Origin: Limonium bicolor
Lineage: Eukaryota; Streptophyta; Magnoliopsida; Caryophyllales; Plumbaginaceae
Length of the DNA: 64,000 bases
Assembly: GCA_023374045.1 (NCBI GenBank)
Contig: CM041782.1
Span: 186,700,925 to 186,764,924, forward strand
Reading direction: 5' to 3'
In this document: one piece after another, positions 1-64,000 of the stretch
How positions within the stretch are numbered: position 1 is the first letter of the stretch
How the letters are laid out: each line of letters opens with the position of its first letter
The notes under the pieces: model-generated
Told to the model about the DNA's origin: nothing
Databases searched by the model: none
Seen by the model: the letters and a program-made list of their open reading frames with translations, nothing else
Position numbers and translations under genes: made by a program

Positions 1-341
1 GTCTTATACAAATTTATCCCAAGCTTAGAGCACATTTTTGCTCATATTGACTTTAAGGTATTTATTTGTGTTTTGTTTGGTTTCATCGTCTACCAAAGTT
101 TCCTAAGGACTTAATTAGCCTTATTAAATCATAATTGAATATTATTAAGTCTTGGTAGGCTCTTTGGGTCCTAACCAAGTTCGCTCATAGCTTAGAGCAT
201 GTTTTTGCTCAAACTGTGTCTTAGTGCTTTATTGTATTTTACTATGGTTTAAATTGTTCACTGATGTTTCTAAGGCACTTTTTAGCCTTTACATACCATA
301 GTTTAAATGTTTAACAACATATCAAGGTTTGGGGTATTTCA
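1..341 (-). mobile_element. Partial gypsy LTR (start of the LTR, minus orientation)
   Basis: Read on the minus strand this begins TGAAATACCCCAAACC, the same LTR start seen at 12971, 17138, 25179 and 45726. It carries the same U3 words, such as repeats of CTTAGAGCACGTTTTTGC type and the CTAAGGC...TTTAGCC block. The bases after 341 are not a polypurine tract, so this is a solo LTR or a 5' LTR, with the rest outside the window. No gene lies in it. Confidence 0.75.
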
Positions 342-605
342 ATAAAAGTCAATATAAAATCATAGAAACCTTAGAGCTTCTTAAGCCTTCCTAGGGTTGA
401 CTGTTTGAGAATGGTCAAACCAGCCCAGGTAACCTATACCAATAAAAAGGCTATGGAAAACTGAGAATATTGATAATAAGAACGTTAAATACAGATCATC
501 CTAGCCAAAGTTATGATATAATGAAGTTTAGAGCCAAAATTTTGAAAAAAGCTGACGTGTCCAAGTCCTGCTGACTCATCAACGCGCCTCGGCTTTGATA
601 TTCAT
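342..605. other. Unassigned AT-rich spacer
   Basis: No coding signature, RNA gene or repeat boundary that I recognise. It lies between an LTR end and a decayed Athila-type pol fragment, so it may be unrecognisable retroelement sequence. Confidence 0.4.
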
Positions 606-805
606 GCTGCTGGTGAGAGGAGGAAGTTTCAGCTCTTAGAGCTAGAAGAGCTTAGGGATCAAGCTTATGATAGTGCAAAACTCTACAAAGAGCGTACCAA
701 GAAGCTCCATGATCAGATGATTCAGAGAAAGGGACTTCAAAGTTGGAGATTGGGTGTTGCTCTACAATTCTAGATTGAAGCTTTTCCCTGGGAAGCTTAA
801 GTCCC
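606..805 (+). pseudogene. Athila/Tat-type gypsy integrase C-terminal remnant
   Basis: The translation from 606 reads [16 protein letters not shown], then [20 protein letters not shown], then after a frameshift a version of [20 protein letters not shown]. This is the family-typical C-terminal stretch of integrase in Athila/Tat Ty3/gypsy elements, where a tyrosine-lysine-glutamate-arginine-threonine-lysine run precedes the [14 protein letters not shown] motif. There is no open frame across it and no integrase core upstream. It is followed directly by an RNase H end, so the fragments are scrambled relative to a real pol, where RNase H precedes integrase. It is a dead, rearranged scrap. Confidence 0.7.
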
Positions 806-930
806 ATTGAATGTCGTGGCTGACCATCTTTCTCGGTTGGTAGTTCCTGATGATGGTGTACCGATTAATGAATTTTTCCCTAATGAGACTGTTTTTGTTT
901 TGCATAAGGTGCTTAGACAGTATGCTCGGT
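806..930 (+). pseudogene. Athila-type RNase H C-terminal remnant
   Basis: The frame from 807 gives NVVADHLSRL followed by VVPDDGVPINEFFPNE. The N-V-V-A-D-H-L-S-R-L block is the classic C-terminus of gypsy RNase H in Athila/Tat elements. Only about 40 codons remain. The fragment is joined upstream to an integrase tail (wrong order) and downstream to an APRL gene fragment. Confidence 0.65.
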
Positions 931-933
931 TTG

Positions 934-1193
934 TCTTGTGGGTGGTGAAGATCAATTACACCGTGTTTCTGTTGTCGAGGGTGGTGAGGTTTCTCTGCAG
1001 AAGGCACTTGGCATGTTGCAGAATGATAGCCATGCATATGTAGCTGCTCTGTTTCACGCATCATGGTGCCCTTTCTCCAAGGCTCTAAGGCCAAGCTTTT
1101 CAGCCTTAGCTTCTTTGTATCCATCCATTATCCATTTAGCTATTGAAGAGTCATCTGTCAGACCGAGCATACTGTCTAAGCACGGTGTCCATG
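934..1193 (+). pseudogene. APR-like (APRL) thioredoxin-fold gene fragment, first exon piece
   Basis: The translation from 938 contains SVVEGGEVSLQKAL, then AALFHASWCPFSKALRPSFS, then IHLAIEESSVRPSILSKHGV. The WCPFS active-site variant and the surrounding text match plant 5'-adenylylsulfate reductase-like proteins, which are thioredoxin-fold proteins of the secretory pathway and not true APS reductases. The N-terminus with its signal peptide is missing and replaced by Athila sequence. The frame ends at HGVH where a GT (1194-1195) follows. The continuation (C/G-F-S/P-T-L-F-L-F) is at 4094. This may be a captured gene fragment or a pseudogene. I do not expect a working product. Confidence 0.7.
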
Positions 1194-1430
1194 TAAAATA
1201 CCCCGAGTAATTACCACTTTAAAGAATTACCATGAAAACATTAGGGAAATAGATCCAAACGGATACTTATACCACATGTACATATCGGGACGTGAATAAA
1301 TACCACTAGTGTGTCCCAATGAATTGTATGAACACCCCATATACCCTAGACAAATTATAACGTAAATGTAAACCCATATATATATATATATACGAATGCG
1401 CACTTCTAAACCGAAAAGCGTAAATATAGT

Positions 1431-1433
<3 letters not shown>

Positions 1434-1495
<62 letters not shown>
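1434..1495. repeat. (TA)n microsatellite
   Basis: About 30 uninterrupted TA dinucleotides inside LTR X, with a shorter tract at 1374-1392. Translations of this stretch into isoleucine/tyrosine runs are meaningless. Confidence 0.95.
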
Positions 1496-1500
<5 letters not shown>

Positions 1501-1663
1501 TATATAAATACAACCGGTGTTACGAACATAAATCACAAACGTTATTTATATAAGTGACCACGGGGCCAAATGAAATAGTCGCGTATATAACTAATAACGC
1601 GACTTAATATATCTACATATATACATATATATATGTATACCAAAAATAGGCACGTATTTATGC

Positions 1664-1669
1664 AAAAAA
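1664..1669 (-). terminator. Possible Pol III T-run terminator
   Basis: Six T on the minus strand, 15 nt beyond the tRNA-like unit. Inferred from position only. Confidence 0.35.
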
Positions 1670-1684
1670 GAGTGAAAGAGCAAT

Positions 1685-1757
1685 GTGCTCTGGCCGGGAT
1701 TCAAACCCGGTACCTTTAGTATCTCTAGTGAACGCCTTAACCGGTTGAGCTGTGCTC
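1685..1757 (-). ncRNA. tRNA-like Pol III unit, antisense within LTR X
   Basis: On the minus strand a 73-nt segment has a box A-like part (AGCTCAACCGGTTAAGGC) and a box B (GGTTTGAATCC, + strand 1697-1707) inside a perfect T-arm (CCGGG/CCCGG). The acceptor ends do not pair, since both ends read GAGCAC, so it is not a functional tRNA gene. A T6 run on the same strand (1664-1669) could end a Pol III transcript. The same arrangement appears at 5559-5629 in another LTR. Confidence 0.5.
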
Positions 1758-4093
1758 GTATTCAGAACACCGACACCTCTAGACATAAGAAGCTACTAAG
1801 TGACTACAAGAAGAAAAAGAAAACATTACAGCACAACGATGTTTCCTCTTGCGTGATGAGTGCACGCCCTCAACAATCAAACTGCATCAATCCCTGGTTT
1901 CTTTTTTTATCAACCCCTCATGTGCCCCGCATCCTTTCCTGCACTGTTGCGGTTGATTGGTAGTTTCAACAACACAAAAAAATTACTCCCTCAGACAGAC
2001 ACACACGCTCTGGGCCACCAAACAGACAAGAATCTCACTGTTATTTCATTCCAGAGACCAAATCAGTCGTCAAGCCCTGCATAAAAGTTGGAAATTTTTG
2101 ACCCCCACAAACGACATTATGGGAACTTGCAAGCATTAGCGGCTAATCTCATTAGTATGATAAGCAACTCCAGCATTCTGTTGACCTCCTGCATGAAAGT
2201 CACTAAAAGAAGCGGGACATACATGCCTCTGTTGAAAACCGATAGTTTTGAGTGCTCCACTGTTGGAAATTGTTGCCCCTGATCCTACGCTCCACTACAC
2301 TCTTGCCTTGGGCCATTTGAATCATAAACATCCAGACCATCCTTTCTCTCTTCTGGCATGCACACCTTCCTGCTTGATCAGAAACTCTTCCTCTCCTCTC
2401 CCTCTGATTTTCACACGCAAATAACTCCTTGCTCTCCTAGCCTCTGGTTCATTTCTCTCAGTAAACTATCACTCAAACAGCTTTAGTTCTTCTGATCCTC
2501 CGTACATGAATTACCTGCAAACTCAATAGAGAAATGTTTGAAGATCCTTGAGCCAAGAAATCCACCCCCAGGTACTGGTGCAGTCACTTGCCGCAATGTG
2601 GAGTTTCAGCTGTGGGAAAACCAGGAGCAAAACCAACCCAACTTTTTTTACTGTAACAAGGAGGGATCCAAGTCATTTCTCCAAAAGATCAGTCCTGTTT
2701 TGTTGGGACAACCCCTCAGGACCGTAACGAACGCCAACCGGGACCCCGTGTGTGAGACAACACTTGCTTCTGAATAAGGTATGGATATGTGTAGTCCGTA
2801 TGTTGCCGTGTTACACGGCTTGTTTGCTGTGTGCCTTGTGTGAAAATGACCATAAGATTAAAGCAGGAAATGGATTACTTGCTTATCTTGCTTATATGAT
2901 TGCTATTGTTGCACATTATTTGCGCGCACACAGTAGTTTAGTCCCTTATCGTTATGGAACTTGAGATGAAACACGACGAACTACGCAAACAAAACAAAAC
3001 AACATACAAGAAGAAAACTCCTCTTAAACTACAGAGGACTTCCAATGACACCCACTATGGTGTCGAACTTATAATGTTAATGAAAAGTAAAATACCTATT
3101 AGTGGAACACATCTTGAGGTCTAGAGATGACCCCGCTTCCTCGACGCACGACGTCGGGAATGGAGGATTGGCTATGGAGAAGACGTTCTTCAACTCATGG
3201 TGATAAGAGAATTCACAAATAACCCTTAAAGAAACAAGGAAAGATTGGCACCTACATGATATGGTCACGGGATCTAAACTATATCCCCAAACCTAGTGCA
3301 TGGAAAGAGAAAGAAAATACACATTATGGGAACAAGAGAAAAGAAATGAAAACACACATAACGCTCGAATGATCCCATAGTGAGGATAATGGGTATAACA
3401 TACCTACGCACACGCTTTATTACTTACATGATTGCTGTTGCTATACTAGCAGCTTGTTGTGCTTGGTTGCGTGTTTGGTGTTGCTATGATACTGACATGT
3501 TATGCTTGGTTGCTTGTTGCTAATGCTTTGCTACCTTTTTGTGTGTATGATATCATGATTTATCGTGGTGTGCTTTACTGCTTTATTATAGCATGTAAAT
3601 TGGACTTAATAGTATTCGACCAAGTAGACGTGTAGCTTGGCAACATACGGGCTGCACATATTCATACTCAGCGTAGTTTGCTGAGTCCTTTACAACCCAA
3701 TTTTTACAACTATTGTGTCGGACGGTAACGGAGCGTAGGCGGGATGACTACCATGGGGTAGTCCATCAGGGCATAACCTTTGAGGTTGTAGTATATTCAA
3801 TGTATGGGTCATTACTAAACCCGAGATGTAATTTTCAGTTTATGGTTTGGTAATTTATTGTAGACAGTCGATATTTGGAATTGTATCTTATATTGTATAT
3901 GAGTTTTGATGAGGGCTGTTTCCAGTCATGCAGACCGTAACTTAGTATTGGTAATGTGGTCTGTCAACCACGTAGGTGGTTGGCATCTGTAGCACCCGGA
4001 TGATGTTGAGAATCCGCTGCGTAGTTATCTTGTAATATGGCTAGGCGCTTTGTTTGTGCTATTGGATGTATATTCGGGGGGTGTTACAGAAAG

Positions 4094-4213
4094 TGTTTTT
4101 CAACATTGTTTCTGTTCAACTCAACCATGCCCATCCGGTATCATGGATCTCGAAGCCTTGGTTCCCTTGCTTCTTATTATAGTGATGCCACTGGGATGAA
4201 GTCAAACTACCTA
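4094..4213 (+). pseudogene. APRL gene fragment, continuation exon
   Basis: The frame gives [20 protein letters not shown], then [15 protein letters not shown]. It matches the stretch of APRL proteins that directly follows KYGVH in the first exon piece (family form GFPTLLLFNS...YSDATG). An AG sits at 4092-4093, so splicing from GTCCAT|GT (1193/1194) to AG|TGTTTTTC would keep frame. The C-terminal transmembrane part of APRL is not found downstream, where the frame runs into AATAAATAAATAA at about 4262-4280. Together with the lost N-terminus this marks a fragment and not a gene. Confidence 0.7.
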
Positions 4214-4372
4214 GTGGAGGAAGGAGCTGTGCATAGAGTAGGGTGTTTATCGAATTACGATAATAAAATAAATAAATAAATAAAAATCTGGTTATTCAGA
4301 ATATAAATACCACATATTTTGCCCACATCAATTGCGTTTTATAGGCTGCCACTAAGATCTTTCTTTCTTTAG

Positions 4373-4504
4373 GTTAATCTGCTACCGGTGAGGAGACACC
4401 GGACTGACCGTGTGACCTCTATCATTAAGAAGTTAAGTGAGTGTGGCTTCGACAAGTATGAGGCCACTGAGCTTGATGATAACCCGCCCAGATTGCGGGT
4501 TGAG
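4373..4504 (+). pseudogene. Unrecognised exon-like segment, part 1
   Basis: A 44-codon open segment (132 nt, phase 0 at both ends) preceded by a strong acceptor (TTTCTTTCTTTAG) and followed by GAG|GTATTT. It encodes a charged peptide that includes RRHRTDRVTSIIKKLSECGF and EATELDDNPPRLRVE. I do not recognise the family. The polypyrimidine acceptor, the donor and an in-frame partner at 4569 make it likely to be a true exon of some gene or a captured gene fragment. It follows the APRL fragment by ~160 bp, so several unrelated gene scraps may have been gathered here. Confidence 0.4.
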
Positions 4505-4568
4505 GTATTTTTTTTACTTACGGATTATTTCATTTTTTGCCTAATTTTTCTTTTTAAAATTTTCTTAG

Positions 4569-4780
4569 GGGACAATGGAAGTTCCGCCCGGGGTGCTTGA
4601 TCCCTCCACCGTACTTTTGGATAAAATCCATACCATCGGTACGGATGTGAAGCTGGAAAGTCTATCTTTAAGGAGAAGTAGGGGAGTGGATTCGGTCCAG
4701 GGCCTTTCCCTCAACCATTCTGGACTATATTACATCCATGGGATTAGTGAATCTATAAATAAAGGGTTGAGATTACATCA
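4569..4780 (+). pseudogene. Unrecognised exon-like segment, part 2
   Basis: It starts right after an acceptor TTTTCTTAG (intron 4505-4568, 64 nt, very T-rich) and continues the frame of 4373-4504 with GTMEVPPGVLDPSTVLLDKI and HTIGTDVKLESLSLRRSRG. The frame stays open to about 5005, but after ~4780 the translation becomes F/L/I-rich and looks like intron read-through. Function unknown. The 64-nt intron is short but acceptable for a plant. Confidence 0.4.
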
Positions 4781-5099
4781 AGTTTTCTTTTTTCAAATTA
4801 AAATTGAGGTAGTTCTATTTTGCGGGGATTATATTGTTTTTTCTTTTTTTATTCTTCTACGTCAATCCTGTCTTCTTCACCGGCTCCACTTGCTGCTCTT
4901 TCTATTTATGTTGGTATCACCTAAAATAACACTTGCAAGTTTCAGAGAGATGGCTTCAAAAATCTTCATCACCCAATACTCAGATTATTCAATCTCAACA
5001 ATCTAAATTCTTAAACCACGAGTGAAGATGTCAACAATCAAAATCCTTAAACCCACGGCTTCAACGACACACCTTGCTGCGCTTTCTATTTTTTCAAGC
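4781..5099. other. Non-coding flank of the solo LTR, with local duplication
   Basis: No coding signal. Words such as CAATACTCAGATTATTC and CTTGCTGCTCTTTCTATTT (4889) recur in altered form at 11660 and 5071. This is a diverged local duplication that pre-dates the LTR insertion. Confidence 0.45.
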
Positions 5100-5104
5100 C
5101 CGGC
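5100..5104. repeat. Target-site duplication, left copy (CCGGC)
   Basis: CCGGC lies immediately before the LTR start TGAAATACCCC and is repeated exactly at 11650-11654 after the LTR end GGGGTGTTACA. Confidence 0.85.
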
Positions 5105-5339
5105 TGAAATACCCCTACTTAATTAAATATGGATTGGACATATAACCAATCAAATTATGGCCTAAATAATAATGTGTACATTATTATGAGCATGTAACGA
5201 CATGTGAGCGAACGGACAATTGAATTTTGTACGAACAAATACATGTCCGAAAATATGACAACGTTACATATTAATACGGTCACGTACACATATATGTACA
5301 TATACATACGCTACATTATTATAACGTTGTACGTATAAC

Positions 5340-5520
5340 TAAAACGCGACATGACAATATAGTCGCATAGATACGTATAGCTAAAACGCGACAAATAAAA
5401 TAGTAGTCGTATTCATATACAGGTATAAGTAATAACGTGACATAACAAAATAACCGCTTATATATATGTATATACAACTAAAGACGCGACCTATTAATAC
5501 AGTCGCATATATACAAGGAA
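5340..5520. repeat. Tandem ~50-bp repeats built around GCGAC...GTCGC
   Basis: Four or so copies of a unit with ACGCGACATGACAATATAGT followed by CGCATAGATACGTAT, each copy holding a short inverted pair GCGAC/GTCGC. A shorter version occurs in LTR X at 1575-1640 (GTCGCGTATATAACTAATAA then CGCGAC). Confidence 0.65.
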
Positions 5521-5558
5521 TAAACATAAAGATAGCTGAAACAAAAAAATGAGCAAAC

Positions 5559-5629
5559 ATGCTCTAGATGGGATTCGAACCCGAGACCTCTCGTACCTTT
5601 CCCGTAGCCTTAACCGATGAGCTGTGCTC
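5559..5629 (-). ncRNA. tRNA-like Pol III unit, antisense within LTR Y
   Basis: A 71-nt minus-strand segment with box A-like AGCTCATCGGTTAAGGC and a perfect box B, GGTTCGAATCC (+ strand 5571-5581). A T7 run follows on the same strand (5543-5549). The acceptor stem does not close as in a real tRNA. It sits ~450 bp inside LTR Y, much as the 1685-1757 unit sits ~500 bp inside LTR X, so it may be an inherited part of these LTRs and not a chance SINE insertion. Confidence 0.5.
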
Positions 5630-8600
5630 GATTTCAGTAATAAATTGCAACGAATTACTACAAGTAGCATCTTACTATTACATAATGTTAACAAATCTAA
5701 CAATCTTTTCCACCGTAGCTACCCACTTCCCCCTATCTTACATGTTAGTCGCATCCAAACACGGACACCTGCAAAAAAAAAATAAAAAAATAAATATAGA
5801 CACCAATCTATGCACATAAGTAGCATGAAATAAAAGATTACCTACTCTACCCATACCTACTCCTATCCACTTGACCGAAAACTACTGCTAAGCTCAAGAG
5901 ATTAATTTGAATCTCCCAACATAGCATAAGAAGCCGTTCTTTTTGACCAGCCCATACCCACACTCAGTAACAACTAACAATTCCTTCCTCCTCCACGGTC
6001 GTTTCTCTTCTCCTTCCAACGTGATGTCTCAGCTCCTCTGCTGCTCCATAACTGAGAACATCTCCCAGTCTCAATCGGTGCTTGCTGCTCAACACAAAGC
6101 CGAGACAACACCCGACTGCAGAGGAAAAACCGTGAAGTAGTGGTTCCGGTTTCTTTCTATGTTTGCTCCAGTACCGTGAGAGATCCACCCTCCTTGCTGC
6201 TACCGCGGCTACAACTTTAGTGCTGCTGAGTCCAAACCGGGAGTATCAACTCTCCGTTTCTGCTACTCGCTGTAGAGGAGGATCCCAACCCACTTCATTT
6301 CTATCTTCACGCACGAAGCAGAGAAAAAAAAACAGAAGAGAGTACCCCAGTTCGGTGAAGATGAAGTACCGAGAGACATCATGCTGCTACCACTGCTATA
6401 GTTCCAGTTTCTCTTAGTTGATCCAGAAGAGCAAACACCTCAGTCTCCTCTTGCTTTGCTTTACGTACAAAAAAAAGAGATGAAGCTTTAAGCTTTTCTT
6501 CCTGTCTCTTTCACGTACAAAAACACAGAGAAGAACATTTAAATAATTCGAGTTTTTCTTGCCTTTCTTCACGACCAAAACAGAAGAGGTTCTAAGCTTC
6601 TTCTTCTGCTTTCCTTCACGCAGCAACCAGTGGAAGCCCCAGCTTCTTCTTCACTTTCCAGAACCGAGAGAGCTCTCCATCTCCAGCAAAATGTTGAGCA
6701 GTAGGTAAGTGTAACAGAAAAAAAAACTTCCTCTATCTCTGTTGTAATACCGGTCTTCTTCCAGTTTTATTCCCAGCTTCATAAGCTTCTGCTTTTGTTC
6801 TCCTCACGTACCAAAACAGTGAGGAAACCATTCACTATCCATGTGGTAGCAAGGTCTGCACCAGGAGCTACATTCCCATCGGTTTGGTAAGGTTTACCCA
6901 CTACTTCCTTCCTTACTCTACCGATAACATTCATAGCTAAACTTGGACTCTTTTCTTGCTTCTCTTTACACCTAAAACCAGAGGAGATACCCAGCTGTTA
7001 TGAGCTCTTCCTTCGGCCTTCTTCAGGTAAAACTACTAGAAAAGAAATGCTGGACATCAGTCAGTAGCAAACCCACGCAACTCCCTTGCTGAAACAACCA
7101 ATTCAGTAAGTTGTTTTCTTTCCTTTCTTTCCCTCTTGCGTGTCCTCTGTTTTACCGGTGATATGTACTTAAGCAAGTGTGGATTAACACCCTCGGCTGC
7201 TTACTAAAAACAGGCGTGAGAGTGCCTTTAAAACCAGCTTAAAGAAAGAACAAACCCAAGTAACTCCCTTGCATGTTGTTCGGTGGTTGATCCACACTTT
7301 GGGAGAGAAACAAAGCAAGCTAAAGAAGTTGTGCTTGGCTAGTTTCGGTAAGCATACCAACAGCTTCTTACACCTAGTTAAACGGTTCCATACCCTACTT
7401 AAAATGGTGTTTAACACCTTTCCTTATCTCAAGAAAATGCAGGCGTGAACCCTCCCTCATCTACTCCACCATGTCGAGGTAAAACCCATGTTGTTAGGCT
7501 TGACCACATCACCTATTTAGCTAGATAATATATGTGTCTAATACATGCTAAACCAATTAAATCTGATGTTTACCACTTGACCGAGAGTACTAGTTGCTAT
7601 TTTGATACATTTGAAAGCATAGAAAAATCACAAACTAGGTAAGAAAATACTTACCTTAAGTTATGATGTGCTTTATGAAGTGTCATCACATGAAAATATC
7701 AGCCGTGGGGTGTTATGGAAATTTAAGTTATTCAATTATGTATTAAAATATTTAATAACAATGTTGGGTTGATTAGTTTGCTGTGCTAAAGACCTATAGG
7801 GTCAAGAAAGTTTATTATGGGTCAAAACATGATTTATAAAAATATTAGAATATGAGTGATGTGAACCGAGACCAAACATGGTCTTAAATGACTAAACTAT
7901 GTATTATAATGTGTTATAACATTTTAGTTGATAATACAAAGTTTAGATGACATATAATGTCATAGGAAATAATTAAATGATTTTAGGAAACAAAGAAGAA
8001 CTATATATTTAACCGTAAACAATATAGTTTTTTATAACATTTATGTGTAATTTTATCCAATGTAAATTAATGTAACAAGGCCAAGCATTTTAGGCCATTT
8101 AATTTAATTGCTATGTTAAGTTAAAAATGGATTTAAATGGATCTAGAACAAGAATAAATATTACCGTAATGATTTGGGGTTTAATTGTAATTAATAATAA
8201 TTTTGGGGGCAACTATAAGCATTAGCCGAAAATTAGCCTTTAAAACCTTATTCTATGAATTACATAGAATTTCAATAAGTTTGGACAAAAGATGTAATTT
8301 ACGAAAATACAGGGGTCAAATTGTAATTATATAAACTTCTGGTCAAACTGAAAGTTATTGGGTCAACATAGACCATACTAGGAGGTTTGACCAAATTTAA
8401 TTTCATAAATAACTAATTTATGAATTTATATTAACATTATAAGTGAGATGTGGAATTTGTCTATATTTCAGGGTATACAATGTAGTTACCGAAATGTTTA
8501 GGTATGGTTTGGTTAATATGATGATTTATATCCTAAGTATGAAATTTGGGAATTTTTGGAGTTATATAAAAGGGTATATTGATAAAAGAGTATAATATAT

Positions 8601-11600
8601 GATTTTTGTGACATATGAAAGTATATAATATAAATTTGGGTCAAAATGTAATAAGAAAAGAATAGTGGCTGGAAAAAATATAACCAAACAACTATGGGCT
8701 GTTCGGTAATATTAAGGAGATAACATATAAAAACTTTATGTTATAAATAATATAATGTTTGAAGTGAGGTAACATAGGATATGTAAAAATGTTATAAGAT
8801 TTGCGGTAAGAGTATAAATATGGAAAGTTAAGGGTTAAAACAAAAGAAAAACAGAACCTAAGGGGCTGTTGTATCTTCGGAAATTTTAAGACCCTACTAC
8901 ATACATACTATATGGTTTAAACGTTATAGTGTATGGTAAGTTAAGTATGTTATAAAATTGTGGTAAATTGTAATATTCGGAGATGTGGGATTTGAAAGGA
9001 ATGAAAGATTAAATATATGCCTATTCGGCAATAGAAGGGAAATACTACAAACTATAGATTACATCTTATTACAAAGTTTTGATGTTATAAAAGAAAGTAT
9101 TTATAACATGGTATTAAATTATGTGGGGATATTGTGGTTTAATGAAAAATAAGGGAATAAAATTATAAGTGTATTATGTGTATACATTATTTTCGGTACA
9201 TATATGTAATTGCCAACTATATGTTGTAAAGATAAATGACATGTAAAATTACCACACTATATGGTATCATGATATTAATGTAACACAAAAAAATATTGAG
9301 TGGCCAAAGTATAGTTATTAAACTACCTTACTAGCACATTCATATGTAAATTATACATTAAGATTGAAGATATAAAGTATAGTACACAATGACATAAAGA
9401 CTATGGTCAATGTATGATTTGGGATGATTTAAATAAACCTTGTATAAGGAATAATATGTGCATAATAGAAAGTTCTTATTTCTTTAAGGAAACAAAGTAT
9501 ATATACACATATGTATATTGGCACAAGTGACATGCATATATAATATGGTTTACAAACCATATAATGGTAAATAATAAATGTCAATTTATAAGTATAAATA
9601 TATACTATGATGTCATAAGGTTATGAATGAATACAAGTTGTTATATAATTGGGGAGTTGTATAATATAGGGTATATTAAAGAATAGTAAAATGCTATGTA
9701 AAGTAAATTAACGTTGCATGGAACGCATGCAACCATAGGTTATCAAATATAACCATGCGTGCGACTATAGGTTATAACAATACCTGCGCATGCGTTGTAA
9801 CAGTCGAGTTAAAAATACGAGAACGGGCGAATTCTGAATCAGGCGTAACGTTTGTAAAATACTATGGATTTGGAAAAAAAATTAATTCCTACGTTTTGAA
9901 GACGTTAGCCACGACGTTCGAATAAAAACCGACGTCCCTGTAAACCGTATATCAATACATACTACGAATAAAGAGTTTTTAAGGATAATGATACCTTAAC
10001 TATTAATAGTTGAAAGTCCGGGGGTGTAAAACCGGGGTTACTGGCGTTATTCGGAAATACCGAATCATACTGTCATGTGGATTGACATATAGCGTTCTTC
10101 GTATTGTTAGATCGCCTATTAGACGTGCGCTCTCGAGAAAGCTTAGTGGTCTACACTGCGCGACCTCGACACGGTGTACGGTATGTAAAGGGGTTTGATC
10201 CGAGTTTTCCTGAGGAATTCCTCGGGCTCGGATTTGTTTGATAAATAACTTGTGTGAATGTATGTATGTGATTTATGTAGGTGATGTGTAGTTATGTCCA
10301 CTGCATTATTCATTTATGCACGAACGTCCTACGGGCTAATACTACGTCGACTATAGATCGACTTATACAAAACTACATATGCAAAATGTGTAACTGTGAC
10401 CACTGTTGCTTGACCTAATACGCTAAGTATTACAAGTATGTAGTTATAACCTAAGTAAAACACTTAGGAACGGGACACGACATTGTCGGTCTCTAGAGCT
10501 TTGACTCAAATGTGAATACTACCTAGAATAATTCTAGGCATGCGTAAGACCCATAGGACAGCCAACAAATTAAGAGATGTACTCCATAACTAAAACTGTA
10601 ACTGACTATCTAACTAACAAAGCTAACAGTGGAATGTGAATGAATGTGATGATGTACCTTAATCCAGACAGTCACTGGCTGCTGGTCGCGCGTAGAGATC
10701 TCTTGGGTTATCCCGTATCAGGTTTTACCCTAGTTAATCCTGAACGAGCCTACATAGATCGTCAGGCGGAGAATGCTACCGTTGGCACCAGGCCCTTGGC
10801 CACCTAAATGGACGCCTTTACAAAGGCAAAGTGAAATAGTCCCAGAGTCTTCGGATGATCAGGGCAGTGAGCACCTTGTGTGTACGTGGGACTACTGTCC
10901 AAGTGAACATATTCGGGTTGTCCTAATTGACACCCGACAGTGCTAACTAAAACAAATAATATGTGAGGGCCCGGGGGGCCGAATGTTGTAATACATGATG
11001 ATGATAAAATACGACGTATGAATTACTAACGCCGTCGCATTGTATGTTGTGTGATTGTTGTGTATGTTTATAAGTGACTGTTTGATTGGATGATTGATTG
11101 TATGATCATGCATGTTGTTACAGTATCTATTATTTCTGTAAAATGGTAAAGCATGAAATCAATCTAATATCAAGACGGTTCAAAAAATGACAAGTGACCA
11201 ATAGGGTCCAGATCCGGCATACTCAGCGTCTATCGCTGAGACTACACTTATTGTGCAGGTTGTTGATCTTCGTTGGAGCCGGAGTGCGGGAACAGGGTAG
11301 ATAAATTATTTCAATTATTGCGTAAGGAAATTATTGTATAACGATACCAGGCTGTAGACGTATAATGGTAATGTTGCATTTATCTGGAATTTGAAATAGA
11401 TGCTCACTTGTCTACTGTTAAGAATGTGGACTTAGTATGATGTATAGGGATATCTCGTTATCACAGCGGTTTAGTAGTGATGTGTATTTTTAGTTGTTGG
11501 ATCTAGTTCTGCCTCGTTACTCGCATGGGCGAGTAACGGCAGGTGACACCCGAGTGAGTTTTGTCGTTGTCTATTTTTCCGCTGTAAGACGCCTTATTTA

Positions 11601-11649
11601 TCTGTTGACGTGTGTGACTATTACGTGTTAATCTGAGAGGGGTGTTACA

Positions 11650-11654
11650 CCGGC
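11650..11654. repeat. Target-site duplication, right copy (CCGGC)
   Basis: Exact match to 5100-5104. Together they date the solo LTR as a genuine insertion. Confidence 0.85.
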
Positions 11655-11942
11655 GGCTTCCAATACTCATATTATTTAATCTCAACAATCAAAACATCAC
11701 ACGAGTGAAAATATCAATAGAAAGAAAAAAAAGAAATAAATGACTGAACATTCTGAAAACCATCATCTATGAAGGGTTATGAATAGCTATATGTAGGTAC
11801 AATGAATGGTTCAACACTTGCCAGAAAAAAAAAAACAAACCCAGAAGCAGATATATTAAGCGAAACCACACAACACACCATATACATATGTACAAGTGCA
11901 CGGGATTATTGGATCCCACTTCACATAATTCTCCCCAAAACT
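11655..11942. other. Non-coding spacer
   Basis: Original flank of the solo LTR. It shares CAATACTCATATTATTTAATC-type words with 4974-5030. No gene or RNA seen. Confidence 0.4.
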
Positions 11943-12970
11943 ATGTCATCATCTATTGTTGTTAATTATAAACATTTGTAAACTGCTTTTTTAAAAATGG
12001 CTAAGGTATTAAAAATGTAATGATCATTAATTTTGCTTTGGGTAAGAGATATTATTTTCTCATTGTAGGTGCATTCGATTTTTTCCTAGTTGATAGTGTA
12101 ATCGGTATTATTTATAGTTGGTGGTACTTTGTAGATATTGCGTTGGTATTACACCAACTGTTACCTAGTATTTTGTTCAAATATAGTGGGTATGTTGTCA
12201 ACTTATGTTGTTAAATATATCAATTATCAAAAGTTTTCTTTTTAAACCAGTTATGGTATTTAAAATGCAAGGTGTAGCTAATGTGCTTATAGGTGCGAGA
12301 TATTACATTGTGTGGGTTTGTGCAATCGAGTTTTTTTTTAATTCTTAATTCGGTGTTTTCAGTATCATTTTTAATTGTGGTATTTTGTTGATTTTGTTTT
12401 GGTATTAATTAATGGTAATCGTATACTTTGTTTATACACATTTCATATGATGTCAACTTATGTCGTTAATTATTATCATCTCTAAATGATTTTTTTGAAC
12501 ATTGGTTAAGGTATTTATACCACACCATGTAGTTAGATTGCTTAGGGCTAAGAGGCATTACATTATGGTGGTTTCTGCAATCGAATTTTTAAAAACTCTT
12601 AATCAAGTTTTTCGAGTTCATATTTATTTTTTATTTCTGGTACTTTGTTAATAGTGCACAAAAACTATGTGGTCGTAAGCCTGGTACTTTCTGCACATTT
12701 GGTATCATCATCTATTCTTGCTAATTATAAACATTTGTAAACGGCTTTTTTTTTTTAAAATGGTTAGGGTATTTAAAGTGTAATGATCATGTATTTTACT
12801 TTAGGTAAGAGATATTATTTTTTGATGGTTAGTGCAATCGGTTTTTTTCCTTACTTGATAGTGTGACCAGTATCATTTATAATTGGTGGTACTTTGTAGA
12901 TATTGCAAGTTGGTATTACACTGACTGTTACCTGGTATTTTGTTCATACACAATGGGTATGTCATCAACT
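11943..12970. repeat. ~255-bp tandem satellite, four copies plus a stub
   Basis: Copies begin at about 11943, 12192, 12447, 12704 and 12959. Each opens with ATG(T)CATCA/ATGTTGTCAACTT-like text. Each contains a T-run, a GGTAAGAGATATTA/GCGAGATATTACAT word, TGCAATCG followed by a T-run, and TTGGTGGTACTTTGT-like text. Copies 1 and 4 are clearly closer to each other than to 2 and 3, which suggests a three-unit higher-order period (~760 bp). LTR A interrupts the fifth copy 12 bp after its start. No gene lies here. Confidence 0.7.
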
Positions 12971-13235
12971 TGAAATACCCCAAACCTAAGTATGCTGAGT
13001 AAACATCAAGTTATGATGTAATAAGGCTAAAACATGCCTTAGAAACAATGGTAGAAAATTTAAACCAAGGAAACCACAAGAAAACGCCATAAGGGCAATT
13101 TAAGCAAAAATGTGCTTTAAGCCTGGAGTGACTTTGATTAGCACCTAAATATCATAATGAGACCTTATTAAAATGCTAATGGACATGTTAAATCAATTAC
13201 CAAAGAAAACCAAGCTCAAAAACAAGCTTAAACAC

Positions 13236-13269
13236 AAAATGTGCTCTAAGACTCCTTAAAGCACCTTTT
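13236..13269. promoter_or_regulatory. Conserved 34-bp U3 palindrome (LTR A copy)
   Basis: An imperfect copy of the inverted repeat AAAATGTGCTTTAAG / CTTAAAGCACATTTT seen in all long LTRs here. In A it has two mismatches (TGCTCTAAG on the left, GCACCTTTT on the right). Confidence 0.5.
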
Positions 13270-15714
13270 CGAGAAATTGTCTTTGAAATGAGTTTTGAGT
13301 GGCTAAATACCCATGATTACACCTTAATCAACATGTGTACTAATTAGTATCACATTAGGAATCCTAAATCAATGAGAAACCAAAAGTTCACAAATTTGTG
13401 CACTAATTTATGAATAGTGCCAAATAGTGTCTAGTTTAGATTTTAGTCAACATAAGTCAATAAGTTGGTCAACCAAGACCATATATATCCTATATACTAA
13501 GGGGGAACGGTTTTTAAGAGGGTGAGTCACCATAGGCTTCATCAAATAAGAAAAGGAAAAGAGTAAAGTGAAAAAGAACTATTTGCTTTTATAAACAAAA
13601 TATCTCCTTTTAGCTCACCTCTCTCCTCTCTTCTTCATTTCTCTTCTTCTCCCACCGATTTTCTTCTTCTTCTCTCTGTTCCAAACCGTTCCCAAGCAGC
13701 TCCATTCAAGCTCCATCTTCAAATGTCCACCATATGCTCATTTTTGCTCCAAATAAAAACTAAGCATATATTTCTCTTAGTTAGACCAAGGCCTTGCTTC
13801 CTATCTTTTCAAAATTTGAAAAGCCTCATTTTGGAACCATGGGAAAACGCCATTGAAGGGGGAAAAACTAGCTTGAGGTGTCCATTGTCTTCTCCATTCA
13901 TTCAAGGTAAGGAAAATGTAAGAAAAACTAAGTTTCCATCACTTTTCCTTCATAACCGAAATTACCTTCTCATGGGACCTTGTTTTATCCCTTGTTATAG
14001 CTTGATTCTATTCTCCAAAGACTTGAGGAGGTCTTATCTTGCTTCATTATCAAAGCCATTCCAAAATTCAAAGGTAAATATACACTTTTATATTTTAAAA
14101 CACATATTTTAACCTAAGATTGGATTCCATGAGTTTAGGCATATTGCTTAGTACTCATTATATTATTTGAATGGGGATTAGAACATTGGCAAGAGGAGTG
14201 AAGTCCTTGCCGAAATGCAATCAAGAAAACCTAAGGAGGGAAGTAAGAGAAGCTTGAGAAAAATAAGGTAAATTGCTTACCTAATGGTGGTTTAAGGTTT
14301 AAGGAATGAGTTTTAGATGAGTACTAATGTAGCTTGGAGCTTACATTATGTAATGGGTTATATAACCTAGGAAAAAGGAATTTAAATAAGCTTGTGAACT
14401 TGTGACTAAGGAGCCAATGGAAATGAGTTAGTAAGATAAGCTTAAGGTGAGTTAAGAGAACACTTATATTGCTATGGGAGCATTATTGTGTGTATTTGCA
14501 GGTTGAAAGCTTTTATATGTGGGAAATTCAGTGTTTAAGTTTAAATCATTTAACGGCCTAAGAGCCATGTCATTTAAGAGCCTTAGTGCTATGCAATTTA
14601 AGATTATTGCACTATATTGAGTTTGTTGTGAATGAGTTGATTTGGGTGAGAAAATATGATGAGAAAGGATTTGACTTGTGTGAGATGATTGAATGAGAAA
14701 AAAATGCATTGGGGCATGATAATATACTATAGGAGCTATGGCGAAATTTGAGTAGAAAACGAAGTGTTTAAGTGGTGGTTGTGAATTGATATGACCTAGG
14801 GTTTACTAGGAGTCATTAAAAGGAATTTGAGTGGAAATGAGTTAATTAAGGAGTTCTTGAGGTTTAGTATGGCCTAGAGATGTCTAGGAGGAATTAGGGG
14901 ATTGGTGGGTGTATTAAACACACCAAAATCATAGTATTAGGAATGTTAAGACTTGAGCAAAAATCTGGAGGAAATGATGTATAATGTTTTGAGGTGATTT
15001 AGGTATGAACTTGTGAATATAACGATGAGAGAGCTTGGTAGCTTGTGCAAGTGGTTAAGATGCTAGTAGTTGATTAATAAGGTTCTAGTTGGATGGTAAT
15101 GAGTGGACTTGGGTGATGGAAGAGAGAATTGCAAGAGAATGTTGTAGATTGTGAAGGAAAGAGACTAAGAATGTACAAGAGGGTATGATCATGAGAATGG
15201 TGAGTTAATTGAGTAAATGAGATGGAAATATCTAAGGAGGGTGTAGCATGGTCAAGGTAGACAAAGAACAACGCTAAGGTGCTAAGCGGATGAAAAGAAA
15301 TGCATAGTTATGTTTAAGAGTTTAGGAAGGATGTGTAACAAATGGAAAGGAGAGAGATTTGTGCATGGGGATGCAAGACAACCTTGGAGAGTTTAGCAAA
15401 GGAAAGATGGATGAATAATGATGTTTGAGGAGTAGTTATATTGGTGGAAAGGAAACACTTTGGTTAGTTGAAGTTTAGGCAAAATTTACATGTTGGAAGT
15501 GTAAGGAATTAAGTTATAAGTGTTAAGGATTTAGAAAGAACTTGAATAATGATCAAGGAATTTGGAGGTGAGTGGTCCATGAGTTAGGAGTGTTTTAAGT
15601 GCTAAAATGGTGTTAGAATATGTGTGGATACTTTGGGAAAGATTAGAAGAAGATTGGACAAAAGAACAAGTGTGGAAAGAGGTTCGAAACTGTAAAATTT
15701 ACAATTTAAAATGT

Positions 15715-15897
15715 GGTCCGGGACTTAGTCCTTGGATAAAGTCCCGGACCAGCACTAAAAACAGCTCGAGAATGTACCCAGGGACTGGTCCAGGACCTTG
15801 GGTAAGTACCAAGTCCCGGACCATAGCTAAAATAAGGCCGAGATTAAGAACAGACATTGGTCCGGGACCTTAGGTCCGGACCATGTCCCGGACCAGG
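15715..15897. repeat. Inverted-repeat array, CCGGGAC type (LTR A)
   Basis: Repeated GGTCCGGGAC and its complement GTCCCGGACC alternate in this stretch, so neighbouring copies can pair as 10-bp stems. It sits at the same relative place in the LTR as the TCCGACCCA arrays of B, C and E. Confidence 0.75.
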
Positions 15898-17402
15898 TCA
15901 ATTTACAAAGAAAGTGTGGTTTTTCAATGGAGAATGGTGGGGGCTTGTTGGGGAATGTTATTATAAGAATGTTAAGAGTTGTTTGGTGGAGTTTTAAGGC
16001 CATTGGAGGTGTGAACAAGTGTGAGTTAAGATGAGAAGTAAGTAACATAAGTGGTTAAGGTTAAACTACAATGACTTAGTGGTATTTAGTTAGAAATCAT
16101 TAGTGATTAAGTAATTAAAAGTAATTAACCACCCAATTCGATCAATGTTTTAGGGTTTAAGAATTTGGACTCCAGAAGAGAGTAAGCAACCAAACGACCA
16201 ACGGTGAACGGTACAGTCTTCTTGTGACCTGCTTGCTAACGAGGTGTCCCTCGACTTGTGTGCTATTTTCTTTTGTGTGCCCACTAAACAAGATAAAGCA
16301 TGCAACCGGAATATTATGCTTATGTATTATTGTGTGATGTTTGAAAACTAACACAACTTACCGTGAGAACTTACTAACTAATGTTTAGTAAAGAATTGCG
16401 TTAGATTAAGGAACACTCCCCAATATTGTTTTCTTAGTAACCGAAAGAGGTTAACTAACAAACATTAACTTGAGACTTTCTACTAACTAGAACTTGGGGG
16501 GAGTGAGGAATCCGGAATGGTACCGGCACATGTGTATAAGGGGAGGTCGGTATCCTTATCAGGTTCCGACTTCCAAATATGACTTGTCCTCGGAATCGTC
16601 GCCTAGAGTCGACATATAGACTCGACCTCCTCGGACTTCTTGTTTTAGGAGGGAGGCATACTGAGATGGTGTGGTGGGATCTACCTAAAATGCCCAACTA
16701 ATTCTAACAAGTATTGTTTATGTAAACCAGAGGAGCTGATAACTCATTGGCTAGGGTTATGTGACCCGACAGATAAACAATGAATTAAGGAACAACCATT
16801 CTAATTTAAGAACGGTTGACTTAATTGAGATAAGGTTTGAGATAAGATACAACCATCTCTATTTAAAGAGTGATTTGTATTCTAAGACTGAGATAAGCTA
16901 CGACCATTTCTATTTAAAAGAATGGTTTGTTTTCTAAGACTAAGATAAGGACTAAGATTGAGGTAAGATAAGGTTGGACTGAGATTAAGAGGAAACACAA
17001 TTTAAGGAGTTAAATAATTAACTCACTAATTAAGGGAACGCATTTTAGTCGTTCATTGTGTTTGAACTTTGATTGTTCATATTTGGCTTGTTGTTTATTG
17101 CATTTTCTATTATGTTGTTCATCTAATCAACCTCCATTGAAATACCCCAAACCTTAATATATTGTATAAACACTTAAATATGGTGTATTAAGACTAAAAA
17201 GAGTCTTAGAAACATTAGTAAACAAATTTAAACAAAAGAAAACACAAAATGTGCTTTAAAGTCAATAAGAGCCAAAATGTGGTCTAAGCTTGGGATAAAC
17301 TTGGTTAAGACCTAATGAACTTACCAAGACCTCATTTATACACTAATGAACATATTAAACCAATTACCAAAGAAAACCAAGCTTGAAAACAAGTTTAAAC
17401 AC

Positions 17403-17436
17403 AAAATGTGCTTTAAGGAGTCTTAAAGCACATTTT
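17403..17436. promoter_or_regulatory. Conserved 34-bp U3 palindrome (LTR B copy)
   Basis: Perfect 15-bp arms AAAATGTGCTTTAAG / CTTAAAGCACATTTT around a 4-nt centre GAGT. It lies about 350 bp upstream of the TATA-like sequence. Confidence 0.6.
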
Positions 17437-19363
17437 TGAAAAATTGTTTTGTAAATGAGTTTTGAGTGGCTAGATGTCCATCATTACTCTTAAATATATA
17501 TGTGTACTATATAATATCACATTTGGATGTCTATATTAATGGGAAATCAAAAATTTCACTTCTATGTGCCTTGTTTTCATGAATAGTAATTTTTATAAGC
17601 TATTTTGTAACATATGTTTGTATAAGTAATTAAATTGACAAATAAAGACTATATTACCCCTAAGTATAAATGGGGCCAGTTTTCTTAAGTGTGGTGACTC
17701 ACCACTCTCTTATTAATGTATTAAGTAAGTAATGATAAGTAAATAAACTACTTTTTACTTTATAAAGTATAAATATCTTCAAAAGCAAATTCTATCTCAT
17801 TCTCTCATTTTCTTCCTTGTTCACACGGCTCCACACCCCTCTTCTTCCTTCTCTTCCACGGTAATACCACACCACCTCCATTAAAACTCCTCTTTGATCT
17901 CTTGTAAAATCTTGCTCACTTGTTCAAATCAAAAACAAACACCACCAATCTCTTCCTCTCATCAAGCTCTTCATTCCTATCTTCTTAAAATTCCAAGACC
18001 ACCATTTCGGTGCCATGGAGTTCCACCATTGAAGGAGCTTGAGCTTGTATTTTTACATATTGTTACTCTCCTTTACTTCTAGGTAAGGAATCTCAAATAA
18101 AAACTTCATTTCCTTCATGTTTTTGTGGTAACCGAAAATACATATTGAAGGAGCTCTTTGTGTGACTTTGTTCTAGCTTCATTCCAACTCTTCATGGACT
18201 AGGTGGAGTCCTCTCTTGTTAGATATTCAAACTCTCTTCAAAGAGCAAGGTAAAACAACTACATTAATGTTTTTGAAACAATGTAAAATTAGGGTTTACA
18301 ATGAGATGGAGCTTATAGCTTGAATACTCATTATAATGTTTGTATATTGTTTAGAACTTGTCAAAGAATCAAATACCCTACCGGTTTTTAAAGGAAACAA
18401 GAAAGAAGTTATTTGGAAAAAAAGAGGTAAATCTACTAACCTAATGTTGTTTAATGCCTTAGGAGAAATGAGCTTATAATGCTTGTTAAAACTACCTAAA
18501 GAGCAAATGGTGAATGACTTAGTAAAGTGTTCTCAAGAGCTTAGTAAAAGGCATATGTGTTGTTGAGTGTATTTGCAGGTTAAAGGCAAATATATTGTGG
18601 AAATTCAGTGTTTATGATTTATGCATCTTAAGGGCCTAAGAGCCATGTCATTTAAGGGCCTAAGTGCCATGCAATTTAAATTATGCACTATATTGTGACG
18701 AAGTGCTTTATGAGTGGAGTTTGTGTATAATAAGTGCTTGATGGATTTTTAGTGTTCTTGGTTGTTTGTTGGTAAGAACAATGTGTTTTGGGTTTAGTAA
18801 TGTTCTAGGAGAACCTATGTCGAAATTTAGGTAATAAATGAGAAGTCTAAGAGTTAAAAGGAGTTTGATAAGTTAAGAGGTGTTTAGGTTGGTTAAGTGT
18901 TGTTCTTGTGTAAGAAACATGCATTGAGGTGATTTAGGATGTCACAAGGACTTAGGCATGAGCTTGAGGTTTTAGTATGTACCAAAGTCATTTTGGACTT
19001 AGATAAAGACTTAGGCAAACCTTGGTAAATAAGGAGAAAGTGTAAACTTACAAAAAGAACTTCAAGAATGACATAAGGAGTTAGTTGTGGGAAATAATGC
19101 TTAAGAGATGATGTTAAGATGAGGAGAAAGCATTTTGGGATAGTAGTTATCATAGGTGAGAAACACCATTTAGAAACCTAGTATAAAATGTTGTAGGTGT
19201 TAAGGAATTTTACAAGGAAATAAGTAAAGGCTTAAGGAATTAGAAAATGAGTTTCATGGATGTTGTATGTGGATATAAGGGTACCAAATGTTGTTAGGAA
19301 GCATTAAGAGGCCTTGGGAGAAGTTTGGTGAAGATTTGACAAAGTTTGGGTAAGTTTAGAGGA

Positions 19364-19819
19364 CGTCCGACCCAGGGGTCCGACCCAGTTTTGGGTCGGA
19401 CAGCCTCTGCTAGACGTTAGGGAAGTGTTCTGTAATGGTCCGACCCAAAAGGGTGGGTCGGACATGGGTCGGACGGTCATATTTCAAAGGAGGGAAAATG
19501 TTTCTGGAATGGTCCGACCCAGTCGAGTGAGTCGGACGTGGGTCGGACGGGCATGTTTGTAAGGCGGTGAAATGTTATGTAATGGTCCGACCCAGAAGGG
19601 TGGGTCGGACATGGGTCGGACGTGTATGTTCTGACGTCGATGAAGTTCTCTGTAATGGTCCGACCCAGTCTAGTGAGTCGGACTTGGGTCGGACATGTCT
19701 CTGGAATGGTCCGACCCAGAAGGTTGGGTCGGACATGGGTCGGACATGGTAAGGTTCTTCAGACCCGAAAACCACTGGAAGGGTCCGACCCAGTTGTGGG
19801 TCGGACGGTGGGTCGGACA
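19364..19819. repeat. Inverted-repeat array, TCCGACCCA type (LTR B)
   Basis: About seven units of the form GGTCCGACCCAG - short spacer - TGGGTCGGACATGGGTCGGAC. Each unit can fold into a 9-10-bp stem, and the second TGGGTCGGAC gives an alternative partner. Apparent frames on both strands here (19567-19867) are by-products of the repeat. Confidence 0.85.
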
Positions 19820-21289
19820 TACCAAAACTTAAAAAAAAACAGAAAAGAATATGACTTATGTAGTTAACCCTAGGGTGTATAATGAAGGTAACCTAGGGTA
19901 AGTTAGACATTAAAACATGTCATACAATCAAGTTAAATACTTAGTAAATTTGGAGGTTAAGTAAGTTAATTAACCGACGTTCTTGAATCATGTATAGGAG
20001 TGACCTACGGTGGAAACAAATCAAGGCAAGGACCAAGGTATGGTTTTCTTGCAGTCTGTTGCCTACCGGTTTACACCGGCTTGTGTGTTGTATGTTTTTC
20101 TGTGTGTTTATGACGTTATAAGATTTAAACATGTAATGAGTTTACAGTTGTTCATATTATTGTGATGTTATGTTGTGACTCATTTCCCTTGTGTGTGTCT
20201 AACATGACTTACCACCTATTGTGTTTGGTTGTTAAGTTCCACTATGAACTTCTAACAAGTGTTAACTGGGAAGTGAGGAATCCGGTTGCCCGGTCATGCA
20301 TGTAAGTTAAGAGTAGATATCTGAATCAGATTCGACTCTTATGTTGTTAAGATTGTTCTCCTTAAATTGGCGTTCGATCTCCCGCTAGCTTCTTCCAAAG
20401 CTTACCTATTCCGACTTATGATCGGTTTAGTGGGAACATGTGTTTGTGTGGTGTGTTCGGGTCACTAAATCCGAACCATCTGTGGCTTAAGTTACTCGTT
20501 CGACTAACAGAACGGTAATGAGTGTGTTTAACGAGCTTAACATGAGAGTGAATCACTCTCTAGGCTCTTGTGTTATTTGACCCTTGTGGTTTGTTATTGT
20601 GGAACGAAGATCCACTATGTATGTGTTGTTGTGCTGTGCACTATTGTTGCTAGGCCACATGTTATGTTATGTTATGTTATGTATATAAATGAATGCCATG
20701 TGTAACACCCCAACTCAATCCAAATGTGGTCTCGCAACTTAACAGTATATATATAAACATGTCACAGCGGAATTCTTTACAATCCAGGACCTTGCCACGG
20801 TCTGACTACAGAATATACCGAACATTAGTCCAACAACCTTAACCATTTACATATCCTTCTTACAACCCCCTCACATCCTATACATCTTACTAACTCAAAT
20901 TGCCATACGAGTGTACATGCACAACTCGTAGGCCACTCTTAACCCTTAACACTTGTATCCTCTTCTTACTCTCACGACGGCCGCTTCCTGATGTACCTGT
21001 GTAGTAAAAACAGCCCCCAAAGGGGGTCAGCACGAATGCTGGTACGATCCCCTCATGGCCCCCAAGCTAACGTGGCTACGACGACTAATTGTCGATAGCA
21101 TGGAGGTTGATTAAATGCACAACATAATAGTAAATGCTGTAAACAACAATCCATAGATGAACAATCAAAGTTCACACACAATGAACGACTTAAATGCATT
21201 CCCTTAATTAGAGAGTTAGTTATTTAACTCCTTAAGTAATGTTCCCTCTTAATCTTAGTCCATCCTTATCTCACCTCAATCTTAGTCTT

Positions 21290-21610
21290 ATCTTAATCTT
21301 AGAAACAACCATCCTTTAATAAGGAGTGGATGTAACTTACCTTAATCTTAATAATACAAACCATCCTTTAAAAAGGAATGGTTGCAACTTATCTTAACCT
21401 CACCTTAATCTTAATCTTAACTTAATCTTAATCTTAATGATACAAATCATCCTTTAAAAAGGAATGACTGTAACTTAACTTAATCTTAACTTATCTTAAT
21501 CTTAATCTTAATAATACAAATCATCCTTTAAAAAGGAATGATTGTAACTTATCTTAATCTTAACTTATTCTCAGAATACAACCGTTCCTGGAGGGGAATG
21601 GTTGTAGCCT
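21290..21610. repeat. Tandem hairpin block in LTR C
   Basis: Five copies of an inverted repeat of type AACCATCCTTTAAAAAGGAATGGTT, separated by runs of CTTAATCTTAAT. The arms vary together (ATCATCC...GGAATGAT, ACCGTTCC...GGAATGGT). Single copies occur in LTR D (30901, 41420) and in LTR A (16790-16930). Confidence 0.65.
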
Positions 21611-22433
21611 AAGTCCAAACCTGGGATTTAGGTGATCCCACCGCACCATCTTAATGCCACCTACCCTGGACGGGAATCCAGCATAGCTGAGCTGGCAACC
21701 GGCCCTAGGCTACAAGTCCGAAGACAAGTCCTTAAGCGGAGGGCGATCTGATTCAGATACCGTCCCCCTTTTCCTTAGCATGCATGACCGGAGATCGGTC
21801 CCGGGTTTCCTCACTCAAGTTCCAGTTAGTAATAGTCTCAAGACCATGTTTGTTGGTTAACCTCTTTCGGTTCATATCGTCCCTCATTAGGGGGCGTTCC
21901 TTAGTCTCACTCAATTCCTTACTAAACATTGGTTAGTAAGTTCTCACGGTATGTTGTGTTAGTTTTCAAACATCACACAACAATACAAGAAATATAATAT
22001 ATTCCGATTGCATGCTTTATCTTGTTTAGTGAGCACACATACAAATAGCACACAAGCCGAGGGACACCTCGTTAGCAAGCAGGTCACAAGAGAACTGTAC
22101 CGTTCACCGTTGGTCGTTCGGCTGCTTACTCTCCTCCGGAGTCCAAACTCCCAAGTCCTAAAACATTCATTCAGTTTTAGGTTGTTAATCACTTAACTCA
22201 ATTCAACTTACTTATCTTACTTAACTTGCTTAACTTACTTAATTCCTTAATGATCCCCACCTAACACCTTTAAGTCTTACAACTTAATCTTGCAAACTTA
22301 ATCTTAAACTTTAAGTTTATTCTTAACTTAATCCCTCAGGTCTTTATACCTCTAATCATCATCGCCCCCTTAATGGGGTACCATTAATACCACTAAACTC
22401 TCTTAGGGTTTCTTCTTTTTTTTTTTTTAAGGG

Positions 22434-22692
22434 TCGTCCGACCCACCGTCCGACCCACCCTCTGGGTCGGACTATTCCAGTAACTTTCGGGTTTGAAAAA
22501 CCCTACATGTCCGACCCACGTCCGACCCAACCAACTGGGTCGGATCATTCCAGAAACTTATTTGCCCTCTAAAACTCACCCGTCCGACCCATGTCCGACC
22601 CAAGACCTCTGGGTCGGACCATTCCAGAACCTTTCCCTGGCGTTAAACAGAGGCCGTCCGACCCAAACTTGGGTCGGACCCCTGGGTCGGAC
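22434..22692. repeat. Inverted-repeat array, TCCGACCCA type (LTR C)
   Basis: About four units pairing GTCCGACCCA with TGGGTCGGAC, in the same place as in LTR B but on the opposite strand. Confidence 0.8.
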
Positions 22693-24880
22693 GCCACCAG
22701 AACATGTCCAAAAATTGTTAAATCCTCACCAAACTTCTCCTTAAGCCTTCTAATGTGTTCTAACATCATTTAGACCCTTAAACCCACCTTTAATCATCCT
22801 CCAAACTCATGAAAACAACTTCCAAAGATCTTCTCAAACTTTTACTCAATTCTTACAAGAAATTCCTAACACTTGTCAATTAATTCCTTATATTTCTAAC
22901 ATGTACATTTTGCCTAAAACTTCAACTAACCAAAGTGTTTCTTTTCTACCCATATAACTCCTTCTTAACATCATTGCACTCCTTCTTTGCTTGTTACACC
23001 TTCCAAGGTTATCTTGCATGTCCATGCACAATTTCTCTTCTTTTCACTTGTTACTCATCACTCTTAAACTCTTAAGCTTGCTTATACATTCCTTTCCATT
23101 TTCACTTCCATCACTCAAGTCCTCACATTACCATTCAACTAAACCTTACTAGTCCACCACTAACATCATCACACTTACACAAGGTTCTCAAACTCTCATT
23201 GCCTTACTCTCTAGTTCATACCTAAATCTCCTTAAGGCATTATACACCTTTCCTTAAAACTTATGCACAAGTCTTACATTCCTCATATCATGATTTTGGT
23301 GTGTTTAAAAACACTCACCAATCCTCTAATTCTTCCTAGACATCTCTAGATCATTCTAAACCTCAAGAACTCTTTAGTTGACTTATTCCCACTCAAATTC
23401 CTCATAGTGACTCCTAGTAAATCCTAGGTCATATTAAATTCACCACCATCGCCTAAACACTTATTTTTCCTCATTTAACCATCTCACACACCTCAAGTTC
23501 TTTCTCATCATCCAAAGCAACTCATTCACAACAAACTCAATATATTGCAATAATCTTAAATTGCATAGCACTAAGGCTCTTAAATGACATGGCTCTTAGG
23601 CCCTTAAATGACTTAAACTTAAACACTGAATTTCCCACATATATAAGCTTTCAAACCTGCAAATACACTCATCAATCTCATAGTAGTTATAATGCTCTTA
23701 AAACTCATCTTAAACTTATATTACTAACTCATTTCTTTGGCTCCTTAGTCACAAGTTCTCAAGCTTATTTGAGTTCTTTTTCTTAGGTTACACAACCCAT
23801 TACCTAATGTAAGCTTTAAGCTACATTAGTACTCATCTAAAACTCATTCCTTAAACTTAAACCACCATTAGGTAAGCATTTTACCTTGTTTTCTCAAGCT
23901 TATCTTAATCTCCTCCTTAGACCTTCTTCTTGCATAGATCTCGGCCACCACTTAAATTCCCCTTGCCAATGTTCTAATCAATATTCAAGGACTCATGAGT
24001 ACTAAACAATGCACTAACCTCAAGGAATAAACCCTAGGTTAGAAATGTGTTCTAAGGCATAAAAGTGGATGATTACCTTTGAAGTCTCAAGGTAGACTTT
24101 GGCATTGAATGAAATAGGACCTCCACTAGTCCTTGGTGAATAAATCAAGCTAGAACAAGGCATAAAAACATAGCCCCATGAGAAGGAATTTTCGGCCATG
24201 TACAAGATTGATGGAAACATGGTTTTTCTTACATTTTCTTTACCTTAAGAGAATGGAGAAGCTAATGAGCTCTTCAAACTTGATTTTCCCCCATCAATGG
24301 AGTTTTCTCATGGCACCAAAATGGAGCTTTGAAAGATTTGAAAAGATAGAAAGATAGGTCTTGACCTAACTAAGACAAATATGCAATTTGTTTTGGATTT
24401 GGAGCTTGGAGTTGTATTTGGCAAGTGATTGAAGATGGAGAACCATGGAAGAGCAGCACTCTCGGTTTTGGAATGGAGAGAAGAAGAAGAAACCGTGGTG
24501 AAGGAGAGAAATGGAGAATAGAGGAGAGAAGTGAGCTAATATGAGATATTTGCTTTATTAAAGCAAATAGTAACTTTCTTACTTACTCTTCTTTTCCTTT
24601 CTTATTTGATGACTCATGTGGTGACTCACCTCTCTTAGAAAACCGCCACCCTCTTAAATAAGGCTAACATGGTCTTTGTTGACCAATTAATTGACTTATG
24701 TTGATTAAAACTTAAACTAGTCACTAAATAGTTACTATTCACTAAACAAGGCACATAATCGGGAAATTTTTGATTTCCCATTGATTTAGACCTCCTAATG
24801 TGATACTAATTAGTACATGTTGATTAAAGAGTAATGATGGACATTTAGCCACTCAAAACTCAATTCTAAGACATTTCTCA

Positions 24881-24913
24881 AAAATGTGCTTTAAGACTTC
24901 TTAAAGCACATTT
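24881..24913. promoter_or_regulatory. Conserved U3 palindrome (LTR C copy)
   Basis: AAAATGTGCTTTAAG and CTTAAAGCACATTT around ACTT, as in the other LTRs. Confidence 0.55.
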
Positions 24914-25179
24914 CATGTTTTAACTTGTTTTCAAGCTTGGTTTTCTTTTCTAATTGATTTATAATGACCATTAGGATATTACTAAGGTCTTACCATGATA
25001 TTTGGGTACTCACCCAAGTCTCTCCAAGCTTAGAGCACGTTTTTGCCCTGATTGCCCTTAAGGCACTTTCTTGTTTTTTCCTTGGTTTAAATTGTCTACC
25101 AATCTTTCTAAGGCATATTTTAGCCTTACTACATCATGATTTGATGTTTACTTAGCATACTTAGGTTTGGGGTATTTCA

Positions 25180-25196
25180 ATCTACCCCCCTTAAAA
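25180..25196 (-). promoter_or_regulatory. Polypurine tract of element C
   Basis: Minus strand TTTTAAGGGGGGTAGAT directly before the LTR start TGAAATACCCC. This is the plus-strand DNA primer of reverse transcription. The same word occurs beside LTR D and LTR E. Confidence 0.75.
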
Positions 25197-26337
25197 GAAC
25201 TTTGTCCCCAAGTTCCCATGCATCTTATCTCATTAGAATACATGTCTTACCTCATTCCTTAGATCATATAGATCATACTTATGTATACTTAATCTCATTG
25301 GATCATTGGATCCATCATATTCTTATACTTAATATCACACAACATGCTTAAGCATGTGTAGCACTCAAAATTCCTTTTTTTTCCTTTTTGATGATTAAAA
25401 CATTCACATAACTTCCAACGTATTCTCCCATGTCACCGGTCCGTAGACAATGGCTCATTCGTCCTCGTCACCATGGGCCAGAATACAAAACACTCTGCTC
25501 TCCCCATGTCACCGGTCCGAAGACAAAGGCTCGTGCGTCCTCGACTTCATGGGCGAGACTCAGTAAAAAGGTAATCCTTTTTACGAGGTCATGTGAGGAA
25601 TAATTCCTCTAATTAAAATACAAGCAACTCCAATTTCATTTTATCCTAAGGCCTCTATTCTTAGTGTGATTTAATTGTGACCACTGGTAGGGAGTTTCAG
25701 GAATCATCCAACCCTGATGTGATCAGCATCAGTATCGAACTATCCTTCCACTCCAATTTGTGTTCGGTTTCCCCTGATCCCTAGAAAATCAAGTTCCACC
25801 TCCCACATCATTTTCAAACATCCAAATAATTCACTCATGTCCAATTTTCTATCTTTTTAGTTCTTCTAATCATAATCAATACATCTCCCGAGTGTGGACT
25901 CAGTCCATCAAACATTCCCGATTCATCTCTTAGTAATTACCTCATGACTTAAATTCCTACTAAGTTCTATAACTGTCCCATACCAATTCTCACCATCTTA
26001 TATCTCATAGCATTACTATTTCCTAACCCATAATCATATCAAATTGTATCACATAATGTTATCTTATTCTTATCTCCCACAGTCTCATATTGACTCATAC
26101 CTCATATATTCTTATTTCTTAAGTCTCCTTAATCCTCTTCCTTAATTCTCTTAACTTGTACTCACACCGGAGTTAACAAGATAGGTACTTAATATGTATG
26201 GTATTCACATCTTCTGTGTGCAATAACCATGATTTATCTCAAAATGTTTATATAAAATATATTCTCAAGTTATTTTGTGTTATGCACACCGTAGTTTATG
26301 TACTCAGTACATAAACATACGCTAAGCGGTTTTCGCT
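25197..26337. other. 3' untranslated zone of element C with a ~70-bp duplication
   Basis: No coding content. At 25432-25555 a unit with CCCATGTCACCGGTCCGTAG and a CATGGGC end occurs twice, its ends CCCATG/CATGGG being inverted. The rest is AT-rich and unassigned. In D and E the matching interval is only ~260 bp, so C has gained sequence here. Confidence 0.45.
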
Positions 26338-26373
26338 CTACCCCCCCCTTAAAATGGATTACGCCCACGTAAT
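26338..26373 (-). promoter_or_regulatory. Second polypurine-like tract and hairpin after pol (element C)
   Basis: The + strand reads CTACCCCCCCCTTAAAATG followed by GATTACGCCCACGTAATC. The hairpin GATTAC-GCCCAC-GTAATC replaces GGGTAC-GCCCC-GTACCC of D with two compensated base pairs. Confidence 0.6.
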
Positions 26374-29300
26374 CAGCGTTACATCATCTTTGAACATAAG
26401 TTTAAGATGTCTAATTCTCACCAAGCATTCTAGCTTCCACGTCATCTATCTTACTTATAATTCGATCAGAAATGACTTAGTCTCTGTATCGAGGATTCTT
26501 AACGGTGCTTATACCGTATTCTTAACTTAGTTTGGTCTAATCTCAAAGTAGTGGTCTGCTAGCTTCCGCTGCGCGACTCTGATAATCTTAGGCTTAATTG
26601 TCTCAATGGATACGTGTTATCTTTATATATACACGGTCTTAATGAGTTGTAACTCGTCTATCCATTCGCCTTGAAGATCTTACGCTCATACTCTTAGTAT
26701 TTTCTCGAATGTCTAAGTTGTTCTTTCCAACTACCTTTGGTCTGAGGATGATCCTTAATTTGAAACTACTATTTAGTGCGCATTGCGCTTTACAGTCTTA
26801 ATCCCTTACATCTTAAGACATGTCCAATGTCTGTACTTAACAATCCGTGCTCTTTCGCACTTCATAGTCCTTAATTATTTGTTCTCTGGTTCCTCTGTGT
26901 TGCTGGTTCGACTGAATTCTTCTCTTCGACTGTTTGTGGTAGTTGCTCGTGTCGGTGGTACGGAGTCGACTACTTCCCGTGTTCCTTACACCACTCGTCA
27001 CATGCATGGGGTACCTTACTGGTACATTACTACTTACCCAACTGACTCATAAATGAGCGTGTCAGGCCTGCAAGCCCCTGTGGGGTGCAGTCGTCCCACG
27101 TCTCGTTTTAGTAAACTCATAGTGTCCGTCACACGTTTAGCTATTGCTAATTATGAAGTATTCTGTTGTCGATCTCCTCTTCCATCGTTCCATAATAACA
27201 TTTATTGTTCTTCTTGAAGTTAATCAAGGGAGTCTATTTACTATTTGTTCTTGGGTATGGTATGCTCCAGCTCCTTTCTGTATTCCGTACTGATTCGGTC
27301 TCTTAATAATTGAGGTCTCTTCCGTAGAGCCTGTTATCTTGTTTCTCATATTTATGCTACTAAGAATGCACTTCCAGTTCCTTAAGGAATGGGTGGTGTG
27401 CTTCCTGCGAAATCTTACCTAACCAGGTCCAGACTACTGGCATCAATGCACAGCTCGTCTACCATCTTATTTCCTTACTTATACTGGTCTTAACTCATAA
27501 ATCTAATTGCCTCAGTGCCAATATTTGACGGCTCATACATAATGGTCGCCTTACCGCGCACCATGACTTAATCCACTTATCTAACTATTGTACTCACGAC
27601 CACTACTACCGTGATAGTTGGCCTTTACCATGTTGTCCATTAATGGTGCAACCTCTTACTCACTTATTCTAATGTCTTACCTTATACTCAATCCCTTCTT
27701 GGTGTAAACACACTGGGAGTTCTCTCATTCCGGTATTGGCGGTTGTCGTACCGTGTTGTAAAATAGTTGACTCTTGATATGAAGATGTTATGCTCCAATC
27801 TCAGATTCGTAAGTAGGCTAATCTCTTTCGCTTTCCTTTATCCTTAGTGATGTTATCTACTATGTAGTTTAACTGATTACTGAAGAAGTCATCCACTGAA
27901 TCACAAGCTCTTCTGAGCATTGATTAATTGACGTGCCATAATGTGCAGTCACAATGTTTATCTCTGACCATTATTAATTCTTACATCCTGGGTGTTGGAT
28001 ATGGGGTCTATCTCCTCAACCTTCCTTTTACTCAAGTGTATCTAATATGTTCTAAAGTAATCTCAAGTGTGCAGTTTCCATTCTCTAACAAAAGCATATT
28101 GCATCTCTAATAAGTGAAAGCCCTTTTTGAGGGGTTCATTCCCACTCATGGCCTCACAACAAGGAGAGGTATCCCCACCCTAAAAGGCATGGTTCGTTCT
28201 CCGCTCCTGTCCTTAGCATTAACTCAATATTCTCATTGGTACCCTTTCTTGGTAATGTTTTTCCCAATCTAAATTATAGGTTTGGTACCGTTCACATCTA
28301 CAATTTGTAGTCCCTCGTGGCTTAAACAAGCTCTCTTATAACTTACTGCGCCTCGGGCTCTGATGTGGTTAACATCCTTGGCTCGTAGGCTCTTAATACT
28401 TAATGTCTCAGTTCATTATTTGTACTCTTACTCATCTGCAGGTCTTCCCTATAAGATTCTGGTTCTTTGAGCACTATCCACCGTTAATTTACATACTAAA
28501 TGTAGTATCGGGTTTCATGATAAGTTGCTGCATCCTGCTTCCCGCTAGGGAAGTTGTTCAGGTGATCTGAGGTTACTTAGTGTCTTTGACAACGCTGTCA
28601 TTTTACTAGACTTATGTCTTTTAATAGTCAAGGTTAGGTCGTATTAGGCGTTCGCCTTAAGGTGTCCAAGTTGGATATAATCCTGTTATCTTATACTCCC
28701 ATCTCAACGCTTCGTTCAACTTCCGTTGACTATGCCACTCGTTGATGATCAATCATACTTGGGTGTTAATGAGTTAACAAACAGTGTTAACTGTCATTCA
28801 TCAGTTGTTCGGCTCGACTATGCCCGCTCTGTGGGGGTAGTCCTCTGAGCTTTCCTTTCCCAGGGTTGTACGACTTTAATCCTTAGTAGGTTATAGCTTA
28901 TGTTTATTTCTTTTATCCTTGATTTCCGGTTTTCCAACATTTTCATTGGAGAATGTTTTATTGGTGTCCTTAATGGTCACTCTGAGAGTCTTATCCCGTT
29001 TTTCGTTGTAAGTCGATGCTTCAACAGTCTCAATAGTATCTTATAATACATCCCTTGTATATCATTGCTTATATAGTGTTTTTGCTCGCATTTCCGAGCG
29101 ATCTCTTAAGTTTTCCCCTTTGGGATCCGGGTTGGTGTTCTTACTGCACTGCACGTCGGTTGTTGTTGTACTGTTGCTAACATCCATATGGTCTAATATT
29201 ATGTCCAAGTTCTGCTCCCGGCTGACTGGTGTGTCACCTCATCTCATCATGATCAGGCTGTCGGGCCTTTCCATGGTCTTATTTTCCTGTCCTCGTGGAT

Positions 29301-30278
29301 TTACAATCCGGTATTAATATATGCTGCAACTGTAGCGTTCTCCTATTTCGCCTTGATGGCTTTTCGTGTGGCTTAACCGTGGTAGCACTTGCTATGGCAA
29401 GTGCGCCATGCAGGATGGGCTATTAGTGCAAGGTACATTGGAAGTGATGCTTCCTTCTAATTCCCATGTAATTGGTAGTCCTCGGGACTCCTTCGATGAT
29501 CTCTTCTTTTAGATAACTGGCCATCCGGCAGTTTTCCTTGTTGTTTGACAGTGCTGTCATTTATCGGGGCGTTCCTCTTTTTGAGGGAACCCCTGAACAT
29601 TTCTTTATGTCTTAATCCTCGCTCCTGTCTCCACACATTTTGTTGTGGTTACTAAGTAACGATTTTCCTTTAGGCACTACATCGTAGTCCTATTTCGGTA
29701 CACAATTTATATGAGTTCCTATCGTCGTCCGCATTATGTTGGCAAGTTTTATAACCTTCCTTGTTGTATGGGGTTGGAGTTCCCGTTTCTAACTGGACTT
29801 TCCAGTAATCTCATCCTTATGCTTGGTTTTATCCTACTGTTATGCTCCCTCGGACCACTGTCCGGTACTCATGTCGCTTCCCTTTTCCTTTCTATTACAA
29901 CCCGTAGTGCTTCCCTTATCATTGGTATTTGCGGGTTATTTCGACTGCGTAGCAATGTCGACCCAATTTGCCGTAATTACCGTTCCTTTATTGATAGAAT
30001 TCCATAGGTAGCGCCTGTTTCTCTGTTGCGCTCCATTAAAAACCTCCAAGTTCTCCATAACTGTTGTACACCAATTGTTTCTTCTCGTATTGCTTACTGT
30101 AGCTACTGCCAGATCGGGTTTTCTCCGAGTAAGAGAAGGCTTTTCTCTCTCTGGCGTTTTTTCCACCTATTTACGGTTAGTGATGTGGAGGGCGGGGGCC
30201 TAGGTACTATGGATATCCGGTAAACACCGGGAAAGTCCGGCTAACGACCTTCTCATCTATCTCTTAACCCTTAAAACC
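26374..30278 (-). pseudogene. Badly decayed pol of element C
   Basis: No frame over ~100 codons survives. Position (directly beyond the post-pol hairpin) and shared text with the decayed pol of F mark it as old pol. GTCGTCCCACGTCTCGTTTT then AGTAAACTCATAGTGTCCGT at 27085-27125 parallels 51165-51205. The minus-strand reading VTDTTSLLNETW at that place looks like a ruined [13 protein letters not shown], the second catalytic Asp block of integrase. CAAGTGCGCCATGCAGG at ~29400 recurs at 52070. The stretch ends abruptly at the left LTR of D. Open frames such as 29711-30007 are not conserved and are not genes. Confidence 0.5.
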
Positions 30279-31730
30279 TGTAACACCCCGTCCTAAGCCA
30301 ATCGTGGTTATCGCAAATCTCAACACTTAAATACAATCGTCGCAGCGGATAAAGAGTAACTACCGGGACCTTGCCACGGTCTGATCATATGAAATACCGA
30401 TCCTTAACACCTTACAACACTTATCTAAGTAATCCACCATCCAAAGTACCAACCAACCGAGTAGAGTATTTAAGTCACAACATAACTTTACATGAGTTTA
30501 ATATAAACAGACGGGAGCACAAGCGCAACCCGTATACAAAATGACAACCCATCCTAAGTCTAACCACCCCCACTCTCAGGGTGACTCCTCATCGGGCGCT
30601 TACCTGCAAAATAAAAACAGCCCCCAAAGGGGTCAGCACGAATGCTGGTACACCCTCTCATGGCCCCCAAGCTAACGGGGCTACGACGACTAATTGTCGA
30701 TAGCATGAAAGTTGATTAGCAATACATCATATATACGAAGTGCTATAAACAACAATTCACAATGAACAAGTAGTTCACACAAATTGAACGACACAAGCGT
30801 TCCCTTATCAAACGGGTTAGTAACCCTCTCCTTAATCCTTATTTCCTTAACCTCAGTTCCTTATCTTACCTCAGTCTTAACCTCATCTTAATCTCAGTAT
30901 ACAAACCGTTCCATGAAAGGAAATGGTTGTAGCTTAACTCAAACTTGGGATTTAGGTGATCCCACCGCACCATCTTAATGCCACCTACCCTGGACGGGAG
31001 TCCAGCGTAGCTGAGCCGGCAACCGGCTCTAGGCTACAAGTCCGAAGACAAGTCCTTAGGCGGAGGGCGGATCTGATTCAGATACCGTCCCCCTTCTCTT
31101 AGCATGCATGACCGGAGTCAGTCCCGGGTTCCTCGCTCAAGTTCCAGTTAGTAAAATCTTACACTCCAAGTGTTAGTTAAACCTTACCAGGTGTTAACCA
31201 ACCAACAACATTAATACTCACCTTAATCCAACCTCAGTAAGTACTAAACTTAATTAGTAACATCTCAAGTCTCGTGAGTTAGTGTAAAGAAAACACATAC
31301 ACAACGAGAACAAATATACCGGTTGCATGCTTTATCTTGTCTTAGTCATAGCAATTAAACATAGCACACAAGCCGAGGGACACCTCGTTAGCAAGCAGGT
31401 CACAAGAAGGATTGTACCGTTCACCGTCGACCGTTGTTTGATTAACTTCTTCGGGGTCCCAATTCACAAACCTAAAACATCGATTCATTTTTAGGCCGTT
31501 AGTTATTTACAACTTACTTAACTTACTTAGTCCCTATAAATCCCCATTCAATACCCTCTTAGGCCATTGCCTTTAACCTTATAACTTACTTTAAACATTA
31601 AGGTTTATACATATTCTTAACTTAATTACTTAAGTTCTTAGGGTCCTAATCATCAACATCCTATTAATGGCACACCTTAATACCATTACATCCTTAGAAA
31701 TAAAAATTTCTTTTTTTTTTTTGTGTTAAG

Positions 31731-32118
31731 GGTCGACCGACCCACCGACCGACCCAACCTATGGGTCGGTCCGTTCCAGTAACTTTCTGGTTCAGACAAC
31801 ACACCCTAGACCGACCCACGACCGACCCATCCTTTATGGGTCGGTCCATTGCCGAAACTTCCGTCTTTTGAAAATTCTCCGACCGACCCAAAGCTAAACC
31901 GACAACTTTCTGGTTCAGACAACAACCTAGACCGACCCACGGACCGACCCATAACCCTCTGGGTCGGTCCTCTGCCGAACCATTTTCCTTTGTTATTAAA
32001 TTTTGGCCGACCGACCCACCGACCGACCCATCCTTATGGGTCGGTCTATTCCGAAACATTTCTGCTGGGTTTACAAGGTCGACCGACCCAGAACTGGGTC
32101 GGACCCTGGGTCGGTCCA
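31731..32118. repeat. Inverted-repeat array, GACCGACCCA type (D 3' LTR)
   Basis: Units pair GACCGACCCA with TGGGTCGGTC (10-bp stems). About one unit longer than the 5' LTR copy at 42258-42520. Confidence 0.85.
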
Positions 32119-34145
32119 CTACAGATTTTCTTCTATTAATATGTTCTTTCAACTCCAAACTCTTCCCATGTATACTATTATGTTCCAACCTCATTTAGGT
32201 CCCTCAAATACACTTTAAACATTCCTCTAAAACCATTAAATCACTCACCAATATCCACCTTGATCATTATGCATTTTCATTGTAATAATGCCAACTTCTT
32301 ATAATGTTTTTCACTAGGTTTCTAGGTGGTGGTTCACACCTAATGTAACCTCTATGCCAATGCTTTCCTCATCACTATAACATCATCTCCCAAGCATCTT
32401 TCACCATCTAAACTCTTTTATGCATTTACCTAAGGCTTCTTCACAAGTTATTCTTCCCTCCATCAACACATCATTTCCTTCCTAGTGTCTACCAACTCTT
32501 GCCTAGTCCTAAATACTTCAAGTACATTCTTTTGATTCCTAACCCTCCTTGGTGACGCCTAAATCCTTATGACTCATTAAAACACCTTAAGCTCACCCTT
32601 TTTCATTAAGACAACCACTAGAACTTCCTAGTACTCCTTAGTCATGAGATTTCCTTAGAACATCTTAAACTCTTAGGTTCTTCATTATATTTTGCCATGG
32701 GTTCTCTAGTATATTGTTACACCCAACATTTGGCTTTTCTCATCATCAAACAACCAAGATCACTCATATCCTCATTGCAACATCTTAACACACAATTACA
32801 CCAAAACTACACCACATCACAATATAGTGCTTAAACTTAAAATGCTTGGCACTTAGGCCCTTAAATGACAATAATCTTAATCACTGAATTTCCACATATA
32901 TTGCCTTCAACCTGCGAATACACACAACAAGGCTCCCATTGAAATAAAATGCTTCTTGTAATTCATCACCACATTGTTTAACTAAGTCTTTTTCTCATTT
33001 GCTCTTTAGTCACTAGTTCTCAATATAATAGTATTCTTTCTCTTAGGTTTATAACTCCTCCCAAGGTAAACTCTACACTAAACTTATCATATATCTAAAT
33101 CCCATTCTTAAACAACAACACCTTAAGGTAAGTAATTTACCTTGTTCTTTCTCAAGCTTCACAAACTTTCCTCCTTAGTTTTTCCCTCTTCAATTTCGGT
33201 CACCAATATAAATCTCCTTGCCAATACTCTAAACAATGTCCAATGATTCTAATGAGCACTCAACAACTTATTAACCTCAAGGAATAAAACCTAGGTTAAA
33301 AATGTGTTTTAAGGTTTTAGATTGATTGTTTTACCTTAGTTCCTCAAGGCAAGCTTGGGTTTGAAGCTAGAAGGACCTCCTCTCTCCTTTGAAGAGTAGA
33401 AACAAGCTATGACAAGGCATCAAAATGAAGCCTCATGAGTATATATTTTCGGTCAAGAAGAAAGGTGATGGAAACCTAGATTTTCTTGCACTTTCTTTAC
33501 CTTAAGAGAATGGAGATGCCAATGGAGTCTCCAAGCTTGAGTTTCCTCCTCTAATGGTGGTTTGGCTTGGCACCAAAGTGAAGCTCTTGGATTTTTGAAA
33601 AGATAGAAAGATGGAGCTTGAGCTAACTAAGAAGAATCTATGCTTTGTTTTGGATTTGGAGCTAAAATGAGTAAGTGGTGTGCAAGAGAAGATGGAGCTA
33701 GCATGGGGAAGAAGCTCACGTTAATGGAGAAGGGAGAGAGAGTAAGAAATCGTGGAACCAAGGGAGAATGAAGAAGTTAGGAGAGAGAGAAGACTAATGT
33801 GAGATATTTGTTCCTAAAAAAATAGTGACTAGTACATCCCCTCCCTTATTTATCAATATTTCAATCTTGTGTTGTGACTCATCTCCCCTCCTTTAATAAA
33901 AACCGGCCACCCTTAAGTAACCAAGGTTACTTTAGTCCTTGTTTGTCAATTAACTCACTTATATTACTTATGTTACAAACTAGCTTAATTAAATCACTAT
34001 TCATACAACAAGGCACATTGTTGTGAAATTTTTGATTTCCCACTAATATAGCCTCCCAAATGTGATACTATATAGTACACATATATATTTAAGAGTAATG
34101 ATGGACATTTAGCCATTCAAAACTCATTTACAAGACAATTTTTCA

Positions 34146-34179
34146 AAAATGTGCTTTAAGACTCCTTAAAGCACATTTT
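34146..34179. promoter_or_regulatory. Conserved 34-bp U3 palindrome (D 3' LTR)
   Basis: Perfect 15-bp arms AAAATGTGCTTTAAG / CTTAAAGCACATTTT around ACTC. Confidence 0.6.
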
Positions 34180-34444
34180 GTGTTTTAAACTTGTTTTCAA
34201 GCTTGGTTTTCTTTGGTAATTGTTTTAAAATGACCATTAGGATATTACTAAGGTCTTAGAACAATATTTGGGTACTCTCCCAAGTCTCTCCAAGCTTAAA
34301 GCACGTTTTTGCTTAAACCGCACTTTCGGTGTTTCCTTATATTTCCTTTGTTTAAAATGGTTTCTAAATATTCCTAAGGCATTCTTTAGCCTTCTTATAC
34401 CTTAATTAATCACTTAAACACCATATCTAAGTTTGGGGTATTCA

Positions 34445-34465
34445 ATCTACCCCCCTTAAAAGAAC
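34445..34465 (-). promoter_or_regulatory. Polypurine tract of element D
   Basis: Minus strand GTTCTTTTAAGGGGGGTAGA, then T, right against the 3' LTR. Primer for plus-strand DNA synthesis. Confidence 0.8.
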
Positions 34466-34708
34466 TTTGTCCCCAAAGTTCACTTATATGCTTAACCATT
34501 CACGGTACTCAATTCTCTTAATCTTAACACCACATCTTATATTCACATTCACACATCTCAAGACTCGAAGGTCAATCACAAATACAATACATAAGTATCA
34601 TACATAACTCAAACTTAACACCAAAGTGTAGCCACTTACACGAATTCACATCTTAAACAACCAAGCAAACGACAAACATGGTCGTTTCCTAACTCAAAAG
34701 GAGGAAGC

Positions 34709-34744
34709 TCTACCCCCCTTAAAAGGGGTACGCCCCGTACCCTA
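34709..34744 (-). promoter_or_regulatory. Second polypurine-like tract and hairpin just after the pol stop (D)
   Basis: The + strand reads CTACCCCCCTTAAAAG then the stem GGGTAC-GCCCC-GTACCC. On the minus strand the hairpin begins ~11 nt after the pol stop and is followed by TTTTAAGGGGGGTAGAG, a near copy of the LTR-adjacent PPT ~260 bp further on. The same pair occurs in E (45434-45466) and C (26338-26373). Confidence 0.65.
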
Positions 34745-34754
34745 TACAGACGAT

Positions 34755-36677
34755 CTAGTCAGTAAATAAAGAAGGGTACTTCGCCCTCATCTTATCCTCT
34801 AATTCCCACGTGGCCTCTTCGACATCCTGGTTAGACCAGAGAACCTTCACCAGTCGCACTGACTTGTGGCGAGTGTCCCTAGTCTTTCTGTCCAAGATTC
34901 TCTGAGGAGTCTCCACGGATCTCATATTCGGTTCTAAAGTCAACCTCTCAGGTTCTAACACATGGGAGGGGTGGTGCATGTACTTCTTTAGCTGGGAAAC
35001 ATGAAAGACATCATGCACTTTACCCAGGTCAGCAGGTAAATTCAACCTGTAAGCAACCGGGCCCACCCGCTCCGTAATCTCATAAGGACCAACAAACTTA
35101 GGGCTCAGTTTGCCCTTCTGCCCGAATCTAAACACACCCTTCATCGGTGATACTCGCAGAAATACCTGGTCGCCCACTGCGAACTCTAGGTCTCGTCGTC
35201 GAACATCAGCATACGACTTCTGCCTATCCTGAGCAGCTCTCATGTTCTCCCTGATTTGCTGAACTTCAGCCTTAACTTGCTCCAAATATTCTGGCCCTAT
35301 AATGACCGTCTCACTCGACTCATCCCAGCAGAGCGGTGTACGACATGGTCTACCGTACAACGCTTGAAAAGGTGCCATCTTGATCGAAGCGTGATAGCTG
35401 TTGTTGTATGAAAACTCGATCAGATGCAATTTGTCAATCCAACTGCCCTGGAAGTCTAAGGCACATGCTCTCAGCATGTCCTCGAGTGTCTGGATAGTTC
35501 GCTCAGTCTGACCATCTGTCTGAGGATGGAACGCGGTACTCAGCTTCAGCTCCGTACCCAACGCTTCTCTAGTAGCTCGCCAGTACCTCGAAAGGAATCT
35601 GGTATCTCTATCTGACACAATGGTCTTCGGTATCCCGTGATGTCTCATAATTTCCTTCTCAAATAACTCAGCCAATCTGGTCACCTTCCAAGTATCCTTC
35701 ATCGGTATGAATCGGGCTACTTTGGTAAGGCGATCCACCACCACCCATATCATGTTGAGACCTCCCCTAGCAGGTGGGAGTCCCACTACGAAGTCCATGG
35801 AGATATCATGGAACTTCCACTCCGGAACTGGCATCGACTGTACCATTCCGCCCGGTCGTCTGTGCTCAAATTTCACCTTCTGACATGTGAGACACCTCAA
35901 GACGTACTCGGTAACATCTGTCTTCATCCCCGACCACCAGAAGTACCTCTTCATGTCTTTATACATCTTAGAGGCTCCCGGATGGATGGAAACTGAAGAA
36001 CAGTGTGATTCTCTAAGTATACGGTCTTTCAGATCCGCATTGCCTCGTGGTATGCATAACCGGCCCTTTAGTCTGATCAGATCATCATCATGAAGTCTGA
36101 AGTCGTATTTCTGACTCTCAAAGGTACCATCTGTCAGCTTCTGTCTGACCTCTCTCATGTACTCATCTGCCCTCTGAGCCTCTCGCACCTCATCAACCAA
36201 GCTGGAGAAAGAAACTAGCGAATGGAGTGAGTGTGCTCGACGGCTCAGGGCGTCCGCTACAACATTGGCCCTTCCCTCTTTGTATTGAAGGTCAATGTCA
36301 TAGTCTTTCAGGAACTCCAACCATCTCCTTTGTCTGAGATTCAACTCCTTCTGAGTGAATATATATTTCAAACTCTTGTGATCGGTATAGATCGTCACAC
36401 TAACCCCGTATAAGTAATGGCGCCATATCTTCAAGGCGAAGACTACAGCTCCCAGCTCTAAATCATGCGTGGGGTAGTTCTCCTCATGTTTCTTCAACTG
36501 GCGTGAGGCATATGCCACCACCTTGCCATGTTGCATGAGCACGCAACCCAGCCCTCTGCCGGATGCATCACAATAAACCTCAAAGCCCTCCGTACCGTCT
36601 GGAATGGTCAGAACCGGTGCAGTGGTCAGTGAGTCCTTCAAACTCTGAAACGATCTCTCACAGTCAACCGTCCATCG
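34755..36677 (-). CDS. Pol, C-terminal half: RNase H, integrase, chromodomain (element D)
   Basis: An open frame of 628 codons from the internal Met at 36641, read in continuation of RT after a 1-bp loss. RNase [14 protein letters not shown] (Asp24), Glu62 and TDHKS (Asp87). Integrase zinc finger: His213, His220, Cys250, Cys253. Integrase core: Asp283 in SMDFV, Asp344 in VSDRDTRF, Glu380 in QTERTIQ, spaced D-35-E as expected. The C-terminus (about residues 595-626, [20 protein letters not shown] onwards) is a chromodomain, which places the element among chromoviruses of Tekay type. It would process primer RNA and insert cDNA, the chromodomain steering it to chromatin. The stop lies at the post-pol hairpin. 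All catalytic residues are present. Confidence 0.9.
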
Positions 36678-37861
36678 AACGGTGCATCTTTCTTCATCAG
36701 ACTGGTCATCGGTTTCGCGACCTTGCTGAAATTCTTAACAAACCGCCGGTAGTAACCTGCCAAGCCGAGGAAGCTCCGAATGTCGGTAACTGTCTTCGGT
36801 CTTGGCCAAGTACGCACGGCATCAATCTTCGCCGGATCTACCGAGATCCCGGCATCTGAAATGACATGACCTAGGAAAGAAACCTGGTCAAGCCAAAACT
36901 CACACTTGGAGAACTTAGCATATAGCTGGTTCTCCCTTAGTATCTCCAGTACTCTCCTCAAATGTTCCTCATGTTCAACCTTAGACTTCGAGTATATCAA
37001 AATATCATCAATAAACACCACAACCGACTTGTCCAGCTGCTCCCGGAACAAGCGGTTCATCAGATCCATAAACTTCGCCGGTGCGTTCGACAAACCGAAC
37101 GGCATCACTGTAAATTCGTAGTGGCCGTATCGTGTCCGGAATGCCGTCTTCTCAATATCTCCCTCCTTAATGGCTATCTGATGATACCCTGATCTGAGAT
37201 CAATCTTGGAGAATACAGAAGCTCCCTTCAACTGATCGAACAGATCGTCAATGCGGGGTAGTGGATACTTATTCTTCACAGTCACTGCATTCAACTCTCT
37301 GTAGTCGATGCAGAGGCGGAGACTACCATCCTTCTTCTTCACGAAGAGGACTGGCGCTCCCCATGGTGACACACTTGGTCTGATGAATCCCTTATCCAAC
37401 AAGTCTTTCAGCTGTTCCTTTAGCTCATTCATTTCGGCCGGAGCCATGCGATATGGTGCCTTGGCTATCGGTCCGGTACCAGGTAGCAGCTCGATGGTGA
37501 ACTCTACCTCCCGAGTGGGTGGCATGCCGGGCAGTTCCCGTGGAAAGAGATCAGGGAACTCCGACACTACCGGTAAGTCGGGGTCGAACTCGGGGTCTCT
37601 CTCTATGTCCTGGACATAGCAGAGGTACACTTCTTCCTTCCTCCTCAGCTCCTTATACATTGCCATGGCGGTGATGATCTTAGTCGAAGGCTCTCGAGGC
37701 CGCTGGCGGTATGATATGGTTACCCCAGACGGACTCCTGAGAAGCAGCCTATGCTCGGCGCAGAGGATACGACCCTTGTGCCGCTCCAACCAGTTCATCC
37801 CGAAGATAACATCAAATCCCAACTCTCTGAACTCAATAAAACTGACTGGGAAGTCTTCCCC
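36678..37861 (-). CDS. Pol, reverse transcriptase (element D), frameshifted at both ends
   Basis: The 394-codon frame starting at the internal Met 37822 ([15 protein letters not shown]) holds the linker after protease and a full RT. The fingers show [15 protein letters not shown] and [18 protein letters not shown]; the palm shows [12 protein letters not shown] and the active site [12 protein letters not shown] (FIDD at residues 270-273); the thumb/connection shows [15 protein letters not shown] and [14 protein letters not shown]. After APF (minus strand GCACCGTTCGATGGA) a single missing base shifts the frame, ending in a spurious tail. Restoring frame there would lead into the RNase H reading. 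A second one-base loss lies in a G run at 37858-37862. Both could be real mutations or assembly errors. Confidence 0.88.
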
Positions 37862-38132
37862 TTAATTCTGACAGTGGCTCCTCGGTAGTAGTGAGTGCAA
37901 CGAACCTTCTCCTTAGACGGGAGCGTAACCGTAAAGTCGGGTAGCTCGTCGGCGTCTAGCCCCAACCTTCTCGCAAAGGATGCCGAGATAAAGGTGTGCG
38001 AGGCCCCTGAGTCGAAGAGAACAGATGCCTCAATCCCATTAATCGGAAAGGTGCCGGTGAGGATAGTACCGCTTGCGCCGGCCTGTGCCTCTGTGAGTAT
38101 GCTTAGAGCACCTTCCGTACCGAGTCCATAAC
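37862..38132 (-). CDS. Pol, aspartic protease exon start (element D)
   Basis: The exon starts right after the acceptor ACAATTAG (intron 3) with GYGLGTEGALSILTEAQAG, then TGTFPINGIEASVLFDSGAS with the DSG active-site triad of retroviral-type proteases, then HTFISASFARRLGLD. The frame joins the gag zinc-knuckle exon in phase 1 (codon G|GT). It runs on to RIKGK, where a G-run deletion (37858-37862) breaks it. The protease would cut Gag-Pol into its mature parts. It is normal in length and motif for a Tekay-like protease. Confidence 0.82.
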
Positions 38133-38209
38133 CTAATTGTATTTCACAAGCTTCATGAGTAATGATGGTATAACAGGAGTCGTGACAAATATATGAACAA
38201 CACTGTTAT

Positions 38210-38215
38210 TTTATT
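38210..38215 (-). terminator. Possible poly(A) signal after AlkB
   Basis: AATAAA on the minus strand, ~60 nt after the AlkB stop codon, in a T/A-rich context. It would let the AlkB exon act as a terminal exon with its own 3' end. Alternatively it is the remnant of the captured mRNA's 3' UTR. Confidence 0.4.
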
Positions 38216-38275
38216 AATAACCATCCTGTTTACAACATGTGCTTCTCCTTACATCTCATACTAAACATTACATGG

Positions 38276-38992
38276 CTAATATTGTCTAAAGGTTAGGTTT
38301 AACCGTCCTGGTTTCATGTGCGTCGCATTAATTACTGCTGACGGTGCTGTATTCAACTTAATTCTTTTAATCCCATGGTACAACATCCTTGATTCTCCAC
38401 CCATAACTAATATATCTCCAGACTTAAGTATTAACTTATTTGCACGGTCCGCACGCTTCTGCTCGCCGTATAAAAATTCTGCATCATCCCCAATGGACCA
38501 AGACACTACGGGTATCCCTCTTTCGAGAGACTCCGCTGTCTCGTCCTTATCCTGGTGTAATCCGAGTCGTCCATCTTTCTCGTAGAAGTTTATTATGCAA
38601 ATGTCTGCTTGTATGTCTGGAATCGGTTCAGCTTCCAACTGCTGAGCGATTTCCACGACTTGTGTAATTACCGGATGGAACTCTTCGGGTATGCCCGGTG
38701 GTGAGTCTCCATCGTGTGTTCTAGTGGTTCGGTAAGTCTTGGCATACGGATTCCAATCCTTGCCCAAGCTCATCATCTTTAATTTCATCCTTGCTCCTCC
38801 TGGGTACTCCGGTGTGTAAAAACCTCCCGGTCCCACTCCTATCTGGTTGCACCTCCTGATGATGGCTATTTGAGCTTCGGGTGTCAGGTATCCCCTTAAT
38901 AGAATCATACCTGGGCGGATAACCTGACATTGTTCGGTTGGATAATCTCGGGTCTCGATGACGGTGTCTTCCGGGTTGGGTGTTGATGGCAT
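38276..38992 (-). CDS. AlkB-type 2-oxoglutarate/Fe(II) dioxygenase carried by a retrotransposon
   Basis: An intact 238-codon frame (ATG at 38992, TAG stop). Motifs seen: nucleotide-recognition-lid region GPGGFYTPEYPGGARMKLKM (54-73); N/D-x-Y-x motif INFYEKDGRLGLHQDKDE with metal ligands His146 and Asp148; GDILVMGGESRMLYHGI with the third ligand His206; and RLNLTFR (Arg230, Asn232, Arg236), where the last arginines bind 2-oxoglutarate. The text is closest to the compact bacterial AlkB/plant ALKBH1-like subgroup and not to the large ALKBH9/10 proteins. Family members remove methyl groups from N1-methyladenine, N3-methylcytosine or N6-methyladenine in RNA or DNA; the substrate here cannot be read from sequence. 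It is intronless although plant ALKBH genes usually have introns, which suggests capture through an mRNA copy. It lies between gag and protease, inside intron 3. The in-frame upstream extension SFNICYP links it to an alternative acceptor at 39016. All key residues are intact while pol is frameshifted. Confidence 0.93.
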   Translation of the reverse strand: MPSTPNPEDTVIETRDYPTEQCQVIRPGMILLRGYLTPEAQIAIIRRCNQIGVGPGGFYTPEYPGGARMKLKMMSLGKDWNPYAKTYRTTRTHDGDSPPGIPEEFHPVITQVVEIAQQLEAEPIPDIQADICIINFYEKDGRLGLHQDKDETAESLERGIPVVSWSIGDDAEFLYGEQKRADRANKLILKSGDILVMGGESRMLYHGIKRIKLNTAPSAVINATHMKPGRLNLTFRQY

Positions 38993-39014
38993 TGGATAGC
39001 AAATGTTGAAGCTT

Positions 39015-39030
39015 CCTAAGGTGGTAATAG
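39015..39030 (-). promoter_or_regulatory. Alternative 3' splice site for a Gag-AlkB fusion
   Basis: Minus strand ATTACCACCTTAG|GAAGC. The AG at 39017-39016 is preceded by a moderate pyrimidine tract. Joining the gag donor (after 39173) to 39015 completes codon G|GA and reads SFNICYP straight into the AlkB Met, with no stop. The phase is identical to that of the pre-protease acceptor. Inferred from sequence; use is unproven. Confidence 0.55.
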
Positions 39031-39172
39031 GTTATATCTTACTTATGTTCTAATCACAACATGTTCTTACTTAAGTTCTAATCTCATCTTATTCTTATCA
39101 TCTTAATCATTCACCAAGCATGCATGAAATGCGGTAAGCAGGCAATTTTATTACTAAAGGTTATAACGGTAC

Positions 39173-39514
39173 CTGGCCTCGATGAGGGCTCAGGCTCATC
39201 ATCCCGGTCCACCATGTGTAGTGTGGGTCCCGACTTCTGGACCACTCGTGGGTTCTTGTCAGCAGCTTGCTGTCCCCTCCTCTGACCGTCAGAACTAGCT
39301 CCCTGATCGGTCTTGCCCTTGCCCTTCATCTCGGGCCTATAGGCTCTGCTAGCGGGGTTCCGGAAGCACTCATAAGCTCGGTGCCCGTACACCCCACAGA
39401 AGTTGCACTCCACCTTATTTCCCTTGCAGTCGAGTCCGGGGTGGTCCTTGTGACACCACCTACAGATGAAGCGTCGCTGGTAGCCACCACCGGCTCCCTT
39501 CTCAGTCTCAGATC
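39173..39514 (-). CDS. gag exon 3: double zinc knuckle (element D)
   Basis: It starts after acceptor AATGATCAG and reads GSETEKGAGGGYQRR, then FICRWCHKDHPGLDC and CNFCGVYGHRAYEC. The first knuckle is CX2CX3HX4C (unusual spacing), the second the canonical CX2CX4HX4C of nucleocapsid proteins that bind the genomic RNA. The rest is basic and polar (KGKGKTDQGASSDGQRRGQQ) and ends in DDEPEPSSRP plus the first base of the split glycine codon. The length (342 nt) keeps phase 1 at both ends. From this exon the transcript can go to protease or, with the alternative acceptor, to AlkB. Confidence 0.8.
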
Positions 39515-39593
39515 CTGATCATTCATAATATTAATTCTCATATCTTAAACGGTTATTAATGGTCTCTTACTCACTCAATATTAGTTTCCTTAC
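39515..39593 (-). other. Intron 2 of gag (79 bp, element D)
   Basis: Donor CCAAAGG|GTAAGGAAAC and acceptor ATGAATGATCAG|GATCTG. AT-rich, with in-frame stops if retained (ATTGAGTGA). Removal keeps frame (phase 1) and joins ...RSKAPKG to SETEKGAGG. Confidence 0.75.
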
Positions 39594-39846
39594 CCTTTGG
39601 CGCCTTAGAGCGCAGGGGTGTAGCTGCGTAAGCATACGTCAGCTTCAATGGCTCTTCCTGAGCCTTCTCCTTTTCCTCCTTCCCTTTCGGGTTTTGATTT
39701 TTCTGGGCCTGAGGCTGGTACTTCTGTTTCTTGTACCCACCTTGCCCTTGGTGTTCTGTGCTTTTCCCAACATTCTTCCTCTTAGCATTGTCCTCGTCCC
39801 TCAGCTGGACGGTTATCTCAACCTTAGCAGCGGCATGATAGCACTC
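39594..39846 (-). CDS. gag exon 2 (element D)
   Basis: It reads ECYHAAAKVEITVQLRDEDN, then a Lys/Gln-rich stretch (KRKNVGKSTEHQGQGGYKKQ, then KYQPQAQKNQNPKGKEEKEK), then LKLTYAYAATPLRSKAPK. YHAAAKVE is the usual region after the capsid core in these chromovirus Gags. 253 nt, phase 0 in and phase 1 out. There is no start codon of its own, so it is meaningful only as an exon. Confidence 0.75.
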
Positions 39847-39930
39847 CTGCTTTTCAAAGTATTAGTTTCACTTAACTCTTGTAACTTAATCTTATTTATT
39901 CACTTATTTAAATCTCAACCATTCTTATAC
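39847..39930 (-). other. Intron 1 of gag (84 bp, element D)
   Basis: Donor ACCTTGCAG|GTATAAG and acceptor TTTGAAAAGCAG|GAGTGC. If not removed, Gag ends two codons past the donor (GTA TAA). Phase 0. AT-rich, typical plant intron length. Confidence 0.75.
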
Positions 39931-40566
39931 CTGCAAGGTAGTGTAACTCGTCGGCCCCATGCCGTAGCGGAGTCGATGGCTAAGCCCGCCATAGAAGCGG
40001 TCCACCAGGATCTGGTCAGAATACCCCAGACCTGGCAGAAGACGGAGCAAGGCGGTGAACTCTGAGTAATACTCGTCCACCGTCATCTTGTCGGTCTGCT
40101 TGAGCGCATCCAACTGCAAGCGCTTCTTCGTCTGGACATGGGCGGGATAGTACTTTGCCCGAAGCAACGCCGTGTACTGGTCCCAGCCGAAGTCTGGATT
40201 GGCCACGTGCTCGGCCCTCACCAGCTTCCACCAATCGCCTGCCGCCCCTTTCAGGTAGAAGGCAGCCAGACGCACCTTGATCCCAGCGGGGACATCAAGG
40301 GTCTCGAAGGCGGTCTCCAGCTCGGAGATGTACGCCTCAAGCTTGGCGGGATCCGTCTCCCCCTTAAAGTGTGCGGGTCGAAGGTCTGCAAGACTCTTCA
40401 CCCAATTCGGTTCCCGGGGTGGTGGAGGTGGAGGTGGCGCACCCACACCAGGCTGATAGCCCATGTGCCCCAAAGCAGCAGCCACGATCTCTGCGATCGT
40501 CTGCCCTCCCGGTATCTCAGCAGCATCATCACCTCTTCCTCGGCCTCGGCCTCTCCTTCCTGACAT
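39931..40566 (-). CDS. gag exon 1: capsid region (element D)
   Basis: 212 codons from MSGRRGRGRGRGDDAAEIPG. A basic Gly/Arg N-terminus and a run of seven prolines are followed by the retrotransposon Gag core: REPNWVKSLADLRPAHFKGE, then AAFYLKGAAGDWWKLVRAEH, FGWDQYTALLRAKYYPAHVQ, MTVDEYYSEFTALLRLLPGL and FYGGLSHRLRYGMGPTSYTT. This matches Retrotrans_gag (the W-W-K...F...F-Y-P...Y...F block). It forms the particle in which reverse transcription occurs. The start Met is chosen as the first ATG downstream of the 5' leader; the leader from PBS to ATG is ~220 nt. The frame ends at the donor of intron 1. Confidence 0.85.
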
Positions 40567-40785
40567 CTGAACAATGACAACTCACATTAGATTCGTATTC
40601 ACCACAGTTCTGGTTAACGAATTTTATGACGTCCGTAGACGGTAAAGACAATCCACCCTTATTGGTGGTTATCTGACTCTACTCACTTAACTTCTCTCAC
40701 ACCTTATCCCATTGCTTATTTCTTAACTCATAGCCTAACTCGGTGGTTCCTTATGTCCGGTATTTCTCGATCAGAGCGTAACTAC
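40567..40785 (-). other. 5' leader of element D between PBS and gag
   Basis: No frame of note. It should hold the packaging signal. Apart from the PBS hairpin I can name no specific site. Confidence 0.5.
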
Positions 40786-40797
40786 GCTCTGATACCA
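40786..40797 (-). promoter_or_regulatory. Primer-binding site for initiator tRNA-Met (element D)
   Basis: Minus strand TGGTATCAGAGC, complementary to the 3' end of plant initiator tRNA-Met, 4 nt from the 5' LTR. It overlaps one arm of the perfect hairpin ATCAGAGCGTA-GT-TACGCTCTGAT (+ strand 40770-40793). Confidence 0.88.
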
Positions 40798-42257
40798 CTT
40801 TTGTAACACCCCGTCCTAAGCCAATCGTGGTTATCGCAAATCTCAACACTTAAATACAATCGTCGCAGCGGATAAAGAGTAACTACCGGGACCTTGCCAC
40901 GGTCTGATCATATGAAATACCGTTCCTTAACACCTTACAACACTTATCTAAGTAATCCACCATCCAAAAGTACCAACCCACCGAGTAGAGTATTTAAGTC
41001 ACAACATAACTTTACATGAGTTTAATATAAACAGACGGGAGCACAAGCGCAACCCGTATACAAAATGACAACCCATCCTAAGTCTAACCACCCCCACTCT
41101 CAGGGTGACTCCTCATCGGGCGCTTACCTGCAAAATAAAAACAGCCCCAAAGGGGGTCAGCACGAATGCTGGTACACCCTCTCATGGCCCCCAAGCTAAC
41201 GGGGCTACGACGACTAATTGTCGATAGCATGGAAGTTGATTAGCAATACATCATAATACGAAGTGCTAAACAACAATTCACAATGAACAAGTAGTTCACA
41301 CAAATTGAACGACACAAGCGTTCCCTTATCAAACGGGTTAGTAACCCTCTCCTTAATCCTTATTTCCTTAACCTCAATTCCTTATCTTACCTCAGTCTTA
41401 ACCTCATCTTAATCTCAGTATACAAACCGTTCCATGAAAGGAAATGGTTGTAGCTTAACTCAAACTTGGGATTTAGGTGATCCCACCGCACCATCTTAAT
41501 GCCACCTACCCTGGACGGGAGTCCAGCGTAGCTGAGCCGGCAACCGGCTCTAGGCTACAAGTCCGAAGACAAGTCCTTAGGCGGAGGGCGGATCTGATTC
41601 AGATACCGTCCCCCTTCTCTTAGCATGCATGACCGGAGTCAGTCCCGGGTTCCTCGCTCAAGTTCCAGTTAGTAAAATCTTACACTCCAAGTGTTAGTTA
41701 AACCTTACCAGGTGTTAACCAACCAACAAAATTAATACTCAGCCCTTAATCCAACCTCAGTAAGTACTAAACTTAATTAGTAACAATCTCAAGTCTCGTG
41801 AGTTAGTGTAAAGAAAACACATACACGACGAGAACAAATATACCGGTTGCATGCTTTATCTTGTCTTAGTCATAGCAATTAAACAGATAGCACACAAGCC
41901 GAGGGACACCTCGTTAGCAAGCAGGTCACAAGAAGGATTGTACCGTTCACCGTCGACCGTTGTTTGATTAACCTTCTTCGGGGTCCCAATTCACAAACCT
42001 AAAACATCGATTCATTCTTAGGCCGTTAGTTATTTACAACTTACTTAACTTACTTAGTCCCTATAAATCCCCATTCAATACCCTCTTAGGCCATTGCCAT
42101 TTAACCTTATAACTTAACTTTAAACATTAAGGTTTATACATATTCTTAACTTAATTACTTAAGTTCTTAGGGTCCTAATCATCAACATCCTATTAATGGC
42201 ACACCTTAATACCAATTAACATCCTTAGAAATAAAATTTCTTTTTTTTTGTGTTAAG

Positions 42258-42520
42258 GGTCGACCGACCCACCGACCGACCCAACCTATGGGTCGGTCCG
42301 TTCCAGTAACTTTCTGGTTCAGACAACAACCCTAGACCGACCCACGACCGACCATAACCCTCTGGGTCGGTCCTCTGCCGAACCATTTTCCTTTGTTAAA
42401 TTTTGGCCGACCGACCCACCGACCGACCCATCCTTATGGGTCGTCTATTGCCGAAACATTTCTGCTGGGTTTACAAGGTCCGACCGACCCAGAACTGGGT
42501 CGGACCCTGGGTCGGTCCAC
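42258..42520. repeat. Inverted-repeat array, GACCGACCCA type (D 5' LTR)
   Basis: Same units as at 31731-32118 but about 125 bp shorter. Units have also suffered single-base losses (ACGACCGACCATAACCC, ATGGGTCGTC). Confidence 0.85.
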
Positions 42521-44547
42521 TACAGATTCTTCTATTAATATGTTCTTTCAACTCCAAACTCTTCCCATGTATACTATTATGTTCCAACCTCATTTAGGTC
42601 CCTCAAATACACTTTAAACATTCCTCTAAAACCATTAAATCACTCACCAATATCCACCTTGATCATTATGCATTTTCATTGTAATAATGCCAACTTCTTA
42701 TAATGTTTTTCACTAGGTTTCTAGGTGGTGGTTCACACCTAATGTAACCTCTATGCCAATGCTTCCTCATCACTATAACATCATCTCCCAAGCATCTTTC
42801 ACCATCTAAACTCTTTTATGCATTTACCTAAGGCTTCTTCACAAGTTATTCTTCCCTCCATCAACACATCATTTCCTTCCTAGTTGTCTACCAACTCTTG
42901 CCTAGCCCTAAATACTTCAAGTACATTCTTTTGATTCCTAACCCTCCTTGGTGACGCCTAAATCTTATGACTCATTAAAACACCTTAAGCTCACCCTTTT
43001 CATTAAGACAACCACTAGAACTTCCTAGTACTCCTTAGTCATGAGATTTCCTAGAACATCTTAAACTCTTAGGTTCTTCATTATATTTTGCCATGGGTTC
43101 TCTAGTATATTGTTACACCCAACATTTGGCTTTTCTCATCATCAAACAACCAAGATCACTCATATCCTCATTGCAACATCTTAACACACAATCTACACCA
43201 AAACTACACCACATCACAATATAGTGCTTAAACTTAAAATGCTTGGCACTTAGGCCCTTAAATGACAATAATCTTAATCACTGAATTTCCACATATATTT
43301 GCCTTCAACCTGCGAATACACACAACAAGGCTCCCATTGAAATAAAATGCTTCTTGTAATTCATCACCACATTGTTTAACTAAGTCTTTTTCTCATTTGC
43401 TCTTTAGTCACTAGTTCTCAATATAATAGTATTCTTTCTCTTAGGTTTATAACTCCTTCCCAAGGTAAACTCTACACTAAACTTATCATATATCTAAATC
43501 CCATTCCCTTAAACAACAACACCTTAAGGTAAGTAATTTACCTTGTTCTTTCTCAAGCTTCACAAACTTTCCTCCTTAGTTTTCCCTCTTCAATTTCGGT
43601 CACCAATACAAATCTCCTTGCCAATACTCTAAACAATGTCCAATGATTCTAATGAGCACTCAACAACTTATTAACCTCAAGGAATAAAACCTAGGTTAAA
43701 AATGTGTTTTAAGGTTTTAGATTGATTGTTTTACCTTAGTTCCTCAAGGCAACTTGGGTTTGAAGCTAGAAGGACCTCCTCTCCCCTTTGAAGAGTAGAA
43801 ACAAGCTATGACAAGGCATCAAAATGAAGCCTCATGAGTATATATTTTCGGTCAAGAAGAAAGGTGATGGAAACCTAGATTTTCTTGCACTTTCTTTACC
43901 TTAAGAGAATGGAGATGCCAATGGAGTCTCCAAGCTTGAGTTTCCTCCTCTAATGGTGGTTTGGCTTGGCACCAAAGTGAAGCTCTTGGATTTTTGAAAA
44001 GATAGAAAGATGGAGCTTGAGCTAACTAAGAAGAATCTATGCTTTGTTTTGGATTTGGAGCTAAAATGAGTAAGTGGTGTGCAAGAGAAGATGGAGCTAG
44101 CATGGGGAAGAAGCTCACGTTGATGGAGAAGGGAGAGAGAGTAAGAAATCGTGGAACCAAGGGAGAATGAAGAAGTTAGGAGAGAGAGAAGACTAATGTG
44201 AGATATTTGTTCCTAAAAGCAAATAGTGACTAGTACATCCCCTCCCTTATTTATCAATATTTCAATCTTGTGTTGTGACTCATCTCCCCTCCTTATAAAA
44301 AAAACCGGCCACCCTTAAGTAACCAAGGTTACTTTAGTCCTTGTTTGTCAATTAACTCACTTATATTACTTATGTTACAAACTAGCTTAATTAAATCACT
44401 ATTCATACAACAAGGCACATTGTTGTGAAATTTTTGATTTCCCACTAATATAGCCTCCCAAATGTGATACTATATAGTACACATATATATTTAAGAGTAA
44501 TGATGGACATTTAGCCATTCAAAACTCATTTACAAGACAATTTTTCA

Positions 44548-44581
44548 AAAATGTGCTTTAAGACTCCTTAAAGCACATTTT
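44548..44581. promoter_or_regulatory. Conserved 34-bp U3 palindrome (D 5' LTR)
   Basis: Identical to 34146-34179, with perfect arms. Confidence 0.6.
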
Positions 44582-44839
44582 GTGTTTAAACTTGTTTTCA
44601 AGCTTGGTTTTCTTTGGTAATTGTTTTAAAATGACCATTAGGATATTACTAAGGTCTTAGAACAATATTTGGGTACTCTCCCAAGTCTCTCCAAGCTCTT
44701 AAAGCACGTTTTTGCTTAAACCGCACTTTCGGTGTTTCCTTATATTTCCTTTGTTTAAAAGTTTCAAATATTCCTAAGGCATTCTTTAGCTTCTTAACTT
44801 AATTATCACTTAACACCATATCTAAGTTGGGGTATTGCA

Positions 44840-45425
44840 ATTATGCTGGGATGAGTCGAGTGAGACGGTCATTATAGGACCAGAGTATCTGGAGCAAGTT
44901 CAAGCAGAAGTTCGCCAGATCCGGGCTAACATGAAAACAGCTCAGGATAGACAGAAGTCGTACGCAGATGTGCGCAGACGTGACCTGGAGTTCGCCGTGG
45001 GTGATCAGGTATTTTTGAGAGTATCCCCCATGAAGAGAGTGTTTCGTTTTGGCCAGAAAGGCAAGTTGAGCCCAAAATATGTGGGGCCTTATGTTGTGAT
45101 GAGCGAATCAGCCCGGTAGCTTATAGACTTGACCTACCCGCCGAGCTGGGCAAGGTACATGATGTATTCCATGTGTCCCAGTTGAAGAAGTATATGTCTC
45201 ATCCGTCTCATGTGCTTCAGCCTGAAAGGATAACCTTAGAGCCGACCATGCGATCAGTGGAGACTCCGGTATGCATTCTGGATACTAAGACTCGAGACAC
45301 TCGCCATAAGTCTGTGAGACTGGTGAAGGTTCTCTGGTCTAACCAGGACGTTGAGGAGGCCACTTGGGAGCTGGAAGATAAGATGAAGGCGAAGTACCCG
45401 TCATTGTTACTTCTTAGTGTTTGTA
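44840..45425 (+). pseudogene. Element E pol, integrase C-terminus and chromodomain only
   Basis: The frame begins at the junction with D as [19 protein letters not shown], close to the same region of D's integrase, and runs through [20 protein letters not shown] (GPY/F domain). A one-base loss at ~45100 (GTGATGAGCGA) breaks the frame. It resumes as [20 protein letters not shown] and a chromodomain [20 protein letters not shown]. Everything upstream of mid-integrase is gone. E is a close relative of D on the opposite strand, truncated at 5' by the rearrangement that placed D here. Confidence 0.85.
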
Positions 45426-45433
45426 TGTATAGG

Positions 45434-45466
45434 GTACGGGGCGTACCCCTATTTAAGGGGGGTAGA
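45434..45466 (+). promoter_or_regulatory. Second polypurine-like tract and hairpin after pol (element E)
   Basis: Stem GGGTAC-GGGGC-GTACCC followed by TATTTAAGGGGGGTAGAG. Counterpart of 34709-34744 in D. Confidence 0.65.
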
Positions 45467-45709
45467 GCCGTTTCGGTTATGTGTATGACATGTATTTGGA
45501 TACATTGTCTGTGTTGTGTTGTTATGTTGTTACCCTGTTATGTACAGACCGCTGAGTCTGAATGATGTTGTGATGTTTTGTTGTTTGGACCTTGTGTCCG
45601 AGGTAATGTAAAGATGTTGTTAATGTTGATATGGAAGTGTTGTTGACATGTGTTCCCGTGTTCTAATATTTAGGATATGTGGAAGTATGAACTTTGGGGA
45701 CAAAGTTCT

Positions 45710-45725
45710 TTTAAGGGGGGTAGAT
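45710..45725 (+). promoter_or_regulatory. Polypurine tract of element E
   Basis: TTTTAAGGGGGGTAGAT directly before the LTR start TGAAATACCCC. The preceding GACAAAGTTC is shared with C and D. Confidence 0.8.
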
Positions 45726-45990
45726 TGAAATACCCCAAACCTAGTTATGTTGTTTAAACATTTAAATATGGTATATTAAGACTGAAAAAAGTCTTAGAAA
45801 TATTGGTAAACAAATTTAAACAATAGAAAACATAAAATGTGCTTTAAGGTTAATAAAGGCCAAAATGTGCTCTAAGCTTGGGATAAGCTTGGTTAAGACC
45901 TAATGAACTTACCAAGACCTTATTTATATACTAATGAACATATTAAACCAATTACCAAAGAAAACCAAGCTTGAAAACAAGTTAAAACAC

Positions 45991-46024
45991 AAAATGTGCT
46001 TTAAGGAGTCTTAAAGCACATTTT
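45991..46024. promoter_or_regulatory. Conserved 34-bp U3 palindrome (LTR E copy)
   Basis: Perfect arms AAAATGTGCTTTAAG / CTTAAAGCACATTTT around GAGT, as in LTR B. Confidence 0.6.
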
Positions 46025-47845
46025 CGAAAAATTGTCTTGTAAATGAGTTTTGAATGGCTAAATGTCCATCATTACTCTTTAATTAATATGTGTACTATAT
46101 AGTATCACATTTGGAGGTCTATATCAATGGGAAATCAAAAATTTCACTTCTAAGTGCCTTGTTTTTATGAATAGTGATTTTAATAAGCTAGTTTGTAACA
46201 TATGTTTGTATAAGTAATTAAATTGACAAATAAAGACTATAATACCCCTAAGTACTAAAAGGGGGCCGGTTTTCTTAAGTGTGGTGACTCACCACTCTCT
46301 TGTTAACATATTAAGTAAATAATGATAACTAAATAAAGTACTTTTTACTTTATAACTACAAATATCTTCAAAAAGTAAGTTCACTTTCATTTCTCTCATC
46401 TTCTTGCATTCACACGGTTCCATGCTCTCTTCAACCTCTCTTCTTCATTCTCTTCCACGGTAATACCACACACCACCATTAAACTCCATCTTTGATCTCT
46501 TGTAAAATCTAGCTCACTTAACCAAATCAAAAACAAACACCGCCATTCTCTTAGTCTCATCAAGCTCTTCATTCCTATCTTCTCAAAACTTCAAGACCAC
46601 CATTTTGGTGCCATGGAGTTCCACCATTGAAGGAGCTTGAGCTTGTATTTCTACATATTATTACTCTCCTTTGCTTCTAGGTAAGGAATCTCAAATAAAA
46701 ACTTCATTTCCTCCATGTTTTGTGGTTGACCGAAAATACCCATTGAAGGTGCTCTTTATATGGCTTTGTTTTAGCTTCATTCCAACCTTTCAAGGACTAG
46801 GTGGAGTCCTCTCTTCATAGATATTCAAACCCTCTTCAAAGACCAAGGTAAAACAACTACATTAATGTTTTTGAAATAATGTAAAAACTAGGGTTTACAA
46901 TGAGTTTAAGCTTGGAGCTTGTATACTCATTTCAATGCTTGTATATTGTTTAGTAGTTGACAAGGAATCAAGTACCTAGCCGATTTTAAACAAGAAAGGA
47001 GTTTGTGTGGAAAAGAGGTAAATGTACTAACCTAATGTAGTTTAATGCCTTAGGAGAAATGAGCTTATAATGCTTGTTAAAACTACCTAAAGAGCAAACG
47101 GTAAATGCCCTAGTGAAATGTTCTTAAGGAGACTAGTAAAAGAACATATGTCTTGTTGTATGTATTTGCAGGTCAAAGGCATATATATTGTGGAGATTCA
47201 GTGTTTAAGGGTTATGCACTTTAAGGGCCTAAGAGCCATGCATTTTAAGGGCCTAAGTTCCATGCAATTTAAATTAAGCACTATATTGTGATGTAGTGTA
47301 AATTTGGTGAAACTATGTGTGTGAGAGTGTTCTTGGTGAGTTAAGGTGTTCTTGTGTACTTGATGGAGAAAACAATGTGTTTTGGCTTAGTAATGTTCTA
47401 GGAGAATCCATGTCAAAATTTAGGTAAGAAGCAAGAAGTTCTAAGTGTTTATATAAGGCTTGGTGAACTAGAAATGTTGGAAATGCTTAAGTATTTTACA
47501 AGAGGAGAAATAATGTGTTAAGGTGTTCTAGGTAAACAAAGGGACTTAGACATCAACTAGGGTCTAAGTGGTAAGAAATGATGCTTGGGAGATGATGTTG
47601 AAATGAGGAGGAAGCATTTTTGGGATAGTAGTTATCATAGGTATAAAACACCACTTGGAGACTAGGAGGAAATAACATAAGCGTTAGGAATTTCGGTATG
47701 AAATGAGTAAGTGTTTAAGGTGATAGATAATGAGTTTCATGGATGTTGTATGTGGATATAAGTGTACCAAATGTTGTTAGGAAACATTAAGAGGCTTTAG
47801 GAGAAGTTTGGTGAAGATTTGACAAGTTTGGGCAAGTTTAGATGG

Positions 47846-48250
47846 CGTCCGGCCCAGGGGTCCGACCCAAGTTTGGGTCGGACAGCCTCTGTTAGACGTC
47901 AGGAAATTGTTCTGGAACGGTCCGACCCAGAGGACTTGGGTCGGACATGGGTCGGACGGTCAAGTTTTGAAGGACGAAAAATGTTCTAGAATGGTCCGAC
48001 CCAGTCAGGTGAGTCGGACATGGGTCGGACGGGCGTGTTTGTAAGGCGGTAAGTTTCTGTAATGGTCCTACCCAGTCGAGTGAGTCGGACTTGGGTCGGA
48101 CATGTATGTTCAAAGGTCGATAAAATTCTCTGGAATGGTCCGACCCAGAAGGTTGGGTCGGACATGGGTCGGACAAGTTGAGTTTTTTTTAAACCCGAAA
48201 ATCACTGGAAGGGTCCGACCTAGTTGTGGGTCAGACGGTGGGTCGGACAG
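47846..48250. repeat. Inverted-repeat array, TCCGACCCA type (LTR E)
   Basis: About six units of GGTCCGACCCAG...TGGGTCGGACATGGGTCGGAC. Unit order and number differ from LTR B. Confidence 0.85.
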
Positions 48251-49604
48251 ACCAAAACTTAAAAAAAAAACAGAAAAGAATGTGACTTATGTAGTTAACC
48301 CTAGGGGGTATAATGAAGGTAACCTAGGGTAAGTTAGACATTAAAAACATGTCATACAATCATGTTAAACATTTAGTATGTTTGAAGTTAAATAAGTAAT
48401 TAACCGACGTTATTAATTATGTGTAGGAGTGACCTACGGAGGGAATCAATCGAGGCAAGGACCAAGGTATGGTTTTCTTGCAGTCTGTTGCCTACCGGTT
48501 TACACCGGCTTGTGTGTTGTTTGTTTTCTGTGTGTTTATGACTTTGTAAGATTAAACCATGTAAAGAGTTTACAGTTGTTAAATATTATTATGTTGTTAA
48601 GTATGACTCTCTCTTCCCTTGTGTGTGTCTAACAAGACTTGACCTATTATTGTGATTTGTGTACTGAGTTCATTAATGAACTGCTGACAAGTGCTAAGGG
48701 GGGAAGTGAGGAGTCCGGTCTGTTCCGGCCACGCGTGTGAGTATGGGAGTCGATGTCATAACCGGTTCGATTCTCTTTGTATGTTATGGTTGTTTTCCAA
48801 TTTGGTTTCCAACCTTCCCTTTAGCTTAACCAAGGCTATTTTACTGACTCACGTCGGGCCACATGGGCATACTATGTGTTATTTCGGTGGGCTTGGATCA
48901 CTATATCCGAGGCACCTTGTGTTAAGTTATCCGTTCAATCTAACACGACGGTAACGAGTATGTAACGAGCTTAGCATGAGCATGGCAACATTCTCTAAGC
49001 TCTCTTTGGGGACTAACTGTGTTGGTTCTCTTCCTAAAAGGAATTTTTCTTGTGTGATGATGTTGTGTACAATACCCATGATGTGATATATATGTATAAG
49101 TTGTGTGTTTAAAATGAATGCCATGTCATCATGACAATTAGTTTGCGCGCATCCCGGTAGCCGATGGGCTGCGCGTTAACCATACCAGCCAAGAGTTGTT
49201 GACCCCCTCGGGGGCTCCATATTTCTTTTACTGCAGGATGAGGATCGAAGAAGCGGAGTGGCTTTAGATCCTAGGATGCAGGTTTACTTTTGGTTGCTTT
49301 TGGATGTTGGCCCGGGATGCGCCTGTGCTCCCGTGGCGTTATTATTTTGGTTGTGAACGGTTTACAGTGACAGTATACAGTAAAGGATGTAAGTAAATAC
49401 TCGGTATTATGTCAATGTATATATATGGTTATTAGTTCTATGCTCGGGAGTCTGATCATCAGACCGGTACACTTGTATTTATTCAGCCTTGTTAACCACG
49501 TGGGTGGTTGACGGCGTTGTAGCACCAATCGTTTAGTTACTGTTTAGTTGTTTAAGTTCCGCTGCGATTTCAAGTAGTGTTATGTGCGTAGTAGGGGTGT
49601 TACA

Positions 49605-49905
49605 ATATACATCATAAACATCATAAAAAGGTACCACACACATGGGTGTATACACATCATTCAAACCAGTATCTTGTAGGATACATACATATAAGTGCAC
49701 ATTACACACAAACAAACCAACAACGTATGTCCCATATACCAAACAACACACAACAAAACATCGTATGCCCCGCATACCACCAATTCAATGTTTGCCCCGC
49801 ATACGAACAAACAAATATCATATGCCCCGCATACCACCAAACTACTGTATGCCCCACATACAAAACAACAAAACTCAGTGCACACACGTGCACAACCAAG
49901 AGGCT
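49605..49905. repeat. Untranslated end of element F with GTATGCCCCGCATAC repeats
   Basis: Four copies of a small palindrome GTATG-CCCCG-CATAC at 49763-49861, spaced ~27 bp. The apparent 153-codon frame at 49642-50103 reads through this repeat and is not a gene. Confidence 0.55.
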
Positions 49906-52398
49906 CTACCCCCCTTAAAAAGGGTTACGCCCCCATACCCCACAAGTATACAACAACCGCTCAACAAGGAGCGCTGGATACTTGGCTCTCATAGAGTTCT
50001 CCAACTCCCGTGTGGAATCTTCCACCTTTGGAGTGGATTATCCTCATATCAGAGAGATGGGTATGACTCTCGCCCTCCGGGCTCCACAATACATAAAGGG
50101 TGAGGCACTGAACTATTTGTGCTCTCTCCCGAATTCGTTCTAATGGGCCCACTCGCTCCATACTGTGGCGCAGACCCATGAACATAGGCTCAGTTTGCCT
50201 CTTTTTATTGCCGTATATCTTATTGTTTGGATTACTAGCGTACATGCGCGTATCTTCTCTCACTTATTTTCAGCTTGAGGTGTAAGATGACATTGGCTAG
50301 TTGTTAGTACTTAGTTCATTTGCACTTGTCCTTGTAATACTAAGACGTACTAGCCTTCATGTCCACGGAGGTAATGATTGTCATCCGTGTCTCCTGTTGG
50401 TTTTGTTCCGGAGTAACACATTATTGTAGTTCTTTGGTACTTACTTCGTATTGATATAAATTACATCCTCCCGTGTGTCGGGGTTAGCAACAACGTTCGT
50501 ATGGTTCTTCCTGCTTTCTGCCAGGGGAATCCATATGTTGTGCTCGTATTAGAGTTCAGCATCTTCATCTTCCACTTCACATTATTCTCTGCTAATTTTA
50601 CACGTCTAAGTTCGTCCACATATTTATTATTGATGGTTGTTCTTGTTGGTCGGTTCTGCACGTACCATATCCCAGTCGATTCGATGGTTATTAGTTCTCA
50701 TAACGTTTATGTTCTTGCTTAAAGCATCTGCTAGTATACTAGCTTTGTCTTTCATCCTTGCGTAGTCATGCGTTTATGTTCACATCATTGGGTAGATTCC
50801 TCTGGATTTCAAGAATTTGCTTGATCCTTATGAGGGTTCTAGATATTATTCGCCCATGTAATGGGTTTCCTATTTCTGTCATCTGTGTCCACGTCTTCGA
50901 AAGGTTCCTTGTCTTCACTGTGTAATGTATGCTACTATGTGTTGAAGGTTCTTGGTTTTTCTAGCCCGTTGGTTTAACTGCGGCTCGTCTCGTCCATCAT
51001 CGAGGTAATCTGCATCACTGTCCTTGGCACGAAGTTGACTACTTCTCGTGTTCCTTACACTACTTGTCTACATACATGGGGTACCATACTGATACATTAC
51101 AACTAACCTGACAAAATTATAATTAAGTCTTTCAGGACCACATGCTCCTATCAGAGTGTGGTCGTCCCACGTCTCGTTTAGTAAACTGGTAGTGTCCGTC
51201 ACACGGCTATTGTGAAGTATTCTATTGTCAATCTCCCTTTTGATGGATGTCCTTTTGTAGTGTGATGTCGATTAGTTCGAGTTGTCGTAGGTATTATTAT
51301 CCTAGCGGCATGGATGATAAAGGCGGTTGGAGACAATATTTTTGCTCCCCAGACTCGTGTCCTTCTAGTAATATATAGTATCTGGCACTCCTATCTAAAG
51401 GTAGTTCTTTGGTTGTTAATCAGTTAAACATTAAATATTGATTCACCTTTACGGCTGCAATCGATTCTTGTAATATTCGTGTTGGGTTTAGCAACATTGG
51501 TCCTCCTATCTTAATTTCCTTGAGTACTATACATATTATTTTCCTCCCGGTTTAATTATTATATCATCTCACCTGCAGTTCACATACGTTCCCTCATCTG
51601 TTTAGTTGGATGCTTTGTGGATTGCATAATAGCTTGAGCAACTCGACTCTTCACTTCTCAACCATCCTCAGTGACGGTGGTGCATCTACAAGGGTATGCC
51701 ATTTCACACAAGTTTATGCTTGTCCATAAGGATTAAACATTCAGCTCTATTAGTGATTAGCATTAAATGCTGGTATACGCTTTTAGTATTCGGCTAATAA
51801 GCCATGTATGAAAATTCTCAAACAATTAAATTGGTGTGGTTTACGGTGGCTATATATATTCCCTTCAGTTGTATTGGTCAGACTAACAGGTCTTCCCGAG
51901 GTTTCATAGGTTCCTAATCTTAAAGGTTCATATGAAAAACTGGTATGAAAATTTTGGTATTTACTAAGAGATTAAAATGTAGTCGTAGCTGCAACACTTG
52001 TTGTGGCAAGTGCGTAAGGCAGATGGAAATTTCAGTGGGTTAATTGTCATAGCGCTTGTAGTAGCAAGTGCGCCATGCAGGTTTAGATATTGGTTCAGTA
52101 ATTTACTAGTCTCGTTGACTCTCTCGTCATTAAGTATGGTTTAAATAATAGAGTAGGCATTAAAATTCCATTCATATACATAAGATCGGTCAAGGTTTCA
52201 AGGTTACTAGTATCGGGTACACACATCTAGTCCCAAAGTCATACACAAAAAGGCGAGTGGTCACTGACACACTCCCACATATTTACAGCATATATCTGTC
52301 TAATATATAAGGTTAAGTACATAACAAAATAAGTAAAAGTGTTCCACTAGCGGTATCTCGGAGTTCAGGGTACTCATGCCCAATCGACTCCCTCCCTT
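49906..52398 (-). pseudogene. Decayed pol of element F
   Basis: The + strand CTACCCCCCTTAAAAAGG at 49907 marks the post-pol tract. Beyond it the minus strand retains scraps of a chromodomain end (GAGCGCTGGATACTTGGCTC matches the reverse of a KYPAL-type tail) and of integrase (51165-51205, counterpart of 27085-27125). No frame survives. Text such as CAAGTGCGCCATGCAGG (52070) is shared with the decayed pol of C, so C and F internal regions are related. Confidence 0.5.
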
Positions 52399-52890
52399 TC
52401 AGGGCTCCAGCATCGATAGATGTCTGGCCCTCCTGACCACCTCGTGGTACTCCGGATCCTTCAGCTGAGGTCTTCTGAGTAGTTTTGGTGGTCCATAGTT
52501 ATGGCCTTCTGGGTTCATCCAGCACTCGAACTCCCGGTGGCCCTCTTTCTTGCAATACCGGCACTCAACTTTGCGGCCACTGCAGTCGACCCCAGGATGG
52601 TCCTTCCCGCAACGCTTGCAATAGAAGTGGCGCTGGGGCTGTCCGGTGCCCTTAGGAGGCGCAGATCTCAGAGGCTGAGCATCTGTAGCTGGGCCAGTCA
52701 ACCAAGGGACGGGCTCTTTCCCCTTCGCTCCCTGGTGACCCTGCAGCCCTTTCTTTTGGAAGAATTCTTTCCCTTCTTTTGCCATCGCCTGGAGACGCTC
52801 GTCAAACCTCAGACTCTCCCTTAGGGTTATTCTCTTCTTGTCCCAAGAGTCTCTTCCCGAATCTGAGTAGAGCTCCATCTCCAGCGTCAT
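52399..52890 (-). pseudogene. gag zinc-knuckle part of element F
   Basis: 163 codons with RDSWDKKRITLRESLRFDER, FFQKKGLQGHQGAKGKEPVP, then FYCKRCGKDHPGVDCSGRKV and ECRYCKKEGHREFECWMNP. Two knuckles follow each other: CX2CX3HX4C, then CX2CX4HX4C, the same pair and spacing as in gag exon 3 of D. The frame stops after LSMLEP, where protease would be expected, and I see no AlkB-like text next to it. No upstream frame connects cleanly to the gag start at 53962, since 52891-53563 is decayed. Confidence 0.7.
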
Positions 52891-53563
52891 AGCACTCCGT
52901 ATAGGGGGTGAAGATGTCAGAAGTCACAATTTCCACACCTGATAGTGGTTCAGCCTAATAGCTCTCATCTAGACGAGCTTCGCAACTCTAGAGAGCGATT
53001 GAGCTTCTAACTGACCCTTACAAGCCCTTCTACTCGACTATCACTAAGACCCTTTTGCCCTATATCTGGTGTTACATAAACATAACTATCAGTCCTTACG
53101 GTCTCAGGACTGATGCTTCTGCCTTGACTGACTCTCGGCGTCACTTTAACAACACCTTCGGTAGTACTCTATCGGAAGGCATTAGATAGAATCTTCCAGC
53201 GTCCTCCAGTAGGCTTCGATAGCATCCGACAATTGACCTCCGAGTCTCTGGTAGATCCCTCGCATCGGGGCCCGGTAGCAGGCTTCGACAATTGGTCTCC
53301 GGTAGCCTTAGCACGGTAGACACTACCTTCCGCATGGTATATCATACATTACAGAGGGTAGCACCCATCGCCATCTGGATGCAAAACAACAATCCCCCCC
53401 GGAACTTCTCGACCTTCACGGTCTCTTAGTAATCAACTCTGGGGATGAAGTCCAGCAGACTGATGAATCATGCATAGTACTCATCCACGGTCAGACCTCC
53501 CTGGGAGTGTCTCAAACTCACGGCGCTTCTTTTGTTTGAGATGTGCAGGGTAGTCCATCCCCC

Positions 53564-53962
53564 TCAGTAGCTCGACGAAGGCAGCCCACGTAAAGTCGGG
53601 CGTAGGCAGGTGATGGTCCTTGACCAACATCCACCAGTGCTGGCTGCATCCTTCAGGTGGAAAGCAGCAATGACGACTCTCTTGTCGGCAGGTACTTGCA
53701 AAGCTTCATAGGCCTTCTCATGTTCTACTATGAAACGCTCCAAGGCTATGGGGTCTGGCTCCCCTGAATAAGTAGGTGGTCGGGTCTCGGTAACTGACTT
53801 TAGCCAGTTTGTCTCCCTAGGCTGTGGCGGGTGGGCCGGTGCTCCTTCAATTTGAGTACAAGGCTGTGCGAGAGCGGTAACAATCGTCTCGGCAACTTCA
53901 GGATTCGCGGGGTCACCGCCTCCACCTCTACCGGCACCACAGCCTCTAGTCCATCCAGACAT
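53564..53962 (-). pseudogene. gag N-terminal part of element F
   Basis: It starts MSGWTRGCGAGRGGGGDPAN and continues HPPQPRETNWLKSVTETRPP, YSGEPDPIALERFIVEHEKA and VVIAAFHLKDAAS, all equivalent to D Gag. A frameshift follows (AASTGGCW where AASTHWW-type text is expected), and the minus-strand text continues as decayed capsid to ~53400. Family match is clear; no product is expected. Confidence 0.75.
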
Positions 53963-54161
53963 ATGTATTATAGAATGTCGTATTATTACTCGGTAAATAT
54001 ATCGTACACAACCAGTGGATATTGAATTGCCTTTAAGGCTAATATATCACGTAATTTGCGTTACTAAACATAATTTCGTTTTAGACGAGTCATCTCGTAC
54101 CTCACAAACGTTTTCCGTGTTTCCAAGTCCTGAGCTCACTATCTTAACCTATTATCTCGTC

Positions 54162-54189
54162 ATCAGAGCGGCACTCCGCTCTGATATCA
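54162..54189 (-). promoter_or_regulatory. Primer-binding site and hairpin of element F
   Basis: Minus strand TGATATCAGAGC (54178-54189), one mismatch from the tRNA-Met PBS of D. It lies in a hairpin whose arms are ATCAGAGCGG and CCGCTCTGAT (+ strand 54162-54185). The part of the arm outside the PBS differs from D (GG/CC instead of GTA/TAC) yet still pairs. Confidence 0.75.
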
Positions 54190-54193
54190 CTTT

Positions 54194-57100
54194 TGTAACA
54201 CCCCACTCGATAAACACGTAATAATCCCTCACGTAGCATAATTAAAAACGTCTTACAGCGGAAGAATATATAACATTAATTCTCACCTGGTGTCACCTGC
54301 CATTACTCGCTCATGCGAGTAACGAAGCAGAAACTAAATCCAACAACCCTAATAAACAACACTACAAAACCGTTGCGACGACGAGATAAATCCTATACAA
54401 CATACTAAGTCTACATCCATAACCGTCGACAAGTGAGCGTCTACCTAATCCCGAATATATACAACCGTACCACAATATAATTCACAGTCAAACATTGTTA
54501 TGCAATTGCATTCCATATGCGGTAAATAAATAACACCCTAACTACCCAGGTCCCGCATTTCGGCTTCAGCGAAGATCAACAACCTACACAATGCCATAAA
54601 GGCTCAGCGATAAACGCTGAGTATGCCGGGTTGGACCCTATTGGTCAATTAGTCATTTTTAACCATCTTGATATTAGATTGAGTTCATGCTTTACCATTT
54701 TACACATATAATTAAAACTATAACAATCATGCATAAATACATAACCATCCATCCAATCCAAACAGTCATTACATTTCACAAAACTTCAATTGCATAAACG
54801 AACGTGTCGAATAATTACAATACTGTGTATAATCGCCTTAGCGAACGGGGTCCATAATTAATATTATTTGGCCTTCAAGGCCCCATCCATCCAAACCATG
54901 TTAATTAATTACCAGTTGGGCATCATGTTGGGACAACCCGATTAACCTTACCACTGGACAGTAGTCCTCCCGTACACACAAAGGTGCTCATGTTGCCAGA
55001 GGTCCGGAGGCCCCCGGTCGTTCACTTTACCACGTAAATCGTCCATGTAAAGGCCGTAGCCGTGTACCAATAGTAGGTACCATCTGACCCACGATCCAAT
55101 TATGGCTCGTTGGGAAATTTCCTAGAGCGGTACCCGATCGGGTACCCCTCAGTGATCACAAATGCGCAACCAGGTAGTTCGTAAACTACACTGGATTCCT
55201 CACCTCATCTCATACCAATTCTTTCATAAGATTAAGATATACTCTTAGTTTTTATGGAGAATACATTTTATTAATTAGCTGCCCGATGGGTCTTACGCAT
55301 GCCCAGAAGTAATCTAGGTCGTATTCATGTTCGAGATCCATGTTCTTGAGACCGACATTGTCGTATCTCAAACCTAAGTGTTTTACTTAGGTTACCTTAT
55401 ACTTAATTATAATACTAAGGGTATTATATTAAGTAACCATCATGTCATCACATTAAGCGCATATGTATGTTTATATAAGCCGATCTATAATCGACGTAGT
55501 GTTAGTCCCGTAGGACGCTCGCGCATAATTAAATAATGCAATAACACACATCATCACACACACATAACCACACACATATCACACAAGTTATATATCAAAC
55601 AAATCCGAGCCCGAGGAATTCCTTTGGACAACCAGATCAAACCCCTTTACATACCGTACACCTCAGACCTGGGATGCGAAGTGTAGCCCACTAAGCTCGT
55701 CGAATGTGCACGTCTGGAATGTGATCTAAAAATACGAAGAACGCTAAGTGTCAATCCACATGACAAAGTGACTCGGTATTTCCGAATAACGTCAGTAACC
55801 CCGGTATTACATCCCCGTATTTCTACTGTTATCAGTTACGGTATCGTTATCCTTAAAAACTCCTTACTCATAGTATGTATTTATATTCGGTTTAACAAAG
55901 AGGTCGGTTTTTATACGAACGTCGTAATTAACGTTTTCAAATGTAGGAATTATATTTTCCAATCCGTAGTATTTTATAAGCGTTACGCTTTATATAAGTT
56001 CGTTTGTTCTCGTATATTTAATTCAACTGTTACATCGCATGCGTAGGTACGTATTATAACCTATAGTTGCATGCATGGTTATATTTTATAACCTATGGTT
56101 GCATGCATTCCATGCAACGTTATTTTATAATGTATGATAGATTACTATTCTTTAATATACCTCATATTATGCAACTTCTCAATTATGTAACAAGTTGTAT
56201 TCATTTAAAACCTTGTGACCTTATAGTATATATATTTATACTAATAAGTTAAAATTTATTATTTACTATTATGTGGTTTGTAAACCATAATATATATATG
56301 CATGTTATTTGTGTCGGTATACATATATGTATGTATATACACATTGTTTTCTTAGTAAAATACTAAACTTTATACTATGTACATGTTATTCCTCATTCAA
56401 GGTTTATTTAATCATTCCAAAATCATATATTAACTATAGTGTTTTATATCATTGTATAATATAGTTTATATCTTCATTTTTAATATACATATGCATGCGC
56501 TACAGCATGTATAGTTTCATATACTATACTTTGACAACATAATATTATAAAGTGTTACACTCATATCCTAATATTATATAGTATGATATTTTATATGCCA
56601 TTAACTTATAACATATAGTTTTAGTAGTTATATATATGTACCGAAAAACATATACCTATAATACACTTGTACTTCTTTATTCTTATAGTTTTCATTAATT
56701 ACAATATAACCACATAACTTATACCATGTTATAGGTATCTTATTTTATAATATCAAAACTTGTAACAATATATAACCTAAGGTTTCAATACCCTTTATAA
56801 GTACCGAAAAGGCATGTATATTATACCCCATTTCCTTTCAAATCCCACACTTTCTAATTATTACAATTTCACCACTTATTTTTAACATACCATATTCATT
56901 ATGTACTATAACATTTAAATCATATAGTATGTATATATATATAGTTTTAAAATTTCTGAAATTAGTGTACCGACCCTAAGGTCTGTTTTTTTGTTTTAAC
57001 CTTCAACTTTTCTTATTTATACTTTTACACAAATATTATAACATTCTTACAAAACACATATTATACCATCCAAACATTATAATATTTATAACATATAGTT

Positions 57101-57835
57101 TTTATATGTTATTTCTTTCCAATATTACCGAACAGACCATAGTCTGTTTGGTATATTTTTTTCAGCCACAATATTTTCTTTATTTGCATAACGACCACAT
57201 ATATTATCATAAGTTATACATATAGGTTATATTATATAGTTTTAATATTTATTGTAGATATAACCTATAGTTTCCTGTTATTTATTTATGCACAACCCCT
57301 TATGTTTTCGAAATCCTTTTTCCTCCCAAAATCTTTCTTTTTAATCCTTTTTTACAATTTGACCCCATTTAATATAATATACTTTCTAAGTAACATAACC
57401 ATATATTATACACTTTTTTTAATATAACCATTTATATAACTCCAAAATTCCCAAACTTTATACTTAGGATATAAATCATTATATTAACCAATCTATACCT
57501 CAACTTTTGGTAATTACCTTCTATACCCCAAAAGTTTTATAAATTCAACATTTAATCTATAATGTTACTATAAGTTCATAAATTAATTATTTATGACATT
57601 AAATTTGGTCAAACATCCTATATGGTCTATATTGGCCTATTGACTTTCAGTTTGACCAGAAGTTTTATATTTACGGTTTGACCCCCATAGTTTTCAGAAA
57701 TTACATTTTTGTCTCAAAACTTATTAAATTTTATAGAATTCATAAAATAAGGTTTTCATGTCTAATTTCAGCTAATGCCTATAGTTAGCCCCAAAAATTA
57801 TTTTAATACAGAAAAACCACATATCATTTACAGTT
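54194..57835 (-). mobile_element. 5' LTR of element F, cut by element G
   Basis: It starts TGTAACACCCCACTCG on the + strand and matches the 3' half of solo LTR Y in reverse. Examples are CATTACTCGCTCATGCGAGT near its start against Y at 11519, and GCTAATGCCTATAGTTAGCC near 57771 against Y at 8204. About 3.64 kb remain of an expected ~6.5 kb, the outer part being lost at the G insertion. Long AT-rich tract (55800-57500). No genes. Confidence 0.75.
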
Positions 57836-59990
57836 TGTAACACCCCTAAAACCAGGCCTAAGAGTTAAGGGGGCTACACGCCGCGTATTACTACCTATAA
57901 CGCAAGGCTCTAAACACTCAAACGCAATAAAGGCCCAAACGAAGTTGTATTAAACATTGTTAAACCAATATTCAATACAGCGGAAGCAAATACCCAAATC
58001 CCAAATACGAACTGAGTCAGAAACAAAGTCAAAAGTATAAGCCCCGAAGGACACATCTCAAAGTATCAAACTGAATGAAACATAAGCTAAATACTATAGC
58101 TCCAGAACTCAAGATGATCCTCGCTGATCACTGCAAAAATGTTAGAGTAGGGAATGAGCACACAACTATCCCAGTAAGCACGACCGTCATCAGTAAGGTC
58201 GCTCAAACAATTGAAAACAGAGAGGAGAAATAACATTTATCCCACAATTCTCAAATCCAAAGCTTTCATACAGAAACATAGTGGAACTCAAGGGGTTCCC
58301 AATCAGAAACAGTCAGAACACTTAAACAAAGGGGACAAAACACAATGCACACACTCATAAGGGTCGGAGACCCATAGACCATACCAGGTCTCTCGGCAAC
58401 GCAGAAATGACTCGAAAGAGCCAAAGGGTTCGTCAACCCCACAGAACGAAAGGGAATGACCCACACTCAGAATGACTCTACATGTATACCACGGAATAGC
58501 TCGACCCAGCCATTCACGCTCAGAAACAATGTGCAATGTCCCCCAAACAGAAGGGTTGCTTAAACAGAAGCAAAGTTGCATTTAAATATGCCAAAACACT
58601 CATAAATCAGTAGTACAGAACATAAGGATCCAATGCCGCAGACGGCACTCAAATCGGAGTTAAACGAAGAAGTTAGTGTGAAAACAGAGGGGTGTCCGAA
58701 CTTGTTCCGGACGTCGAAGTTCGGACACAAGTCGAGACTCAGAAACCAAGAAGCCAATGTCCGAACTTGTGTCCGGACATCAATTTCGGACACAAGTCGA
58801 GTTGAAATCAGATAAGGAATTCAGAATGTCCGAACATCCAAGTTCGGACGGATGTTCGGACAGGTTTTACGGGAAAACACGCGGAAGGTCCGACCTTGTG
58901 TCCGGACGTCGAAGTTCGGACACAGGTCGAACTTAAATCAGAGGAAAACTTGAGGGTGTGTCCGAACATCCATGTTCGGACAGATGTTCGGACATACCCC
59001 GAACTTGAAATCATAGGCAAAAACGCACTGTCCGACTTCAAAGCTCGGACAGAAGTTCGGACAGTGCGAAACTGCAATTTCAGAAGACGAACAGAGCAGA
59101 AAAACAACGCAATTCAACACCACAATTGCCAATTAAGCACACACACCAAATCAGACATTAAACAGGAAACCATGGGGGTTTAGCCATCCAAAATCACAAC
59201 AAAACGCTAATAGAAACCACACACAAACCACAAATAAACAATCCTTGCAACACCCCATGGCTGAACTTCCAAACTGAAATCGAGTAACCACCTACCTCAA
59301 TAGCAGCACAAAACACTCAACTGAAATCAACAGCACAGCCCGACAGCTCCTCCAACCGGAGACCCGAACACAATCACTGAATTCCACATCAAACGATATA
59401 TCCCAAATCAAACCCGAAGACCCTAGACTTTGAAATTACAAACTGTAACACTTTGCATCACAAACTGAACCGAGTGTACAGAACCTCCACAATTCGCAAG
59501 CACAGCCACACGCAGACACAAATCCAAACCAGAGCACAATCGCTGTTTCAATCACAACAATCTCCAAATCAAAACTGCAGAGAAGAGGAACTTGCTCAAT
59601 TACTAATCTGAAATTCGAGAACCAACCTGAAGGCGGAGAACGGATTACCCCGCGCAGAGATCCCCACCAGATGCAGTAGATCATTCAACGCTTCAGCAAA
59701 GGAGGAATTAGAGAGAGAAGAGGGAAGAGAGGAACTGTCGTTCAACCACGATCGAGACGCTCCCACGATGGACCTGACGTGAATAACAATTGAAATAGAA
59801 GTGTAAAATAAATAAATAAGTAATCCCTTTCCTTATTAACATAATATGATTACCTTAATTGTAATGGTAATGACCTCCTGCCCTTGGCATTAAAACTACC
59901 GCCGGAGTCCCAACTGACGGCATAATGTAATCCATCCCTAGAATACCATAGTAACGGATTAATTAAGGTAGGCAATATACGGGTTTAACA
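57836..59990 (-). mobile_element. 3' LTR of element G (2.16 kb)
   Basis: From TGTAACACCCCTAAAACC to GGGTTTAACA on the + strand, with a polypurine tract right after. A different family from A-E: on the minus strand it begins TGTTAAACCCG. It still carries an inverted-repeat array (58692-59064). The 5' LTR lies beyond the window. The left 5-mer CAGTT would be the target duplication. Confidence 0.8.
58692..59064. repeat. Inverted-repeat array, TGTCCGAACTT type (LTR G)
   Basis: Repeated TGTCCGAACTT and AAGTTCGGACA (11-bp arms) with variants CATCCAAGTTCGGAC and GATGTTCGGACA. The sequence is unlike the arrays of A-E except for the TCCG core, but the layout is the same. Confidence 0.8.
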
Positions 59991-60010
59991 CACCTCCCTC
60001 CCCCTTAAAA
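59991..60010 (-). promoter_or_regulatory. Polypurine tract of element G
   Basis: Minus strand TTTTAAGGGGGAGGGAGGTG, directly before the 3' LTR. Confidence 0.75.
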
Positions 60011-60039
60011 GAATCTCGTCCTCGAGATTAACTCACCTT

Positions 60040-60468
60040 ACTGCTCGAACAGGGAGGGATACTTGGCACGCAGCTCATCTTCGAGCTCCCACGTAGCTTC
60101 ACTCTCTACTGATCTGACCACTGGACCTTCACCATAGGTAGGGTCTTACTACGAAGCCGACGGACATCCCTGGCTAAAATACGAGTAGGCACCGCCTCGA
60201 AGCTGCAGTCCTCTCTCAACTGAAGCTGGCTGTAGTCGATCACATGAGACGGATCATGCAGATACTTCCTCAACATGGAGACATGAAAAACACCGTGAAC
60301 AGCAGACAAAGCGGTGGCAAGCTAACCGGTAGGCCACAGGGCCAATCCTCTCAAGATCTCAAACGGTCCAACGAACCTCGGGCTAAGCTTCCCACGCTTC
60401 CCAAACCGCCACGCCTCTGACCGGCGACACTCGCAGATAGACATGATCTCCAACATCAACTCAAGCGG
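60040..60468 (-). pseudogene. Element G integrase tail and chromodomain
   Basis: The frame at 60309-60106 reads AVHGVFHVSMLRKYLHDPSH and LPMVKVQWSDQ, then after a shift [18 protein letters not shown] on the minus strand near 60045-60100. This is the chromodomain end typical of Tekay-type elements. The piece between 60310 and 60468 holds the GPY/F region with at least two frameshifts. Confidence 0.75.
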
Positions 60469-61203
60469 CTACGCCTCTGGTCTGCATAGCACTTCTGTCT
60501 GCTCTGAGCAACAAGCAAACGCTCCCCGGATCACCCTGATCTTCTCTACTGCTCCCTGCACCAGCTCGGGTCCAACCAAGACCCTCTCCTTCAGGTCATC
60601 CCAACAGATGGGGGACCTGCACCTCCTACCGTACAACGCTTCAAACGGAGCCATACCAATGCTCGCCTGAAAGCTGTTGTTGTAGGCGAACTCAATCAGA
60701 GTCACATGCTGCTCCCAGCTACCTCCAAAGTCCAGGACACATGCGCGAAGCATGTCCTCCAAAATCTGATTAGTCCTCTCTGTCTGGCCATCCGACTGAG
60801 GATGGTAAGCTGAACTGAACGGCTAAATTCGTACCCAAGGCCTTATGCAAACTGCGCCAAAATCTCGAAACAAAACGTGGGTCACGATCAGACACAATAG
60901 TAGTAGGCACACCGTGAAGTCTCACTATCTCATCGAGATACAACCGAGCTAAACGCTCCAAACTGAAGGTCTTCTTCACCGGCAGAAAATGAGCAGACTT
61001 CGTCAGACGATCAACTATCACCCAACAGCATCACAACCCGAAGGAGTCCTGGGCAAACCCATGACGAAATCCATCCCCACACTCTCCCACTTCCACTCAG
61101 GAATGGGAAGGGGCTGAAGCAAACCCGCTGGCCTCTGGTGCTCAGCCTTAATCTGCTGACAGGTCTGGCACTTCGAAACAAACTCTGAGATATCACGCTT
61201 CAT
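60469..61203 (-). pseudogene. Element G integrase core, three broken frames
   Basis: Minus-strand order: KCQTCQQIKAEHQRP (zinc finger Cys pair) and GMDFVMGLPRTPSG (first Asp) at 61203-61018; [18 protein letters not shown] and [16 protein letters not shown] (second Asp) at 61021-60770; MEDMLRACVLDFGGSWEQHV and APFEALYGRRCRSPICWDDL at 60762-60469. The catalytic Glu would fall at the 60770 frame break. Frameshifts at ~61020 and ~60766 rule out a full product from this copy. Confidence 0.82.
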
Positions 61204-61243
61204 CCCAGACCACCAGAACGACTCCTGAGATCTCGATACATCT

Positions 61244-62053
61244 TCACCCCTCCTGGGTGAACTGAATATGGCGCTCCATGAGCCTCCTGAAGGATCTCCC
61301 TACGCAGCACTGCATCGTCTGGCACACATACACGGCCTCTGAAACACGACACACCCATTGCTGGAGAGACACTGAAGTCTGAATTCTGCTCTGAAGACAG
61401 CCCTCTCTAATCCGACACAAAGCTGAATCTGCTTCCTGACCAACCCGGATCCTGTCGACCAACGAAGACTGAACCTGAAGCGCTGCTATCACACTGGCAC
61501 TGGCTGGTCTGACTACCCAAACACCCATACGCTGCAGCTCTAAGGCGGACCTCTGGACTCCCGTCAGAGCACAAGCTACACCCGAAGCACCTCTCCGGCT
61601 CAAGGCATCTGCAACAACATTCGCTCTACCCGGGTGGTAGAGGATCTCTAAATCGTAGTCATGAAGTAGCTCCAACCACCTCCTCTGTCTCAAGTTCAGC
61701 TCCTTCTGAGTGAACAAATACTTGAGACTCTTGTGGTCCGTGTAAACCTTACACGACGCTCCATACAGATAATGCCTCCAAATCTTGAGCGCGAACACTA
61801 CAGCTGCCAACTCCAGATCGTGGGTAGGGTAGTTCTTCTCATAGGGCTTAAGCTGCCGCGAGCCATAAGCCACCACCTTACCCTGCTGCATCAAAACACA
61901 TCCCAGTCCCTTATGGGACGCATCACAGAAGACCTCGAATCCCTCGGTCCCAGAAGGCAAAGTCAGAATCGGTGCGGTCGTCAGCCTCTTCTTAATCTCC
62001 TGGAAACTCTGCTCACAAGCCTCGCTCCACTCATACTTGACCTCCTTCCTCAA
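61244..62053 (-). pseudogene. Element G RNase H
   Basis: 269-codon frame with [60 protein letters not shown] and [15 protein letters not shown]. The carboxylate residues of RNase H are all present (FCDAS, DLEL, TDHKS, VADAL). It continues to an RH-integrase linker and HIQFTQEG, then breaks before the zinc finger. Upstream it is separated from RT by frameshifts near 62060-62115. Confidence 0.85.
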
Positions 62054-62115
62054 CAGACGGGTCAGCGGGGATACAATCTTAGAGAACCCCTCAACGAACT
62101 TCCTGTAGTACCCAG

Positions 62116-62726
62116 CTAACCCAAGGAAACTCGAATCTCAGCAACATTCGTGGGCCTCGCCCACTCCATCACAGCTCTAATCTTCTCAGGATCCACTGAG
62201 ATACCGTCCTTCGAGACCACATGTCCCAAGAATACTACACGATCAAGCCAGAAGTCACACTTCTTCAACTTAGCATAAAGCTCACGATCCTTCAGCGTCT
62301 GCAAAACAATCCTCAGATGCTCCTCATGCTCCTCTGCGCTCCTGGAGTACACCAAGATATCATCTATGAAGACCACTACAACTGATCCAGATAGGGTTTG
62401 AAAACCCGGTTCATCATATCCATGAATACTGATGGAGCATTAGTCAAACCAAAAGGCATGACTAGGAACTCGTAATGACCATAACGAGTCCTAAAAGCGG
62501 ACTTAGGCACATCCTTCGCCTTAATCCTCAACTGATGGTAGCCTGAACGAAGATCTATCTTCGAGAACACTGTGGCGCCCGCCAACTGGTCAAACAAATC
62601 ATCTATGCGCGGAAGGGGATAGCGATTCTTGATGGTCACCTTGTTCAGCTCCCTGTAGTCGATGCACAAACGGAAGGTCCCATCCTTCTTCTTCACAAAC
62701 AGCACTGGCGCCCCAAGGCGAAACAC
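62116..62726 (-). pseudogene. Element G reverse transcriptase, two frames
   Basis: 62726-62376 reads [40 protein letters not shown] and [20 protein letters not shown]. 62376-62116 reads [20 protein letters not shown] and [20 protein letters not shown]. The FIDD catalytic box follows the frame break at ~62376. RT is otherwise complete. Confidence 0.85.
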
Positions 62727-63434
62727 TAGGGCGTATGAAGCCCTTATCTAACAGCTCCTGAAGCTGGACCTTCAGCTCCTTCAACTCCGCCGGACTCATA
62801 CGGTAAGGGGCCCTAGAGATGGGCTGGTCTCTGGCGCTAATCGATGGTGAACTCCACCTCTCGCACTGGTGGAAGTCCGGGCACGTCGTCCTGGAAGACC
62901 TCTGGAAACTCTCTGACGATCGGGATGCTCTCCAAGCTAGATCCCTCACGCACCTCTGGCAGATAACATAAGAAGCCCTGGCAACCCTTCCTCAAGAAAC
63001 TGGCTGCCTGCATCGCTGACACAATCACCGGCGCACATGGAACTGCATTCCCAGAGAAAGCAAAACGAGACCCGTCTGGCAAGTCGAACACCACTCTCTT
63101 CGCTGCACAATCTATATGGGCATGGTGCTCTGCTAGCCAATCCATGCCCAGAATCACATCAAAACAGGTCATCCGCATCGGGATGAGGTCAGCAAAGAAG
63201 GTCTTGTCCCTAACTACTATGGGACAAGCCTTACACACAGAATCCAACACACAAGGGGCAACCCCACCTAACGGACTACTCACACATAGGTCTACCTCAC
63301 TAGGCATAGCAGTCAGTCCAAGATCACCCAGTAAATCATAGCACAAAAGAATGCGTAGCTCCAGAGTCAAACAGACAAAATACATCTCGAGAATGGATCT
63401 GGAGAATACCTGAGATGACGCGATCACCAGCTCG
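62727..63434 (-). pseudogene. Element G protease and PR-RT linker
   Basis: The minus strand near 63353-63373 encodes FDSGATH, the protease active site, followed by a frameshift. The frame to 62837 then has DLIPMRMTCFDVILGMDWLA and [20 protein letters not shown], the linker before RT. A further shift precedes [20 protein letters not shown] (62949-62599). Same gene order as D, but with gag directly followed by protease and no AlkB between them. Confidence 0.75.
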
Positions 63435-64000
63435 ATCACGCTCTCCAGCCATAGCATAAACCCGGGCCTGAGTCTGAGGCTTCTTCTGATCGGACCTCGC
63501 CCCTGAATCTGAGCCGGTGCCTCTCTCCCCCCTGAGCCTCTACTGGATGCCTGAGGGCACTGAGCGATCCGGTGCTCCATCGACCCGCACTTAAAGCAGG
63601 CACCAGTCTTCTTGTAGCACTCCCTACCAGGATGGGAGCGACCACAAGCCCCACACTTCGCCCCAGCTGACGAAGATGAAGAAGCTCCCCGCGATCTCCA
63701 TAGGTCTGCTTCTTCTGAGGAGGAGCAGCCTCCTTCTTCTGAGGCTCCTCAGCACGCCTCTTCCCCTTATGGTCCTTGCCCGCCTGTCTGCCCCTGATGT
63801 CCGCCTCTACCAGCAAGGCGACATCCGCCACATCTCTGAAGGTCCGGTGACGAAGAGGTGTCACCGCCGACCTGATGTCTGGCCTCAAACCGCTCTCGAA
63901 CTTACGAGCCTTCCTATGCTCATCTGGCTCCGGAGCATACTTCGACAGGGTCACGAACTTCCTCACATACTCCTCTACAGACATATCTCTCCCCTGACGC
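63435..64000 (-). pseudogene. Element G gag, C-terminal half (runs off the window)
   Basis: The frame at 63984 reads MSVEEYVRKFVTLSKYAPEP, RKFESGLRPDIRSAVTPLRH and KGKRRAEEPQKKEAAPPQKK. After a shift the minus strand at ~63660-63570 encodes CGACGRSHPGREC and CFKCGSMEHRIAQC, again a double zinc knuckle. The N-terminal capsid part is outside the window. Confidence 0.8.

What the first reader, a model, noticed from the sequence alone, without database searches (positions are those of the whole stretch)
38276..38992. A retrotransposon that carries its own AlkB-type demethylase
Seen: an intact 238-codon AlkB-fold dioxygenase (His146-x-Asp148...His206, RLNLTFR) on the coding strand of element D, between the Gag zinc knuckles and protease, inside matching LTRs with PBS and PPT. 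Known: AlkB domains occur in some positive-strand plant RNA viruses and as host m6A/m1A erasers or repair enzymes. I know of no standard Ty3/gypsy gene set that includes one. Inference: the protein may strip methyl marks from element RNA or cDNA, helping it to escape RNA-methylation-based silencing, to repair alkylated genomes in the particle, or to tune its own splicing.
Basis: partly seen in the sequence, partly recalled or inferred. Interest (0 to 1): 0.96.

Follow-up and report, generated by a model that had tools for sequence, protein, structure and literature searches.

The report
Retrotransposon splices demethylase onto its capsid
A very abundant plant jumping gene carries a conserved gene for a predicted AlkB-type demethylase as an alternative exon that splicing evidently joins to its own capsid gene, which would likely let its particles carry a tool that strips methyl marks from the element's RNA or DNA.

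Summary
Window 38276-38992 (minus strand) encodes an intact 238-aa AlkB-fold dioxygenase, closest to plant ALKBH1, between gag and protease of a Ty3/gypsy chromovirus-like element (30279-44841). It is no chance insertion: one family has about 4,300-4,800 matching sites, 10 of 10 copies fetched through gag carry AlkB, three families share it, and dN/dS is 0.13-0.21 (out-of-frame stretches left out).

Gag is split by introns, and AlkB is an alternative last exon: one donor (39173/39172) joins either the AlkB exon (39015) or pol (38132). Both joined forms exist in the genome as precise intron-less copies: Gag|AlkB 9 places, Gag|Pol 14, E1|E2 558, E2|E3 184; their controls were 0. My first pol acceptor found nothing and was rejected; family B gave no Gag|AlkB junction.

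An AlkB domain in a plant Gypsy element is known in Phalaenopsis (PMC9289625), but as an ALKBH5-type separate ORF in a Tat/Ogre element. Here subfamily, lineage, position and expression differ: a new variant of a known kind. Most likely a Gag-AlkB fusion would bring a demethylase into the particle; activity, packaging and substrate are untested.

The parts
40802..44841 (-). 5' LTR (4040 nt)
   Evidence: blastn and MAFFT against the 3' LTR, 99.1% identity over 4017 aligned columns
30279..34446 (-). 3' LTR (4168 nt)
40786..40797 (-). primer binding site TGGTATCAGAGC, 4 nt inside the 5' LTR; initiator tRNA-Met type (tRNA assignment recalled; chromovirus usage from PMC3605345, passages)
   Evidence: sequence
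34450..34457 (-). polypurine tract AAGGGGGG beside the 3' LTR
   Evidence: sequence
39931..40566 (-). gag exon 1 (capsid part; Pfam Retrotrans_gag E 3.8e-18, Ty3_capsid E 2.8e-13)
39847..39930 (-). intron 1 (84 nt, GC 0.25), CAG|GTATAAG ... AAAGCAG|GAG
   Evidence: exact-junction places 558 at up to 2 mismatches, unspliced donor 5291 places at up to 3 mismatches
39594..39846 (-). gag exon 2
39515..39593 (-). intron 2 (79 nt, GC 0.28)
   Evidence: exact-junction places 184 with the family A pattern and 4 of 29 family B loci
39173..39514 (-). gag exon 3 with zinc knuckle (Pfam zf-CCHC, below its curated cut-off); ends at the shared alternative donor
   Evidence: 4771 places
39016..39172 (-). intron 3, Gag-AlkB form (157 nt, GC 0.32)
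   Evidence: exact Gag|AlkB junction in 9 places
38276..39015 (-). alternative last exon: ALKBH1-type dioxygenase, in frame with the gag exons (spliced Gag-AlkB of this copy is 656 aa, no internal stop)
38133..39172 (-). intron 3, Gag-Pol form (1040 nt); removes the AlkB exon
   Evidence: acceptor (AG kept in 20 of 21 rows); exact Gag|Pol junction in 14 places
34755..38132 (-). pol exon: protease, RT, RNaseH, integrase, chromodomain; reading frame broken by two frameshifts in this copy
34779..34907 (-). chromodomain at the integrase C-terminus (Pfam Chromo E 9.7e-5, 22.7 bits against a cut-off of 25.1)

Best explanation
This is an ALKBH1-type dioxygenase gene, likely captured from a plant host, that a high-copy Ty3/gypsy chromovirus keeps as an alternative last exon of gag, so that one splice form is predicted to make a Gag-demethylase fusion that would carry the enzyme into the particle, where it likely strips N-methyl marks from the packaged RNA, its tRNA primer or the new cDNA. 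Shown by sequence: the exon and intron structure in phase, genomic copies of both spliced forms (Gag|AlkB and Gag|Pol), conserved active-site residues, purifying selection, and co-inheritance with RT. Inferred: that the fusion protein is made, that Gag assembly takes it into the particle, and that it demethylates. Inferred and least certain: the substrate. ALKBH1 enzymes act on 6mA in unpaired DNA and on RNA (background passage of PMC10469495). Human ALKBH1 acting on m1A58 of initiator tRNA is recalled, not looked up; it is of interest because the PBS is of initiator tRNA-Met type.
For: Splicing. Donor and acceptor sites are kept across 21 family A rows (window + 20), apart from rows damaged or changed at the spot. 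Introns have GC 0.25-0.36, exons 0.46-0.60; introns 1 and 2 diverge faster than the exons. The window copy spliced in silico is one 656-aa Gag-AlkB frame; unspliced it stops after 213 codons. Exact spliced junctions in the genome: E1|E2 558, E2|E3 184, E3|AlkB 9, 4 of them perfect, E3|pol 14, 8 of them perfect; controls 0 in each. Chance expectation with even base use is 0.05, 0.05, 0.01 and 0.34 places. At C1:44.42M the E1|E2 and E3|pol junctions lie 595 nt apart, exactly exon 2 + exon 3, so all three introns are gone. C3:2.66M and C7:284.54M (E2|E3 to E3|pol 342 and 341 nt) and C2:322.47M (E2|E3 to E3|AlkB 333 nt) have lost introns 2 and 3; with intron 2 it would be 421. Family B: 4 of 29 loci lack intron 2 exactly. 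AlkB kept: acceptor 4283 places, donor 4771; 10 of 10 gag-anchored loci carry AlkB. Selection: dN/dS 0.131-0.137 in family A (RT 0.066-0.117, gag exon 1 0.086-0.145), 0.150 in B, 0.126 between A and C at dS about 1.5. H146 and D148 in 21 of 21 A and 29 of 29 B rows, H206 in 21 of 21 and 27 of 29. The 16 element-type AlkB proteins form one clade, support 100/99.
Against: No transcript or protein was examined. A search of 5.8 billion proteins with the fused Gag-AlkB gave 73 hits, none with both a gag and an AlkB Pfam domain (only the 7992 candidates sharing most words were scored). Family B gave 0 Gag|AlkB junction places. Of the 10 gag-anchored loci, 8 have a stop, a frameshift or both inside the covered part of AlkB, and one lacks H146; gag exon 1 is read whole without a stop in 3 of the same 10, so decay looks alike in both. 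The first family A and B samples were chosen by AlkB similarity, which lowers dN/dS somewhat. With gag-anchored copies it was 0.146 in C (5 copies) and 0.207 in A (3 of 5; two copies dropped and out-of-frame stretches left out); with all five A copies and those stretches it was 0.488. Part of the 558 E1|E2 places belong to family C (5 of 10 fetched), where intron 1 may simply be absent. Intron 3 as a whole does not diverge clearly faster than the AlkB exon.
Confidence: 0.6

Rival explanations
1. Repair rather than erasure: the fused enzyme would remove alkylation damage (m1A, m3C) from the packaged RNA or single-stranded cDNA, as proposed for AlkB of plant RNA viruses.
For: AlkB-type active site and fold; ALKBH1 enzymes prefer unpaired nucleic acid (PMC10469495 background passage); the viral repair proposal is quoted in PMC9289625 (Discussion).
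Against: No damage-related evidence was found or sought here; the source names of host relatives go both ways (6mA demethylase and alkylated DNA repair protein).
Confidence: 0.2
2. The enzyme would work away from the particle, on host RNA or chromatin 6mA, to weaken silencing of the element family.
For: Rice ALKBH1 affects 6mA and gene repression (PMC10469495, passages).
Against: The splice phase and the kept codons upstream of the ATG point to a Gag fusion, which favours assembly with Gag.
Confidence: 0.12
3. The exon would be only a device for setting the Gag:Pol ratio: splicing to it ends translation after Gag, and the enzyme activity does not matter.
For: One donor, two acceptors, one of which leads to a stop; BARE1 is thought to use a gag splice in this way (PMC3735527, passages).
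Against: A stop needs no 245-codon enzyme with dN/dS near that of RT and a kept active site.
Confidence: 0.06
4. AlkB would be read as a separate ORF from its own ATG, with no splicing, and the gaps in gag are damage of this copy.
For: The ORF has an ATG and most listed copies show the same open frame of 251 aa bounded by a stop upstream.
Against: The gaps are shared by thousands of copies, begin with GT and end with AG, and are precisely missing in others at the same points.
Confidence: 0.02

Closest known systems
Gypsy_Pa_2799 family with paALKBH5-like ORF2, Phalaenopsis (PMC9289625; parts 1-4 of 7 and the Discussion read)
   Same: Ty3/gypsy LTR element with an acquired AlkB-family gene, kept through amplification; long LTRs
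   Different: There: ALKBH5-type, m6A demethylase in vitro, separate ORF2 beside a gag-pol ORF1, RT within Tat next to Ogre, 25.5 kb, arginine-tRNA PBS. Here: ALKBH1-type, chromodomain element of 14.6 kb, methionine-type PBS, exon between gag and protease joined to gag by splicing
Tekay-type plant chromoviruses (PMC3605345, PMC6317226; passages)
   Same: gag-PR-RT-RH-INT-chromodomain order, initiator-methionine-type PBS, long LTRs
   Different: Most plant LTR groups code the polyprotein in one ORF; introns in gag and an AlkB exon are not mentioned in the passages seen; LTRs of the sugar-beet Tekay members are 1.0-3.0 kb against 4.0-4.2 kb here
Ogre elements with a spliced intron (PMC6317226, PMC12786077; passages)
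   Same: Plant Gypsy element whose intron is removed from part of its RNA to join polyprotein parts
   Different: Ogre has an intron between gag-prot and rt; here there are three introns, two inside gag, and a choice between two last exons
Plant host ALKBH1 (ALKBH1C/D-like) genes, rice OsALKBH1 5xeg/5xoi
   Same: 45-53% identity to the window protein among the host proteins listed, same fold, same active site, FDIC motif before the domain
   Different: The element proteins form their own clade on a long branch and lack the long host N-terminus; a Gag part takes its place

Membership tests
Ty3/gypsy LTR retrotransposon | LTRs, PBS, PPT, gag and pol in the order PR-RT-RH-INT | tested here: met
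Ty3/gypsy LTR retrotransposon | target-site duplication of the window copy | tested here: not met
   flanks ATAAT and GGTTT differ; may reflect recombination or a boundary error
chromovirus | chromodomain at the integrase C-terminus | tested here: met
   Pfam Chromo E 9.7e-5 at residues 579-621, but below the curated cut-off
chromovirus | PBS complementary to initiator tRNA-Met | tested here: inconclusive
   TGGTATCAGAGC present; not compared with this plant's tRNA gene
chromovirus, Tekay clade | RT phylogeny with labelled reference elements | not tested
   no labelled reference set was used; LTR length only suggests it
AlkB family (2OG-Fe(II) dioxygenase) | fold, HxD...H and RxxxxxR motifs | tested here: met
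AlkB family, ALKBH1 group | closest to ALKBH1 rather than other AlkB groups | tested here: met
   best matches by sequence and fold are OsALKBH1; the named database relatives listed are plant ALKBH1/AlkB-like proteins; no tree with all AlkB groups was made
AlkB family | demethylase activity | not testable with these tools
   needs an assay
Phalaenopsis Gypsy-AlkB elements | ALKBH5-type domain in a separate ORF beside gag-pol | tested here: not met
   ALKBH1-type, between gag and PR, in frame with gag after splicing
Phalaenopsis Gypsy-AlkB elements | Tat/Ogre RT, dual RNase H, no chromodomain | tested here: not met
   a chromodomain match is present, and no second RNase H was found in the ORFs scanned; an RT tree was not made
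Ogre-type spliced element | single intron between gag-prot and rt | tested here: not met
   introns at 39930-39847, 39593-39515 and from 39172

The most novel reading that the evidence does not exclude
A lineage of plant chromoviruses evolved a multi-exon, alternatively spliced gag that swaps Pol for a captured ALKBH1 eraser, so that each particle is built with a built-in RNA/DNA demethylase; the genome itself keeps reverse-transcribed copies of both spliced RNAs as a fossil transcriptome.
Probability: 0.5. Interest if true: 0.93.

Novelty: new variant of a known kind. Interest (0 to 1): 0.86.

Why it matters
It would be a second plant Gypsy lineage with its own AlkB enzyme, from another subfamily and by another route than in orchids, which would suggest that methyl marks are a repeated front in the conflict between plants and retrotransposons. 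It also shows a Ty3/gypsy element with several introns, which would have to keep unspliced RNA for copying and spliced RNA for protein; the rare intron-less copies make that choice, and the Gag-AlkB form, directly testable in a living plant.

Tried and rejected
Pol acceptor at 38090 (CACAG|AGGCAC): predicted first from phase and a conserved AG, but 0 junction places and 2 in the control; rejected. The acceptor at 38132 was then found by comparing families A and B and by where indels stop, and it gave 14 places.

Chance insertion in one copy: rejected.

Family B Gag|AlkB junction: 0 places. Fused protein in databases: none among 73 hits. Host ALKBH1 gene of this plant: not identified; the hits (150; 147) look like element copies (open frames mostly 245-261 aa, no clearly closer match), so the donor of the gene is open. 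AlkB-lacking relatives in the A/B/C lineages: not surveyed; only one AlkB-lacking relative, in the window at 61-64 kb, was looked at. Species: not established; a Ranunculus host protein (P0122) and eight large contigs suggested Ranunculaceae, but the published R. cassubicifolius assembly has other sizes (2.69 Gb, longest 447 Mb; PMC12448783 passages). Database proteins P0002-P0005, from sources without a name, fall in the element clade; their genomic context was not seen.

Full report
OBSERVATION. The ORF lies on the minus strand at 38276-38992: 238 codons, no internal stop. Pfam PF13532 covers residues 28-236 at E 7.2e-46. The closest solved structure by sequence is rice OsALKBH1 (5xeg, E 6.1e-74), then E. 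coli AlkB (best E 2.4e-24) and animal ALKBH1 (best E 2.2e-13). An AlphaFold2 model (mean pLDDT 87.1) matches 5xoi and 5xeg best, TM 0.85-0.92. The element runs 44841 to 30279 with LTRs of 4040 and 4168 nt. Over 4017 aligned LTR columns there are 35 substitutions (K2P 0.0088), 0.34-0.63 My at the two rates used, which are recalled. PBS, PPT, gag, protease, RT, RNaseH, integrase and a chromodomain match just below Pfam's cut-off are present. No target-site duplication was seen. Pol of this copy is frameshifted; its gag exons and AlkB are not.

NOT ONE INSERTION. A search of the own genome (2.92 Gb, unnamed) listed 150 AlkB matches of 90-100% identity, with 52,617 candidates in the first look. 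A rice ALKBH1 query listed another 150 matches; of the 30 fetched, the 29 that I could orient form a second family, B. In the five B loci printed, AlkB is 58-61% identical to A, and in the 14 printed rows the RT stretch is 83-88% identical. A pattern made from gag, not from AlkB, has 558 places; the ten fetched loci (the first listed, 10 of 558) all carry AlkB at the same place, and five of them form a third family, C, with AlkB 68-73% identical to the window protein. In family A the gag donor pattern occurs in 4771 places and the AlkB acceptor pattern in 4283, both with control 0; these are counts, not paired places, but they suggest that nearly all copies keep AlkB.

INTRONS. Between gag and AlkB the window copy has frame breaks that look like plant introns: GT-AG ends and GC 0.25-0.36 against 0.46-0.60 in the flanking exons; in one family B copy intron 2 has GC 0.41 and intron 3 0.36 against 0.55 in exon 3. 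Introns 1 and 2 diverge faster than the exons; intron 3 does so hardly, and differs mainly by indels. The proposed sites are kept across 21 rows of family A, save where a row is damaged or changed at that spot, for example L017 at the intron-1 acceptor and L024 at intron 2. Joined as predicted, the window copy gives one 656-aa Gag-AlkB frame; unspliced it stops after 213 codons. Of the 20 other family A copies, 4 read this way with 0-1 stops (L010, L011, L027, L028) and 16 are broken by indels, stops or lost parts, mostly in gag.

SPLICED COPIES IN THE GENOME. The strongest evidence is that the predicted spliced junctions occur in the genome as DNA. In family B, 4 of 29 loci lack intron 2 exactly at the splice points (L029, L030 and L036, which are near-identical, and L045), while most of the others show it; family B shows no intron 1 where the region is intact. 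With family A patterns: E1|E2 in 558 places, E2|E3 in 184, E3|AlkB in 9 and E3|pol in 14. Reversed-pattern controls were 0 for all four, and chance expectation is 0.01-0.34. For comparison, the intron-1 donor is present unspliced in 5291 places, at one more mismatch allowed. Distances confirm real joins: at C1:44.42M E1|E2 and E3|pol are 595 nt apart, which is exon 2 (253) plus exon 3 (342), so all three introns are gone; at C3:2.66M and C7:284.54M E2|E3 and E3|pol are 342 and 341 nt apart, so introns 2 and 3 are gone; at C2:322.47M E2|E3 and E3|AlkB are 333 nt apart, again without introns 2 and 3 (421 with intron 2); two places at C1:27.8M have the unspliced intron-1 donor 755 and 760 nt before a Gag|AlkB join, against 758 expected with introns 1 and 2 kept, so only intron 3 is gone. 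In one search, two of ten loci (L060, L061) lack introns 1 and 2 exactly and keep intron 3. Some places are likely sister copies, so independent events are fewer than places. Some of the 558 belong to family C, where intron 1 may be absent throughout. The letters around the 9 and 14 places were not read beyond the match.

RESULTS AGAINST. I first placed the pol acceptor at 38090; the junction did not occur (0 places, control 2). Comparing A with B showed that protein homology extends further upstream, and frame-breaking indels in family A lie before 38132. The junction with 38132 then occurred in 14 places. The pol acceptor was thus chosen after one failure; 8 of the 14 matches are perfect over 25 letters. 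The family B Gag|AlkB pattern gave 0 places. A protein search with the Gag-AlkB fusion gave no protein with both domains. Of the ten gag-anchored loci, 8 have a stop or frameshift in AlkB and one has lost H146; gag exon 1 is whole in 3 of the same ten.

SELECTION AND DESCENT. In family A AlkB dN/dS is 0.131-0.137, against 0.066-0.117 for RT, 0.086-0.145 for gag exon 1, 0.164-0.174 for exon 3, 0.154-0.177 for integrase and 0.290-0.378 for protease, in the same copies. In B it is 0.150. These copies were picked by AlkB similarity. In gag-anchored copies it is 0.146 in C (5 copies) and 0.207 in A (3 of 5, two dropped, out-of-frame stretches left out); with all five A copies and those stretches it is 0.488. 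Between A and C it is 0.126 at dS about 1.5. Between A and B dS is mostly saturated. Active-site residues: H146 and D148 in 21 of 21 A and 29 of 29 B; H206 21 and 27; R230 20 and 27; R236 21 and 28. AlkB and RT distances correlate: Mantel r 0.96 over 45 copies, 0.70 within A (20) and 0.70 within B (25), 0 of 2000 permutations as high. In a tree of 42 rows, the 16 element-type proteins (6 of 21 A rows, 6 of 29 B rows, 4 database proteins) form one clade, support 100/99, apart from 26 host proteins. Thus one capture followed by long vertical descent is the simplest reading. The closest host was not resolved, and this plant's own ALKBH1 gene was not found.

MECHANISM. Shown by the genomic joins: one donor at the end of gag exon 3 joins either AlkB or pol. 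Inferred: the first form makes Gag-AlkB, the second Gag-Pol, and unspliced RNA is the copied genome. A Gag-fused enzyme would enter particles with Gag and meet the packaged RNA, the primer tRNA and the first cDNA strand. ALKBH1 enzymes remove 6mA from unpaired DNA and act on RNA (PMC10469495, background passages). I commit to erasure of N-methyl marks inside the particle, with damage repair as the main rival.

WHAT IS KNOWN. PMC9289625 (parts 1-4 of 7 and the Discussion) screened 121 angiosperm genomes and found 2-ODD domains in LTR elements only in Phalaenopsis: ALKBH5-type, a separate ORF2, Tat/Ogre RT, with m6A demethylase activity in vitro. A 2025 review (PMC12786077, passages) says plant LTR elements generally lack introns, with Ogre and EVADE as exceptions, and mentions the orchid case for AlkB. 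PMC3735527 (passages) describes a small gag intron in BARE1 and lists further spliced plant elements (Bagy2, Ogre, CRR). PMC6317226 (passages) mentions the Ogre intron. My searches of the held library showed, among the rows listed, no other AlkB-carrying LTR element and no multi-intron chromovirus; subscription journals and preprints are not held, so this does not show that none is in print.

VERDICT. The finding is real and better than stated: a new variant of a known kind.

Noticed in passing
window 61244-63984, minus strand: A second, degraded Ty3/gypsy element with RT 58-78% identical over matched pieces (89% over 18 residues) to the finding's element has gag and protease adjacent and no AlkB between them.
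   Followed up: partly
places listed, e.g. G000:C1:1431691, 1442154, 1452606, 1463071: Several copies sit on the same strand at a spacing of about 10.2-10.5 kb, the length of one internal region plus one LTR, as if elements formed tandem arrays sharing LTRs.
   Followed up: no
G000:C8:10214379-10215089: One AlkB copy lies in an open frame of 644 aa, far longer than the usual 252; it could be an intron-less gag-AlkB copy, but the family B junction pattern had no hit and its letters were not read.
   Followed up: no
window 19427-19759, 22412-22502, 31711-32075, 42238-42475, 47909-48188: LTR-like stretches carry repeated GGTCCGACCC...GGGTCGGAC palindromic units, in places several in tandem at about 73 nt spacing.
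   Followed up: no
window 44842 and 30278 (outer LTR borders): The 5-base flanks differ (ATAAT and GGTTT), so the young-looking copy lacks a target-site duplication; recombination between elements is possible.
   Followed up: no
L024: A family A copy has a deletion that starts at the intron-2 donor but runs into exon 3, unlike the exact intron losses elsewhere.
   Followed up: no
L037 type of family B, intron 2 acceptor: Some family B copies have the AG a few bases upstream of the usual acceptor, which would add about one codon.
   Followed up: no
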